Below, one piece after another: positions 1 through 64,000 of a stretch of DNA of 64,000 bases. The position numbers and the translations under genes were made by a program. Each line of letters starts with the position of its first letter. The stretch's first letter is position 1. Under the pieces are notes generated by a model. That model saw only the letters and a list, made by a program, of their open reading frames with translations, ran no database searches and was not told where the DNA came from. The DNA is from Sycon ciliatum. Its lineage: Eukaryota; Porifera; Calcarea; Leucosolenida; Sycettidae. The stretch spans positions 11,616,673-11,680,672 of the forward strand of contig NC_088653.1 in NCBI RefSeq assembly GCF_964019385.1, given 5' to 3'.

Positions 1-88
1 CATTCGGTTGTGGTAACTGGATCTCGATTCCCGTCGATCAGGTCACTTCGATCGGATGGATACAATCCAATCTGTACAACCAAGCGTA

Positions 89-333
89 CATGAAAACTAG
101 AGTGTGTAGCTTGGGGCTTATTCTACTATGGGTGTCTGTCACGGCGGAATTCCGTGATTGCATCATATTTGGCGCAGATCTGAGGCGGGAAATGGTGCAG
201 TGTGTACAACTGAGCTGCAGTTATGCAGAAGGAGACCTGCTTGAATCCTGCTTGTACGCACTACTAAAATGATGTAATCACGTAATTCCGCCGTGACAGC
301 AACCCATCCGAGCTGCACACTCTGGTTTTCACA
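89..333. repeat. Imperfect foldback (hairpin) element
   Basis: Positions about 89-160 are an imperfect reverse complement of about 261-333; both arms contain the core CACGGCGGAATT and a GTGTG(T/C)AGCT(T/C)GG segment. About 100 bp of unique loop separates them. The structure resembles a small non-autonomous DNA element (MITE). No target duplication was identified. Short ORFs through it are incidental. Confidence 0.6.
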
Positions 334-639
334 TACTCTTGGCACAACCGATAATCCTTTTCAAGACCTTAGCAACCCCGTTGCTACAGCTTCTCCCATA
401 CTATTCCGTAGTATCTGTACGCATTATGGTGAACTCTTGACCTAGAGTAGGCATATTTGGAGTTTTGAGGAGACAGAACACAAATCAGTCCGTCTAGTCT
501 TGCTCTGTGAGGTGGATTGACTGGATCCGAACCCGTGAGACCTGGATCCGGATTCGTACAGTCGAACATGTACGGAGTTGGCGAATCCGGATCCGTGATC
601 CGGGGCCCACCATAGTCTAGAACATGACCTAAGACGACC

Positions 640-790
640 ACTCAAGGGACCTTCGAAATGCGGCGGTCTCTGTTAACAGGTGGTCTCCTAGTCCAGGGTC
701 ATTTGACTGGAAATAGCATCACCTGGTCCTGGTTACAGTGGTCTGATGGGACAGGTGGTCACCTTATCCGAGTGGTCGCCTTGTCAGGTT
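640..790. repeat. GTGGTC-rich degenerate repeat
   Basis: This stretch contains several AGGTGGTC and GAGTGGTCGCC motifs and the phrase CGACCACTCAAGGGAC. The same phrase recurs at about 17915-17930 next to the 17-bp satellite, and related words occur at 2430-2500. It is probably an end fragment of one DNA-transposon family whose subterminal repeats seeded the satellite at 18312. Confidence 0.45.
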
Positions 791-1192
791 TTTACTATAC
801 TTATCTGCCAGCTTGCCATCCAGCAGCTGTGTTTGGCCAGCACTGGATCTCTACTAGACAACTATTATTTTTTTTTTCTTACGCACTCACCAGTTTTTGT
901 TCACACGCACTCACAGCTGCCACATTCATCTACTGCTACCATTCTCAGGTACTCTGCAAAGGTTCACACTACACGCGTTATGCATAACCGCTAGCTGTGC
1001 TGCATTCTCACGCTTCTTTTCATTACTCTAGCTATATAACTGGTTGTTTTAGTGATTCTTACTATGTGACGATGTTCCACTGATGATGGTCACACGAAAA
1101 CATTCTGGAATTGTTTCATTTTAATTGTTTATACATGGTTATGAGTGCACAATTGATATTTTTCATTGCTATTTTTTTCTTATTATTATTTT

Positions 1193-1279
1193 AAAAGAGA
1201 GGACCAAAAGTTTGCAAGTTATCTGTTTTGTCCAACACTAACAGTTATAAGCAGAACACTGACTTTTGGTCCTCTTTTT
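1193..1279. repeat. Short inverted repeat
   Basis: AGAGAGGACCAAAAG near 1195 pairs with CTTTTGGTCCTCTTT near 1262, with about 50 nt between them. No neighbouring gene feature explains it. It is probably another small foldback repeat. Confidence 0.4.
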
Positions 1280-1318
1280 TATTTTTAATCCTTGGCTTTC
1301 CATCCGAGTTTAATCTTC

Positions 1319-1570
1319 TTATTTTGTTAGGGATTTCCCAACAGGCAATGTTGCCTTTTTGCTGGGAACCCTAAAATGCGACTTTGTGAGAGCGCGAAAC
1401 AAAGCAGGCGACCCGGCCAGGCGACAAGATGGAGGCAGCGCATTCCACCTGTCGGCACCAGGATACGCAATGGAATGGAAACCATACCGGGAGTGGCAGG
1501 CAGGCAAGACAAGAGCAGTTGTAGCTTGGCCCCGGGTTGTGGCAGCAAACAAGCCCTCGCATTTCCTCAA
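1319..1570 (-). mobile_element. LINE ORF2 C-terminal remnant
   Basis: The minus-strand frame reads RWNALPPSCRLAGSPALF followed by RALTKSHF. This is the W-N-x-L-P ... F-K/R-x-x-L motif typical of the extreme C-terminus of Jockey/CR1-type LINE ORF2 proteins. Only this tail is recognisable; upstream RT motifs are absent. It is a decayed fragment in the upstream intron of the receptor gene. Confidence 0.45.
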
Positions 1571-1594
1571 TGTGAGGACATGTCAGGGGCGCAA

Positions 1595-1760
1595 CAGCCG
1601 CTCCGGCCGGTCCAGTTTGGGCCGGACCACTTTTTCGCCCGACCACGAAAAAAAGTGCCCAGAATGCAGGATTTTGAATCCTAATTTCAAAAATTTCACA
1701 GGGGACATCCCCGGACACAACCTCCCCCCCCCCTCCTGCTGGACCTCCTCCAATGGCGGT
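1595..1760. repeat. Dispersed C/G-run repeat (copy 1 of 3)
   Basis: The segment has a CCACTTTTTCG-type motif, a (C)AGGATTTTG motif, TTTTCAAAAATT-like sequence and then a poly-C tract. Copies with the same order of motifs occur at about 2775-2890 and 19480-19860 (TTTTTTCCCGGGGGAGG...GACCCCC). It is an interspersed repeat with no coding potential. Confidence 0.45.
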
Positions 1761-1959
1761 GTTACTCGGCTGCATGTCCCTGGTGTCTAAATCTATCTGT
1801 TTCCAATCCTCTTTCGCTCACATCCCCGCTCTAGGTGTTATCAAAACTCAAGATTCAGGCTTTCCCGATCAACGGGCACTCGTGAATTGCTTTTCCTAGT
1901 GATCGCCGTGCTCTCTCAGCCGAACCAATGTTTGGACGCTTGTATTCAGTCCTATGCTC

Positions 1960-2125
1960 GTGTTCGTGTGTGTGCGTGTTTCGTGTTTGTGTGTGTGTGT
2001 GTACATGTGCGTGTGTGTGTGTGTATGAGGGTGTACGTGTACGCATGCCTGCCGGTGTGTGTGCACGTGTATGTGAGTGTACATGTACGCATGCATGCCT
2101 GTGTGTGTGTGTTTTGTTTTGCTGC
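1960..2125. repeat. (TG)n-rich microsatellite
   Basis: This is an interrupted GT/TG tract in the intron immediately before the first EGF exon. The open frames through it are low-complexity artefacts. Confidence 0.8.
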
Positions 2126-2133
2126 GTTGACAG

Positions 2134-2394
2134 TGTACTGCCAGTGTTATCCTGACGAGGCAGCTGCCTGTCACAAGAACGCCGTGTGCCGGCCCCCCGT
2201 CACCGCGGCCACACCCGATCCCGTCAGTGTGACGGCTGTCGATGGCGATAGTGCTGGCGGTGGTGAGGCTCGTGAGGGCGATGCCAACGACGACAACAGG
2301 GGTGAAAACGAGGGCGATGCCGGTAGTGACCCGGGCGGCAGCGTCCAGTGTGTGTGCAAACCCGGGTTTACCGGCAACGGGACGGAATGTGATG
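2134..2394 (+). CDS. Receptor exon: EGF-like module with acidic insert
   Basis: The acceptor is TTGACAG and the donor is GTAAGC. The exon is 261 bp and symmetrical (phase 1-1), as is usual for EGF modules. Cysteines follow C-x-C-x7-C-x5-C, then about 47 residues of Gly/Asp/Glu-rich insert, then [14 protein letters not shown]. The GFTGNG ending is a canonical EGF C-loop. The long acidic insert between the fourth and fifth cysteines is atypical. Confidence 0.8.
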
Positions 2395-5300
2395 GTAAGC
2401 TGCCGCCGAACTACCTGCAGTAAAACCTGTAACTAACGACCACCCCTTGGGGCCAGAGAAAGGGGTCTTTAGTGGCAGGTGGTCCATAGTTAGAGGTTTG
2501 CACTGCACGACCAAAATTATGTGAATGTGTGAGACCGTCCGTGCCTGGCAAAGTGGCCTGTAGTACCAGGCTGGTCGCTAGTCACCGTGGTCTTTAGTTA
2601 CAGGTTTTACTGTAGTACCAGGCTGGTCGCTAGTCACCGTTGTCTTTAGTTACAGGTTTTACTGTAGTACCAGGCTGGTCGCTAGTCACCGTGGTCTTTA
2701 GTTACAGGTTTTACTCCACTGAAAGGGACTGCATGTTTGTGTGCAGGCGAGTGCCCCGTATGGGTTCCTGGGTGCCCGTAACCCCCCCCCCCTTTATTCG
2801 CTCAAAATACAGGATTTTGCTTCATTTTTTGAAAATTTTCCCGGGGAGGCCCCCCGGAACCCCCCCCCCCCTTGAAGGGCACCGGCGCACACGCCTGTTT
2901 GTGTGCGCGCTGCGCTTTGCTACATCTCACTGAAACCCAGACTGTTTTCCTATGCAGACGTCCCTCTTTAATTAATCCCGCACTTTATAAACCAGCATAA
3001 TTTCCAGCAGCCAAAAATATCCTTTTCGTGCACACTGCAGCAGTAAATCAGAATTTCTAATCCAGCACCCTCGGTAAATCCAGCGGAATTTCCGTATTAA
3101 ACAAGAATAGTGCCAGATTATAGAGGAACCTCTGTACACCACCGCCCTCTTACACTCCCTTTCTCGGCCATGTTAGCATAGGACCTTTGATTATTATTCA
3201 AGCAAAATTGGGTTTGATAAAGGGTCCACGTCTCGAAATGTCCTGCCTCATCATCGTTTGCGCTTGTGTGGGTTTTTCCTCAATGTGCTGTGCTGCCTTT
3301 AGATGATAACGAATGCATGGACGGTAATCATCGCTGCCGCCTTCCTGCCGAGTGTACGAACAAGGAGGGCGGCTACTCGTGCGAGTGTCCTGTGAATCAT
3401 ATCAAGCACAGCGATGGCAAGGCATGCCTGCGTAAGCAAACGATAGTCAGCAGCGCGCGCAGTGTGTACGGTGTGCAGTGAGCCGTGCAGTACGTGCGCC
3501 TGCAGTGAGCGTGTCTGCGTTAGCAAACGATACGGTAGTCAGCAGTGTGTGCAGTGAGTGAGCAGTGTGCATGGCGCGCAGCGTGAATGCAGTGTACAGC
3601 GTGCATGCAGTGTACAGCGTGCATGCAGTGTACAGCGTGAATGCAGTGTACAGCGTGCATGCAGTGTACAGCGTGCATGCAGTGTACAGCGTGCATGCAG
3701 TGTACAGCGTGCATGCAGTGTACAGCGTGCATGCAGTGTACAGCGTGCATGCAGTGTACAGCGTGCATTCAGTGTACAGCGTGCATGCAGTGTACAGCGT
3801 GCATGCAGTGTACAGCGTGCATGCAGTGTACAGCGTGAATGCAGTGCACAGCGTGAATGCAGTGCACAGCGTGAATGCAGTGTACAGCGTGCATGCAGTG
3901 TACAGCGTGAAGGCAGTGTACAGCGTGAAGGCAGTGTACAGCATGCATGCAGCGTACAGCGTGAATGCAGTGTACAGCATGAAGGCAGTGTACAGCGTGA
4001 AGGCAGTGTACAGCGTGAAGGCAGTGTACAGCGTGAAGGCAGTGAGCAGTGCGTACGATGTGCATTCATGCAGTGTACAGCGTGAATGCAGTGTACAGCG
4101 TGCATGCAGTGTACAGCGTGAAGGCAGTGAGCAGTGCGAACGATGTGCATTCATGCAGTGAGCAGTGGAGTGCATACAGTGTGCAGCGTGCATGCAGTGT
4201 ACAGCGTGAATGCAGTGAGCAGTGCGTACGATACGCATTCATGCAGTGAGCAGTGCAGTGTGCAGCGTGCATGCAGTGTACAGCGTGATTGCAGTGAGCA
4301 GTGCGTACGATATGCATTCATGCAGTGAGCAGTGGAGTGCATGCAGTGTACAGCGTGAAGGCAGTGAGCAGTGCGTACGATATGCATTCATGCAGTGAGC
4401 AGTGCAGTGCATGCAGTGTGTAGGGCCTGCATGCAGTAAGCAGTAAGCCATGTGTATTGTTCGCAGTGTGTGTGTGTGTGTGGAGTGCAGGGTGTGATGC
4501 AATGATCAGTGCGTGCAGTCTGTACAGCGTGCATGCAGTGAGCAATGAGCAGTGTATGGTGTGCATGCAGTGATCAGTGTGTATGGCATGCTGCAGCGTA
4601 CGTGCAGTGAGCAGTGTGTATGGCATGCAGCGTGCATGCAGTAGGGGTGTGGTCACGCTACACCTACCACTGTACTCCCTGCACCACTGTTTGTCCCACG
4701 CATGGTAGATCTGCCCTGGGAATCAATAAAAAGAACGGATATCATGGGCTCTAAATTTCCAAAATTTTCAGAGGAGCCACCCTAGTTCCACGAGTGAATT
4801 GTTCTTCAAGTGGATAACTGTACCGCCCTATGGCTGTGTTTCATGAAGCGGTTCAAACCGGGTTGCGTTCAACCCAGGTCGAGTTCCAACCCGCCATGAA
4901 CAGAGACTGACTGGCACGTTTACATGACACATTGCGACAAGAGTACATAACCCCCCCCCCCCCCCCAGAGTGTGCAACGCCCGATCCAGCTCTGCATAGG
5001 GTCTTGGTCGAGCGTAATCGAATCTTTGCGTCGTAATACCGTACACATCTGAGGGGAACCCGGGGAGTCGCGGGTACTCTCGGATCAAAAACAATGGTGT
5101 CCTGCCTCGAGACCGGCCTTGCGCTGGTGTGAAGTGTACGCATGACATCAGAAGATCCGATTACGCTCGACCAAGACCCTATGCAGAGCTGGATCAGGCG
5201 TTGCACACTCTGGGGGATTATGTACTCTTGATTGCGCTTGACCGAGGTTGAAATTTAAACCCTGGCTGACGTCAACCCTCCCCTTGGGAAAGAGTTGAAA

Positions 5301-5688
5301 TCCAGAAATCGTGCTACCGTACTTCTGTGCGCATCTCGCGCCAGGTTTGAACAGCACTGCACATACAAATTTCGCGCAAAAGTAATCCCGTGACCATACA
5401 TGGCTGTAGAAGTGGACTTTTGGTGGCATAAAAGTAATTGACTGGCGTCAATTGTCTTCATGTAAACGCACACCTATTTTTCCATCCCACGGACGTTCAA
5501 CCCGGTTTGGCCTCGATCCAGGTTAGTAATTCTCATCTAAACACAGCCTAAAATACCTTCCGGGCGCCCCTGTGCAGTGAGCAGTTTTCCTGGACTTGAT
5601 CAGTTACCCTTGTTGCGTGTTTCACTGTTTCACAGCGTAGCACTTTTCGGCTGTGTGTGTGTGTATGTGTGCATTCGTACACACGTAT

Positions 5689-5723
<35 letters not shown>

Positions 5724-8700
5724 TCTGTATACATGTGTGTGTATGTATGCTTGTATGTGCATGTATATTTGTGTGTGTGTTCGCGCACGCGCTCGTGTGT
5801 GCGCGTGCATCCACACACGAACACGTTGGCGATGACCGTGATCACAGACGTAGAGTCCATTGTCATGCTGACGCACAGTTCCAGCCCGGGCATAGTCGAC
5901 GTGGGCATACACTCCACCGTCACCCTGGTCTGCAGGTTTCGAGCCGCCGTACTCGACACGGTCACCTGGGCCGGTCCCCTACAGTCGCTCGAGGCCTCCG
6001 ATGCGACGGTCGTATCAGAACGGGTGAGTGCTTGGTGGTCGTATTTTAAATTTCCAGTGCCAGGGACCTGGCATGTTTCAGGTGTAATATAGAGTTGGGT
6101 GACCAGCTTTCACTTCACATACATCTACACTGCATACTCTGGTGCCATTTAAGTGTGATTTTAATTTACGCGCTTGGTTTCTGGACCGAAATCACCGAAA
6201 TTAAAGTAACACCCGAAAATATTACTTTTGCGGTGTAGGAGCTGCAGCCGGTCACGTCCCACAAGTGCACATGTGTACATGTATGTTCAGGGACGGCGGA
6301 ATTGGTGCGTCGAGTCGGCCCATGGCCGGCCCAAAACTGTGTCCGCCATTGTGCTCAGGAGGTCGTATGTACTCGCTGTGCCATACACACCATGGACGAC
6401 TAATTTGTTATGGTATGGCCGGACCAACACTTTGTCCACCAATCTGCTGAGGAGGTCATACGTACCCGCTATGTCATAATATCCATACATCTTCACTCTC
6501 CAAACGGTCTCTGGGCTACATTCCTGAAGATGGGCCTTGCCCGATAATTCGAATAATTTTAATATCTTGTACGTTAAGGGCGACACTACGGTAATGAAAA
6601 CGTGCTTTCAGCGTTAGATTCAGAATATCTATCTGAGGCTGGGTGTATCTCGATTTAAAATATTTGAACAAACGGCGAGGAGACAACAATTATTTTGATA
6701 ACCGCAATCAGTATTAATAAATACAAGCTGGATCGACATTTGTGTACACTGTATTCATGTATTGTACGTTAAGGGCGACACTACGGTAATGAAAACGTGC
6801 TTTCAGCGTTAGATAATGCATACAGTGTACACAAATGTCGATCCAGCTTGTATTACTGATTGCGGTTATCAAATTGTTGTCTCCTCGCCGTTTGTTCAAA
6901 TATTTTAATATCTCTTTTTCTTTTAGTGATTGGTGTAGCCCAGGGAGTCGTACTCAAACTAGGGAGGTGACACGGCACAGAAATCCGTGTCACAGGGTTG
7001 ACTCGCACCCGTGACCCCTCGTTGTTATTTTTGGAATAGTTCAGTCCAGTCCAGTCCGAAAGGTCATACTCGGATCGACTCGCCTTCTGTGCTTCACCTC
7101 CAAGCCTGCCGCATGAGTGTCTAGTTTTTGAAATTATTGAGGCAGCACATTTCGTTTACAGCCCATCACTCGCCAGTATTCTTTGAAAGACTACCAGCAA
7201 TTTTTTTAGCTCCTGCCATGTCCGAACTACTTGATAGCAGTGATGGCAACAGCAGCAGTTATGAGACGGCGTGTAGTGTTGCGGTAACCGTTCAGAACTG
7301 TTCAGAGTCGTATCCTAGGTTAATCCGAATACTAAAAATTCACCCAAATATTAATTAATTGCACATAACACGAAGCTGGTTTTTGAAAATTGTAAGTCGT
7401 GTATCTGCCCCATTTCTTCTTTATGACTTGCACAATACACCAGTCTTCCTAAACAACACATTTATAGCAGGGGTTAAGTACCATATAAGAGAAGTACAGC
7501 CAGTGATGTTGTCATGTTGAAATACTACAATTTGACACAAATTGCACATAGCACGAAGCCAGGTTTTGAAAAATCTAAGTCGTGTATCTGCCCCATTTCT
7601 TCTTTATGACTTGCACAATGGTCCAGTCTGCCTAAATAACACATTTATAGCAGGGGTTATGTACCATATTAGAGAAGTACAGCCAATGATATTGTCATGT
7701 CTAAATACTACAATTTTTGACACAAATTACACATAACACGAAGCTGGTTTTTGAAAATTGTAAGTCGTGTATCTGCCCCATTTCTTCTTTATGACTTGCA
7801 CAATACACCAGTCTTCCTAAACAACACATTTATAGCAGGGGTGAAGTACCATACAAGAGAGCTACATTGTACATCTAGTCATACTGTCATAAACAGCCAG
7901 CATTTTTCCTGCAGCAGTCACACCACCATCATCATTATTTCCAGGGAAATCCTCTTACATTGTCAGCTCCTACGTCGTTAGATACAATGTAGGGGGCTGT
8001 AGGACTGGCTCGTCAAAAATAGAGAACCTGAACAAGCGTGCTCGGGACGTCTCAGCAATCGCAGTATGCCTGAGCACTCCAATAAAAACTTGATCAATGG
8101 CAAAATCGTTCGCCACAGAAAAGTCATACTTTGCGGGTCTTGCGTTGCACGCTTGGAGGTGAAGTACAGAAGGCGAGTCGATCCGAGTATGACCTTTCGG
8201 ACCGGACTGGACTGAACTATTCCAAAACTAACAACGAGGGGTTACGGGTGCGAGTCAACCCCTGTGACACGGATTTCTGTGCCGTGTCACCTCCCTAGTT
8301 TGAGTACGACTCCCTGGTGTAGCCCAGAGACCGTTTGGAGAGTGAAGATGTATGGATATAGTGGATGGCTACAGTGGAGTCTTCGCATTTTGAGAGCTAT
8401 GTCATAATAATAGTAATACTAGCTTTATGAGGATGACCCAATGGCTGACCGCCTATCGTGGGCTCCGTCGCATTGAAGAACGATGGTACAAGAGAGTGCA
8501 GATTCACACCATGGACACACGACTATGCTACGGCCGGGCCAATCAGAAACCATTTCCGCCGCCAGCACTGATGCGTACTGTTTTTTCCCTGAATATAAGT
8601 CGCACCTTTTTACGCTAAACTTCATTCCTAACAAGGGGGGGGGGAGGACTTACAATCGAGCATGACATACTACTGAAGTTAATACATGTGCATCGAAACG

Positions 8701-11700
8701 ATATGACATAGACCCAGAAATAGGAGTGCGACTCACAATCCGGGAAATACGGTATGTATGAGCAGTTCGTGTGCGCCTCCATGTGACGAATCTTAACAAG
8801 ACGCATGTGTGCTTGCTGTGTGTTTGTGGCATGCAGATGTCGGGCAACATCTTCGGCAGCAACCTGACGCTGACGTCCGTCGCCAGTATCGACACCGGCG
8901 TGTATAGCTGCACTGCTAGCAACAAGGCCACGCAGGCCACGCACAGCATGCATCTCCGCGTCATCACGAACCTGATCGTCTCCACGGCCGTTCCCGAGTT
9001 CACGACCGATCAGGGCGACTCGCGGCAGACGGACCTGCTCTCCGATTGGACGGTGATCATCGTTGCCTCGGGGACTGCCGCCCTTGTCTTCGCCGCCGTC
9101 ATTCTCTACTTGGCCACGCGCGTCAAGAGCGACAAGCCACCCGTCACAGCAGCAGGTATGTTGTTTTTCTTTCTAATCTTTATACTCGCTTGTTGTTGTT
9201 GTTGTTGTTGTTTTTGCTGTTGTTGTTGTTGTTGTTGTTGTGGTTTTTGAATTCTTTATTCTCACGATGGCTCAATCGCCAATAAGAGATAAATTTACCG
9301 TATTTCCGGCAATATAAAGCCATGGCGTTATATCCGAATATAAGGCCACCCTCACTTATAAAGCCATGGTGTTATAAGTGAACAAAATTCAATGTGGAGG
9401 AAGTTGCATCTGGCTGCTGCTGGCGTTAACCCTTTGTCCATGGTTCGATTTCGAACCATGGACATTTTGTATGCATGTGGGCGCAGTGAAACTTTCGGTT
9501 CTCGGCCAAATCTTGACCAAATCCAACAATCGAAGGGTCTAGTGGTAGAGAAAACTCTCACGTATCGCCCCGAACAGGTCCGAAGTCTCTCCGATGAAGT
9601 TTGAGTGAGCGGCGAGCGATCCAACATTTTGAAATTTCTGTGCTGCGTGCTGCAAGTCAGCAGTGCGTGAAAAAAGGGATTTTCCCAGCTTCACGACAGG
9701 CGGCACGTGCCAGGACCGGCGTGGCGCGAAGTCACGGTAAGCTTCTACTCGAAAACATTTGAACAGGTCCAAGCTAGATTCAGTGAAATGGCTGCAGGAG
9801 ACCGACTTCGTCTCAGATCTGGAGCTGGACTCGCGTTTGGAGCGCGTTGTGGCGGACAATGAGTAGTGCTCTTGGCGAGTTTGGGCTCATTGTATTTCTC
9901 TCATCAAGAGCTTTCCAATGAGCCCAAGATCTTCAAAATCGGTGAAGAAGAACCAAAGTTATGTTGGAAATTGAGTGCGCATTTTCGTGACTGCCACAAA
10001 TTCTGCGGAAGCAAAAAGGTTATGGAATCCAAAGGGTTAAAGGTGAGTTACATTCTTTCAGTGAACCTACAGTAGCGGTGATTCTCTCTGCATGTACCCA
10101 TCCCCACTGTCACATGCCCTACCGCCACCGCACCTTCACACAAGTTTGTATGCCACCTTGTCCACAATAGGTTCAAAATTTGAAATTTTCAGGGAAAATT
10201 GAAAGTACATGGATGCTCGACATGAATGTGCAACGTCACCGTACGAGTACTCGAAGTTCATACTCTGCCGATTTTTTTGCATGTACGCGTCTCTCATTTT
10301 TAGCGCCATGGCGTTAAAACCGAGTCTATTTTCTCCAAAAAAATTGGTCCAAAACAGCGATGTTTCACCTATAACGCCATGGCTTTATATGCGCGGAAAT
10401 ACGGTATGAGAAGGTGAGATGCTGTGGGTGGGGCTGTGGGTTATGCAGTTGGAAAGTGATTTACATCACTTTGAATTTTACAAGTATGGGAGAGGGTGAG
10501 CGCTGCAGGAGCAGCAGATTGAGTTAATCAGCAGCGAGCAGATTTCTTGTTTGAAAGCAGGTCGGGAGGAGAAGTCGCCAATGCTAGCAGGGAGGGCATT
10601 GTAGTATTCTAGGGACTTGTACAGTGGGGAGTCTTTACAGCGATCGGTTCTGGATGGTGGGAGGTGCCAAGTGCGTGTGTGTCGAAGGCTATTATTATTA
10701 TTATTATTATTGTGGAAGAGAAAAAGACATATGGATACGAGTTAAGAGTAACTCTCCATCACTGTAACATGATACTCAGGGTCCGCACAGCCCTTGAAAA
10801 CCCTAAAATATACCTAAAAAAAATTCCCAGTAAAGAATATACTGAAAAAACCGTAAATCTTGTTAAAATACATGGTTTGTCCTGAAATATCCTTGAAATT
10901 CAGTTTTTTGGCGGCGTCAGTGTACCCTGTGATGTACAGTCTATGCCAAGCATGCCGCTGTGATCAACTGTTGTGTACGAGTCGTACTTCAAATTCACAA
11001 GCACACGCGAAACGAAGACTGCGCGGCCTGCTCGGCTTGATCTTGCCGTTCGCGCCTGCACTGTACGAGCGTAGTACTAGCTGCATACGTGCTACATACA
11101 GTACTAGCAGGAAGTACGGCAGTGGTCCTGTGTCGACGGGTCGAAACTACACATTTTTGAATTTTTCGAGTAACTACTTTAGTTGCTCGCGCTCTTCAAG
11201 TGGTAAGTAGTTTTAGCCTAGCCTCTACTGGCTCTTCTTTTTGTAGTTCACCGCAGATTGAGTAGTTCGCTGGTACATGGTGTGGATTTTCTCGTAACTC
11301 GCCGTGCGTCGGAGCAGTTGTGGCGGAGATGCCTCCGAAGGGAAAATGTCATTTTCGTGACGCTTGGCTGTCAACACCGGAGTTTCGCACACAGACATAC
11401 ATTAGAAGTTCAAGTATATTTCGGGGCACAAAAAACCAAGATTTAAGGACTTTTCAAGGATATTTTCAAGCGACCAACCGTACAGCAAACAACCGCACAG
11501 CAACTATTAAAATATGAACAGCACGTAACGTTACTCTCCATCACTGTAACATGATACTATATACAGTCAGAAAGTGCAATAACTAGGCACAAAACTGACA
11601 GAGTACTGAAACATTCGACGTCCTGACACCTAGCTTCAACACATCTCCGTAGCGCTAACCGACAGCCTTCCAACTTGGAAGGTTCAAGGTTATGGAAAGA

Positions 11701-14700
11701 CCAAAGAGGGGAAGGCAAGCGCAACGAAAACGAGCAAAAGCTACAGTCCCAACGGAACAAAGAATGTCGATTGTTACTGGACGATGACGAGACCAAGAGC
11801 CTTCCAAGTTGGAAGGCTGTCGGTTAGCGCTACGGAGATGTGTTGAAGCTAGGTGTCAGGACGTCGAATTTTTCAGTACTCTGTCAGTTTTGTGCCTAGT
11901 TATTGCACTTTCTGACTGTATATAGTATCATGTTACAGTGATGGAGAGTTACTCTTAACTCGTATCCATATGTCTTTTTCTCTTCCACATTTATTTATGG
12001 CTCAACATCCGAGTTTCAAATTATTATTATTATTATTATACGCATTCCCGCGGCAGCGTCAACCAAGCAGTTATGCTTGATCCACACGTTCGCTTATGCT
12101 GGACATTGAAACAAAGCAGATGTAGACAGCTCCTAGAGAATGGGGCTCTACAAAACCAATGATCGAAGTTAGTCCTTCAGTAACATGGAGCGTCATAAAA
12201 TTGGTCTCATTGGAAAAATGTCATCACTATTGTCTCCTCATGTAGCATCATGGTCAATGGGTGGCCAGATAATTATACGTATGAGGTTCAGTTGCCAGAT
12301 AATTATTAAAAGATTCAAATAGTAATATTATTTATAGAATGGTTGTTATGAGTTTATAAGGGTGCCATGGCTGTTTCTACTCGTGACGAGGGTGTGCACA
12401 AACACTCTTCACCAGCGCGTTCCATGCTGGACGGTCCACAGCAATCCGCTCCAGACGGCGCAAGTCCTCAACACTCCGCAGGTGCCCATTGTTCGACTGG
12501 GACAGATCGGTGTGGAGCTTTATTGGTAGTGTCACCCTCGGCCTCCCACGGTACCTCCCCTCGGGTGCCTGAAAGTATTGCTCCATGCTCAATCGTGCTG
12601 GCGTGTCCTTACCCAGGCGAAGCACATGCCCGAATAGACTCCAGCGTGAATTTCGGATCAAGTCCGACACCGGCTCCACTCCACATCGGGCATACAACGC
12701 CAAATTACTAATCTTCTGTGGCCATGTGATGCCGAGAAGTGACCTGAGTTGCCTTCTATGGAAAGCGTCCAGAGAGCGTTCGCTAGCAACCGTCAGGCCC
12801 CAGGTGCCTGAATTATAGAGAAGTATCGGCATGATAAAGGCGCAGTACAACCTCATACGCAGAGGCTCTCGGATCAGTCCTCGGCGCTTCCAAAGAGACC
12901 ACATGGATCGGAAGGCAGCCTCGGCCAATTGCCTGCGACGTGTCACATCCTCAATGTCGCCCAGGAGTGAGCCCAGCTTTCGGGATGTCCTCCAGCGCTC
13001 GTCAATTCTGTCTACAGATCGACCCAGCTCTGTCCACTCAGTTTTGGTGTTGTTGACTCTCAGGGCCCACTGCCCGAGAGTGTGGTCTATGACCGGTTCG
13101 AGCTCTGTGAGCCATTGACGACTAAGGTTTATGAAATCGGTGTCATCTGCGTAGACAAGCTCAAATGGAATGTTGATGCTTTGATCCATTGGCGGTCTGT
13201 TTCGTGCCACCTGGGTGCTCCTCAGATCTCTCAGTGCTGCCTCTAAGTATATAACAAACAACACCGGGGAGAGAGAATCACCCTGCGGGGTGCCAATTGT
13301 AGTTTCAAGGGACTCTGATACTGCCCTGCCGATGCGTACCTGCAGAGTTGTGTTGGTCAACAGCACTCTAACCAGCCGAACATCATCCTCCATCAGGAAA
13401 GACTCAAGAACTGTCAACAGTTTGTCACGACGTATACAGTCGAATGCTTTGGACATGTCGATTCCAAGAATGGTCATTTCCTGCCGATAATGCTGACATG
13501 TTGCTGCAAACCATCTGTGGCTCCAAACAAGGTCCGCTGTAGATCGGCCTGCTCTGAAACCACTCTGCGTCGGAGACAAGTACTCACCGACTTTCGACGA
13601 TATTCTTCGCAATGTAATAATGGAGAGCGTTTTGCGTAATGACATAAGGAGGACAATAGGGCGCAGATTTCCAGGTGGTCCAACCGTCTTTCCTGGTTTC
13701 TGCAACGGTACCAGTGTGCCACATCCCAGGTCAAGGTGCTGGTGAGTTGTGAACATGCTGTTGAACAGACAGGCAATGTGAGGTGCTAGGTTTTCTCTTC
13801 CATATTTCAAGAGTTCGCCTGGGACTCCATCTGGGCCCGGGGATCTTCCATTATTCAGTTTTTTCAGCGCATTGGAGACCTCAGCAGATGAGATTTGTCT
13901 TTGGAGGCTTCTTGGGCGACCGGTGAATGGCTCGACGCCTGCATCCACATTCCCACGAAACTGGTCATGGAAGTGGCTCCGGACAGTAGATGCCGCCTCC
14001 TGGTCATCGGCTATGAAGCGACCCTTCTGGTCATGTACAATGGGCTTTCGGCTTGGCTTTCTGGTCATCAGCTGGACTGCTTTGAACATCCGTGCTCCAT
14101 TCTTCAACCTCTCGACTTCCGCTGCTCTCTCTTGCATAATTTTCTCTGCATTGTCTCGGCATTTTGTTCTTATAGCGTGAAGGATTCTGTTTCGTTTCGT
14201 CTTGAGAGATGCTTTGGTGTCAGGGTTGTTAGTGCTACCAATGCTGATCCGCAGTGATCTCTGTTCCAGGGACAGCAGCTCAATTTCTTGATCCGGTGCT
14301 TTGCGACGAGTTTTCTGCTGGACTGTGCCAAGGACATCACCTGCTGCACTCCTGACCACTTCCATAAGCCTCCGGGATCTTTCCTGCAGGCCGGTATTGC
14401 CTTGGACCTGATCGGCAGCTAGCAGCTCACTGGCCAACTTCTCAGCATATTCCTCTTGGACTTGTCCTTCGGCTAGTTTGAATGTGTTGAACTTAGGCGC
14501 CTGCAGATCATCTTTCTTCTTCTGTCCAAATATTCCATATAGCCTCTGCAGGTCCAACCGCGCAACAACGAGCCTGTGGTCAGACGAGAGGGTGCATCCA
14601 CCATAGCTACGACTGTCAAGGAGAAGCCGCCTCTGGGTAGATTTACACAGCACGTAATCTATTTGGTTATACACAGGAACAGTAGCTCCACTGGCTCCAT

Positions 14701-17700
14701 CCCTGCGATGTCCTGTCCAAGTAGTCACATGCCGTGCATTATGCTGAAAGGCAGTGTTACAGATGAACAAGTCACTAGCATGGCAAAAGTCTATCAGGCT
14801 TTGGCCACTCAGGTTCCTTTTCCCTCTACCATGCTTCCCACAACATGTTTCTCTTGCATCCGACTTTTTCCCAACCTTAGCATTGAAGTCTCCAGCGAAG
14901 AGGACGATAGCTGACAATTTTATTTGATTATATGCACTATTCAAGTCGGAATAGAATTTGTCCAATTCATCAGCGTCGCGGGCAACTAACGAAGACGTTG
15001 GTGCGTACACATTGATAATGGCAAGAGTGGATGCCTTGGTGCCTCCATTGCCCGCCCGTGAAGGCAGGTTGATAGTCAGCACAGCCACTCGGTCCGACAA
15101 GCTCCAATATTTCTGAATTTGCGACGATAACGAAGACGACACAACAAATGCAAGCCCATAGTGGCGACATTGAGGTGCCAGGGCGATAAGTCGATAGCCG
15201 TCCTTCTCAGTGTCAAGGCTGCCAGTCAGCTTTGTTTCCTGAAGACAACACAAGTCGACACGATAGCTTTTTAGGTCGCGTCGCAAAGCGTCCTGACGGA
15301 AATTTGAGTTCAGCCCGCGGACGTTGAAGCTGCCTACGGCAAACGGCCTGCGCTTCGGCTTTCTTCCGCCCATTCCCAGTATCCTAGCCAGTCGTCATGT
15401 CCAATAAATACAGAACTCTCCCGCTCCAAAGTAGAGGAGCAGGAGAGAGAGAGAACGCAACTTCCCTCAACCTGTCGAAGGCTATACCGGGCCGTAACTT
15501 GAGCGAGGGTGCTGAGCATGCGTATGTGTTGTGGGGCATATTGGTATTTTATGGAGTGGGCAAGAGGGGTGAGCTTCACTTTGCGGCGAGAGAACATTGT
15601 CGGCCATTTGAGCCGTTGTTGCTGTTGTTGTTGTTTCAAATCGTTATCCTCACGATAGCCAGTTGCCAATAAGGGGCCATCCGTAAACATAGATATTTAT
15701 TTAGAAACGAAAACTAGCCGTTTAGGGGGAGGGGGTTGAGCGCCTGTTCGTTTCTCGAAAAGTATTCGATGTACATTTTGCATGTGTGAGCATGTCCAGA
15801 AAAAAGACCAAAAATATCGGTACAGTCGTCCCTCTCTAATCCGTCACCTTTTGCAACGGCATTTTCTGCTGGATAAACAAGGGTGCTGGATTATCAAATC
15901 CTGCCCTCCAACCCTGGCCACATGTTATCATACATGTTTGTGTCGTACGTCAAAATGCAGGGATTTTCTGTGTCAAACCAAGTACTTTGTGGAATGCATG
16001 TCTATAACATACACTTGGGAGTATCCTATGCACTGGCATAGGATATTCCCAAGTGTATGTTGCATGTGTTGTGTATGTTACAATGGTCCCTGACAGTATG
16101 CGATGTACAACTGCTGGATTAGAAAATCGAATTGTGTACAGTTTGAGTGATTTGTTGTAGAAAATCGCTGCTGGAGGCGGAATTCAAGTGCCGGATTAAA
16201 GCGTAGAAAATGAACTGAAAAAATCCGTTTCGCCAGAAAGTGTGCTGGTTTGCAAGGGTGCTGGATAAACAAGTGCCTGATTAGAGAGGTATTATGATCA
16301 CACCAGAGCAGTTCAGGACAAGACAAAAGGGGAACTGTTGACTTCAAGATCAAAGCTAGAACGCCGAACTAGAACGACATGGAAGCTCAGCAGCACAACG
16401 GAAATGCATGCGCGGCTGATACAAACTTAGAGTAGAGGAGTAGAAAGATAATGATCTATCACGCGAGGTAGCTCACTAGTACGGATATCACAAGAAGGAC
16501 AACTGTACTATGTACCATATGTGTTTGTTTCTCAGGGAAGGGGGGGGGGGAGGGGGGTTGAAGAGAAATGACTAGTTTTCGTGTGGCGGGGTTTGCAGCT
16601 CTTTATAAAAATGCTTTGCTTCACGGAAACGTATTTCATTGCGAAGAGCTGCGCTTCGGTCCTCTGAGCTGTGCTGAGGAGCTCTAACAGAGCGAAACAG
16701 TTGCTGTCCACAGATTTGAGTATTATGCTCCCTAGCAGTAAGCAATGTCGTTAGGTTGAGCACTCTTGCCTTAGCGCGAACCCTTGCCGCTCGCCTTGTG
16801 CAACGCTCACTGCTCATGGAGCATTTCGAGTACTCTTGGCGGGGTTTGCAGCTCATTATAAAAATGCTTTGCTTCACGGAAACGTATTTCATTGCAAAGA
16901 GCTGCGCTTCGGTCCTCTGAGCTGTGCTGAGGAGCTCTAACAGAGCGAAACAGTTGCTGTCCACAGATTTGAGTAGTTTTCGTTTCTAAATAAATATCGG
17001 TATTTACGGAAGGCCCGTAAGAGATAATAGTGTGAGAGAGGAGAAATAGTGAGGAAGAATTGGCCGGGACTAATGACTGCTTTTAAACTTAAGTGTACGG
17101 GCAGGGGTGCTCGCTACACGAGCATGCAGAGGGGTTGTCGCTACACGAGCATGCAGAGTGGTGGAACAGCAGAGATATCTGGGATTTGAAGAGAGTACGC
17201 GGAGGGATTTCGCGAAGCTGGGCAGACAAACAATTTTAAAAAGTAATGGAGGGCCTTGTAGAGGGGACAATGGCCTTGTAGAGGGGAGAATGGCCTTGTA
17301 GAGGGGACAATGGCCTTGTAGAGGGGAGAATGGCCTTGTAGAGGGGACAATGGCCTTGTAGAGGGGAGAATGGCCTTGTAGAGGGGAGAATGGAGACAGC
17401 GATCAGTCCTCGGAGTTGGCGAGTGCCAGGTACGAGAGCGACGTAAACTACTGTAATTTCACAAATTTTCGGTGTACTTTTATTTTCGGTACTTTCGGTG
17501 CGTCTGTTTCACACCTAAAATTTCAACACACCGAACAAACACTAACACACATAATCCAATAGGGAACTGCTTCTCTGTACCGAAATTTCTGTTCGCCTAC
17601 CCTAGCCTGTTGCCCTCATACCGAAAATATCGAGCACCGAAAATTTCTGAAATTAGATTATATGAGGGTGGCACGCTCCGAGCGATATGCAGCGAGAGTG

Positions 17701-20597
17701 TACACCGTATGTGGTGGGGCACACTTGTGGAGCAGAGAATGTGCGACGAGTATATAGTAAAAGCTGGTGTAAGCGCCCTCTGGCCTTAGCGACCACCTGC
17801 TCTTAGCGACCGTTTTTCCATGCGCGGACAGTTCTACACAGACACTGTGGAACCACCTGGCTTTAACGACCGCTTAAACCAGGTTTTACCATACAGTGCA
17901 ACCCGTCTAAGGCGACCACTCAAGGGACGAGAAAAAGTGGTCGCCGTGGCCAGGTGGTCTTCTTATCCAGGTTCAGTGGGTCACGTGACAATATCCACAT
18001 GTGATGCATCATTTTTGATCAGTGCATCACAGTGCACACGCCTATGCTACTCTAGCACGACTCGTGTGCCTGGGGTCCTCAGACCTGTCAAGTGTCGTGC
18101 GTGCACCATGCACATCTACACTTCCTGCACTGATGTGTAGATCTACCACGCATGATTGTGCGCCATGCAGACTACTATGCAATGCATACATTGACATGAT
18201 TGTACTAGCCCTGTGCAACGCGGTCGCGGGTGGGTGGTCGTCGGTCGTGTTGAGCGAGTGGTCGCCTTATCCGAGCTGTTTTGAATGTGAGTGCGTCCGT
18301 GACAAGGAAACGTGGTCGCCATATCCGAGTGGTCGCCATATCCTAGTGGTCGCCATATCCGAGTGGTCGCCACATCCGAGTGGTCGCCACATCCGAGTGG
18401 TCGCCACATCCGAGTGGTCGCCAGATCCGAGTGGTCGCCAGATCCGAGTGGTCGCCACATCCGAGTGGTCCCCATATCCGAGTGGTCGCCATATCCGAGT
18501 GGTCGCCACATCCGAGTGGTCGCCATATCCGAGTGGTCGCCACATCCGAGTGGTCGCCACATCCGAGTGGTCGCCACATCCGAGTGGTCGCCACATCCGA
18601 GGGGTCGCCACATCCGAGTGGTCGCCACATCCGAGTGGTCGCCGTATCCGAGTGGTCGCCATATCCGAGTGGTCGCCACATCCGAGTGGTCGCCATATCC
18701 GAGTGGTCGCCACATCCGAGTGGTCGCCATATCCGAGTGGTCGCCACATCCGAGTGGTCGCCACATCCGAGTGGTCGCCACATCCGAGTGGTCCCCATAT
18801 CCGAGTGGTCGCCATATCCGAGTGGTCGTGAAAAGTAATGTGAAAAGTAATGTGAAAAGTAATGTGAAAAGTTATGTGAAAAGTTATGTGAAAAGTAATG
18901 TTGGCCGTTTGATGCAATGCAAAATGTGGGAGTGTTCTAAGTGTGTGTAAAGGGGAAGGTAGATACCCATTCTGGCGGCTTTCCGCTGGAGTCGTTCTAG
19001 GCTGTCAAAGAAAATGTGTGACAACGGTGTGTGAGAGCATTGCTCGCATATGAGAATATAGGTAGTATGTATTATCTGATAGATGTGAGATAAAGAATCA
19101 TTGGTGAGTGTAGACCTTAGTCTAAAAAGAATATTGAAAGACTTGAGTGATTTTTGACTATGTGTTCAACATGCTCCGTCCAACGGAGGTCATGTTGAAA
19201 GATTATTCCGAGGAGTTTGTGTTTTTGTGCTACGGTAAGCGGGCTATTCCTGAGGGTGATCTGGGGTAGTTGTTCAGGGGAGCGGTTCAAGCCAGTCTCC
19301 AGCTGCTGTTACACTCTGTAAGTTTCGGGTGCAGTCTTGAAGAGTTCCCGCTAAGGAAATCAGAGCGGTGTCGTCTGCAAATTGGCTACAGATTGTGCCA
19401 GGATTCTCACATGCATGTGGAAGGTCTATGGCCCATAGTATGGGGTAGACGAGGAATAGAAACAGCACAAGACAAGGGTGTCGGAACCGCACCGGCCGGG
19501 GCGGCCCACTTTTTCGGCTGTTTTTTTTTTTTTTTTAGCACACTGCAGCAAAGCGCGATGATCTCAGCGCAAACGTGGCAAATCCTTGTCCCCGATTGTG
19601 GTTTGTTGCAAAATCAAAAGTCCATGTAAACTGAAATGGCACCAAATGCTTGCAATTGGCTTCAATTTTTGTTTTTTTTTCCCGGGGGAGTGTAATGTTT
19701 GTCCCCGATTGTAGCATCTTCTTGGTTTTTTGCAGAATCAAAGTCTTTCATTGTAGTTACCGTACACTGAAACGGCACCAAATGCCCGGAAATGCTTGCA
19801 ATTGGCTTCAATTTTTGAAATTTTTTCCCGGGGGAGGGCCCCGGACCCCCTTCCATGGCCGCCCACCTCCAAAGTCGGTGCGACGCGCCTGCAAGAACAG
19901 ATCCCTAAGGGACGCCGGCAGGGATCCCGAGGAAAGGTGATAGGTCGCCATCCACCTGGACCCTCTGCCGACGCCCCAACAGGTACCGCCGGAACCACTC
20001 CAGTGTGTTACCCCGAACACCATAGTGGGAGCGTTTTGCTTAGAAGACATGCATGCCACGCACGATCGAAGGCCTTGCTGAGATCGAAAAAGCAGGCTGT
20101 GACATGTTTCCCATTGTCTCTCGCAGTGGAGAGGGTATGGAGAAGACGAGCAAGCTGCTGTGCAGTGCCGTCTTTCTCACGGAAACCGGACTGCTGGTTG
20201 GGTAGGTGGAATGTTATTATGCTTGTAGGGGTGCCCATGTAAAAACATTTCCTGGATTTTCGATGCGCTGCTCAAGATAGAGATAGGTCTATAATATGTT
20301 GGTTGTGTCGGGTCACCAGGCTTGGGCACTGGAGTAATGGTGGCATCTTTCCACTCCTGTGGGATTTCTGTTAAGCCGGAGATTTTTCTTGGTGTCAACT
20401 CTGCGAAGGAGTTTTTCTACCTCAGCTTGAGTAGTCGACATTTCTTGAAGGGGACTGAGGATGGCAGGGGTGGTGTTGATGGCTGGAGGTTGCTCATCCG
20501 CATTGGCCACGGACAGCTTGCTCTGTGAAATGAAGAATTCATTGAGGGTAGCGTTTTTTTTGTGCTGGTGTCGTTGCAGGAGTTGCTTGGGTATGCG

Positions 20598-20629
<32 letters not shown>

Positions 20630-23600
20630 GATGTTATTTCTCGACGTCCTCCTCATCTTTGTCGTCGCTGCCCTTGCTGTTGCGGTTGCTGTGTCTATGT
20701 ACATGCACGTGTGTGTAACTCGGTCTGTGCGTAACTCGGTCTGTGCGTAACTCGGTCTGTGCGTAACTTGGTCTGTACGTACCTCAGTCTGTGCGTGTCT
20801 CTGGCTGTGCGTGTCTCTGGCTGTGTGTAACTCGGTCTGCGCGTGTGTCTGGCTGTGCGTGTCTCTGGCTGTGCGTGTCTCTGGCTGTGTGTAACTCGGT
20901 CTGCGCGTGTCTCTGGCTGTGTGTAACTCGGTCTGTGCGTACCTCAGTCTGTGTGTGTCTCTGGCTGCACGTTACTCTGACTATCCGTAATTCAGTCTGT
21001 GTGTACATCTGTCTGCACATGACTCACCGGGGGTCTGTGCGAAACTCCGTCTGTGCATGCATGCACACACATGTGTGTGTAACACTGTGTCGTCTCTGTG
21101 TGTGCCTATGTCTTGCTCTCTGTCCGTGCACGCACAGGAGGCCCACGGCGTGCGGTCGCGCCGCATGACTACCCGTACGACGGCAGCTCGATACGCGGCC
21201 CTCGTTCCGCGGGAGGCTCGCGCACTCCGGCCCAGGGGGTTCTCTCGCGGGGCTTCAACCGCGTCCTCAAGTCGATGGAGAGCATCTCGTCGACGACGGC
21301 GCGGTTCGCCATCATCCAGCGTCACCCGGAACATGCCTGGCCCGGCATGTTTGACAACTGCATCGCTATGGACCCGGCGCCCTGCGTTGGGGGCAGCGAC
21401 ATCGCGCTCAACAAGGGCTGGTGCGACGAGACCGGATACCTGATGTCCAACGGCAGCAATCGCTCGCTGAACAGCAGCTGCAATGTCAGCCCCGTCTCCA
21501 GCTGTCATATGCAGCTGGGCAGTGGTGGCGAGGGAGACGGCGATGACATTTACGACAGCGAGTATCTGACGGTGAAGCGGGCCAACGACTCGCGCCGCTG
21601 CTCCGAGTCCGACAGCGTCCGCTCGTCGATGGACTTCACTAGTGATGTCCTCTACAACTCCATGAGCAGTCAACTGTCGGCGCTGGCACGCTCCTCCTCC
21701 AGTCCGCACACCGGTGCTGCCGAGATCGTGCAGGTAGGCCTGCCAAACGCCGTCTGGAGACCAAGCGGCGGGTGTCCGCCTGGGCATCAGCAGCAGCAGC
21801 GACAGGCTGGAGTATCGCCGTCGGAATCCCTGCAGAGCTGCTCTCTACTTAATGCTGACGGCAGTGCAGCAAGCCCTGATATACAAGCAGATCATCAGAT
21901 GACGTTGCTCCGGCAGCACCAGGACCCGCCACACCACCGCAACATGAGCACGCTGGCGGCACATGACCAGTCGGCACAGTCGAGAATCTCCGCGTCGCAA
22001 TGTCCTCTTTCCTCGCCACCCATGTGCCCGAGGAATTTCCTGCGCGGTTCTGCGAGCGGCGGTTCTGGCGGCGCGGCAGCTTATAATCCAGATCTGGGCA
22101 GCCCGCTGGGTAGCCCGGCGGGCAGCCCGCACGGCAGCCTGCACTCCGACGTGGACACCGGGCCCGGATCGGCACCGTCCCGACCCGCCAGTCCCCGCAC
22201 CAATGAGCAGACTCTGCTCGGCAGTCTGGGCACGCGCTACAGCGGACAGATTCCCCCGCCGCCACCCGGCTCTCCGCCACCACTAGAGCATGCACCGTCG
22301 TCGGGCAGACAGAGTTCAGGCGGCGTCAAGAAGGAGCAGGCCGCAGCCAGGTACTCAGTCGGGCTGGGACGTTGGCCATCGCCAGACAAACACCATCACC
22401 CGCCACCACCACCAGAAGCAGGAGTGCGAAATGAGCAGGCGAATAGCGGCGCCTCCGTCGTGGACAGGGATCAGACGGAGGAAGCCGCCCCAGCGCCACC
22501 CACGAGAACATACTCTCACAAGCGCCGCGCCAACAGGACAACGTCCCATCATGCAAAGACGTTCGGACGACACGCGGACATCGAGGGTGTCGGGGTCAAG
22601 CACAGCCAGTCGCTTGAGAAGACCATACCCCCACCACCACCTTTCAGTCCGCCAGCAGAGAGTGAAGAGGGCGAGCCATACTTGTCGGGTCAGAATGCGA
22701 ACGACCAGCTGCGAAAGAAGGATGGAATGCACGAGAAATCCACTGACGGCCATTCCATAGCTTGGAACACTTTGTCGAGTGCGGCGGCAACGACGAGTGA
22801 CATCGGCGGTGCCACTTCCGCAGTGATGGCAGTCGATGAAGACGACTACGGCATGCTGTACAGCACCAGCGAGCTGGTGGGTATGGGATTCACGGACAAA
22901 GCACCGCCGCCGCCACCGTTGATGCAACCTATCGGCGGTGGCGGTGGAAAGCATGCTCCGCTGCCACCACCGCCGCTGCCACCTGCCTCCTATCCGACAG
23001 CACGTCAGCAGGACAGCCTGGGCTCGGGAAAGAGTGCCGCGAGCGCTGCTGGCTTGGCGAGAATCAGCCTGCCCGGTGCAGTCGGCGAGAGTGCTTCGGC
23101 TGTCCACGGCAGCATGGCGGCAGTCCTGCCCGACGACGACGACGAGGAGGGCGTGTACGGCATGCTGTATGGCACGGCCGTTGAGCCAGCGCCCACGGCC
23201 AAGGCGAGGCGCGCCGAACTACGCAGCACCTTCTCGGTCGCCGAGACGTTCGGCAGCAGTAGTACGAAACTACCGAGTACCGGTGGCTGCGGGGCAGACG
23301 CAGAGCGCTGTTACCCGCACACGGCCGCTGCTGGCGCCAGTGTTCCCCCTACTTCGTCGCCATCTCTCTCACCGCTGAGGATGGGTGGTGGTGATTTCGA
23401 CAGCGGTGGTGGTGGCGGCGAAGACCATTACAATATCTTAAATCGAGATCCCCCCGCTGGCAAGGCCGGTGCCAACAGACCCCCACTCTCACCACCCCCA
23501 CCGTCCGCCCACGCCAGAGTACATCCTTCGCCACCGCCAGTAGCCAGGGCCAGTCGAGCATTCTTCCCCGGTGGCCATGCGTCGTCCCCGACGAAGGTGA

Positions 23601-23962
23601 CCCGTGGCGTTGCCGACGGCAACCAACGCCAGCAGCGCCCCCAGCCAACGGCGAAGAGCAACACCGCATCGGCATTGTCGTCGTCAGGCGTACGCTGCAA
23701 CGGCGGTGGTGGTTTTGGTGGTGGGGTGGAGAACGCCTGGCACAACACCGCGTCCACGCTGCACCACAGCCCTGCGTTCCGAGAGACCGCGTCCTCCGCC
23801 ATGGCAACGTACGCCAAGCCGCCCGTGCGCACGGATCGTCGCAGTAGCGCCTGGGATAGAGAGCAGGTGGACAGCTTCGACTCGCAGCCAACGGCAGCGG
23901 TGGCTGGCTGGATGCTGGACGACGATGAGGAGGTCATCGACGACATGGACATGGGCTTTTGA
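2134..23962 (+). CDS. EGF/Ig single-pass receptor-like gene (5' incomplete)
   Basis: The exons are 2134-2394, 3303-3431, 5848-6023, 8837-9155 and 21138-23962. All introns are GT-AG and the phases agree (1, 1, 0, 1). In order they encode an EGF-like module with a long acidic insertion, a Ca-binding-type EGF (D-D-N-E-C start), an Ig domain (TLVCRF...W ... DTGVYSC), a transmembrane segment ([20 protein letters not shown]) and a 940-residue cytoplasmic tail. The order implies a type I surface receptor or adhesion protein. The 5' end, including any signal peptide, lies outside the window or in exons I could not identify. The tail has no kinase or other catalytic domain; it is rich in polyproline and YxxL/V motifs, which suggests scaffolding of SH3, EVH1 or SH2 proteins (inference). 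I do not recognise an orthologue, so no gene symbol is given. Confidence 0.85.
2561..2715 (+). repeat. 52-bp tandem repeat, 3 copies
   Basis: A TAGTACCAGGCTGGTCGCTA-headed unit starts at 2561, 2613 and 2665, so the period is 52 bp. The units are almost identical. The repeat sits in the intron between the two EGF exons and contains GTGGTC words related to the 650 and 17.8-kb repeats. Confidence 0.85.
2775..2890. repeat. Dispersed C/G-run repeat (copy 2 of 3)
   Basis: Two poly-C tracts flank ACAGGATTTTG and TTTTGAAAATTTTCCCGGGGAGG. This is the same motif order as at 1595-1760 and 19480-19860. Confidence 0.45.
2985..3135. repeat. Possible Tigger/pogo-like MITE fragment
   Basis: The text contains repeated AATCCAGCA and AAATCCAGCGG words and ends GTGCCAGATTATAGAGG. 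The vocabulary resembles the CTCTCTAATCC / GATTAGAGAGG ends of the element at about 15826-16300. The ends are too decayed to set boundaries. Confidence 0.3.
3303..3431 (+). CDS. Receptor exon: calcium-binding EGF module
   Basis: The acceptor is CCTTTAG and the donor is GTAAGC. The exon is 129 bp (phase 1-1). Spliced to the previous exon it begins D-D-N-E-C, the N-terminal calcium-binding motif of cbEGF. It continues with [18 protein letters not shown], which carries the G-(G)-Y/F-x-C-x-C signature, and ends at C-L. Confidence 0.88.
3582..4660 (+). repeat. 18-bp satellite (GTGCATGCAGTGTACAGC)n with higher-order repeats
   Basis: From about 3582 to 4240 an 18-bp unit is repeated about 30 times with G/A and C/T variants (GTGCATG, GTGAATG, GTGAAGG). 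From about 4040 to 4660 the array moves into roughly 70-86-bp higher-order units headed GTGCGTACGATRTGCATTC. Because 18 is divisible by 3 and the unit lacks stops, long ORFs appear in several frames on both strands. They are repeat artefacts (hexapeptide repeats such as SVHAVY). The array lies in the receptor intron after the second EGF exon. Confidence 0.9.
4832..5548. mobile_element. Foldback element with GGCTGTGTTT termini
   Basis: GGCTGTGTTT at 4832 pairs with AAACACAGCC ending at 5548. Subterminal blocks containing AACCGGGTTG / CAACCCGG and CAGGTCGAG / CTCGATCCAGG are also inverted. This resembles a non-autonomous DNA transposon with about 60-bp imperfect TIRs. Flanks (CTAT / TAAA) suggest a short TA-containing target duplication, but this is weak. 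A second element (4938-5230) is nested inside. Confidence 0.45.
4938..5230. mobile_element. MITE family M7, copy 1 (TIR CAAGAGTACATAA)
   Basis: Arms of about 85 bp at each end are inverted; both contain GAGTGTGCAACGCC, CAGCTCTGCATAGG and TGGTCGAGCGTAATCG. The flanks are ATTGCGA and ATTGCGC, a candidate 7-bp target duplication with one mismatch. A second copy with the same termini is at 28659-28938, so this is a real family. Confidence 0.7.
5645..5800. repeat. (TG)n microsatellite
   Basis: This is an interrupted TG/TGTATG tract about 50 bp upstream of the first Ig exon. ORFs across it are artefacts. Confidence 0.8.
5848..6023 (+). CDS. Receptor exon: N-terminal half of Ig domain
   Basis: The acceptor is ATCACAG and the donor is GTGAGT; phase in 1, out 0. 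It encodes V-E-S-I-V-M-L then [12 protein letters not shown] with a following W in V-T-W-A-G. These are the B-strand cysteine and C-strand tryptophan of an Ig fold. The F-strand cysteine is supplied by the next exon, so the intron splits the domain. Confidence 0.8.
6290..6470. repeat. Two tandem diverged ~100-bp units
   Basis: GGCCGGCCCAAAACTGTGTC...AGGAGGTCGTATGTAC and GGCCGGACCAACACTTTGTC...AGGAGGTCATACGTAC are diverged copies of one unit. They abut the compound foldback at 6473. Confidence 0.5.
6567..6912. repeat. Hairpin whose loop repeats the upstream flank
   Basis: Arms at about 6650-6757 and 6815-6912 are inverted (blocks such as GGCGAGGAGACAACAATT and GCTGGATCGACATTTGTG). The loop (about 6761-6813) is a near-exact direct copy of 6569-6617, beginning GTACGTTAAGGGCGACAC. 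It forms the insertion within the left arm of the compound foldback. Confidence 0.7.
7358..7880 (+). repeat. ~184-bp tandem repeat, 3 copies
   Basis: Units begin near 7359, 7542 and 7725 with AATTGCACATAACACGAAGC-like sequence. They share CTGCCCCATTTCTTCTTTATG and ACATTTATAGCAGGGG blocks. They are a few percent diverged and the third is truncated. ORFs at 7542 and 7751 are repeat artefacts. Confidence 0.8.
8575..8755. mobile_element. Short TA-type MITE (AATATAAGTCGCACC family)
   Basis: CCCTGAATATAAGTCGCACC on the left pairs with GTGCGACTCACAATCCGGG on the right, followed by AAATACGGTAT. The same family recurs at 31680-31850 and 40785-40965. Its CCGTATTTCC-type end is shared with the 9298-10404 element. 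Confidence 0.55.
8837..9155 (+). CDS. Receptor exon: Ig C-half, stalk and transmembrane helix
   Basis: The acceptor is GCATGCAG and the donor is GTATGT; phase in 0, out 1. It encodes [19 protein letters not shown], the E-F strand D-x-G-x-Y-x-C hallmark of Ig domains. A Thr/Ser/Asp-rich stalk of about 30 residues follows, then a single hydrophobic helix starting W-T-V-I-I-V and a basic stop-transfer segment (A-T-R-V-K-S-D-K). This fixes the tail as cytoplasmic. Confidence 0.88.
9298..10404. mobile_element. Non-autonomous DNA element, TA target duplication
   Basis: CCGTATTTCCGGCAATATAA at 9298 is inverted at the right end (TTTATATGCGCGGAAATACGG). LINE-A at 43110-43125 reads AAATTTATGAGAAGG, whereas here it is AAATTTA-element-TATGAGAAGG, so exactly TA is duplicated. 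The 1107-bp element also holds an internal palindrome (TGTCCATGGTTCGA inverted after 2 nt, near 9435-9464). No transposase ORF is present. TA duplication fits the Tc1/mariner group (inference). Confidence 0.8.
10712..11991. mobile_element. Foldback element, itself interrupted
   Basis: GTGGAAGAGAAAAAGACATA at 10712 is exactly inverted at about 11971-11990. The inner arms 11531-11680 and 11797-11945 are near-perfect inverted repeats (for example CCTTCCAACTTGGAAGG at the tip). The left arm is split by about 750 bp (10779-11530) that starts CAGGGTCCGCACAGCCC. A 26-bp stretch ending TGTAACATGATACT occurs on both sides of that insert. No transposase is seen. Confidence 0.75.
12377..15373 (-). CDS. 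RTE-like LINE ORF: APE endonuclease-reverse transcriptase
   Basis: The ORF is intact (998 residues, ATG at 15373) and would nick target DNA and reverse-transcribe the LINE RNA. N-terminal APE endonuclease motifs are visible: F-N-V-R-G-L-N, C-C-L-Q-E-T-K, N-V-Y-A-P-T, A-G-D-F-N-A-K, N-Q-I-D-Y-V-L and S-D-H-R-L. The central RT has [25 protein letters not shown] and the catalytic Y-A-D-D-T-D-F. The C-terminus ends with a K-L-G-S-L-L-G-D block and R-G-R-P-R-V-T-L. There is no ORF1. One protein with Y-A-D-D and a short 3' repeat tail resembles RTE and related clades; the exact clade is uncertain. The absence of stops suggests recent activity. Confidence 0.93.
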   Translation of the reverse strand: MGGRKPKRRPFAVGSFNVRGLNSNFRQDALRRDLKSYRVDLCCLQETKLTGSLDTEKDGYRLIALAPQCRHYGLAFVVSSSLSSQIQKYWSLSDRVAVLTINLPSRAGNGGTKASTLAIINVYAPTSSLVARDADELDKFYSDLNSAYNQIKLSAIVLFAGDFNAKVGKKSDARETCCGKHGRGKRNLSGQSLIDFCHASDLFICNTAFQHNARHVTTWTGHRRDGASGATVPVYNQIDYVLCKSTQRRLLLDSRSYGGCTLSSDHRLVVARLDLQRLYGIFGQKKKDDLQAPKFNTFKLAEGQVQEEYAEKLASELLAADQVQGNTGLQERSRRLMEVVRSAAGDVLGTVQQKTRRKAPDQEIELLSLEQRSLRISIGSTNNPDTKASLKTKRNRILHAIRTKCRDNAEKIMQERAAEVERLKNGARMFKAVQLMTRKPSRKPIVHDQKGRFIADDQEAASTVRSHFHDQFRGNVDAGVEPFTGRPRSLQRQISSAEVSNALKKLNNGRSPGPDGVPGELLKYGRENLAPHIACLFNSMFTTHQHLDLGCGTLVPLQKPGKTVGPPGNLRPIVLLMSLRKTLSIITLRRISSKVGEYLSPTQSGFRAGRSTADLVWSHRWFAATCQHYRQEMTILGIDMSKAFDCIRRDKLLTVLESFLMEDDVRLVRVLLTNTTLQVRIGRAVSESLETTIGTPQGDSLSPVLFVIYLEAALRDLRSTQVARNRPPMDQSINIPFELVYADDTDFINLSRQWLTELEPVIDHTLGQWALRVNNTKTEWTELGRSVDRIDERWRTSRKLGSLLGDIEDVTRRRQLAEAAFRSMWSLWKRRGLIREPLRMRLYCAFIMPILLYNSGTWGLTVASERSLDAFHRRQLRSLLGITWPQKISNLALYARCGVEPVSDLIRNSRWSLFGHVLRLGKDTPARLSMEQYFQAPEGRYRGRPRVTLPIKLHTDLSQSNNGHLRSVEDLRRLERIAVDRPAWNALVKSVCAHPRHE
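15826..16300. mobile_element. Tigger/pogo-like MITE
   Basis: The left end CAGTCGTCCCTCTCTAATCC has a degenerate inverted counterpart (GATTAGAGAGG) near 16290. Internal GGATAAACAAG and GTGCTGGATTA words occur at both ends. CAG-starting termini with CCTC are typical of pogo/Tigger elements. It contains the near-perfect hairpin at 16008-16059. Confidence 0.5.
16008..16059. repeat. 24-bp hairpin with 4-nt loop
   Basis: CATACACTTGGGAGTATCC begins the left arm. The right arm pairs over all 24 positions, with one G:U wobble in RNA. The loop is ACTG. It is either a MITE-derived hairpin or a small RNA precursor-like structure in the receptor's intron. Confidence 0.55.
16580..16976 (+). repeat. ~258-bp tandem duplication
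   Basis: The segment GGCGGGGTTTGCAGCTC... at about 16586-16725 recurs nearly identically at about 16839-16976; the CACTGCTCATGGAGC spacer is between. ORFs through it are artefacts. Confidence 0.75.
17251..17395 (+). repeat. 20-bp minisatellite grown inside LINE-B
   Basis: GGCCTTGTAGAGGGG(A)CAAT/GAAT units repeat seven times at 20-bp spacing. The LINE-B copy at about 44708 has this sequence once (GGGCCTTGTACAGGGGAGAA). The array therefore expanded locally after insertion. Confidence 0.85.
17454..17655. mobile_element. 202-bp MITE with TAATTTC termini
   Basis: The 21-bp ends (TAATTTCACAAA... and ...TTTCTGAAATTA) are inverted with one mismatch. The interior is rich in TTTCGGT/ACCGAAA. It interrupts LINE-B (compare 44775-44800). 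The target duplication is unclear. Confidence 0.65.
17762..18900 (+). repeat. GTGGTC element and 17-bp satellite inserted in LINE-B
   Basis: 17770-18010 has inverted-type GCGACCACCTG / CAGGTGGTC words. From about 18312 to 18826 there are about 30 copies of a 17-bp unit (GAGTGGTCGCCAYATCC). Six TGAAAAGTAATG 12-bp units follow to 18900. Because 17 is not a multiple of 3, all frames cycle through the same 17-residue peptide, giving long ORFs on both strands. These are artefacts. Confidence 0.88.
19476..19889. repeat. Dispersed C/G-run repeat (copy 3) inserted in LINE-B
   Basis: LINE-B coding sequence is interrupted between ACAAGAC and AAGAACAGATCCCT (compare 61985-62030, uninterrupted). The insert has GGGGCGGCCCACTTTTTCGG at the start and TTTTTTCCCGGGGGAGG internally, related to 1595 and 2775. 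Its internal unit (CAATTGGCTTCAATTTTTG) is tandemly duplicated. Confidence 0.55.
20602..21020 (+). repeat. (GTT)n tract and 16-bp minisatellite
   Basis: 20602-20632 is (GTT)n. From about 20714 to 21010 there are 16-bp units alternating GTGCGTAACTCGGTCT and GTGCGTGTCTCTGGCT. The array ends about 120 bp before the last receptor exon. ORFs on both strands are artefacts. Confidence 0.85.
21138..23962 (+). CDS. Receptor last exon: proline-rich cytoplasmic tail
   Basis: The acceptor is CGCACAG; the phase-1 join gives Gly, then G-P-R-R-A-V; the stop TGA is at 23960-23962. The 940 residues are low-complexity and disordered in character. Polyproline blocks include [18 protein letters not shown] and [10 protein letters not shown], candidate SH3/EVH1/profilin ligands. 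Tyrosine motifs include S-E-Y-L-T-V, two near-identical D-D/E-E-x-Y-G-M-L-Y blocks and H-Y-N-I-L; all are YxxL/V. The C-terminus is strongly acidic ([11 protein letters not shown]). No catalytic domain is seen. Coding is well supported by one frame open for 2.8 kb next to a matching splice site. Confidence 0.85.
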
Positions 23963-24327
23963 GTTTTGACCCTGCTGGGAATCTTCGCACTGCTTTGCAA
24001 ATGACCTACCTGCGTTGTCGGACCATGGGGCAAGCGAGCAAGAAGACTGCCATTTCGCGTGCACTGCAGCGGGCTAAGTGTCTTGCTCGATGACCGAATG
24101 AATGGTTTCTGGGCTGGTCGTGCGAGCAGAGACCTCTACCCACACTGCAGCCCGGCACCAATCTGGTGACTCGTTTGGTGGCGTCATTGATGACCTGGTC
24201 TGGGACGTCGTCAGTGAACGCTGTACAGTGCCATGCTGGATGAGCATACGGCAGTGTGTGTGTGTGTGTTTGTGTGTGTGTTTGTGTGTGTGTTTGTGTG
24301 TGTGTGTGTATGTGTGTGTTTCTGTGT

Positions 24328-24389
<62 letters not shown>

Positions 24390-25300
24390 TCGTTTGCAGC
24401 GGTGGCATGCCCCCAATCTACTGTGGGAAATCCCCCATCTCGCCCTTGTCGTGGCACAGGCAGCATGTCGTATGCACAATGGCCTTGCTTCTTGAACTTG
24501 AAGCCTGCCATTCTGTCAATTATTGGTCTCTCTCTTCTTCTAACACACACACACACACTCACTCCCCCCCCTCCTCCATGCCTTGTTTCTCACCCACCGT
24601 GGACTATTGACTGGCTTCGTGGTAGCAAGTATTCACGCAAGTGTGTGCACACTTGCACCAATATTAGTATTATTTATTTATGTTTGTAGGCAAGACACGT
24701 TTGTGTATCAACAGCACACTATCAATACCAAGTAATGCAATGCTGCCTCGCATGCAGTGGTCAAACAATGCACGTGTTCATAATGTACAGTGACATACAC
24801 TCCCAATCACGCTAATCTTTCGCACCCGCTCCTGCACGATTTATCAATGTTAGAGTTTTTTTTCTTTGCGGCTGTCCCTGCTCCCCGTTGGTTGGTTTGA
24901 GGCGTCACTTGCCAGCCCTGTCCCCAAGTATTAATACCCGTGAGTGTGTCACATCAAGACCCCCCCCCCCCCCGCACTGGGATGTTCTGATTTCATTAAT
25001 ATTAAAAAAATATCTCCCCTCAGTTCTCCACCGGAGCATGCACCCAGTCTCTCCTTCTCCATAACTTTTATTATTGCCTTGTACAGAATGATAATTGACA
25101 ACAGCTCGACTTGCTGTCCCGCAACAATTCAGTTTCTCCTTGACATCTCGGGTGCATGGCGGAATGCACATGTAAATAGCGGCCAGTTATGCCGCTGTCT
25201 TCCATTCTTTTCTCCCTTTTCATATTTTTTTGCAGGCCTCCTCTGCCAGCATTCTGCACTGTCACGTGTACGTGTATAATGTTTCCGATTCTCTCCGACA
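23963..25300 (+). other. Receptor 3' UTR/intergenic, with (TG)n tract
   Basis: After the stop there is about 280 bp of unique sequence, then an interrupted (TG)n array (24251-24389). I found no clear AATAAA signal and no coding potential. 25300-25345 has a short ATCATGCATTAC tandem repeat. Confidence 0.5.
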
Positions 25301-25529
25301 TGCATTACATCATGCATTACATCATGCATTTTACATCATGCAAGGACAAACACAATAATTATACTGTATTACAGGATAAACTGATAACGTTCCTCTTGCC
25401 AATACGGTAGGTTTCCAGAAAGCCCGAGAGTGTAAAAATGGAAGGAGGGAAACGAAAGTTGTGATCCAAAAAGCTTCCATAATATTTACGCCCATTGCGC
25501 AATGAATCCAATGATGTACTTTGTACGAT

Positions 25530-25660
25530 AACATCCCGCACAGCCACCTGGGCTGGTCGTCTGGGGTGTTGACCAGTGCATTACTGATGCCAGTGTACTC
25601 GCATGCATTACTCATACCTTCCATATTTGGCAATGTGCACTCAATGGGCTTGTTTTGTAG
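25530..25660. repeat. Diverged third copy of the CNNM upstream flank repeat
   Basis: CAGCCACCTGGGC, AGTGCATTACTGATGCC and CCATATTTGGCAATGTGCAC match, with roughly 80% identity by eye, the segments at 35530-35640 and 37265-37370 that flank the first identified CNNM exons. The segment is therefore a dispersed repeat rather than unique 5' sequence. Confidence 0.5.
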
Positions 25661-25733
25661 CACACAAGCTTCCCCTCAAACACGATCATGATCAGCACAT
25701 GCACACCACCCACCAGCACACACCTCAGACGTG

Positions 25734-25975
25734 CCCATCGCGGAAGCGATGATAGCGAACAGCTATGTTAGACATAGCAACTTGTGGTGGGATTACACCA
25801 TTCAACAGCTTGCAAGGCTGATGAATTGACCGCGACTATAGCACACACACACCATTTGACCATTTCAATGATTTGACGCCCATCGCCGGAGGCGATGCTA
25901 CGGCAGAAACCATAGCAGCTTGTACTGGGATTCAACTGCTTGCAAGGCTGAAGAATTGACCGCCACTATTCAGCC
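25734..25975. repeat. Two tandem ~100-bp hairpin-bearing repeats
   Basis: Each unit runs from a CCCATCGC(N)GCGATG hairpin through CAACTTG-like and AACAGCTTGCAAGGCTGA to GAATTGACCGC. Units are at about 25734-25845 and 25879-25975. A third copy, inverted, lies directly after the assembly gap at 36500-36605. Confidence 0.65.
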
Positions 25976-26094
25976 TGGTCTACACCACACCGCTATGAAG
26001 TGGCTTTGTCTGGCCAGTGAATCCCTATTTTTTGGTCTTTTTCATTTTTTTCCCCGCACACACACACACACAGTCCTAGGATCCTGTCCCCCGT

Positions 26095-26580
26095 GAATTC
26101 CGCAATTCCGTGGATTGCAGAATTTCCGCAGAATCCAGACTAGTACAGAAAATTCCGCGGAATATTGCAGAAAAGAGAGAAAAAACTGCTTTTTCTGGAA
26201 ACCTTTGTTGTATTATTAATATTTTTGTATTTCACAGCAAAACCCACCTACAAGTAGTACCTCTGCTTGTGACTTTTAAAATAAACCAACTTGCAAGGTG
26301 TTTGGAGTTTTCATTTTTTTTGGACCAGGATTTCGCATAATTTTTTTATTTTTTATATAGGGAGAACAAACTTCGGTGGGGTCGCGGAAATTCAATATGT
26401 TTTTAGTATTTCTTACGCTCATTTCCCTTGCAGAATTGCCGCAAAATTTGGAAGGATTTGCAGAATCAGCGCAGAATTTACTGTTTACAGCCGCAGAATT
26501 CTGCACAGCATTTCTGAAAACCCGGTCGCAATCAGAACGGCCACAACGTGCGTCATGATGAGATTTCTCATAATTTAAAA
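26095..26580. repeat. GCAGAATT-rich repeat, possible MITE
   Basis: CAATTCCG, GCAGAATTTCCGC and GCAGAATTCTGC words recur on both strands at the two ends (26095-26165 and 26440-26510). Boundaries and target duplication are not clear. No coding sequence is supported. Confidence 0.3.
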
Positions 26581-26929
26581 AAATAACTAAAATCAGCAAA
26601 ACCCCAACTCCCTGCGCCTGGCCGGCACTGCCCTTGGCCTGGTCACGTGACAGAAAGCAATAACCATGGCAACTGAGACAGTGGCAGGGCTAGGGAGAGG
26701 GTCTGAAAAAAGCATTTCGATGATCTACACATTTACAGAGACTGCAAATCACATGCCCAAATAGATAGCACCAACGCACATAGGAAATAGCTACGAAAAA
26801 AAAAAGAGAGAGAGAGAAAGGAATCGATGCACGGCACCACCAGTGGTTGCCGGCGTCGAAGACCATAATGCTGCATCGCCAGCGAATCTATGTATCCAGG
26901 GACAACGAAAGCAACAGTCCGAGGTGCGT

Positions 26930-27498
26930 GCGTGCGTGTGTTTGTGTGTGTGTGTGGGGGGGGGGGGGGGGTAGGTGTGTGTGTGTGCGTTTGTGTGTGT
27001 GTGTGTATGCATGCACAGCTCCTTACAACAAGCCTGAGCTGGCCCGGGTGACATGCTCACGCAACTGATGCCATCAAGGTTCACGCCACTCACAATGGCG
27101 TTCAAGACGTCATCGGCTGGTGAGGTCACGGCGTGTGAGCAAGCTGCGCGGAGCCGTGTGGCAGCAGTGAGAGCGGGGAAAGTACAAATGTGACGGCTAA
27201 AAAACTACTACTAGAGTGTGTAGAGCAGGGGAACTAGTCTATTTGTCGCAGCATGGCCCGACTGGTGTCCATGTACTAGAACTACTTCAGTAACTGCAAC
27301 ACAGCACAGCATACAACCAGGCAACAGCAGCAGCGGCATAGCATCACGGCATTGATAACAGCAATAAACACAACAATGGCGGTACTGCTAGGAGCCTATG
27401 TAGAGGCGACGGCGGGGTCGGCTTCATCTATAGCTAGCTGCTGCAGGAATGGGCATGTGAGCAGCAGAGAGGGTGCATGTGTGTGGGTGGTGGGGAGA

Positions 27499-27597
<99 letters not shown>

Positions 27598-27658
27598 ACT
27601 TGGCTTCCAAGCAATACACCCACCCACCCCACGCACACACACACGCACACGCACACAT

Positions 27659-27729
<71 letters not shown>

Positions 27730-27730
27730 T
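26930..27730. repeat. Microsatellites downstream of CNNM
   Basis: TG/poly-G tracts lie at 26935-27010, (GA)n at 27497-27598 and (CA)n at 27640-27726. They lie in the 3' flank of the minus-strand CNNM gene. ORFs rich in R-E or T-H are artefacts. Confidence 0.85.
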
Positions 27731-27776
27731 ACACACCCGCACAAAAGAAACATACATCTCTCGCTCTATATCACGC

Positions 27777-35476
<7,700 letters not shown>

Positions 35477-36103
35477 CTGTGAACAACAGCAGCAGCAGAA
35501 GCAGCATACACAACGAATATTAAATCTCCAGTGCACATTGCCAAATATGCATTGTATGAGTACATTGCATGTGAGTATGCTGGGACCAGCAATGCACTGT
35601 TCAACAGCCCACAAGACCATGCCCAGGTGGCGGTGTGGGGTATTTAGAGAGAGTGTGTCGACACCAGATAAAACCGCAGGTAATGAGTGGAAATATCATG
35701 ACTTTCCGCGCCTCAGATCCGAGCCACCCTTGTGCACTATTTTTGTCCCCTTGATTTTTTTCATGGTGTTTTTGACCGAAATCTCCAATTTCCGAAGAGA
35801 AATGAGGCTGTGCAGCAGGAAATTGTCCAAATACCCCCAACTATATCTTTTTTTCCTGCTCAGTAGGGGTGTGGCTTGGTGCTGAAGATGCAAAACAGGG
35901 AAATGTTCGTACACATTTTGTTTGTTTAAAATTCATCACGTTAACAATGGGACTTTCGAGAGAGAAATTCACCGTCTGGGAAAGGTTATGAACGATTGCA
36001 GTGGTTGAAAAGGCTGGTATTTGTTATGTACAATAGTTAGTCTGTACAAGAGGCCTGCCAGCAGGAACTAGAGCCCGATGGCTATGCAAAGCTATCTAAG
36101 AGT

Positions 36104-36796
36104 GCGTTTGGTTGGTACGATCTAGAACAGGATCGAACAGCTGGTGCACATGGAGCAGCCTCATGCCAACCAAACGGTACTCCAGAAACAGAGCATATTT
36201 TGTGAAAAATATGCTGAACTTGGTGCATTCTTCAAAATACTAACGCTGCTCTTTTCTCTCCGAAATTCAACACTTGCAAGCCAGATATGAAAGAAAGAAA
36301 NNNNNNNNNNNNNNNNNNNNNNNNNNNNNNNNNNNNNNNNNNNNNNNNNNNNNNNNNNNNNNNNNNNNNNNNNNNNNNNNNNNNNNNNNNNNNNNNNNNN
36401 NNNNNNNNNNNNNNNNNNNNNNNNNNNNNNNNNNNNNNNNNNNNNNNNNNNNNNNNNNNNNNNNNNNNNNNNNNNNNNNNNNNNNNNNNNNNNNNNNNNN
36501 GCCGTCAATTCATCAGCCTTTCAAGCTGTTGATTGGTGTAATTGTAATCCCAGCATAAGTTGCTATGTCTAACGTAGCTTGTTCGCTATCATCGCTTCAG
36601 CGATGGACAGGTGGAAGTGTTTGTGTGTGTTTGAATGAGGATTAGTCTTGTTGTCTTCGGCATCTCTCCATGTATGCTTGGAAAAAGAAATGACGTTTTG
36701 TTGGTGGGGTGTCTGGGGATTCTCTTCCTGTATGGGTCTCTGGAAAATATCGGATTTTTGCGAAATATTTGTTTGACTTCTCTGTAGGGTCTATTT
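36104..36796. other. Spacer between CNNM arms, including assembly gap
   Basis: 36301-36500 is 200 Ns. The left 197 bp and right 296 bp do not match each other. The right side begins with an inverted copy of the 25734 repeat (GTCAATTCATCAGCC...). No exon is recognisable. The missing 5' exons and promoter(s) of one or both CNNM copies may be here. Confidence 0.7.
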
Positions 36797-37420
36797 TCTT
36801 AGGTAGCTTTGCATAGCCATCGGGCTCTAGTTCCTGCTGGCAGGCCTCTTGTACAGACTAACTATTGTACATAACAAATTCCAGCCATTTCAACCACTGC
36901 TATCGTTCATAACCTTTCCCAGACGGTGAATTTCTCTCTCGAAAGTCCCATTGTTAACGTGATGAATTTTAAACAAACAAAATGTGTACGAACATTTCCC
37001 TGTTTTGCATCTTCAGCACCAAGCCACACCCCTACTGAGCAGGAAAAAAAGATATAGTTGGGGGTATTTGGACAATTTCCTGCTGCACAGCCTCATTTCT
37101 CTTCGGAAATTGGAGATTTCGGTCAAAAACACCATGAAAAAATCAAGGGGACAAAAATAGTGCACAAGGGTGGCTCGGATCTGAGGCGCGGAAAGTCATG
37201 ATATTTCCACTCATTACCTGCGGTTTTATCTGGTGTCGACACACTCTCTCTAAATACCCCACACCGCCACCTGGGCATGGTCGTGTGGGCTGTTGAACAG
37301 TGCATTGCTGGTCCCAGCATACTCACATGCAATGTACTCATACAATGCATATTTGGCAATGTGCACTGGAGATTAAATATTCGTTGTGTATGCTGCTTCT
37401 GCTGCTGCTGTTGTTCACAG

Positions 37421-37638
37421 AACGTTAACAAACCTGCTGGACTCGTTGACTGGCTCCGGATTGGTTGCCGTGATAGCTTCGTCCGGAGGTATTGTCGTCC
37501 TCGGCGAGATTGTCCCGCAGAGCTTCTGCTCGCGCTATGGCCTGGCCGTCGGGGCCAAGACCATATGGCTGACGCGCTTCTTCATGATCGTCACTTTCCC
37601 GCTAGCCATGCCCATCTCTTGGGTGAGTTGCAATCTTC

Positions 37639-37677
<39 letters not shown>

Positions 37678-39172
37678 CTCCTTTCGATCTCGCGCACTTC
37701 CCCCAAAGGTCATGGTCGTGACTTTCTTTCCCGCTAACCATTCCCATCTCGTGAGTGAGTTTCTTCAGTCTTCTTATCTCGGGTGCTCAAGGCAGGCATG
37801 ACCTAGGTCCCTGTGAGTGTAATGGGTGTTCAAGGCTTGCATGACCTTGACCTGTGTGTGTGTGTGTGTGTGTGCAATGGGTGTTCAATCCGGGCATGAC
37901 CTTGATCTGTGTGTGCAATGGGTGTTCAAGACTGGCATGAGCTTGGTTCCTGTGTGTGTGCAATGGGTGTTCAAGGCAGGCATAACGTTGGTCCCTGTGT
38001 GTGCAATGGGTGCTCTTGTGGCATGGCGTTCACCTGGACATGGCAGTCATTGGTCTTGATTCCAGTGGTCCCCTTGGTCAAGTTACTAGTCTCCTTAATC
38101 ACGCTGAATGTACATGAAGGGCTCCAATTCAAAACGCGATAAAGACCAAACCGGAGCTTTTGCGGTTTTTTTGTCACGAAAGAATTCGTTTTCACCCCAC
38201 GGACGTCTGTGTGTCGGTTTTACGGGTCAAAACGCGATGCATCCCTGTAAAAATGATTCCTGAAGTTTGTGTTCTTCTGCTAAACGCGACAAAAGTCATT
38301 GATGCTGCATTGCAGACTGAAAAAGAACAAATGAAAAAATGCACTCCCTGAAATTTCCACAAAAATGGATCTATCTTGTTCGTTTTGAATTGGAGCGCTT
38401 CACATGTTTTTTGCTGTGGTTGTTTCTTGTTTCCTAAGATTTTGGATCGGTTCTTGGGAAGGGAGATTGGTCGTGTGTTAAACCGCGAGGAGCTCATTAC
38501 GTATTTGCAAGTGACGCGTGATCACCATGATATGGCTGAGGTAAGGGGTTCTTGATCTGCTTTCGTTTGTGTCCCTGTGTGTGTGTGTGTGTGTGTGTGT
38601 GTCTGTGTGTCTGTGTGTCTGTGTCTTGCGTGAAACTTAAAAACCAAAAATATGACCTCCGGAGTCAGGAGTCGACCGATAGCCGGGGTCGACTTATAAC
38701 CGGTGAAATACGGTATCTGCTCTGTTCACTACTGAATTGTAGGATGTCGCTATGCTCGTTTGCTTCCGTGTGTGTGTGTGCGCGCGTGTGTGTGTGTACT
38801 TGTGTATGTGTGCGTGCTGCTGCGATGGCCGTGTCGTGTTCCTCTTTCCACCAGGATGAAGTAGAGATGTTAGAAGGAGTGCTAGCGTTTAAGAAGAAGA
38901 CCATAGCGGAAGTCATGACTCCCAAGGCTAAGATGTTCCTGCTCGCCGATAACACCGTCTTAAACGGCAAGACGCTCCGCTTGATCCAGGTGAGCTGCCG
39001 TTACGGCGACTAATGAAACAGTGTTTCCTCGTATGCTAGTGTACAGGCGTAGTGGTGGCCTGCGGATGCGAAGCACAGCTTGTGAGTTTCTGAAGGGAAA
39101 GGTGCGAACGGAAAAAGTCTGAAGCTGCATACAGTCATGCTGGTTTCCGTGCGTGCGTCTGTGTGTGTGTGT

Positions 39173-39204
<32 letters not shown>

Positions 39205-41325
39205 ATGCAGAAAAAGGGTCACTCGCGCATACCAGTGTACCGCCATACAGACAAGAGCGAAGTCATAGGCATGCTATTTGTGAAGGACTTGATTTTTGTG
39301 GACCCGAAAGACAACTGTCCTGTGTCTAGCATTATGAAGCCATACAAACTTGAGGTAAGTGTATGATACAGTACAACAATGCTGCTGCTGTTGCTGTTGC
39401 TGCTGGGCTTGCTGCTGCTGCTGTTGCTGCTGTTGCTGCTGCTGTTGCTGCTGTGCTTGCAACTGTTGATGCTGCTTCTGTTGATTCTGCTGCTGCTGCT
39501 GTTGATGCTGTTTCTGTTGATGCTGCTGATGCTGATGCTGCTACTGCTGTTGTTGTTGCTGCTGCTGCTACTGCTTCTGCTGCTCTGGCTGCTGCTGCTG
39601 CTGATGCCAGTACTAATGTCGGCGATGAGCGTTTTGTTTTTTTCCCCGACTAGATCCATCATGCGGCCGGGAGTTTTGAGTTTGTTTGTTTGTTTGTATA
39701 CTTTATTTGAATTCGCAAATCCAAACGAGCACAAATGCTCAATGACAAGGCAGCGAATATGTTATTATGTTACAGGGAAAAGAGGGTTGGGGAGAAAATA
39801 AGGAGAAAAAGAGAGAATGGTAGATATCTCAATGAAGAGCGAAGCGTTATCAAACTACAAGTAAGCCAGCGAACGATAAGTCGATAGTTCTGTAACCCGC
39901 CTAATAAACTAAGTACTTTTTTTTCAGGCGTGCAGTGGACTGTCATTAAAACAGAAACAGAAAAATAATAATAAGGCACCCATTTTGTTTGTCCAGGGGA
40001 TGGCCCACGCCTGGTAAAGAGAATAAATAGAGAAAATAAAATAAAATAAAAAAATAAAATAAAATAAAAAACAAACAAAGTACTAACAGTTACTGCTAAC
40101 GAGAGTACTTGCTACTAACATCGGGAGGATGAAAGGCCCAACCCTGCCCTGCCAGTTACGGAATTACGGGGGTGGCCATGGCAAATAATAATGGTAAACA
40201 GTGAAAATCAATCACAGACAGGAAGCTGTCTCAGGGCAAGTTTCTAATCATAACATCAGGAAGATCGGAGTGTATACGGTACGACAGCAGCTTTGAAGCT
40301 GCTGAGAGACGACAGTACTCTGACTGCATCCGGTAGGACGTTCCAAAGGGCACTACCTCGGGAGGCAGGGCGAGATCGTCCGGCGCGGGTTCGCGTAGCT
40401 GGTAGACGGAGCCCCAGGGCGAGATCCAGGCGCGTCCTACGATCCGAGTTGATGTCCGGAACGTGTTCGTTTCAACAGCTGCGGGCGATGCTGCTGCCAT
40501 TTCTTGCTGCTTGCTCAGCAAGCGCGTTGTCTTTCTCCACATGATTGTGCGTTGAAGCCTGTCTTGCTCGACCTCTCTCGGGACCTTCAAATCCAGACCC
40601 CTGTGTGCAGGTGGTTGCTGAGAACCCGATCGGGTAGTTGGAGTCGGTACTGCAACTGTGCACGTAAAAAAAACCGGCTACGTGCTAACTGTACACTTTC
40701 TATGTAGCGCAAGTGCACCCTCACTGTACAAACGATGTTTAAAAAATACCCGATAGAGTAGCCGTGCTACCCGGATAGAAATACCGTATTTCCCCGTTTA
40801 TAAGTCACACTCTATTATACGTCGCATCCCCATTTTCAGGTTTGAGCAATATTGATTTGATATATTGACTTCAGTAGTAAGTCTCGCTCGGTTGAAAGTT
40901 GCACCCCTTTTTTGTCCTTGAATTTTAGTGTAAAAAGGTGCGACTTACATTCGGGGAAATTTGGTACCCAAAGTCGTTACGCGACCAAACCCTTGCCCAT
41001 TGAAACCCTACTGGGAAAACCACTCCTTTGTCCATGTTGTAGTGGTCCCCCTGTGGGACAGGAGCTTCTCCTATCAGAGTGCTTGCCTTGACAGTTTTTT
41101 TACTGTGTTCTCATGCCGCTGTGTTGTGTTGTTGCACGATCCTTGTTGCAGGATTTATCCATTCCGGAAGACACCAAGCTGGATGTCATGTACGAGGCGT
41201 TTAGGAGCGGCGTGTCACATATGGCACTGGTCCATCGTCTTAACAACGATTGTGAACGAAACTCGTACCCTGCCATTGTCGGTAAGTGCGTGTCTGTGTG
41301 TCTGTGTATGTGTGTGTGTGTGTCC

Positions 41326-41402
<77 letters not shown>

Positions 41403-41422
41403 CTCTCTCTCTCTCACATGCG

Positions 41423-41489
<67 letters not shown>

Positions 41490-42654
41490 ATTTTTCTGGT
41501 TCTGGTTGTGGCAGTAGCGACTTTGGTTTGTCGAATCTTCATTCTCTTGTTGTTGCTGCTGCCACTGCTGCTGTTGTTCTTGATGTTGCTGCTGCTGTTT
41601 GAAGCCTTATATTCTCACAATGGCCTGTTGCCAATATGAGAAGAAGAAACACAGGTATGGGGATCGGATAAAGAGATATCTAAATTTTGCGGCGTGCTAA
41701 AATAGTAGCCATGCTAATGAAGAGCTGCACCTGCGCCTTGACCCAAGAGGGTGGTGGCGTTCCTGCGGATGTGGAAAACTCGGCGGGAACCGTGACATTT
41801 TTTTATGAAGAGTTTATTGGTTGTTGTTGTTGTTGTGCAGGGATTGTGACACTAGAGGACATTATGAAAGTAATCATCAAAACGGAAATTGTTGAGGAGA
41901 CTTCTAATGTGCGTCACCGTGATAACATAACCAAGGAACCGGTACAGAGGAAACCCGGGGAGAATGCGGATGTGGAGGTAGGCTGTGCTGATGTGTGTGT
42001 GTGTGTGTGCGCGCGCGCGTGCGCGCGTGTCTGTGTGTGTGTGTCTGGGTGTGGGTGTCTGTGTGGGTGTAATGGTGGGAGAGTGGATAGGTATAATTTG
42101 GAATGGCTGGTGGATGTAATTCCTGCTGAGTGGGTCGGTGAAGGTGTGCGTGAGGCTTTGTGCGTGCATGTACCCACGTGTATTAGGTGGAGGTACGTGT
42201 GTAGGCATGTACGTATATGCCTTGTTATTTATTTCATCGTGTGTGATTCTCATTAGGGTGCCTCAACTCACAAACACAGTACAGTCAGTGTATTTGCTGC
42301 TTGCGTCATCAGCTGTTCAACGTCATCAACTGTTAGTGAACAGTTGATGACGTATGCGGCAAAGACACTATGTTTTGAGGGTTTGAGTTGAGATACCCGA
42401 ATGTGTAAATGGATGCAGTGGAGTCTGCTCTCATCTCTGTTGTTCTGTTCTGTTATAGAGGGCGGCGGAAAACTCGGCCTTCAGACGAGTCTACCGTGAA
42501 ATGTGATTTTTTTTAAATTTGTTGATCTGTTCTCTGCTGCATGCTGTTGCTGCTGATGGCGTGTGCTTTTCCCAGGTACCTATGCTGGACGAGGCTGAAG
42601 GTGTCAACGTGTCCAAGAACCCGCTGATGGCCGCGCACACACTCCTAGGCAATA
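37421..42654 (+). CDS. CNNM-family gene, right copy (3' end not in window)
   Basis: Exons: 37421-37622, 38439-38540, 38855-38989, 39211-39354, 41152-41281, 41841-41977, 42576-42654. All GT-AG sites and the frame are intact. The DUF21 exon differs from the left copy by one replacement (V to F). Later exons carry about 57 replacements in roughly 240 codons but only about nine synonymous changes, by eye. Conserved CBS positions are lost: [11 protein letters not shown] instead of D-I-I-E-E, E-R-N-S instead of E-G-D-P, D-P-K-D instead of D-P-D-E. Two residues (H-R) are inserted in the last CBS exon. The CNBH and tail exons are absent up to 64000, but the intron after 42654 holds two LINEs and the 16-kb palindrome, so they may lie further on. 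It is either a fast-evolving paralogue or a decaying one. Confidence 0.8.
39376..39605. repeat. CTG-rich trinucleotide array, right CNNM copy
   Basis: Imperfect (CTG)n/(TTG)n directly follows the donor of exon 39211-39354. It is the counterpart of the longer array at 32476-33010. Confidence 0.9.
39656..40230 (-). mobile_element. LINE 3' end fragment
   Basis: On the minus strand the sequence ends ...TTTGCGAATTCAAATAAAG followed by (CAAA)n (39676-39690), a LINE-like 3' end with AATAAA and a tetranucleotide tail. I saw no corresponding segment in the left arm, so it probably inserted after the CNNM duplication. No RT motif remains. Confidence 0.4.
41323..41483. repeat. (CT)n tract in right CNNM copy
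   Basis: This is a nearly pure CT array with a TTTTCTC break, just after exon 41152-41281. Serine/leucine ORFs through it are artefacts. Confidence 0.9.
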
Positions 42655-42947
42655 GTACGTGGCCACGTTGCGGGCCTAATTCTGCATTGGCCACTGTGCA
42701 CATTGGGGGGGGGGGGGGGTCGAGCCCGTCTCGGGGAGGTTCCGGCCATACCGTGGAGTCCCGATTCCCGGCACCCCTCAGGGACGGACAGCCATCTCCA
42801 GAGTGTTGCTTTTCTTTTTGCTGCTGATGATGCTGCTGCTGCTGCTGCTGATGATGATGATCTATATGAATTTTGATGTGTTGCGTTTTTGCTTGCCCGT
42901 ACAAGAGGCTGTTCAAATGATGATGATGCTGCTGCTGCTGATGATGC

Positions 42948-43075
<128 letters not shown>

Positions 43076-44357
43076 ACTTCTTTATTCCCACGATGGCACC
43101 ATCGCTAATAAGAGATAAATTTATGAGAAGGTGAGATTGTGGGTTAAACAGTTGGAAAGTGATTTACATCACTTTGAACTTTACAAGTATGGGAGAGGGT
43201 GAGCGCTGCAGGAGCAGATTGAGTTAATCAGCAGTGAGCAGATTTCTTGTTTGAAAGCAGGTCGGGAGGAGACGTCACGAATGCTAGCAGGGAGGGCATT
43301 GTAGTATTCTAGGGACTTGTACAGTGGGGAGTCTTAACAGCGATCGGTTCTGGAGGGTGGGAGGTGCCAAGTGCGTGCGTGTCGAAGGCTGTACTGGGCC
43401 GTAACTTGAGCGGGGGTGTTGAGCAAGCGTATGTGTTGTGGGGCATATTGGTATTTTATGGAGTGAGCAAGAAGGGTGAGCTTCACTTTGCGGCGAGAGA
43501 ACATTGTCGGCCATTTGAGCCGATGGAGCAGTGTTGAATGATCCAGAGGAGTGTAGAGGGTGAGACGGAGGCAGATTCTGGCCGCCTTGCGCTGGATTCG
43601 CTCAAGACGGTCAAGGGCTGCGATTGAGAGCGGGATGACAGCAATGCATGCATATTCAATTATAGGCAGGATATACGTTTTGTAAATGAGAGAGAGTGAT
43701 TTAGTGTGTAGAGTTGATTTGAGCCTAAAGAGAATATTAAAAGATTTTACAGCTTTCTTTAGCACAAAGTCAAGGTGGGCTGACCATCTTAGGTCGTGCT
43801 GAAAGATGATGCCGAGGTGACGATGTTGTGTTACTGTTTCTAGTAGGGTTTGGCCAAGTTTTATTTCGGGTAGTCGTGGTGGGGGTCGGTTAGCATGGTA
43901 GAACGGGAGGATGACGGTTTTCGTTTTATTGACTAGCAGGTGCCAGCGCTCTAGCCATTCTGCTGCGGCATCGACGCTTCTTTGTAGCGCAGCCTCACAC
44001 TCAATGCAGCTGCCTGCAATGGCAGTCAGTGCGGTGTCGTCCGCGAACTGGCTACACGAGGTTGTAGCATTTTCACAGGCAGTGGGCAGATCAATGGTGT
44101 ACGCCAGGAACAGAAGTGGTCCCAGGACCGAGCCCTGGGGCACTCCCGCTGGTATTGGTATGAAGGCGGATGTTGTGCCTTCAACCTGCACCCGCTGTCT
44201 GCGTCCTGTCAAGTAGGCTTCGAGCCAATTGTGAGCCTTGCCGTCGACACCGTAGTGGCTCAGCTTTTTCAGCAAGCCTTGATGCCATACACGATCAAAG
44301 GCATTACTGAGATCGAAGAAACACGTTACAACATGCTTCCCTGCATCCCTAGCTGTG
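43076..44357 (-). mobile_element. LINE-A copy 2 (5' truncated)
   Basis: The 3' end is TTCTTTATTCCCACGATGG (plus strand) next to (GTT)n. The copy is interrupted at 44357 by the (AAC)n tail of LINE-B. It provides the uninterrupted reference for LINE-A copy 1 at 9185-15613, including both insertion sites. Confidence 0.88.
43334..44355 (-). CDS. LINE-A reverse transcriptase, C-terminal two-thirds
   Basis: About 340 residues are open. They include C-F-F-D-L-S-N-A-F-D, the G-V-P-Q-G-S-V-L-G-P-L-L-F block, catalytic F-A-D-D-T-A-L, L-L-V-N-K-T-K-T and H-L-G-I-I-F, then the C-terminal Y-I-L-P-I-I-E-Y region and a R-T-W-H-L-P end. The YADD-box variant F-A-D-D and the block order place it in the Jockey/CR1/L2-like group (family inference). 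The N-terminal endonuclease is missing through truncation. The Q-run preceding it in the frame belongs to the LINE-B tail. Confidence 0.9.
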
Positions 44358-44359
44358 GG

Positions 44360-44416
<57 letters not shown>

Positions 44417-45439
44417 CAAATCTTTATTCTCACGATAGCCAGTGGCCAATAAGAGATAATAGTGTAAGAAAGGAGAAAGAGTGAGGAAGAATTGGGTGGG
44501 CAGGGCCTAGGGGTTAATGACTACTTAAATGTACGGGCACTCGTCGGGCAGGGGTGGTCGCCACACGAGCATAAAGAGTTGCGTACTTAAGTGTACGGGC
44601 AGGGGTGGTCGCTACACGAGCATACAGAGTTGTGCAATAGCAGGGATATCTCGGATTTGAAGGGAGTACGAGAAGGGATTTCGCGAAGCTGGGTGGGCAG
44701 GCAATTAAAGTAATGAAGGGCCTTGTACAGGGGAGAATGGAGACAGCGGTCAGTCCGCGGAGTTGGCAAGTGCCAAGTACGAGAGCGACGTAAATTATAC
44801 GAAGGTTGCACGTTGCTAGCAGTATGCAGCGAGAGTATATGTGGTGGGGCATAATTGTGGCGCAGAGAATGCGCGAAGAGTATATGTTTAACTTTAAAGC
44901 GTGAAAATAATGTTGGCCATTTGATGCGATGCAAAAGGTGGGAGTGTTCTAAGTGTGTGTAAAGGGGAAGGTGGAGACATATTCTGGCGGCTTTCCGCTG
45001 GAGTCGTTCTAGCCTGTCAAGGGAAGTGTGTGACAACGGTGTGAGAGCATTGCTCGCATATGAGAATATAAGTAAGTAAGTAAATTATCGTATCCGTTCC
45101 CGAAGGGAACTCACGACGGCCGCTAACACCCGATAAACCCTAGCGGCAGATGCAGCGCCTAACGGTGGGGGTGAGTGGGTAAGTCTCACAACCACTGGCA
45201 CAAGTGCCGAAAGCGACCCCATTAGCTGCATCCATGTACCCCTTGTGCCTGGCCACAAGTTCCCAGTTGACTGTGGGTAGCAGCACGGCTGGAAAAACCG
45301 CTCCCAGGCAGGACTTGAACCAGGTACCTCTCGTATCTCAATCATGGTCTTTGACCAACCCACTGTGCCTGCATGTATGAGAATATAGGTAGTATGTATG
45401 TCTGATAGATGTGAGATAAAGAATCACTGGTGAGTGTAG
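44358..45439 (-). mobile_element. LINE-B copy 2, 3' part
   Basis: (GTT)n at 44357-44415 is followed by TTTCAAATCTTTATTCTCACG and the 3' UTR. Coding sequence for the RT C-terminus lies at 44587-45036 (minus strand; [15 protein letters not shown] and R-T-W-H-L-P). The copy continues after the palindromic element at 61611. A SINE is inserted at 45071-45375. Confidence 0.88.
45071..45375 (-). mobile_element. tRNA-derived SINE
   Basis: On the minus strand the head reads GGCACAGTGGGTTGG (A-box-like, 45356-45370). It is followed about 35 bp later by GGTTCAAGTCC (B box, complement of 45311-45321), the Pol III promoter spacing of tRNA-derived SINEs. It ends in (TTAC)n. TATGAGAATATA flanks both sides (45059-45070, 45376-45387), a 12-bp target duplication. 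LINE-B copy 1 has this site once at 19049-19060. Length is 305 bp. Confidence 0.85.
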
Positions 45440-45445
45440 ACCTTA
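45440..45445. other. 6-bp target duplication, left (ACCTTA)
   Basis: ACCTTA directly precedes the left end of the palindromic element. It is repeated at 61605-61610, while LINE-B copy 1 has it once (19114-19119). Confidence 0.92.
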
Positions 45446-45478
45446 AGTAGTTAGTGCGGGGCGGGTTCTGGGCCACTT

Positions 45479-45650
45479 TTTGACCTTTGACCTTTGGTCC
45501 AAATAAGGCACACTGTGTCGGTCGTGCTTGGTCTGGCCCCGGGACTTCCCCCAGGGTTTGACCTTTGACCTTTGGGTTAAATAAGGCACACTGTGTCGGG
45601 CGCGCTTGGTCTGGCCCCGGGACTCCCCCAGGGTTCGACCTTTGGCCCTG
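45479..45650. promoter_or_regulatory. Subterminal 78-bp tandem repeat with DR1 motifs (left)
   Basis: Two units 78-80 bp apart each contain TGACCTTTGACCT (45481-45493, 45559-45571), then AAATAAGGCACACTGTGTCGG and GGCCCCGGGACT. TGACCTTTGACCT is the exact complement of AGGTCAAAGGTCA, the DR1 site of RXR/HNF4-type nuclear receptors. A third partial unit (GACCTTTGGCCC) ends near 45650. Binding is not shown. Confidence 0.65.
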
Positions 45651-45680
45651 CCATGTCATAAATGTGCCATAAAGGTTCTT

Positions 45681-45995
45681 TTCGCCATTGATGGCGAATG
45701 TGCACTTGTGCACGTTCGGTGCATTCGCACCAGGGAGTAGTAAAATACGTACTATTCCCTGATTCGCACATCATAGATGTGCATTGCATGCAGCGAATGA
45801 CATATTGCGCATGCGCGCATACGCACGCGGAGCATGTGACCTTCAGTGGTCCTATGCGTGTGGAAAAGATGCAGTGCAACACAAGGTGTACTAGTACACG
45901 TGTCATTATACTACTCCCTGATTCGCACTTCGTAGATGTGCAGCAAACAAGTTCACGTTCCGTGCATTCGTTTTATTCGCACATCGTCGATGTGC
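45681..45995. repeat. Cluster of five small palindromes near left end
   Basis: TTCGCCATTGATGGCGAA (45681-45698) and GTGCACTTGTGCAC follow directly. Three related hairpins come next: GCACATCATAGATGTGC (45766-45782), GCACTTCGTAGATGTGC (45925-45941) and GCACATCGTCGATGTGC (45979-45995). Each of the three is preceded by ATTC. They may be protein-binding or replication sites (inference). Confidence 0.7.
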
Positions 45996-45999
45996 ACTG

Positions 46000-46654
46000 A
46001 TTGACAAGTTGCCCATGCAGAGCATGCCTAATCGGCTTTTCGATCGGTTAAGAGAATGTTCAAATTCGGCCATATTATGAGCCCCAGGATCAGAATTCGG
46101 CTCAACATAGTACTTGAAGTCACCGTTCCCATTACGTCATGTACATTTACATACACCCTGTAGAAGCACTGAAACATCGGTTTTCGGCGAATTCAACATG
46201 CGAATTTTTGAACATTCGGCGAAAAGATGGGTAATTTCTTCAAAACCACTGTTTTCGGTGAATTTTTCGCCCGGCCGATTAGGGAAATGCCTACTATCCA
46301 TGCAGGTACATTAGATGCATATTTCTATTTTGATCGGAATTCAGTTAGAATCAACCGGCTACGCCCGGAGTATCATGCATCAAAACAATTATTGAAGGGG
46401 TGTCACAGTGAAGCAGTGTTGCTACGCACCACAAATCCCCTCTGCCCTGCACCGAATTTATACTGGAGAATCCAGAGTGACCAGCAAAGAGTCACAACCC
46501 GCGGGTATCCAGTCACACTAAGGCATGTCCACCATTCCCCACATATTCACTGTAACAAAACACAATACTGTTTACTATAATACACTTTTATTTAAATGGA
46601 CTTGGATGAGTCTGTAGAAGAGAACACAATGCACGCACACGCACGCATGCGCGG

Positions 46655-46695
<41 letters not shown>

Positions 46696-46969
46696 TCTAG
46701 GTTATAGTGCTATACACGTATCTAGGGTTTAGGAAGCACGAGAATGTGTCGAAGCACCCACACATACCCCTTCATGCAGTGTACTTCAGTAGCCCAACAC
46801 ATTACGACCGCTCAGGACCATCACAAAACACATTACGACTGCACTGTTACTACACTACACACACAGTTACTACACTACGCCTGTTACAAGTACTTACAAA
46901 TAATTTTGAAAACAAATGGCACATCCCGAAGACGGCAGCTAGCTCCAGACCTTCATACATACATCATCA
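46000..46969. other. Left arm, no confident gene
   Basis: This stretch has GGCGAA/TTCGCC-rich sequence (46160-46275), a (CA)n tract (46655-46695) and short ORFs without recognisable features. It is mirrored at 60081-61050. Confidence 0.4.
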
Positions 46970-47454
46970 TCATCTGTAAAACCAAGCATGAGCGCACACA
47001 AACACTATTAGTGTCACGAATACGGAAGCAGGGTAAGACAAGAGGATACGAAACAAGTAAGTATCGCTATAACGAGGGGGATAAGTATACATGTAGACAG
47101 AGCAGTGCTTACTTACAGGGTCCTGATACGCTCCATGGCGTCCCGGTAGTCGGACTGCAACAGCAGCCCGACCTGCCGGCCCTCCCAGTAACGGGCTCGA
47201 TGGGCCGCACCCGCCAGGTGTGCGGCCACGGCTTGGCCTCCCACCAGCCTTTCTCCACTGTAAAAACGAAAAAACCGCAGAAAGCACAGTGTCATAGAGC
47301 TCTTTTGTTGGGGGAGAGAGCTAGGAGCACTGCACACTTACCAAGTATCACAATATATGATAAGAAAGAGGCGGCGCTTGACGCACCGCCTCAGGTGCTG
47401 AAACAGGGGTATTACCCCTGTAAGGCGAACACCGCAATGACACGTGAACGTCAT
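46970..47454 (-). CDS. Small spliced zinc-binding protein, left-arm copy
   Basis: Mirror copy of 59596-60080: exons 47342-47454, 47117-47257 and 46970-46973 on the minus strand. The predicted protein is 85 residues, with C-H-C-G, Q-H-L-R-R-C and, across the first splice, C-D-T-C-G-E-R. It is transcribed divergently from the RING gene at 47731, with about 275 bp between the start codons. See the right-arm entry for reasoning. Confidence 0.55.
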
Positions 47455-47730
47455 TTCTACAGACTGTTTTTCAGGATAATGATACTGAAGTGAAGGTGTG
47501 AACCGCAAAGCAAGACCTTTACCTTCTTCCTGTCGAATCCGCTCCCCAGCTGCATACCGACATCACCCGCTAAAACCCAATCATACCAAGTAACGCAAAG
47601 GTCATCAGTTGACCTTTTGGACTTTTCAACTCTTATCCAAAACCACCAAGAGGAAAAAACCAGGATGAAGAAGACGTCAGTTGTAGAAGCGTTTGTGGAG
47701 GAGTTGTTACATTATTCTCAGTAAATAGAT

Positions 47731-48783
47731 ATGGCTGATACATTCGGTGTAGACGTGGACGACCGGTCGTGGTCTCTCACCACGGGTCCTTTACTAATAG
47801 AAAGGCGGACGCCAATAAGAACTGTTGTGGAGTTGGCAGATCAAAACGCGCAGCAAGAAATTTGGCACGTCGATGGTAGACTCCATCGGGAGGACGGACC
47901 AGCTCTTGTTGATAGTAGGGGAGTGTCCGCCTGGTGCTATGGAGGTCGCCTTCATCGCGTCAATGAACCTGCTTGGATAGGACGGGGTAGCATAGAGTAC
48001 TACCTCAACGGCGCCCGTCATAGAGCCGGCGGTCCTGCAGTCAGTTATTATGACGCCACATGCGGTATTCTACGGTGGTATCACCACGGAAGACTCCACA
48101 GGTATGATGGCCCTGCAGTGGAAACATTTTCAGACCTTGGTGAAGACTCTGAGGGGTTCTACCGACACCGCGAAGAGTGGTATTGGAATGGCGTCAGACA
48201 AAGGATCGGCGACGGCCCCGCTCTGACGGAGAGATTTGATGGCGCCTATTTGCTGGAAGCCTGGTATGTCCAAGGGCGTCTACACAGAGTAGACGGACCA
48301 GCCAGGATCACTCGGAGTGATGATGGTATCACCATCCAGTGGTATTATCACGACCGGCTCCACAGGGAGAATGCGCCAGCCGTGATACGCAGGGAAGGTA
48401 ACAACCGTGTACGGGAGTGGTACCGATACAACCTTCGGCATAGGGAAGATGGGCCTGCTTTCATCTCTCAGGAGGAGGAGGGTATCTATCAGTGGTACCT
48501 CAACGGGGTGTATTACGGTGACCACCATCAAGGCCAGGCAATACACCCCATGGAGCTGCAGTACATCAATGTAGTGCCTACTAAGGTAGACTCGTCAGCA
48601 ATAAGTCATGAGTTCATTTGTGTGATTTGTCAGGATACCCTGGACCGTCCTCTATCCAAGTTGGAGTGTGGTCATGAATTTCACTTCCACTGTATCAAGG
48701 AGTGGATCAGTTCTACCCCCAGCCCTACTTGCCTAACCTGCCGCTACTCCATGACTGCTGAGGACTTGGTTGAGTTCTTGTAG
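47731..48783 (+). CDS. RING-H2 protein with GRLHRxDGPA repeats, left-arm copy
   Basis: Intact, 350 residues. Residues about 45-275 contain seven or eight imperfect repeats of roughly 22-35 residues with the core W-Y/H-x-x-G-R-L-H-R-x-D-G-P-A, for example W-H-V-D-G-R-L-H-R-E-D-G-P-A. Such repeats are known from giant-virus and some cellular proteins of unknown role (general knowledge). Residues about 297-343 form a RING-H2 finger: C-V-I-C, then C-G-H-E-F-H-F-H-C, then C-L-T-C. It is a likely E3 ubiquitin ligase whose repeats may select targets (inference). It converges on the minisatellite side of the arm. The ATG lies in AGATATGGC. Confidence 0.88.
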   Translation: MADTFGVDVDDRSWSLTTGPLLIERRTPIRTVVELADQNAQQEIWHVDGRLHREDGPALVDSRGVSAWCYGGRLHRVNEPAWIGRGSIEYYLNGARHRAGGPAVSYYDATCGILRWYHHGRLHRYDGPAVETFSDLGEDSEGFYRHREEWYWNGVRQRIGDGPALTERFDGAYLLEAWYVQGRLHRVDGPARITRSDDGITIQWYYHDRLHRENAPAVIRREGNNRVREWYRYNLRHREDGPAFISQEEEGIYQWYLNGVYYGDHHQGQAIHPMELQYINVVPTKVDSSAISHEFICVICQDTLDRPLSKLECGHEFHFHCIKEWISSTPSPTCLTCRYSMTAEDLVEFL

Positions 48784-48869
48784 TAATACATCACACAGCT
48801 GCATGTAGGCGACTACGAATGACCAGTCATGTGCTACAGATGGACACGGACATGCCACCCTAAGTAGCC

Positions 48870-49175
48870 ATGAGCGGCTATTTGGACAAGGGCAACAAAG
48901 CACCCCGTGGGCGGCCAAGGTTGACACTAGCCACAAGTCTGGTCGCTCAGTTGAATAAGCTTGGTGTGCCCATGAAGACCATGGAAGACCTTTCCAGGTG
49001 CCGACAACATGCAGAGGACAAGACAGACTGGAAGAAACTGTGCAGCTCGACACTCGAGGACAAATCAGTATCAGCATCTACTACACCTTGCTGATGATGC
49101 TCACAAGACAGAAGGGGGAAAAACACTGAATTTCTTTATTTAGTGCTCAACTACGCGAAATGTGTTATTATTATT
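48870..49175 (+). mobile_element. LINE C-terminal remnant inside left arm
   Basis: The frame reads R-G-R-P-R-L-T-L, then L-S-R-C-R-Q-H-A-E-D-K-T-D-W-K-K-L. It resembles the R-G-R-P-R ... D-R-x-x-W end of the RTE-like ORF at 12377. It is followed by TTTCTTTATTTAG and (TTA)n. This is a decayed insertion that predates the palindrome, since it is mirrored at 57880-58180. Confidence 0.5.
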
Positions 49176-49236
49176 ATACATGTTCAACTGTACTCCGTCT
49201 GGCTGACTGCCATTCTCTACCACACATTACCGGACA

Positions 49237-50435
49237 CTGTTGTGGTTGTCGTCGTTATCGTCGTCGTTGTTGATGTTGTAGTCGGTTGTTGTCGTCGTTA
49301 TCGTCGTCGTTGTTGATGTTGTTATTGGTTGTTGCTGTCGGTTGTTGCCGGTTGTTGTTGGTTGTTGTTGGTTGTTGTTGGTTGTTGTTGATGTTGTTGT
49401 CGGTTGTTGTCGTCGTTATCGTCGTCGTTGTTGATGCTGTTATTGGTTGCTGCTGTCGGTTGTTGCCGGTTGTTGTTGGTTGTTGTTGGTTGTTGTTGGT
49501 TGTTGTTGATGTTGTTGTCAGTTGTTGTCGTCGTTATCGTCGTCGTTGTTGATGTTGTTATTAGTTGTTGCTGTCGGTTGTTGGTTGTTATTGGTTGTTG
49601 CTGTCGGTTGTTGGTTGTTATTGTTGATTGTTGTCGGTTGTTGTTGGCTGTTGGATGTTGTTGTCGGTTGTTGTCGGTTGTTGTTGGTTATTGTTGGTTG
49701 TTGTTGGTTGTTGTTGGGCGTTGTTGGTTGTTGTCGGTTGTTGTCGGTTGTTGTCGGTTGTTGTTGGTTATTGTTGGTTGTTGTTGGTTGTTGTTGGGCG
49801 TTGTTGGTTGTTGTCGGTTGTTGTCAGGTGTTGTTGGTTGTTGTTGCGTGTTGTTGTCGGTTGTTGTCGGTTGTTGTCGGTTGTTGTCGGTTGTTGGGTG
49901 TTGTTGTCGGTTGTTGGGTGTTGTTGTCGGTTGTTGGGTGTTGTTGTTGGTTGGTGTTGGTTGGTGTTGGTTGTTGTTGGTTGTTGTCGGTTGTTGTCCG
50001 TTGTTGTTGGTTGTTGTTGGTTGTTGTTGGCTGTTGTTGGTTGTTGTTGTTTGTTGTTGTCGGTTGTTGGATGTTGTTGTGTGTTGTTGTTGGTTGTAGT
50101 TGGTTGTTGTCAGTTGTTGTTGGTTGTTGGATGTTGTTGTCGGTTGTTGTCGGTTGTTGTCGGTTGTTGTCGGTTGTTGTTGGTTGTTGTTGTTGTTGGC
50201 TGTTGTTGGTTGTTGTTGGCTGTTGTTGGTTGTTGTTGTTTGTTGTTGTCGGTTGTTGGTTGTTGTTTGTTGTTGTTGTTGGTTGTAGTTGGTTGTTGTC
50301 AGTTGTTGTTGGTTGTTGGATGTTGTTGTCGGTTGTTGTCGGTTGTTGTCGGTTGTTGTTGGTTGTTGTTGGCTGTTGTTGGTTGTTTTTGGTTGGTGTT
50401 GGTTGTTGTCGGTTGTTGTCGGTTGTTGTGTTTTA
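49237..50435 (+). repeat. GTTGTTGTCGGTTGTTG minisatellite, left arm (~1.2 kb)
   Basis: Imperfect GTTGTTGGTTGTTGTCG units with larger nested repeats of about 118 bp (GTCGTCGTTATCGTCGTCG-headed, 49250-49560). The right arm has about 1.87 kb of the complement. Long V/C/G/L or T/N/Q ORFs here are artefacts. This is the only large length difference between the arms. Confidence 0.9.
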
Positions 50436-50520
50436 ATCGTTATTTTGTTCATTATCCAGGAGGATGTTGCTATGATCCAGTACCATTTTTTTCGCAAATA
50501 TGAGACAAGTTTGTGTAACG

Positions 50521-50814
50521 TTAGTGTGACGTGGGGTATGCTGATTGGATGTGAGGTGGTGAGAGTATGCTGATTGGCCGATAACAATTAGTGGAAGGGA
50601 TAAAGTAATGCGCTGCTTGTGCAGCGTAACCAAACACATGGTCTGTGGGAAACACCCTAGTAAAATAAATAAAATAATAATAACATGAATTGCCACCGGC
50701 ACTTGAGAGACTCGAGCCCGCCACCTTGTTCAAATCGGACTTGGTAGCTTCATACTGGAACTTAATCTTCTTATTTTGAGGCATGACCGTACAAAACGCG
50801 CTTGGATTTTTCAT
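50521..50814 (-). CDS. Possible 97-aa ORF, left arm (weak)
   Basis: Begins M-K-N-P-S-A-F-C after an A-rich tract. No recognised motif; composition is only modestly protein-like. Mirrored at 55565-55858. It may be non-coding 3' sequence. Confidence 0.2.
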   Translation of the reverse strand: MKNPSAFCTVMPQNKKIKFQYEATKSDLNKVAGSSLSSAGGNSCYYYFIYFTRVFPTDHVFGYAAQAAHYFIPSTNCYRPISILSPPHIQSAYPTSH

Positions 50815-50851
50815 TTTATTTTATTTTTTTATTTTTTTCATTGCAATTTTT

Positions 50852-51211
50852 TTAGCAGATAGCAACTTTTTTAGCAGACTCGTGAAACAACGGTGAATCT
50901 GGAACGAATAAATGGTCCATGTCAAAGGCATGAAGAGTCTCGAAGTCTTCACATTCATGATGGAACCTTGTCATGATTGACGCATTCCTTGATGGTGCGC
51001 ACATGAAATCACCCTGGCTCATCTTTTCCAACTCCATTCTTTTCACATCCTGCAACCCATACCCTACTAGTATCAGTGGGGATGCTAGAATCAGAAGAGG
51101 CAAGGCAGCACTCTTCCGTGGATGTATTACTCGACACAACACCACCCATACTTGTTTTCTAGAAGTTTTGACTATAATGATATATTGCAGCAGGAAGTAG
51201 TATACAGTCAA
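50852..51211 (-). CDS. Unknown ORF downstream of the 246-aa gene, left arm
   Basis: Identical to 55168-55527: a 119-codon open frame with no early ATG, a hydrophobic stretch (LPLLILASPLILVGYGL) and a charged C-terminal half. It could be an exon, a small membrane protein or 3' UTR. See the right-arm entry. Confidence 0.3.
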   Translation of the reverse strand: MTVYYFLLQYIIIVKTSRKQVWVVLCRVIHPRKSAALPLLILASPLILVGYGLQDVKRMELEKMSQGDFMCAPSRNASIMTRFHHECEDFETLHAFDMDHLFVPDSPLFHESAKKVAIC

Positions 51212-51271
51212 ATAGGATAGGATAAGAATGAATGATCAACTGTCTGATAAAGAATGCAGTTCATTAAAGAC

Positions 51272-52012
51272 TTATTGGAAGGTCTCTACCAGCTGATCGT
51301 CATGTCGGACGGCGACACTGCATAATGATATGAAGCTCTCAGTTAGCTGTTTCAGTTCCGTGGTAGAAAGTGTCATGTGTGCGTCCAGAGAACGATGAAA
51401 ACATCTGGGGTCCACGTTGATGCAGACAATTGGAGCAACAGCAAGACGTACCTTCAACGCTTGCTCGTCAATGTCGAGGGAGACTGCCCCGGGGTAGATG
51501 AAAACATCTTGTTCCACATCCAGTTCGAACCAGCTGGTCGGGACTAGCTTGCTTTCACCGTTGATGTACACCCGACATTGACCGTAGGACGAACGTGATG
51601 GGTAGAAGTTGGTCTTGATCTTCTCCACACGTCCTCTTCGGAGAGTGTCACGGAGCGATGGACAAGTCTTGATCAAGTTCGTAATGATGAACTCAGTGGA
51701 CTCATTCAGTTCGATGTAAACCTGTCCTTAAGCATCTTTGCGAGCTGTTGCCGTACTACAACAGGCTGGTAGAGCTCCTGAAGGGAAGTACATCTTATAA
51801 CCAGGCTTGTAGAAGGATCTACCTGATGACTTGTAGGACAGTTGCATGTCCTCCTGAAACCCATCTACCACAATCTCTTTGTGGAGCTTGGTAGGAGCAG
51901 GTGACACATAGCGACGCTTAGCCGGTACTGCCTTCGAAGAGAGCACAACTTGAGGAGGGTCAACAGGAAGAGCGGAATTCTTCCTCACCCGCCGCTCGTA
52001 TAGGTTATCCAT
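51272..52012 (-). pseudogene. Unknown 246-aa gene, left-arm copy with premature stop
   Basis: Mirror copy of 54367-55107. Codon 95 is a stop (TAA at 51728-51730, minus strand), where the right arm has a Gln codon. Apart from this and one other replacement (D vs N), the predicted products agree. The single change shows the arms are beginning to diverge, or that conversion between them is incomplete. Confidence 0.75.
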
Positions 52013-52141
52013 CTTCAAGGAAGCGAAGGGAGAACAACTCATCAGCACTGTATTCGTTGAACGAATGACTCGACTACAGGACAACCACCCGTATTTATAC
52101 AAGGCAGAGACGGAGGCGGGTTGAAGTGATAACATATGTGT

Positions 52142-52276
52142 CAGCTAGGTCAACCAATCACCATCAAGCCCGCCAAAAACATTTGACCACTCAGCATTGA
52201 GCCCACCAAAAACATTTGACCAACCAGCATCAAACCCGCCAAAAGCATTTTGTCCAATCAGCGGCATGCCCACCAA
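52142..52276 (-). promoter_or_regulatory. 33-bp promoter repeats, left arm
   Basis: Mirror of 54103-54237. Four 33-bp units carry CCCGCCAAAA (E2F-like) and CCAATC-type (CCAAT) words, upstream of the 246-aa gene in transcript sense and just after the TFIIB-like gene's stop. Confidence 0.55.
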
Positions 52277-52285
52277 AATCATATC

Positions 52286-53059
52286 TCATCTTAAAGATTC
52301 CTTACATGATACCGCCACTTTAGTAAACTGATACAGTATGGAAATAAGATCAGAGTCAAACGTGTGCAAGTTCTGAATCACGTGATCAAGTGAATAGGTT
52401 TCCCAACAATAGGCATCAATCAATGATGCCATAAGAGATGTATCAGATGGAGATAAAATCAGCAAATTCGTACGCAACGTGGACAGTTGAGAAGAAGACA
52501 CCATCCTGGTCGACTCCATGAGATGCAGTACATATAGGAGTGGAAAATGCTGAGGAAGAGGTTTCATGATTCGACTGAACCTCAACCATGATACATTGCT
52601 ACGAGGTAAGTAGGAACGCAGTTTACGTAGTACATCCACATTCGTATCGTATACTATGCAGGATAATGCTATAGCATAGTTTATACTCTTGTACAAACAG
52701 GATTTTTTCATCGCAAGTATCTGCTCCCGAAGAGTGTGTACGCAAAGCTGATCGGATAAGAGTTCAGTTTTCGAAAGAAAATGCAAAAGATGACGATCCA
52801 CACCGCTTAACCGCTCATGTACCGCGTAAGGCTTCTTCATCAAACTACATCTCCCATGCACATCATCTTCAGGGAAGTAAATCACCGCCATGACAAGTCC
52901 ACACGAAGAACACACGTATCTTCTTTCATGTAAAACATGATCAAGATGTTGACACTGTTTTTCCTCCCCGTATTGCTCTTTTTCTTCTTCTTCTTCATCC
53001 TTCTCATGAAGCCTCCTTTCACGTACATAAGCAGGTAAGATCTTAAATTCAGAATCCAT
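52286..53059 (-). CDS. TFIIB/VLTF3-like zinc-ribbon protein, left-arm copy
   Basis: Identical in translation to 53320-54093; intact, 257 residues from ATG at 53059. TATATAAAG lies 54 bp upstream (53113-53121). The two copies are divergent and their start codons are 260 bp apart across the palindrome centre. Domain reasoning is in the right-arm entry. Confidence 0.75.
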   Translation of the reverse strand: MDSEFKILPAYVRERRLHEKDEEEEEKEQYGEEKQCQHLDHVLHERRYVCSSCGLVMAVIYFPEDDVHGRCSLMKKPYAVHERLSGVDRHLLHFLSKTELLSDQLCVHTLREQILAMKKSCLYKSINYAIALSCIVYDTNVDVLRKLRSYLPRSNVSWLRFSRIMKPLPQHFPLLYVLHLMESTRMVSSSQLSTLRTNLLILSPSDTSLMASLIDAYCWETYSLDHVIQNLHTFDSDLISILYQFTKVAVSCKESLR

Positions 53060-53319
53060 CTTCACTCCTCACCAACATCCTCATTATGACACTATATCCA
53101 GCATGATATCTACTTTATATAACCAATCCTATCCAGGGCAATTATCAGGTACAACCATTGGGGTAGAGGACATCATACCCTCTCCAACACGTCGGGGAGG
53201 GTATGAGGTCCTCTACCCCAATGGTTGTACCTGATAATTGCCCTGGATAGGATTGGTTATATAAAGTAGATATCATGCTGGATATAGTGTCATAATGAGG
53301 ATGTTGGTGAGGAGTGAAG
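53060..53319. promoter_or_regulatory. Palindrome centre and bidirectional promoter region
   Basis: Arms meet around a 14-nt loop (53183-53196, TCCAACACGTCGGG). Immediately flanking stems read CATACCCTC / GAGGGTATG. TATATAAAG boxes sit at 53113-53121 (minus) and 53258-53266 (plus), each 54 bp before an ATG. The stem is very stable and could extrude as a cruciform. Confidence 0.75.
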
Positions 53320-54093
53320 ATGGATTCTGAATTTAAGATCTTACCTGCTTATGTACGTGAAAGGAGGCTTCATGAGAAGGATGAAGAAGAAGAAGAAAAA
53401 GAGCAATACGGGGAGGAAAAACAGTGTCAACATCTTGATCATGTTTTACATGAAAGAAGATACGTGTGTTCTTCGTGTGGACTTGTCATGGCGGTGATTT
53501 ACTTCCCTGAAGATGATGTGCATGGGAGATGTAGTTTGATGAAGAAGCCTTACGCGGTACATGAGCGGTTAAGCGGTGTGGATCGTCATCTTTTGCATTT
53601 TCTTTCGAAAACTGAACTCTTATCCGATCAGCTTTGCGTACACACTCTTCGGGAGCAGATACTTGCGATGAAAAAATCCTGTTTGTACAAGAGTATAAAC
53701 TATGCTATAGCATTATCCTGCATAGTATACGATACGAATGTGGATGTACTACGTAAACTGCGTTCCTACTTACCTCGTAGCAATGTATCATGGTTGAGGT
53801 TCAGTCGAATCATGAAACCTCTTCCTCAGCATTTTCCACTCCTATATGTACTGCATCTCATGGAGTCGACCAGGATGGTGTCTTCTTCTCAACTGTCCAC
53901 GTTGCGTACGAATTTGCTGATTTTATCTCCATCTGATACATCTCTTATGGCATCATTGATTGATGCCTATTGTTGGGAAACCTATTCACTTGATCACGTG
54001 ATTCAGAACTTGCACACGTTTGACTCTGATCTTATTTCCATACTGTATCAGTTCACTAAAGTGGCGGTATCATGTAAGGAATCTTTAAGATGA
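53320..54093 (+). CDS. TFIIB/VLTF3-like zinc-ribbon protein, right-arm copy
   Basis: 257 residues; the ATG at 53320 is preceded by a TATA box (53258-53266). After an acidic leader (E-E-E-E-E-K) residues about 35-60 read C-Q-H-L-D, then R-R-Y-V-C-S-S-C-G-L-V-M. This C-x-H ... C-x-x-C-G-L-V pattern is the N-terminal zinc ribbon of TFIIB-like and large-DNA-virus late transcription factors. The rest is helical in character. One segment (Y-K-S-I-N-Y-A-I-A-L-S-C-I-V-Y) is reminiscent of a cyclin-box helix followed by V-D-V-L-R-K-L, but this is weak. It is probably a basal-type transcription factor directing host Pol II to element genes (inference). Other zinc-ribbon proteins are possible. Confidence 0.75.
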   Translation: MDSEFKILPAYVRERRLHEKDEEEEEKEQYGEEKQCQHLDHVLHERRYVCSSCGLVMAVIYFPEDDVHGRCSLMKKPYAVHERLSGVDRHLLHFLSKTELLSDQLCVHTLREQILAMKKSCLYKSINYAIALSCIVYDTNVDVLRKLRSYLPRSNVSWLRFSRIMKPLPQHFPLLYVLHLMESTRMVSSSQLSTLRTNLLILSPSDTSLMASLIDAYCWETYSLDHVIQNLHTFDSDLISILYQFTKVAVSCKESLR

Positions 54094-54102
54094 GATATGA
54101 TT

Positions 54103-54237
54103 TTGGTGGGCATGCCGCTGATTGGACAAAATGCTTTTGGCGGGTTTGATGCTGGTTGGTCAAATGTTTTTGGTGGGCTCAATGCTGAGTGGTCAAATGT
54201 TTTTGGCGGGCTTGATGGTGATTGGTTGACCTAGCTG
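54103..54237 (+). promoter_or_regulatory. Four 33-bp promoter repeats, right arm
   Basis: Units of the type TTTTGGCGGGTTTGATGCTG followed by GTTGGTCAAATG recur four times. TTTTGGCGGG resembles an E2F site, and GATTGG is a CCAAT box in two units. They lie between the TFIIB-like stop (54093) and the TATA box of the next gene (54280). They suggest S-phase-linked expression (inference). Confidence 0.55.
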
Positions 54238-54279
54238 ACACATATGTTATCACTTCAACTCGCCTCCGTCTCTGCCTTG

Positions 54280-54287
54280 TATAAATA
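54280..54287 (+). promoter_or_regulatory. TATA box of the 246-aa gene
   Basis: TATAAATA, 80 bp upstream of the ATG at 54367. It makes the ATG at 54244, which lies upstream of the TATA box, an unlikely start. The mirror site is 52092-52099. Confidence 0.65.
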
Positions 54288-54366
54288 CGGGTGGTTGTCC
54301 TGTAGTCGAGTCATTCGTTCAACGAATACAGTGCTGATGAGTTGTTCTCCCTTCGCTTCCTTGAAG

Positions 54367-55107
54367 ATGGATAACCTATACGAGCGGCGGGTGAGGAAGA
54401 ATTCCGCTCTTCCTGTTGACCCTCCTCAAGTTGTGCTCTCTTCGAAGGCAGTACCGGCTAAGCGTCGCTATGTGTCACCTGCTCCTACCAAGCTCCACAA
54501 AGAGATTGTGGTAGATGGGTTTCAGGAGGACATGCAACTGTCCTACAAGTCATCAGGTAGATCCTTCTACAAGCCTGGTTATAAGATGTACTTCCCTTCA
54601 GGAGCTCTACCAGCCTGTTGTAGTACGGCAACAGCTCGCAAAGATGCTCAAGGACAGGTTTACATCGAACTGAATGAGTCCACTGAGTTCATCATTACGA
54701 ACTTGATCAAGACTTGTCCATCGCTCCGTGACACTCTCCGAAGAGGACGTGTGGAGAAGATCAAGACCAACTTCTACCCATCACGTTCGTCCTACGGTCA
54801 ATGTCGGGTGTACATCAACGGTGAAAGCAAGCTAGTCCCGACCAGCTGGTTCGAACTGAATGTGGAACAAGATGTTTTCATCTACCCCGGGGCAGTCTCC
54901 CTCGACATTGACGAGCAAGCGTTGAAGGTACGTCTTGCTGTTGCTCCAATTGTCTGCATCAACGTGGACCCCAGATGTTTTCATCGTTCTCTGGACGCAC
55001 ACATGACACTTTCTACCACGGAACTGAAACAGCTAACTGAGAGCTTCATATCATTATGCAGTGTCGCCGTCCGACATGACGATCAGCTGGTAGAGACCTT
55101 CCAATAA
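54367..55107 (+). CDS. Unknown 246-aa element protein, right-arm copy (intact)
   Basis: The start M-D-N-L-Y-E-R-R is chosen because a TATA box lies 80 bp upstream; an in-frame ATG at 54244 would precede it. The N-terminal 45 residues are basic and proline-rich (R-R-V-R-K-N-S, A-K-R-R-Y-V), possibly a nuclear localisation or nucleic-acid-binding region. The remainder is hydrophobic/charged alternating and beta-like, with W-F-E-L and F-I-Y-P-G-A-V-S-L. No family was recognised. It follows the TFIIB-like gene on the same strand. The left-arm copy is interrupted by a stop. Confidence 0.75.
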   Translation: MDNLYERRVRKNSALPVDPPQVVLSSKAVPAKRRYVSPAPTKLHKEIVVDGFQEDMQLSYKSSGRSFYKPGYKMYFPSGALPACCSTATARKDAQGQVYIELNESTEFIITNLIKTCPSLRDTLRRGRVEKIKTNFYPSRSSYGQCRVYINGESKLVPTSWFELNVEQDVFIYPGAVSLDIDEQALKVRLAVAPIVCINVDPRCFHRSLDAHMTLSTTELKQLTESFISLCSVAVRHDDQLVETFQ

Positions 55108-55167
55108 GTCTTTAATGAACTGCATTCTTTATCAGACAGTTGATCATTCATTCTTATCCTATCCTAT

Positions 55168-55527
55168 TTGACTGTATACTACTTCCTGCTGCAATATATC
55201 ATTATAGTCAAAACTTCTAGAAAACAAGTATGGGTGGTGTTGTGTCGAGTAATACATCCACGGAAGAGTGCTGCCTTGCCTCTTCTGATTCTAGCATCCC
55301 CACTGATACTAGTAGGGTATGGGTTGCAGGATGTGAAAAGAATGGAGTTGGAAAAGATGAGCCAGGGTGATTTCATGTGCGCACCATCAAGGAATGCGTC
55401 AATCATGACAAGGTTCCATCATGAATGTGAAGACTTCGAGACTCTTCATGCCTTTGACATGGACCATTTATTCGTTCCAGATTCACCGTTGTTTCACGAG
55501 TCTGCTAAAAAAGTTGCTATCTGCTAA
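55168..55527 (+). CDS. Unknown ORF after the 246-aa gene, right arm
   Basis: A 119-codon open frame identical in both arms. It has no ATG until codon 59. Its first half contains a hydrophobic stretch (LPLLILASPLILVGYGL) and its second half is charged (F-H-H-E-C-E-D-F-E). It may be a downstream exon, a small membrane protein with a non-standard start, or the 3' UTR of the preceding gene. A-rich AATAAA-like tracts follow at 55545-55565. Confidence 0.3.
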   Translation: MTVYYFLLQYIIIVKTSRKQVWVVLCRVIHPRKSAALPLLILASPLILVGYGLQDVKRMELEKMSQGDFMCAPSRNASIMTRFHHECEDFETLHAFDMDHLFVPDSPLFHESAKKVAIC

Positions 55528-55564
55528 AAAAGTTGCAATGAAAAAAATAAAAAAATAAAATAAA

Positions 55565-55858
55565 ATGAAAAATCCAAGCGCGTTTTGTACGGTCATACCT
55601 CAAAATAAGAAGATTAAGTTCCAGTATGAAGCTACCAAGTCCGATTTGAACAAGGTGGCGGGCTCGAGTCTCTCAAGTGCCGGTGGCAATTCATGTTATT
55701 ATTATTTTATTTATTTTACTAGGGTGTTTCCCACAGACCATGTGTTTGGTTACGCTGCACAAGCAGCGCATTACTTTATCCCTTCCACTAATTGTTATCG
55801 GCCAAATAGCATACTCTCACCACCTCACATCCAATCAGCATACCCCACGTCACACTAA
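55565..55858 (+). CDS. Possible 97-aa ORF, right arm (weak)
   Basis: Starts with ATG inside an A-rich tract. No motif. It differs from the left copy by two residues. Coding is unproven. Confidence 0.2.
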   Translation: MKNPSAFCTVIPQNKKIKFQYEATKSDLNKVAGSSLSSAGGNSCYYYFIYFTRVFPTDHVFGYAAQAAHYFIPSTNCYRPNSILSPPHIQSAYPTSH

Positions 55859-55943
55859 CGTTACACAAACTTGTCTCATATTTGCGAAAAAAATGGTACT
55901 GGATCATAGCAACATCCTCCTGGATAATGAACAAAATAACGAT

Positions 55944-57813
55944 TAAAACACAACAACCGACAACAACCGACAACAACCAACACCAACCAAAAACAACCAA
56001 CAACAGCCAACAACAACCAACAACAACCGACAACAACCGACAACAACCGACAACAACATCCAACAACCAACAACAACTGACAACAACCAACTACAACCAA
56101 CAACAACAACAAACAACAACCAACAACCGACAACAACAAACAACAACAGCCAACAACAGCCAACAACAACCAACAACAGCCAACAACAACAACAACAACA
56201 ACAACAACCAACAACAACCGACAACAACCGACAACAACCGACAACAACCGACAACAACATCCAACAACCAACAACAACTGACAACAACCAACTACAACCA
56301 ACAACAACACACAACAACATCCAACAACCGACAACAACAAACAACAACAACCAACAACAGCCAACAACAACCAACAACAACCAACAACAACGGACAACAA
56401 CCGACAACAACCAACAACAACCAACACTAACCAACACCAACCAACAACAACACCCAACAACCGACAACAACACCCAACAACCGACAACAACACCCAACAA
56501 CCGACAACAACCGACAACAACCGACAACAACCGACAACAACACGCAACAACAACCAACAACACCTGACAACAACCGACAACAACCAACAACGCCCAACAA
56601 CAACCAACAACAACCAACAATAACCAACAACAACCGACAACAACCGACAACAACCGACAACAACCAACAACGCCCAACAACAACCAACAACAACCAACAA
56701 TAACCAACAACAACCGACAACAACCGACAACAACATCCAACAGCCAACAACAACCGACAACAATCAACAATAACAACCAACAACCGACAGCAACAACCAA
56801 TAACAACCAACAACCGACAGCAACAACTAATAACAACATCAACAACGACGACGATAACGACGACAACAACTGACAACAACATCAACAACAACCAACAACA
56901 ACCAACAACAACCAACAACAACCGGCAACAACCGACAGCAGCAACCAATAACAGCATCAACAACGACGACGATAACGACGACAACAACCGACAACAACAT
57001 CAACAACAACCAACAACAACCAACAACAACCAACAACAACCAACAACAACGGACAACAACCGACAACAACCAACAACAACCAACACCAACCAACACCAAC
57101 CAACAACAACACCCAACAACCGACAACAACACCCAACAACCGACAACAACACCCAACAACCGACAACAACCGACAACAACCGACAACAACCGACAACAAC
57201 ACGCAACAACAACCAACAACACCTGACAACAACCGACAACAACCAACAACGCCCAACAACAACCAACAACAACCAACAATAACCAACAACAACCGACAAC
57301 AACCGACAACAACCGACAACAACCAACAACGCCCAACAACAACCAACAACAACCAACAATAACCAACAACAACCGACAACAACCGACAACAACATCCAAC
57401 AGCCAACAACAACCGACAACAATCAACAATAACAACCAACAACCGACAGCAACAACCAATAACAACCAACAACCGACAGCAACAACTAATAACAACATCA
57501 ACAACGACGACGATAACGACGACAACAACTGACAACAACATCAACAACAACCAACAACAACCAACAACAACCAACAACAACCGGCAACAACCGACAGCAG
57601 CAACCAATAACAGCATCAACAACGACGACGATAACGACGACAACAACCGACAACAACATCAACAACAACCAACAACAACCAACAACAACCAACAACAACC
57701 GGCAACAACCGACAGCAACAACCAATAACAACATCAACAACGACGACGATAACGACGACAACAACCGACTACAACATCAACAACGACGACGATAACGACG
57801 ACAACCACAACAG
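55944..57813 (-). repeat. GTTGTTGTCGGTTGTTG minisatellite, right arm (~1.87 kb)
   Basis: Complement of the left-arm array, with 671 more net bases. The segment 56839-57528 repeats much of 56091-56869, so the extra length looks like one internal duplication. There is also a pure (CAA)n stretch at 56183-56208 missing on the left. Confidence 0.9.
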
Positions 57814-57879
57814 TGTCCGGTAATGTGTGGTAGAGAATGGCAGTCAGCCAGACGGAGTACAGTTGAACATGTATAATAA

Positions 57880-58180
57880 TAATAACACATTTCGCGTAGT
57901 TGAGCACTAAATAAAGAAATTCAGTGTTTTTCCCCCTTCTGTCTTGTGAGCATCATCAGCAAGGTGTAGTAGATGCTGATACTGATTTGTCCTCGAGTGT
58001 CGAGCTGCACAGTTTCTTCCAGTCTGTCTTGTCCTCTGCATGTTGTCGGCACCTGGAAAGGTCTTCCATGGTCTTCATGGGCACACCCAGCTTATTCAAC
58101 TGAGCGACCAGACTTGTGGCTAGTGTCAACCTTGGCCGCCCACGGGGTGCTTTGTTGCCCTTGTCCAAATAGCCGCTCAT
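57880..58180 (-). mobile_element. LINE C-terminal remnant inside right arm
   Basis: Mirror of 48870-49175, with identical translation for the R-G-R-P-R-L-T-L segment. Confidence 0.5.
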
Positions 58181-58266
58181 GGCTACTTAGGGTGGCATGT
58201 CCGTGTCCATCTGTAGCACATGACTGGTCATTCGTAGTCGCCTACATGCAGCTGTGTGATGTATTA

Positions 58267-59319
58267 CTACAAGAACTCAACCAAGTCCTCAGCAGTCATG
58301 GAGTAGCGGCAGGTTAGGCAAGTAGGGCTGGGGGTAGAACTGATCCACTCCTTGATACAGTGGAAGTGAAATTCATGACCACACTCCAACTTGGATAGAG
58401 GACGGTCCAGGGTATCCTGACAAATCACACAAATGAACTCATGACTTATTGCTGACGAGTCTACCTTAGTAGGCACTACATTGATGTACTGCAGCTCCAT
58501 GGGGTGTATTGCCTGGCCTTGATGGTGGTCACCGTAATACACCCCGTTGAGGTACCACTGATAGATACCCTCCTCCTCCTGAGAGATGAAAGCAGGCCCA
58601 TCTTCCCTATGCCGAAGGTTGTATCGGTACCACTCCCGTACACGGTTGTTACCTTCCCTGCGTATCACGGCTGGCGCATTCTCCCTGTGGAGCCGGTCGT
58701 GATAATACCACTGGATGGTGATACCATCATCACTCCGAGTGATCCTGGCTGGTCCGTCTACTCTGTGTAGACGCCCTTGGACATACCAGGCTTCCAGCAA
58801 ATAGGCGCCATCAAATCTCTCCGTCAGAGCGGGGCCGTCGCCGATCCTTTGTCTGACGCCATTCCAATACCACTCTTCGCGGTGTCGGTAGAACCCCTCA
58901 GAGTCTTCACCAAGGTCTGAAAATGTTTCCACTGCAGGGCCATCATACCTGTGGAGTCTTCCGTGGTGATACCACCGTAGAATACCGCATGTGGCGTCAT
59001 AATAACTGACTGCAGGACCGCCGGCTCTATGACGGGCGCCGTTGAGGTAGTACTCTATGCTACCCCGTCCTATCCAAGCAGGTTCATTGACGCGATGAAG
59101 GCGACCTCCATAGCACCAGGCGGACACTCCCCTACTATCAACAAGAGCTGGTCCGTCCTCCCGATGGAGTCTACCATCGACGTGCCAAATTTCTTGCTGC
59201 GCGTTTTGATCTGCCAACTCCACAACAGTTCTTATTGGCGTCCGCCTTTCTATTAGTAAAGGACCCGTGGTGAGAGACCACGACCGGTCGTCCACGTCTA
59301 CACCGAATGTATCAGCCAT
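58267..59319 (-). CDS. RING-H2 protein with GRLHRxDGPA repeats, right-arm copy
   Basis: Translation is identical to 47731-48783 (350 residues, intact). Conservation of both copies without a stop, despite a nonsense change in the 246-aa gene, indicates recent duplication. It is oriented toward the palindrome centre, opposite to the other three genes of the arm. Confidence 0.88.
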   Translation of the reverse strand: MADTFGVDVDDRSWSLTTGPLLIERRTPIRTVVELADQNAQQEIWHVDGRLHREDGPALVDSRGVSAWCYGGRLHRVNEPAWIGRGSIEYYLNGARHRAGGPAVSYYDATCGILRWYHHGRLHRYDGPAVETFSDLGEDSEGFYRHREEWYWNGVRQRIGDGPALTERFDGAYLLEAWYVQGRLHRVDGPARITRSDDGITIQWYYHDRLHRENAPAVIRREGNNRVREWYRYNLRHREDGPAFISQEEEGIYQWYLNGVYYGDHHQGQAIHPMELQYINVVPTKVDSSAISHEFICVICQDTLDRPLSKLECGHEFHFHCIKEWISSTPSPTCLTCRYSMTAEDLVEFL

Positions 59320-59595
59320 ATCTATTTACTGAGAATAATGTAACAACTCCTCCACAAACGCTTCTACAACTGACGTCTTCTTCATCCTGGTTTTTTCCTC
59401 TTGGTGGTTTTGGATAAGAGTTGAAAAGTCCAAAAGGTCAACTGATGACCTTTGCGTTACTTGGTATGATTGGGTTTTAGCGGGTGATGTCGGTATGCAG
59501 CTGGGGAGCGGATTCGACAGGAAGAAGGTAAAGGTCTTGCTTTGCGGTTCACACCTTCACTTCAGTATCATTATCCTGAAAAACAGTCTGTAGAA

Positions 59596-60080
59596 ATGAC
59601 GTTCACGTGTCATTGCGGTGTTCGCCTTACAGGGGTAATACCCCTGTTTCAGCACCTGAGGCGGTGCGTCAAGCGCCGCCTCTTTCTTATCATATATTGT
59701 GATACTTGGTAAGTGTGCAGTGCTCCTAGCTCTCTCCCCCAACAAAAGAGCTCTATGACACTGTGCTTTCTGCGGTTTTTTCGTTTTTACAGTGGAGAAA
59801 GGCTGGTGGGAGGCCAAGCCGTGGCCGCACACCTGGCGGGTGCGGCCCATCGAGCCCGTTACTGGGAGGGCCGGCAGGTCGGGCTGCTGTTGCAGTCCGA
59901 CTACCGGGACGCCATGGAGCGTATCAGGACCCTGTAAGTAAGCACTGCTCTGTCTACATGTATACTTATCCCCCTCGTTATAGCGATACTTACTTGTTTC
60001 GTATCCTCTTGTCTTACCCTGCTTCCGTATTCGTGACACTAATAGTGTTTGTGTGCGCTCATGCTTGGTTTTACAGATGA
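59596..60080 (+). CDS. Small spliced zinc-binding protein, right-arm copy
   Basis: Exons 59596-59708, 59793-59933 and 60077-60080. Donors are GTAAGT and acceptors TTTTTACAG/TTTTACAG. Exon lengths 113 and 141 bp join in frame, and the third exon contributes one base and a TGA. The 85-residue product has C-H-C-G then F-Q-H-L-R-R-C (C-x-C...H-x3-C) and, created by the first splice, Y-C-D-T-C-G-E-R, a second pair of cysteines. The C-terminal half is helical (Y-W-E-G-R-Q-V-G-L-L-L-Q-S-D-Y-R-D-A). It is probably a treble-clef or C2HC zinc protein of unknown role. The phase match and the cysteine pair across the junction are the main evidence. The start could lie further upstream in another exon. 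Confidence 0.55.
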
Positions 60081-60354
60081 TGATGATGTATGTATGAAGG
60101 TCTGGAGCTAGCTGCCGTCTTCGGGATGTGCCATTTGTTTTCAAAATTATTTGTAAGTACTTGTAACAGGCGTAGTGTAGTAACTGTGTGTGTAGTGTAG
60201 TAACAGTGCAGTCGTAATGTGTTTTGTGATGGTCCTGAGCGGTCGTAATGTGTTGGGCTACTGAAGTACACTGCATGAAGGGGTATGTGTGGGTGCTTCG
60301 ACACATTCTCGTGCTTCCTAAACCCTAGATACGTGTATAGCACTATAACCTAGA

Positions 60355-60395
<41 letters not shown>

Positions 60396-61050
60396 CCGCG
60401 CATGCGTGCGTGTGCGTGCATTGTGTTCTCTTCTACAGACTCATCCAAGTCCATTTAAATAAAAGTGTATTATAGTAAACAGTATTGTGTTTTGTTACAG
60501 TGAATATGTGGGGAATGGTGGACATGCCTTAGTGCGACTGGATACCCGCGGGTTGTGACTCTTTGCTGGTCACTCTGGATTCTCCAGTATAAATTCGGTG
60601 CAGGGCAGAGGGGATTTGTGGTGCGTAGCAACACTGCTTCACTGTGACACCCCTTCAATAATTGTTTTGATGCATGATACTCCGGGCGTAGCCGGTTGAT
60701 TCTAACTGAATTCCGATCAAAATAGAAATATGCATCTAATGTACCTGCATGGATAGTAGGCATTTCCCTAATCGGCCGGGCGAAAAATTCACCGAAAACA
60801 GTGGTTTTGAAGAAATTACCCATCTTTTCGCCGAATGTTCAAAAATTCGCATGTTGCATTCGCCGAAAACCGATGTTTCAGTGCTTCTACAGGGTGTATG
60901 TAAATGTACATGACGTAATGGGAACGGTGACTTCAAGTACTATGTTGAGCCGAATTCTGATCTTGGGGCTCATAATATGGCCGAATTTGAACATTCTCTT
61001 AACCGATCGAAAAGCCGATTAGGCATGCTCTGCATGGGCAACTTGTCAAT
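60081..61050. other. Right arm, no confident gene
   Basis: Mirror of 46000-46969: a (TG)n tract near 60355-60395, TTCGCC/GGCGAA-rich sequence and no recognisable coding sequence. Confidence 0.4.
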
Positions 61051-61054
61051 CAGT

Positions 61055-61369
61055 GCACATCGACGATGTGCGAATAAAACGAATGCACGGAACGTGAACT
61101 TGTTTGCTGCACATCTACGAAGTGCGAATCAGGGAGTAGTATAATGACACGTGTACTAGTACACCTTGTGTTGCACTGCATCTTTTCCACACGCATAGGA
61201 CCACTGAAGGTCACATGCTCCGCGTGCGTATGCGCGCATGCGCAATATGTCATTCGCTGCATGCAATGCACATCTATGATGTGCGAATCAGGGAATAGTA
61301 CGTATTTTACTACTCCCTGGTGCGAATGCACCGAACGTGCACAAGTGCACGTTCGCCATCAATGGCGAA
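61055..61369. repeat. Cluster of five small palindromes near right end
   Basis: Mirror of 45681-45995: hairpins at 61055-61071, 61109-61125, 61268-61284 and 61352-61369, plus the GTGCACAAGTGCAC palindrome. Confidence 0.7.
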
Positions 61370-61399
61370 AAGAACCTTTATGGCACATTTATGACATGG

Positions 61400-61571
61400 C
61401 AGGGCCAAAGGTCGAACCCTGGGGGAGTCCCGGGGCCAGACCAAGCGCGCCCGACACAGTGTGCCTTATTTAACCCAAAGGTCAAAGGTCAAACCCTGGG
61501 GGAAGTCCCGGGGCCAGACCAAGCACGACCGACACAGTGTGCCTTATTTGGACCAAAGGTCAAAGGTCAAA
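61400..61571. promoter_or_regulatory. Subterminal 78-bp repeat with DR1 motifs (right)
   Basis: Mirror of the left end. AGGTCAAAGGTCA occurs exactly at 61479-61491 and 61557-61569, so the element carries four perfect DR1 motifs in total. Confidence 0.65.
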
Positions 61572-61604
61572 AAGTGGCCCAGAACCCGCCCCGCACTAAC
61601 TACT

Positions 61605-61610
61605 ACCTTA
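61605..61610. other. 6-bp target duplication, right (ACCTTA)
   Basis: Follows the right end ...CTAACTACT and precedes LINE-B sequence GTCTAAAAAG, as in the uninterrupted copy at 19120. Confidence 0.92.
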
Positions 61611-64000
61611 GTCTAAAAAGAATATTGAAAGACTTGAGTGATTTTTTGACTATGTATTCAACATGCTCCGTCCAACGGAGGTCATGCTGAAAGATTATTC
61701 CGAGGTGTTTGTGTTTTTGTGCTACGGTAAGCGGACTATTCCTGAGGGTGATCTGGGGTAGCTGTTCAGGGGGGGGCGGTTATTGTGGTAGAACGGGAGG
61801 ATGACTGTTTTCTTTGTGTTAACCAGCAGGTGCCATCTTTGAAGCCAGTCTCCAGCTGCTGTGACACTCTGTTGTAGGTTTCGGGTGCAGTCTTGAAGAG
61901 TTCTCGCTATGGAAATCAGAGCGGTGTCATCTGCAAACTGGCTACAGGTGGTGCTGGGATTCTCACATGCGTGTGGAAGGTCTATGGTGTAGACGAGGAA
62001 TAGAAGCGGCCCAAGAACAGATCCCTGAGGGACACCGGCAGGGATCTCGAGGAAAGGCGATAGGTCGCCATCCACCTGGACCCTTTGCCGACGCCCCAAC
62101 AGGTACCGTCGGAACCACTCCAGGGCGTTGCCCTGGACACCATAGTGGGAGAGTTTTGCTAGAAGGCCTGCATGCCACACACGATCGAAGGCCTTGCTTA
62201 GATCGAAAAAGCAGGCATTGACGTGTTTCCCGTCGTCTCTCGCAGTGGAGAGGGTATGGACGAGACGAGCGAGCTGCTGCTCAGTGCCGTCTTTCTCGCG
62301 GAATCCGGACTGCTGGTTGGGCAGGTGTGGTGTGATGTGCTTGTAGAGGAGTTGATGTGCAATTTTTTCTTGGATTTTTGATGTAGTGCTCAAGAGAGAG
62401 ATGGGTCTATAATTTGTTGGTTGGGTTGGGTCACCCGGCTTGGGTACTGGAGTAATGGTGGCATCTTTCCAATCCTGTGGGATTTCTCCGGTTTGGAACG
62501 ATAGATTAAAGAGGGACGATAACGACGGTGCAAGTTCCTTAGCCGCCTCTTTGAGTAGGCGGTTTGGAATAGAGTCAAACCCGGGGCTTTTGTTGGTATC
62601 AACTCCGCGGAGGAGTTTTTCGACCTCAGCTTGGGAAGTCGAGATTTCTTGAAGGGGACTGAGGATGTCAGGGGTGGTGTTGATGGCTGGAGTTTGCTCA
62701 TCCGCATTGGCCACGGACAGCTTGCTCTGTGAAATGAAGAATTCGTTGAGGGCAGCGGCTTTTTGTGCTGGTGTCGTTGCAGGAGTTGCTTGGCTGACGA
62801 GTTCGGGTATGCGTTGTTTTGTAGCTGTAGTTAGGTGCTTCATGAGGCGGTGTAGGGAAGTAGAGGAGGCTGTTGAGTTGTTTACGAAATCCGATTTAGC
62901 ACGACGCAGGAGGGTGGTGACACGGTTTCTTTGGGCAGTGAACGTGTTCCAGTCGTCATTCGAGCGTGAGTGAAGGTATATTCTGTGTTTTCTGTGCTTA
63001 TCCTTGATCTCTTTCAAGAGGCCCTTTGATATCCATGGTCGTGCTGGCACGTTCTTCCTGTCCCAAGGGGGGTGAGTGCGAGTAACTTGGCAGTATTCTT
63101 GGGCGATGCTCAGGACATTGTCGCGCCAGGATCGCAAGAAGGTGTCAACTGGGCATGGGTCGTGTTGGTTTGGATGGTGGTTGAGATTTGTGCGTGAAAG
63201 GGCTTCTCGAAGAAGGTGGATAGTGCTGTCTGTCCATGACCAGAATGTGGTGCTTCTGGATCGTGGAGGGGAGTTGTTAATTATGGGGGGCAGTTGATTA
63301 TTGATGTGGCCACTGATAGTAGTGTGATCGGATGCGCCAAACGGTGGAAGTGATTGGATATGAATATCATTGGTGTGGAGTGAGGAGATAACAAGGTCTA
63401 GACATGAGAGAGGCGTTTGTCGGTGGATGTAAGTAGGGAATCTGACATGTTGTGTGAGGCCGTATGTGTGTAGCAGAGTTTGTATGTCGTCCCCAAGGCG
63501 ATCTGTTCTGTCTGTGGTGAGCCACGCACTGTTCTTGGCATTGAAGTCTCCAAGTAGTAGGAGGTCGTCACCTTCGGCTCTAGCGGTTTTGATGCTTCTT
63601 TCCAGTTCCGCACAGAAGAGGGTGCCATCGCTACGGGGTGGTCGGTAAATGTTTGCAACAACGAGGGAAAGGTTACCGGTCGAAATTCTCGTCCATATGC
63701 ATTCTGCTGCTGTCATTGGTATTGTCAGTACCCTTGTGTTGAAACGTTCCGCTATGTACAAGGCAACACCACCACCATAGTCCTGTCTGTCAGCTCTGAT
63801 CAGCTTGTAGCCTGGGATTGCATAGAGACTGTCAGGGTCTGATGTGTCAGCCCAGGTTTCCTGGACTGCAATGACTGATAGTTCGTTCTGAGATTCAGAG
63901 CACGAACGGGTAAAGGTAAGTAACTCGTCCATTTTGTTGAATATGCAACGCACGTTGGTACTGAGAAAGTTCAAATTCACTGACATTGGTATTGTTTTTT
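61611..64000 (-). mobile_element. LINE-B copy 2, 5' part
   Basis: Continuation of the LINE split by the palindromic element (3' part at 44358-45439). The 5' UTR begins after 63986 and runs off the window. Confidence 0.9.
61722..63986 (-). CDS. LINE-B ORF2: APE endonuclease-reverse transcriptase (interrupted)
   Basis: 754 residues are open from ATG at 63986. APE motifs: A-V-Q-E-T-W, A-N-I-Y-R-P-P, L-L-G-D-F-N-A-K and S-D-H-T-T-I. RT motifs: [31 protein letters not shown] and F-A-D-D-T-A-L-I-S. It belongs to the Jockey/CR1/L2-like group (inference) and is closely related to LINE-A. The frame breaks near a G-run at 61770-61777. The C-terminal part lies beyond the palindromic element at 44587-45036. 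The copy is therefore inactive. Confidence 0.92.
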   Translation of the reverse strand: MSVNLNFLSTNVRCIFNKMDELLTFTRSCSESQNELSVIAVQETWADTSDPDSLYAIPGYKLIRADRQDYGGGVALYIAERFNTRVLTIPMTAAECIWTRISTGNLSLVVANIYRPPRSDGTLFCAELERSIKTARAEGDDLLLLGDFNAKNSAWLTTDRTDRLGDDIQTLLHTYGLTQHVRFPTYIHRQTPLSCLDLVISSLHTNDIHIQSLPPFGASDHTTISGHINNQLPPIINNSPPRSRSTTFWSWTDSTIHLLREALSRTNLNHHPNQHDPCPVDTFLRSWRDNVLSIAQEYCQVTRTHPPWDRKNVPARPWISKGLLKEIKDKHRKHRIYLHSRSNDDWNTFTAQRNRVTTLLRRAKSDFVNNSTASSTSLHRLMKHLTTATKQRIPELVSQATPATTPAQKAAALNEFFISQSKLSVANADEQTPAINTTPDILSPLQEISTSQAEVEKLLRGVDTNKSPGFDSIPNRLLKEAAKELAPSLSSLFNLSFQTGEIPQDWKDATITPVPKPGDPTQPTNYRPISLLSTTSKIQEKIAHQLLYKHITPHLPNQQSGFREKDGTEQQLARLVHTLSTARDDGKHVNACFFDLSKAFDRVWHAGLLAKLSHYGVQGNALEWFRRYLLGRRQRVQVDGDLSPFLEIPAGVPQGSVLGPLLFLVYTIDLPHACENPSTTCSQFADDTALISIARTLQDCTRNLQQSVTAAGDWLQRWHLLVNTKKTVILPFYHNNRPPLNSYPRSPSGIVRLP

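Follow-up and report, generated by a model that had tools for sequence, protein, structure and literature searches.

The genome of the sponge Sycon ciliatum holds two families of palindromic elements, P1 and P2, and ordinary Polintons that have the same terminal repeat. The palindromic elements number in the dozens and are 13–17 kb long. One of them occupies positions 45446–61604 of the window, the 64-kb stretch of DNA that was analysed. These elements probably represent a palindromic, Polinton-ended, multi-copy family that is copied by protein-primed strand displacement through a snap-back hairpin and inserted by the integrase of ordinary Polintons.

Structure of the window element

The element is 16,159 bp long and consists of inverted arms on either side of a 14-nt loop. 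Its termini are AGTAGT//ACTACT, and each end reads AGTAGTTAGTGCGGGG. The features are as follows.

45440..45445, no strand: left target-site duplication ACCTTA, directly outside the element end
45446..53182, +: left arm (inverted alignment)
45446..45461, +: element end AGTAGTTAGTGCGGGG
45479..45644, +: tandem repeat close to the end (unit 78 bp, 2.1 copies), subterminal
47725..48783, +: RING finger ORF with LHREDGPA-type repeats, left arm (PF00097, 3.5e-8; repeats by eye)
49266..50429, +: minisatellite, left arm
51272..52144, −: DUF ORF, left arm, broken by a stop
52286..53068, −: zinc-ribbon (TFIIB-like) ORF, left arm (TFIIB likeness by motif)
53183..53196: central loop TCCAACACGTCGGG, 14 nt
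53197..61604, −: right arm, inverted copy with 671 bp more array (inverted alignment)
53311..54093, +: zinc-ribbon (TFIIB-like) ORF, right-arm copy (TFIIB likeness by motif)
54235..55107, +: DUF ORF, right arm, open
55950..57812, −: minisatellite, right arm, longer than the left-arm one
58267..59325, −: RING finger ORF, right-arm copy
61406..61571, −: tandem repeat close to the end (unit 78 bp, 2.1 copies), subterminal
61589..61604, −: element end AGTAGTTAGTGCGGGG
61605..61610, no strand: right target-site duplication ACCTTA, directly outside the element end

Full alignment of the arms revealed 18 substitutions over 7,744 bp, of which 4/18 lie in the loop and tip, and an additional 671 bp of indel located in the minisatellite. 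By BLAST the arms are 98.4–98.6% identical. An earlier note on this DNA had described a near-perfect palindrome around a 14-nt loop, at these coordinates and with Polinton-type ends, a 6-bp duplication and a length near 16 kb, and the coordinates, ends, duplication and palindrome are all borne out. The loop core AACACGTC is common to other P1 copies, in either orientation. An Rfam search of the window gave no match. Another inverted structure in the window has an N gap at its centre.

Six ORFs of the element were tested. The RING domain was the sole Pfam match, and neither an integrase nor a polymerase was found among the six. Likewise, none of the pPolB exons among the matches listed genome-wide lies inside the element. 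PF08271 matched weakly, and solely in a relative of the TFIIB-like ORF. AlphaFold2 models were poor (mean pLDDT 49.0 for the TFIIB-like protein and 34.4 for the DUF protein), and the Foldseek result with the TFIIB-like model (best E 1.1 in PDB, 0.24 among viral structures) was left unused. Back-translated patterns retrieved no relative of the TFIIB-like protein, the DUF protein or the polymerase exon from IMG/VR. The 16-mer end is present in three IMG/VR contigs, which was taken as chance.

Copies elsewhere in the genome

The 538-Mb host genome was searched with the 16-bp end, allowing up to 2 mismatches. The end occurs at 204 + 227 places vs 111 + 121 for a reversed-pattern control. Among the matches listed (100 of 431, all exact), 42 inverted end pairs were counted by eye, 41 spaced by 10.6–17.7 kb and one by 24.6 kb. 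The sample comprised 36 of these pairs and the window element (n = 37). Because the six unsampled pairs (C3:36951064, C7:34376092, C9:29011135, C9:33287679, C10:26122443 and C11:8685468) mostly have odd spacing or several nearby ends, the sample favours regular copies.

A perfect 6-bp target duplication was present in 36/37 sampled elements, the exception being L036. The centre is inverted in 33/37 (24 P1 and 9 P2), and the remaining 4/37 are ordinary Polintons. The earlier note had proposed a search for same-ended copies and for full-length relatives with polymerase and integrase, and both exist; its refuting outcome, that all other copies are non-palindromic, was not borne out. Tight centres are not universal: loop size is 0–16 nt in 18 of the 33 palindromes, 79–1448 nt in 12 and 53 nt in L021, with no size scored in two.

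Palindromes are a known class of assembly artefact, fold-back reads or misjoins could in principle create them, and the other inverted structure of the window surrounds an N gap. Here, however, matching 6-bp duplications accompany 36/37 elements in differing flanks, the window arms are unequal in array length, and the copies are spread over many contigs. An artefact is therefore extremely improbable.

Ordinary Polintons and the P2 family

The ordinary elements (4/37) have terminal repeats of 421–433 bp, an integrase and pPolB exons. The rve integrase (6.6e-11) and a Bcl-2 domain (3.3e-15) were recognised, and protease- and ATPase-like matches fell below the cut-off; this reading of gene content covered about 9.7 of the 15.5 kb of an ordinary element. 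Two things identify pPolB: a 929-aa viral ORF that a motif search retrieved, and the shared location with PF03175 matches. Three exon pieces of the ordinary elements match this one ORF with their order kept, and the middle piece matches genome ORFs at PF03175-scoring places. The ORF has no Pfam match at 0.01, and its motifs are presumably those of a polymerase. The polymerase of the ordinary elements was not among the matches of the PF03175 search, and a Pfam search of its pieces was also negative. We believe that introns account for the PF03175 miss.

Over the first 420 bp, mean identity to the ordinary elements is 94.0% for P1 and 94.9% for P2. The available text of a vertebrate survey gives 5'-(AGT)2//(ACT)2-3' with 6-bp duplications as the commonest Maverick motif (PMC8097293). 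Assignment to the Polintons, as the earlier note had it, is thus upheld by ends and duplications that match Mavericks and by same-ended ordinary elements with integrase and pPolB exons.

A foldback transposon of another superfamily, of the P/Galileo type, would confine the Polinton likeness to the ends. According to the portion of PMC4168063 available, Galileo has very long inverted repeats that are repetitive inside and contain tandem arrays, and exchange between repeats; long inverted repeats with tandem arrays are indeed present in the window element. That portion also gives a 4.3-kb copy with the second-longest repeats, of about 1.6 kb, a P-type transposase and duplications of 7–8 bp, in contrast to the 6-bp duplications and AGTAGT ends found here (PMC4168063). 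Terminal repeats 94–95% common with integrase- and pPolB-bearing elements largely refute this reading, and the polymerase end inside P2 is further evidence against it. We regard it as highly improbable.

The arms of P2 are a copy of the 5.4-kb polymerase end of the ordinary element. Seven P2 elements were measurable on both arms (14 arms), and the distance from the end to the homology breakpoint is 5389–5411 bp in 12/14 arms vs 5411 bp in the ordinary element. P2 therefore resembles a snap-back defective genome, in which one genome end is doubled round a breakpoint, in these 12/14 measured arms. Each of the 9/9 P2 elements has a pPolB exon on both arms. The earlier note's term 'non-autonomous' suits the window element, whose six tested ORFs include neither integrase nor polymerase, but P2 makes it too narrow for the class. 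Among the matches listed, 28/31 neighbouring pPolB exons no more than 25 kb apart are convergent. The facing pairs include pPolB forms of 1189 aa and of 1269 aa. Facing pairs occur in several diverged lineages of this genome, which suggests that protein-primed copying routinely gives rise to palindromes and that such by-products can found separate lineages.

Each palindrome might instead be a one-off dead end, an ordinary Polinton having given rise to it anew for a single insertion. The P2 arms do copy one ordinary end, and there are several kinds of centre and several spacer lengths. Against this, a single breakpoint is common to 12/14 measured P2 arms, P1 centres are 94–100% alike over 24 elements, and one tip core is common to 16 P1 elements whose target duplications differ, with tip variants held in common by subsets of them. 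In P1 it is the palindrome itself that is propagated, and repeated one-off origin is very unlikely.

Simple doubling of the other end of the ordinary element was rejected as the source of P1, as gene order and orientation differ. Matches between P1 and the ordinary end are limited to the minisatellite and two stretches, of about 555 bp and about 412 bp, and the TFIIB-like ORF in P1 has the opposite orientation to that in the ordinary end. No ordinary end was recognised as the parent of P1.

Similarity of arms within elements

P1 arms are far more alike within than between elements, except at the tip. Over about 1.29 kb at the arm ends, 17/24 P1 elements have 0 mismatches. The within-element difference is lower than that to the nearest other element in 21/24, and the other three tie at 0. 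Inner arms are exact sisters in 13/16 (shuffles: mean 0.44, maximum 5, 1000 sets). In the inner-arm tree the within-element distance is below that to the nearest other arm in just 11/16, the failures (L021, L036, L084, L105 and L117) all being at distances of at most 0.0034. The ratio of within- to between-element divergence is 0.57 over the 25 bp nearest the tip and 0.025–0.057 further out. Since 7/9 tip mismatches are one site with two inherited variants, about 4 independent events are represented and the contrast is weaker than its Fisher P of 1e-9 would suggest.

For P2 the arm-similarity test says little. The within-element difference at the arm ends is strictly lower in 4/9, ties at 0 in three and goes the other way in two, namely L018, by one mismatch, and L015, where other DNA forms the right end.

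The arms of large sex-chromosome palindromes are homogenised by gene conversion. The main rival explanation is that the elements transpose with long TIRs and that chromosomal gene conversion keeps their arms alike after insertion. Arm identity and the escaping tip also fit conversion tracts that seldom reach the centre. However, in 17/24 of the dispersed P1 copies the two arm ends are identical over about 1.29 kb, so conversion would need to be frequent at most sites. The arms of L075 are 19/1284 apart at their ends, which fits arms that drift once inserted, and the 671-bp array difference between the window arms persists. Gene conversion thus seems rather unlikely, though a serious contender.

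Proposed mode of propagation

Because the halves of one element are mostly more alike than other copies, the elements are likely copied as giant DNA hairpins. We infer the replication mode, the supply of integrase in trans and the origin of the palindrome. The palindrome would arise when the polymerase switches strands and copies back toward its starting end, which would yield a single molecule whose two ends have an identical origin and integrase site. During protein-primed strand displacement, the displaced strand would fold on itself as a full-length hairpin. Arm mismatches would be repaired in the stem and spared in the unpaired tip, and copying of the hairpin would restore a palindrome with equalised arms. 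Insertion would depend on integrase given in trans by ordinary Polintons. We know of no direct observation of Polinton replication. Differences between arms may offer a readable trace of the fate of copied strands, with the tip as internal control.

A more tentative possibility, which we doubt somewhat, is that these are a self-complementary Polinton life form, composed of one arm and a hairpin tip, whose arms are rewritten in each round of copying. The gene set would be split over cooperating molecules, with the polymerase on P2, a transcription-factor-like and RING module on P1, and integrase and protease on the ordinary elements. The palindromes would then be stable partner segments, not mere defectives.

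Comparison with known systems

Symmetric defective adenovirus genomes come from a linear, protein-primed genome of which one end is doubled as an inverted repeat. Those genomes are transient defectives, whereas the sponge elements are inherited mobile families. The open-licence PMC literature yielded no paper on the adenovirus forms. Snap-back genomes of AAV, as described in the available part of PMC8235507, are similar in being double-stranded DNA from replication errors with one end doubled. They differ in belonging to a parvovirus with hairpin ends that is not protein-primed, and do not form integrated families with duplications.

Like Mavericks (PMC8097293, available text), the window element has (AGT)2//(ACT)2 ends, 6-bp duplications and a fitting size (16,159 bp; criterion 13–25 kb). 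Its terminal repeat recurs in elements of this genome that bear integrase and pPolB. Unlike Mavericks, it lacks short TIRs around a unique centre, the whole element being an inverted repeat, and its six tested ORFs include no integrase or polymerase. The TIRs of 46–1,447 bp, in elements of 12.7–24.6 kb, given in the same text place a whole-element inverted repeat outside the published range (PMC8097293).

Searches of open-licence PMC papers, judged from the listings, revealed no palindromic Polintons or foldback kin. Cryptophyte Polinton-like viruses are likewise integrated, with TIRs that range from hundreds to thousands of bp and often 6-bp duplications (PMC12220804, available text). 'Palindrom' occurs 0 times in that text, and the survey retained inserts of 6–80 kb and TIRs of 100 bp–8 kb; with a 6-kb minimum, a loop-only element would be omitted (PMC12220804). 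Any annotation that requires a minimum insert between TIRs would overlook palindromic elements. Teratorn, in the part of PMC6431247 available, differs as a herpesvirus–piggyBac fusion of 41–182 kb with a unique region between its repeats.

Structure of the window element

The element at 45446-61604 is a Polinton-ended palindrome of 16,159 bp. Each end starts with AGTAGTTAGTGCGGGG, ACCTTA lies outside both, and the arms pair throughout, in agreement with the palindrome, Polinton-type ends and 6-bp duplication described in the earlier note. The 14-nt loop that it claimed was also found.

53183-53196, loop, TCCAACACGTCGGG

Alignment of the two arms revealed 18 substitutions in 7,744 bp, including four at the loop and tip (the hairpin centre where the arms meet), and a 671 bp indel within a minisatellite. 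Each arm carries this minisatellite, a RING-finger ORF (PF00097, 3.5e-8) with LHREDGPA-type repeats recognized by eye, an ORF of unknown family (DUF ORF), and a zinc-ribbon ORF adjoining the tip. The DUF and zinc-ribbon ORFs have 7 and 4 homologues, respectively, among the matches listed. One homologue carries a 'scpid'-type label, which denotes the calcareous sponge Sycon ciliatum, and the host is therefore probably this species or a close relative. Classification as a Polinton proper was considered and rejected because neither the Polinton-type polymerase (pPolB) nor an integrase was found among six of its ORFs, and it has no unique centre. It is likely mobilised in trans.

A family of palindromic elements

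The genome (538.4 Mb, 313 contigs) was searched with a 1-kb query from the left end, giving 42 matches of 91-100% identity, many as inverted pairs. The 16-bp end with at most two mismatches occurs 204 times in forward and 227 times in reverse orientation, compared with 111 and 121 occurrences of the reversed pattern used as a control. The 100 end places listed are all exact and form at least 42 inverted pairs as counted by eye, 41 spaced by 10.6-17.7 kb and one by 24.6 kb. At C9:29028827-29030868 three exact reverse ends follow each other at 1,013-bp spacing, representing nested or repeated element ends.

Ends and centres of 36/42 inverted pairs were sampled together with the window element (n = 37). 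A perfect 6-bp duplication is present in 36/37, the exception being locus L036, and the centre is inverted in 33/37. The further copies with the same ends that the earlier note proposed to look for thus exist, and the possibility that all of them are non-palindromic was not borne out. Centre sequences define two palindromic families, P1 (24 elements, including the window element) and P2 (nine), and four non-palindromic elements. A coarse script placed the loop at 0-16 nt in 18/33 palindromic elements, at 53 nt with the same 8-nt core in L021, and at 79-1448 nt in 12/33; two were unresolved.

Ordinary Polintons with the same ends

The four non-palindromic elements are the full-length relatives with polymerase and integrase that had been proposed as a check.

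C2:32810202, ordinary element, non-palindromic
C3:41488639, ordinary element, non-palindromic
C7:3759955, ordinary element, non-palindromic
C8:31523920, ordinary element, non-palindromic

They are 15.47-15.49 kb long, and their ends match each other over 421-433 bp, a terminal repeat shared with both palindromic families. Identity across 5 kb of centre is 99.8-99.98%, and hence they moved recently. Genes in the centre are an rve integrase (6.6e-11), in an ORF with below-cut-off matches to an adenovirus-type protease (4.6e-4) and a chromodomain (2.2e-4), a P-loop ORF with weak matches only (best 0.008), and a Bcl-2 family protein (PF00452, 3.3e-15, L046:3997-4566). Near one end is a zinc-ribbon ORF that matches its counterpart in the window element with 39% identity across 62 aa. 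Towards the opposite end, three exon pieces are collinear with a 929-aa viral ORF (2e-13, 2e-25, 4e-16), and the middle piece is 55% identical to 1189-aa ORFs at genome places scoring on PF03175 (DNA_pol_B_2). Judged from sequence, by genes and ends, the ordinary elements are Polintons. According to PMC8097293, vertebrate Mavericks most commonly end in (AGT)2//(ACT)2, have 6-bp duplications, and possess TIRs that are 46-1,447 bp long.

P2 is a doubled polymerase end

By sequence comparison, P2 corresponds to the polymerase end of the ordinary element in doubled form. Four of the nine P2 elements were compared with the terminal 1.29 kb of that end, and their ends are 93-96% identical to it, although the left end of L051 matches in pieces only. 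At its edge, the ordinary centre contains 167 bp that are 96-97% identical to P2 arms, beyond which homology breaks off. This segment lies 5411 bp from the element end in the ordinary element and 5389-5411 bp in 12/14 P2 arms (seven elements measurable on both arms); the other two gave 5762 and 5939 bp. One arm of L015 measured 7559 bp, and neither arm of L018 could be measured because its sequence piece was too short. Compared by eye, the pPolB exon is inverted on both arms in 9/9 P2 elements, single in each ordinary element, and absent from the 24 P1 intervals among the matches listed. An ORF at the P2 tip (L094, L019), which had no match in a Pfam search, resembles the start of a Harbinger-type transposase.

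Among 150 listed of 153 pPolB exons found, 31 neighbouring pairs are ≤25 kb apart and 28 converge (18/20 in the close lineage, 10/10 in diverged lineages); those outside the sampled elements are known from exon positions alone. In diverged lineages, facing long pPolB ORFs (1186-1269 aa), 6-8 kb across, are candidate palindromic Polintons.

C1:6025848-6034049, facing pPolB pair
C3:2883455-2891446, facing pPolB pair
C3:26403404-26409422, facing pPolB pair
C8:31971537-31977737, facing pPolB pair
C9:13211536-13217770, facing pPolB pair
C13:27666510-27672762, facing pPolB pair
C14:11494140-11500344, facing pPolB pair

P1 arms are kept alike except at the tip

The two ends of a P1 element have no mismatches over ~1.29 kb in 17/24 cases (range 0-19), compared with 0-48 differences from the nearest arm elsewhere. 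The within-element difference is lower in 21/24; L036, L084 and L105 tie at 0. This test says little in P2, where the within-element difference is lower in 4/9, ties at 0 in 3/9, and is contrary in L018 (1 within, 0 to the nearest other) and L015 (right end is other DNA). When a tree was built from the innermost 2.4 kb of 16 P1 elements, the arms were exact sisters in 13/16 (mean 0.44, maximum 5 in 1000 shuffles). By distance, the within-element value is below that to the nearest other arm in 11/16, failing in L021, L036, L084, L105 and L117. Under plain linear copying, the split between the arms would date from the origin of the palindrome and be older than the present copies, and the arms of one element would not be sisters.

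The tip is exempt. In the same 16 elements, arms mismatch at 9/400 sites <25 bp from the tip, and at 14/7052 (25-500 bp), 8/12807 (500-1300 bp) and 13/15264 (1300-2400 bp) further out; within/between divergence ratios are 0.57, 0.057, 0.025 and 0.042, respectively. A single site in two inherited variants accounts for seven of these nine mismatches, so that about four events are represented. The tip core reads AACACGTC in five elements, GACGTGTT in seven, and contains both halves in four. The asymmetric tip is thus inherited as one unit, in either orientation, whereas differences between the arms are removed.

A full-length hairpin intermediate would account for this pattern because mismatch repair could equalise the arms in the stem, while the unpaired tip would escape. 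Copying is probably protein-primed, with the palindrome arising by strand switching and the integrase supplied in trans. The main rival, gene conversion following insertion, would also make arms alike. We consider it less likely, since near-complete identity is found in most dispersed P1 copies and the arms of L075 have been free to diverge. Homogenisation at the time of copying is therefore favoured. Symmetric defective adenovirus genomes are one of the two nearest parallels to the proposed mechanism. The other is the AAV snap-back genomes described in PMC8235507. Polintons and foldback elements are already known; no whole-length palindromic Polinton family was found among the open-licence papers listed by literature searches.

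Gene maintenance and other features of the window

The zinc-ribbon ORF is open from codon 42 onward in 35/39 full-length arm matches, and the DUF ORF in 36/38. Pooled pairwise dN/dS is 0.66 and 0.61, respectively, from non-independent pairs. Of the two DUF copies interrupted by a stop, one is the left copy of the window element (in frame, 51728-51730); the right arm has none, reflecting post-insertion decay of one arm.

A second large inverted structure lies at 29659-42853, with arms 88-97% identical and a centre of 200 N (36301-36500). ORFs on both of its strands resemble exons of a CNNM gene. It is probably two allelic contigs joined head to head rather than a biological palindrome. By eye, minus-strand ORFs at 12377-15394 and 43334-44506 resemble non-LTR retrotransposon reverse transcriptases.
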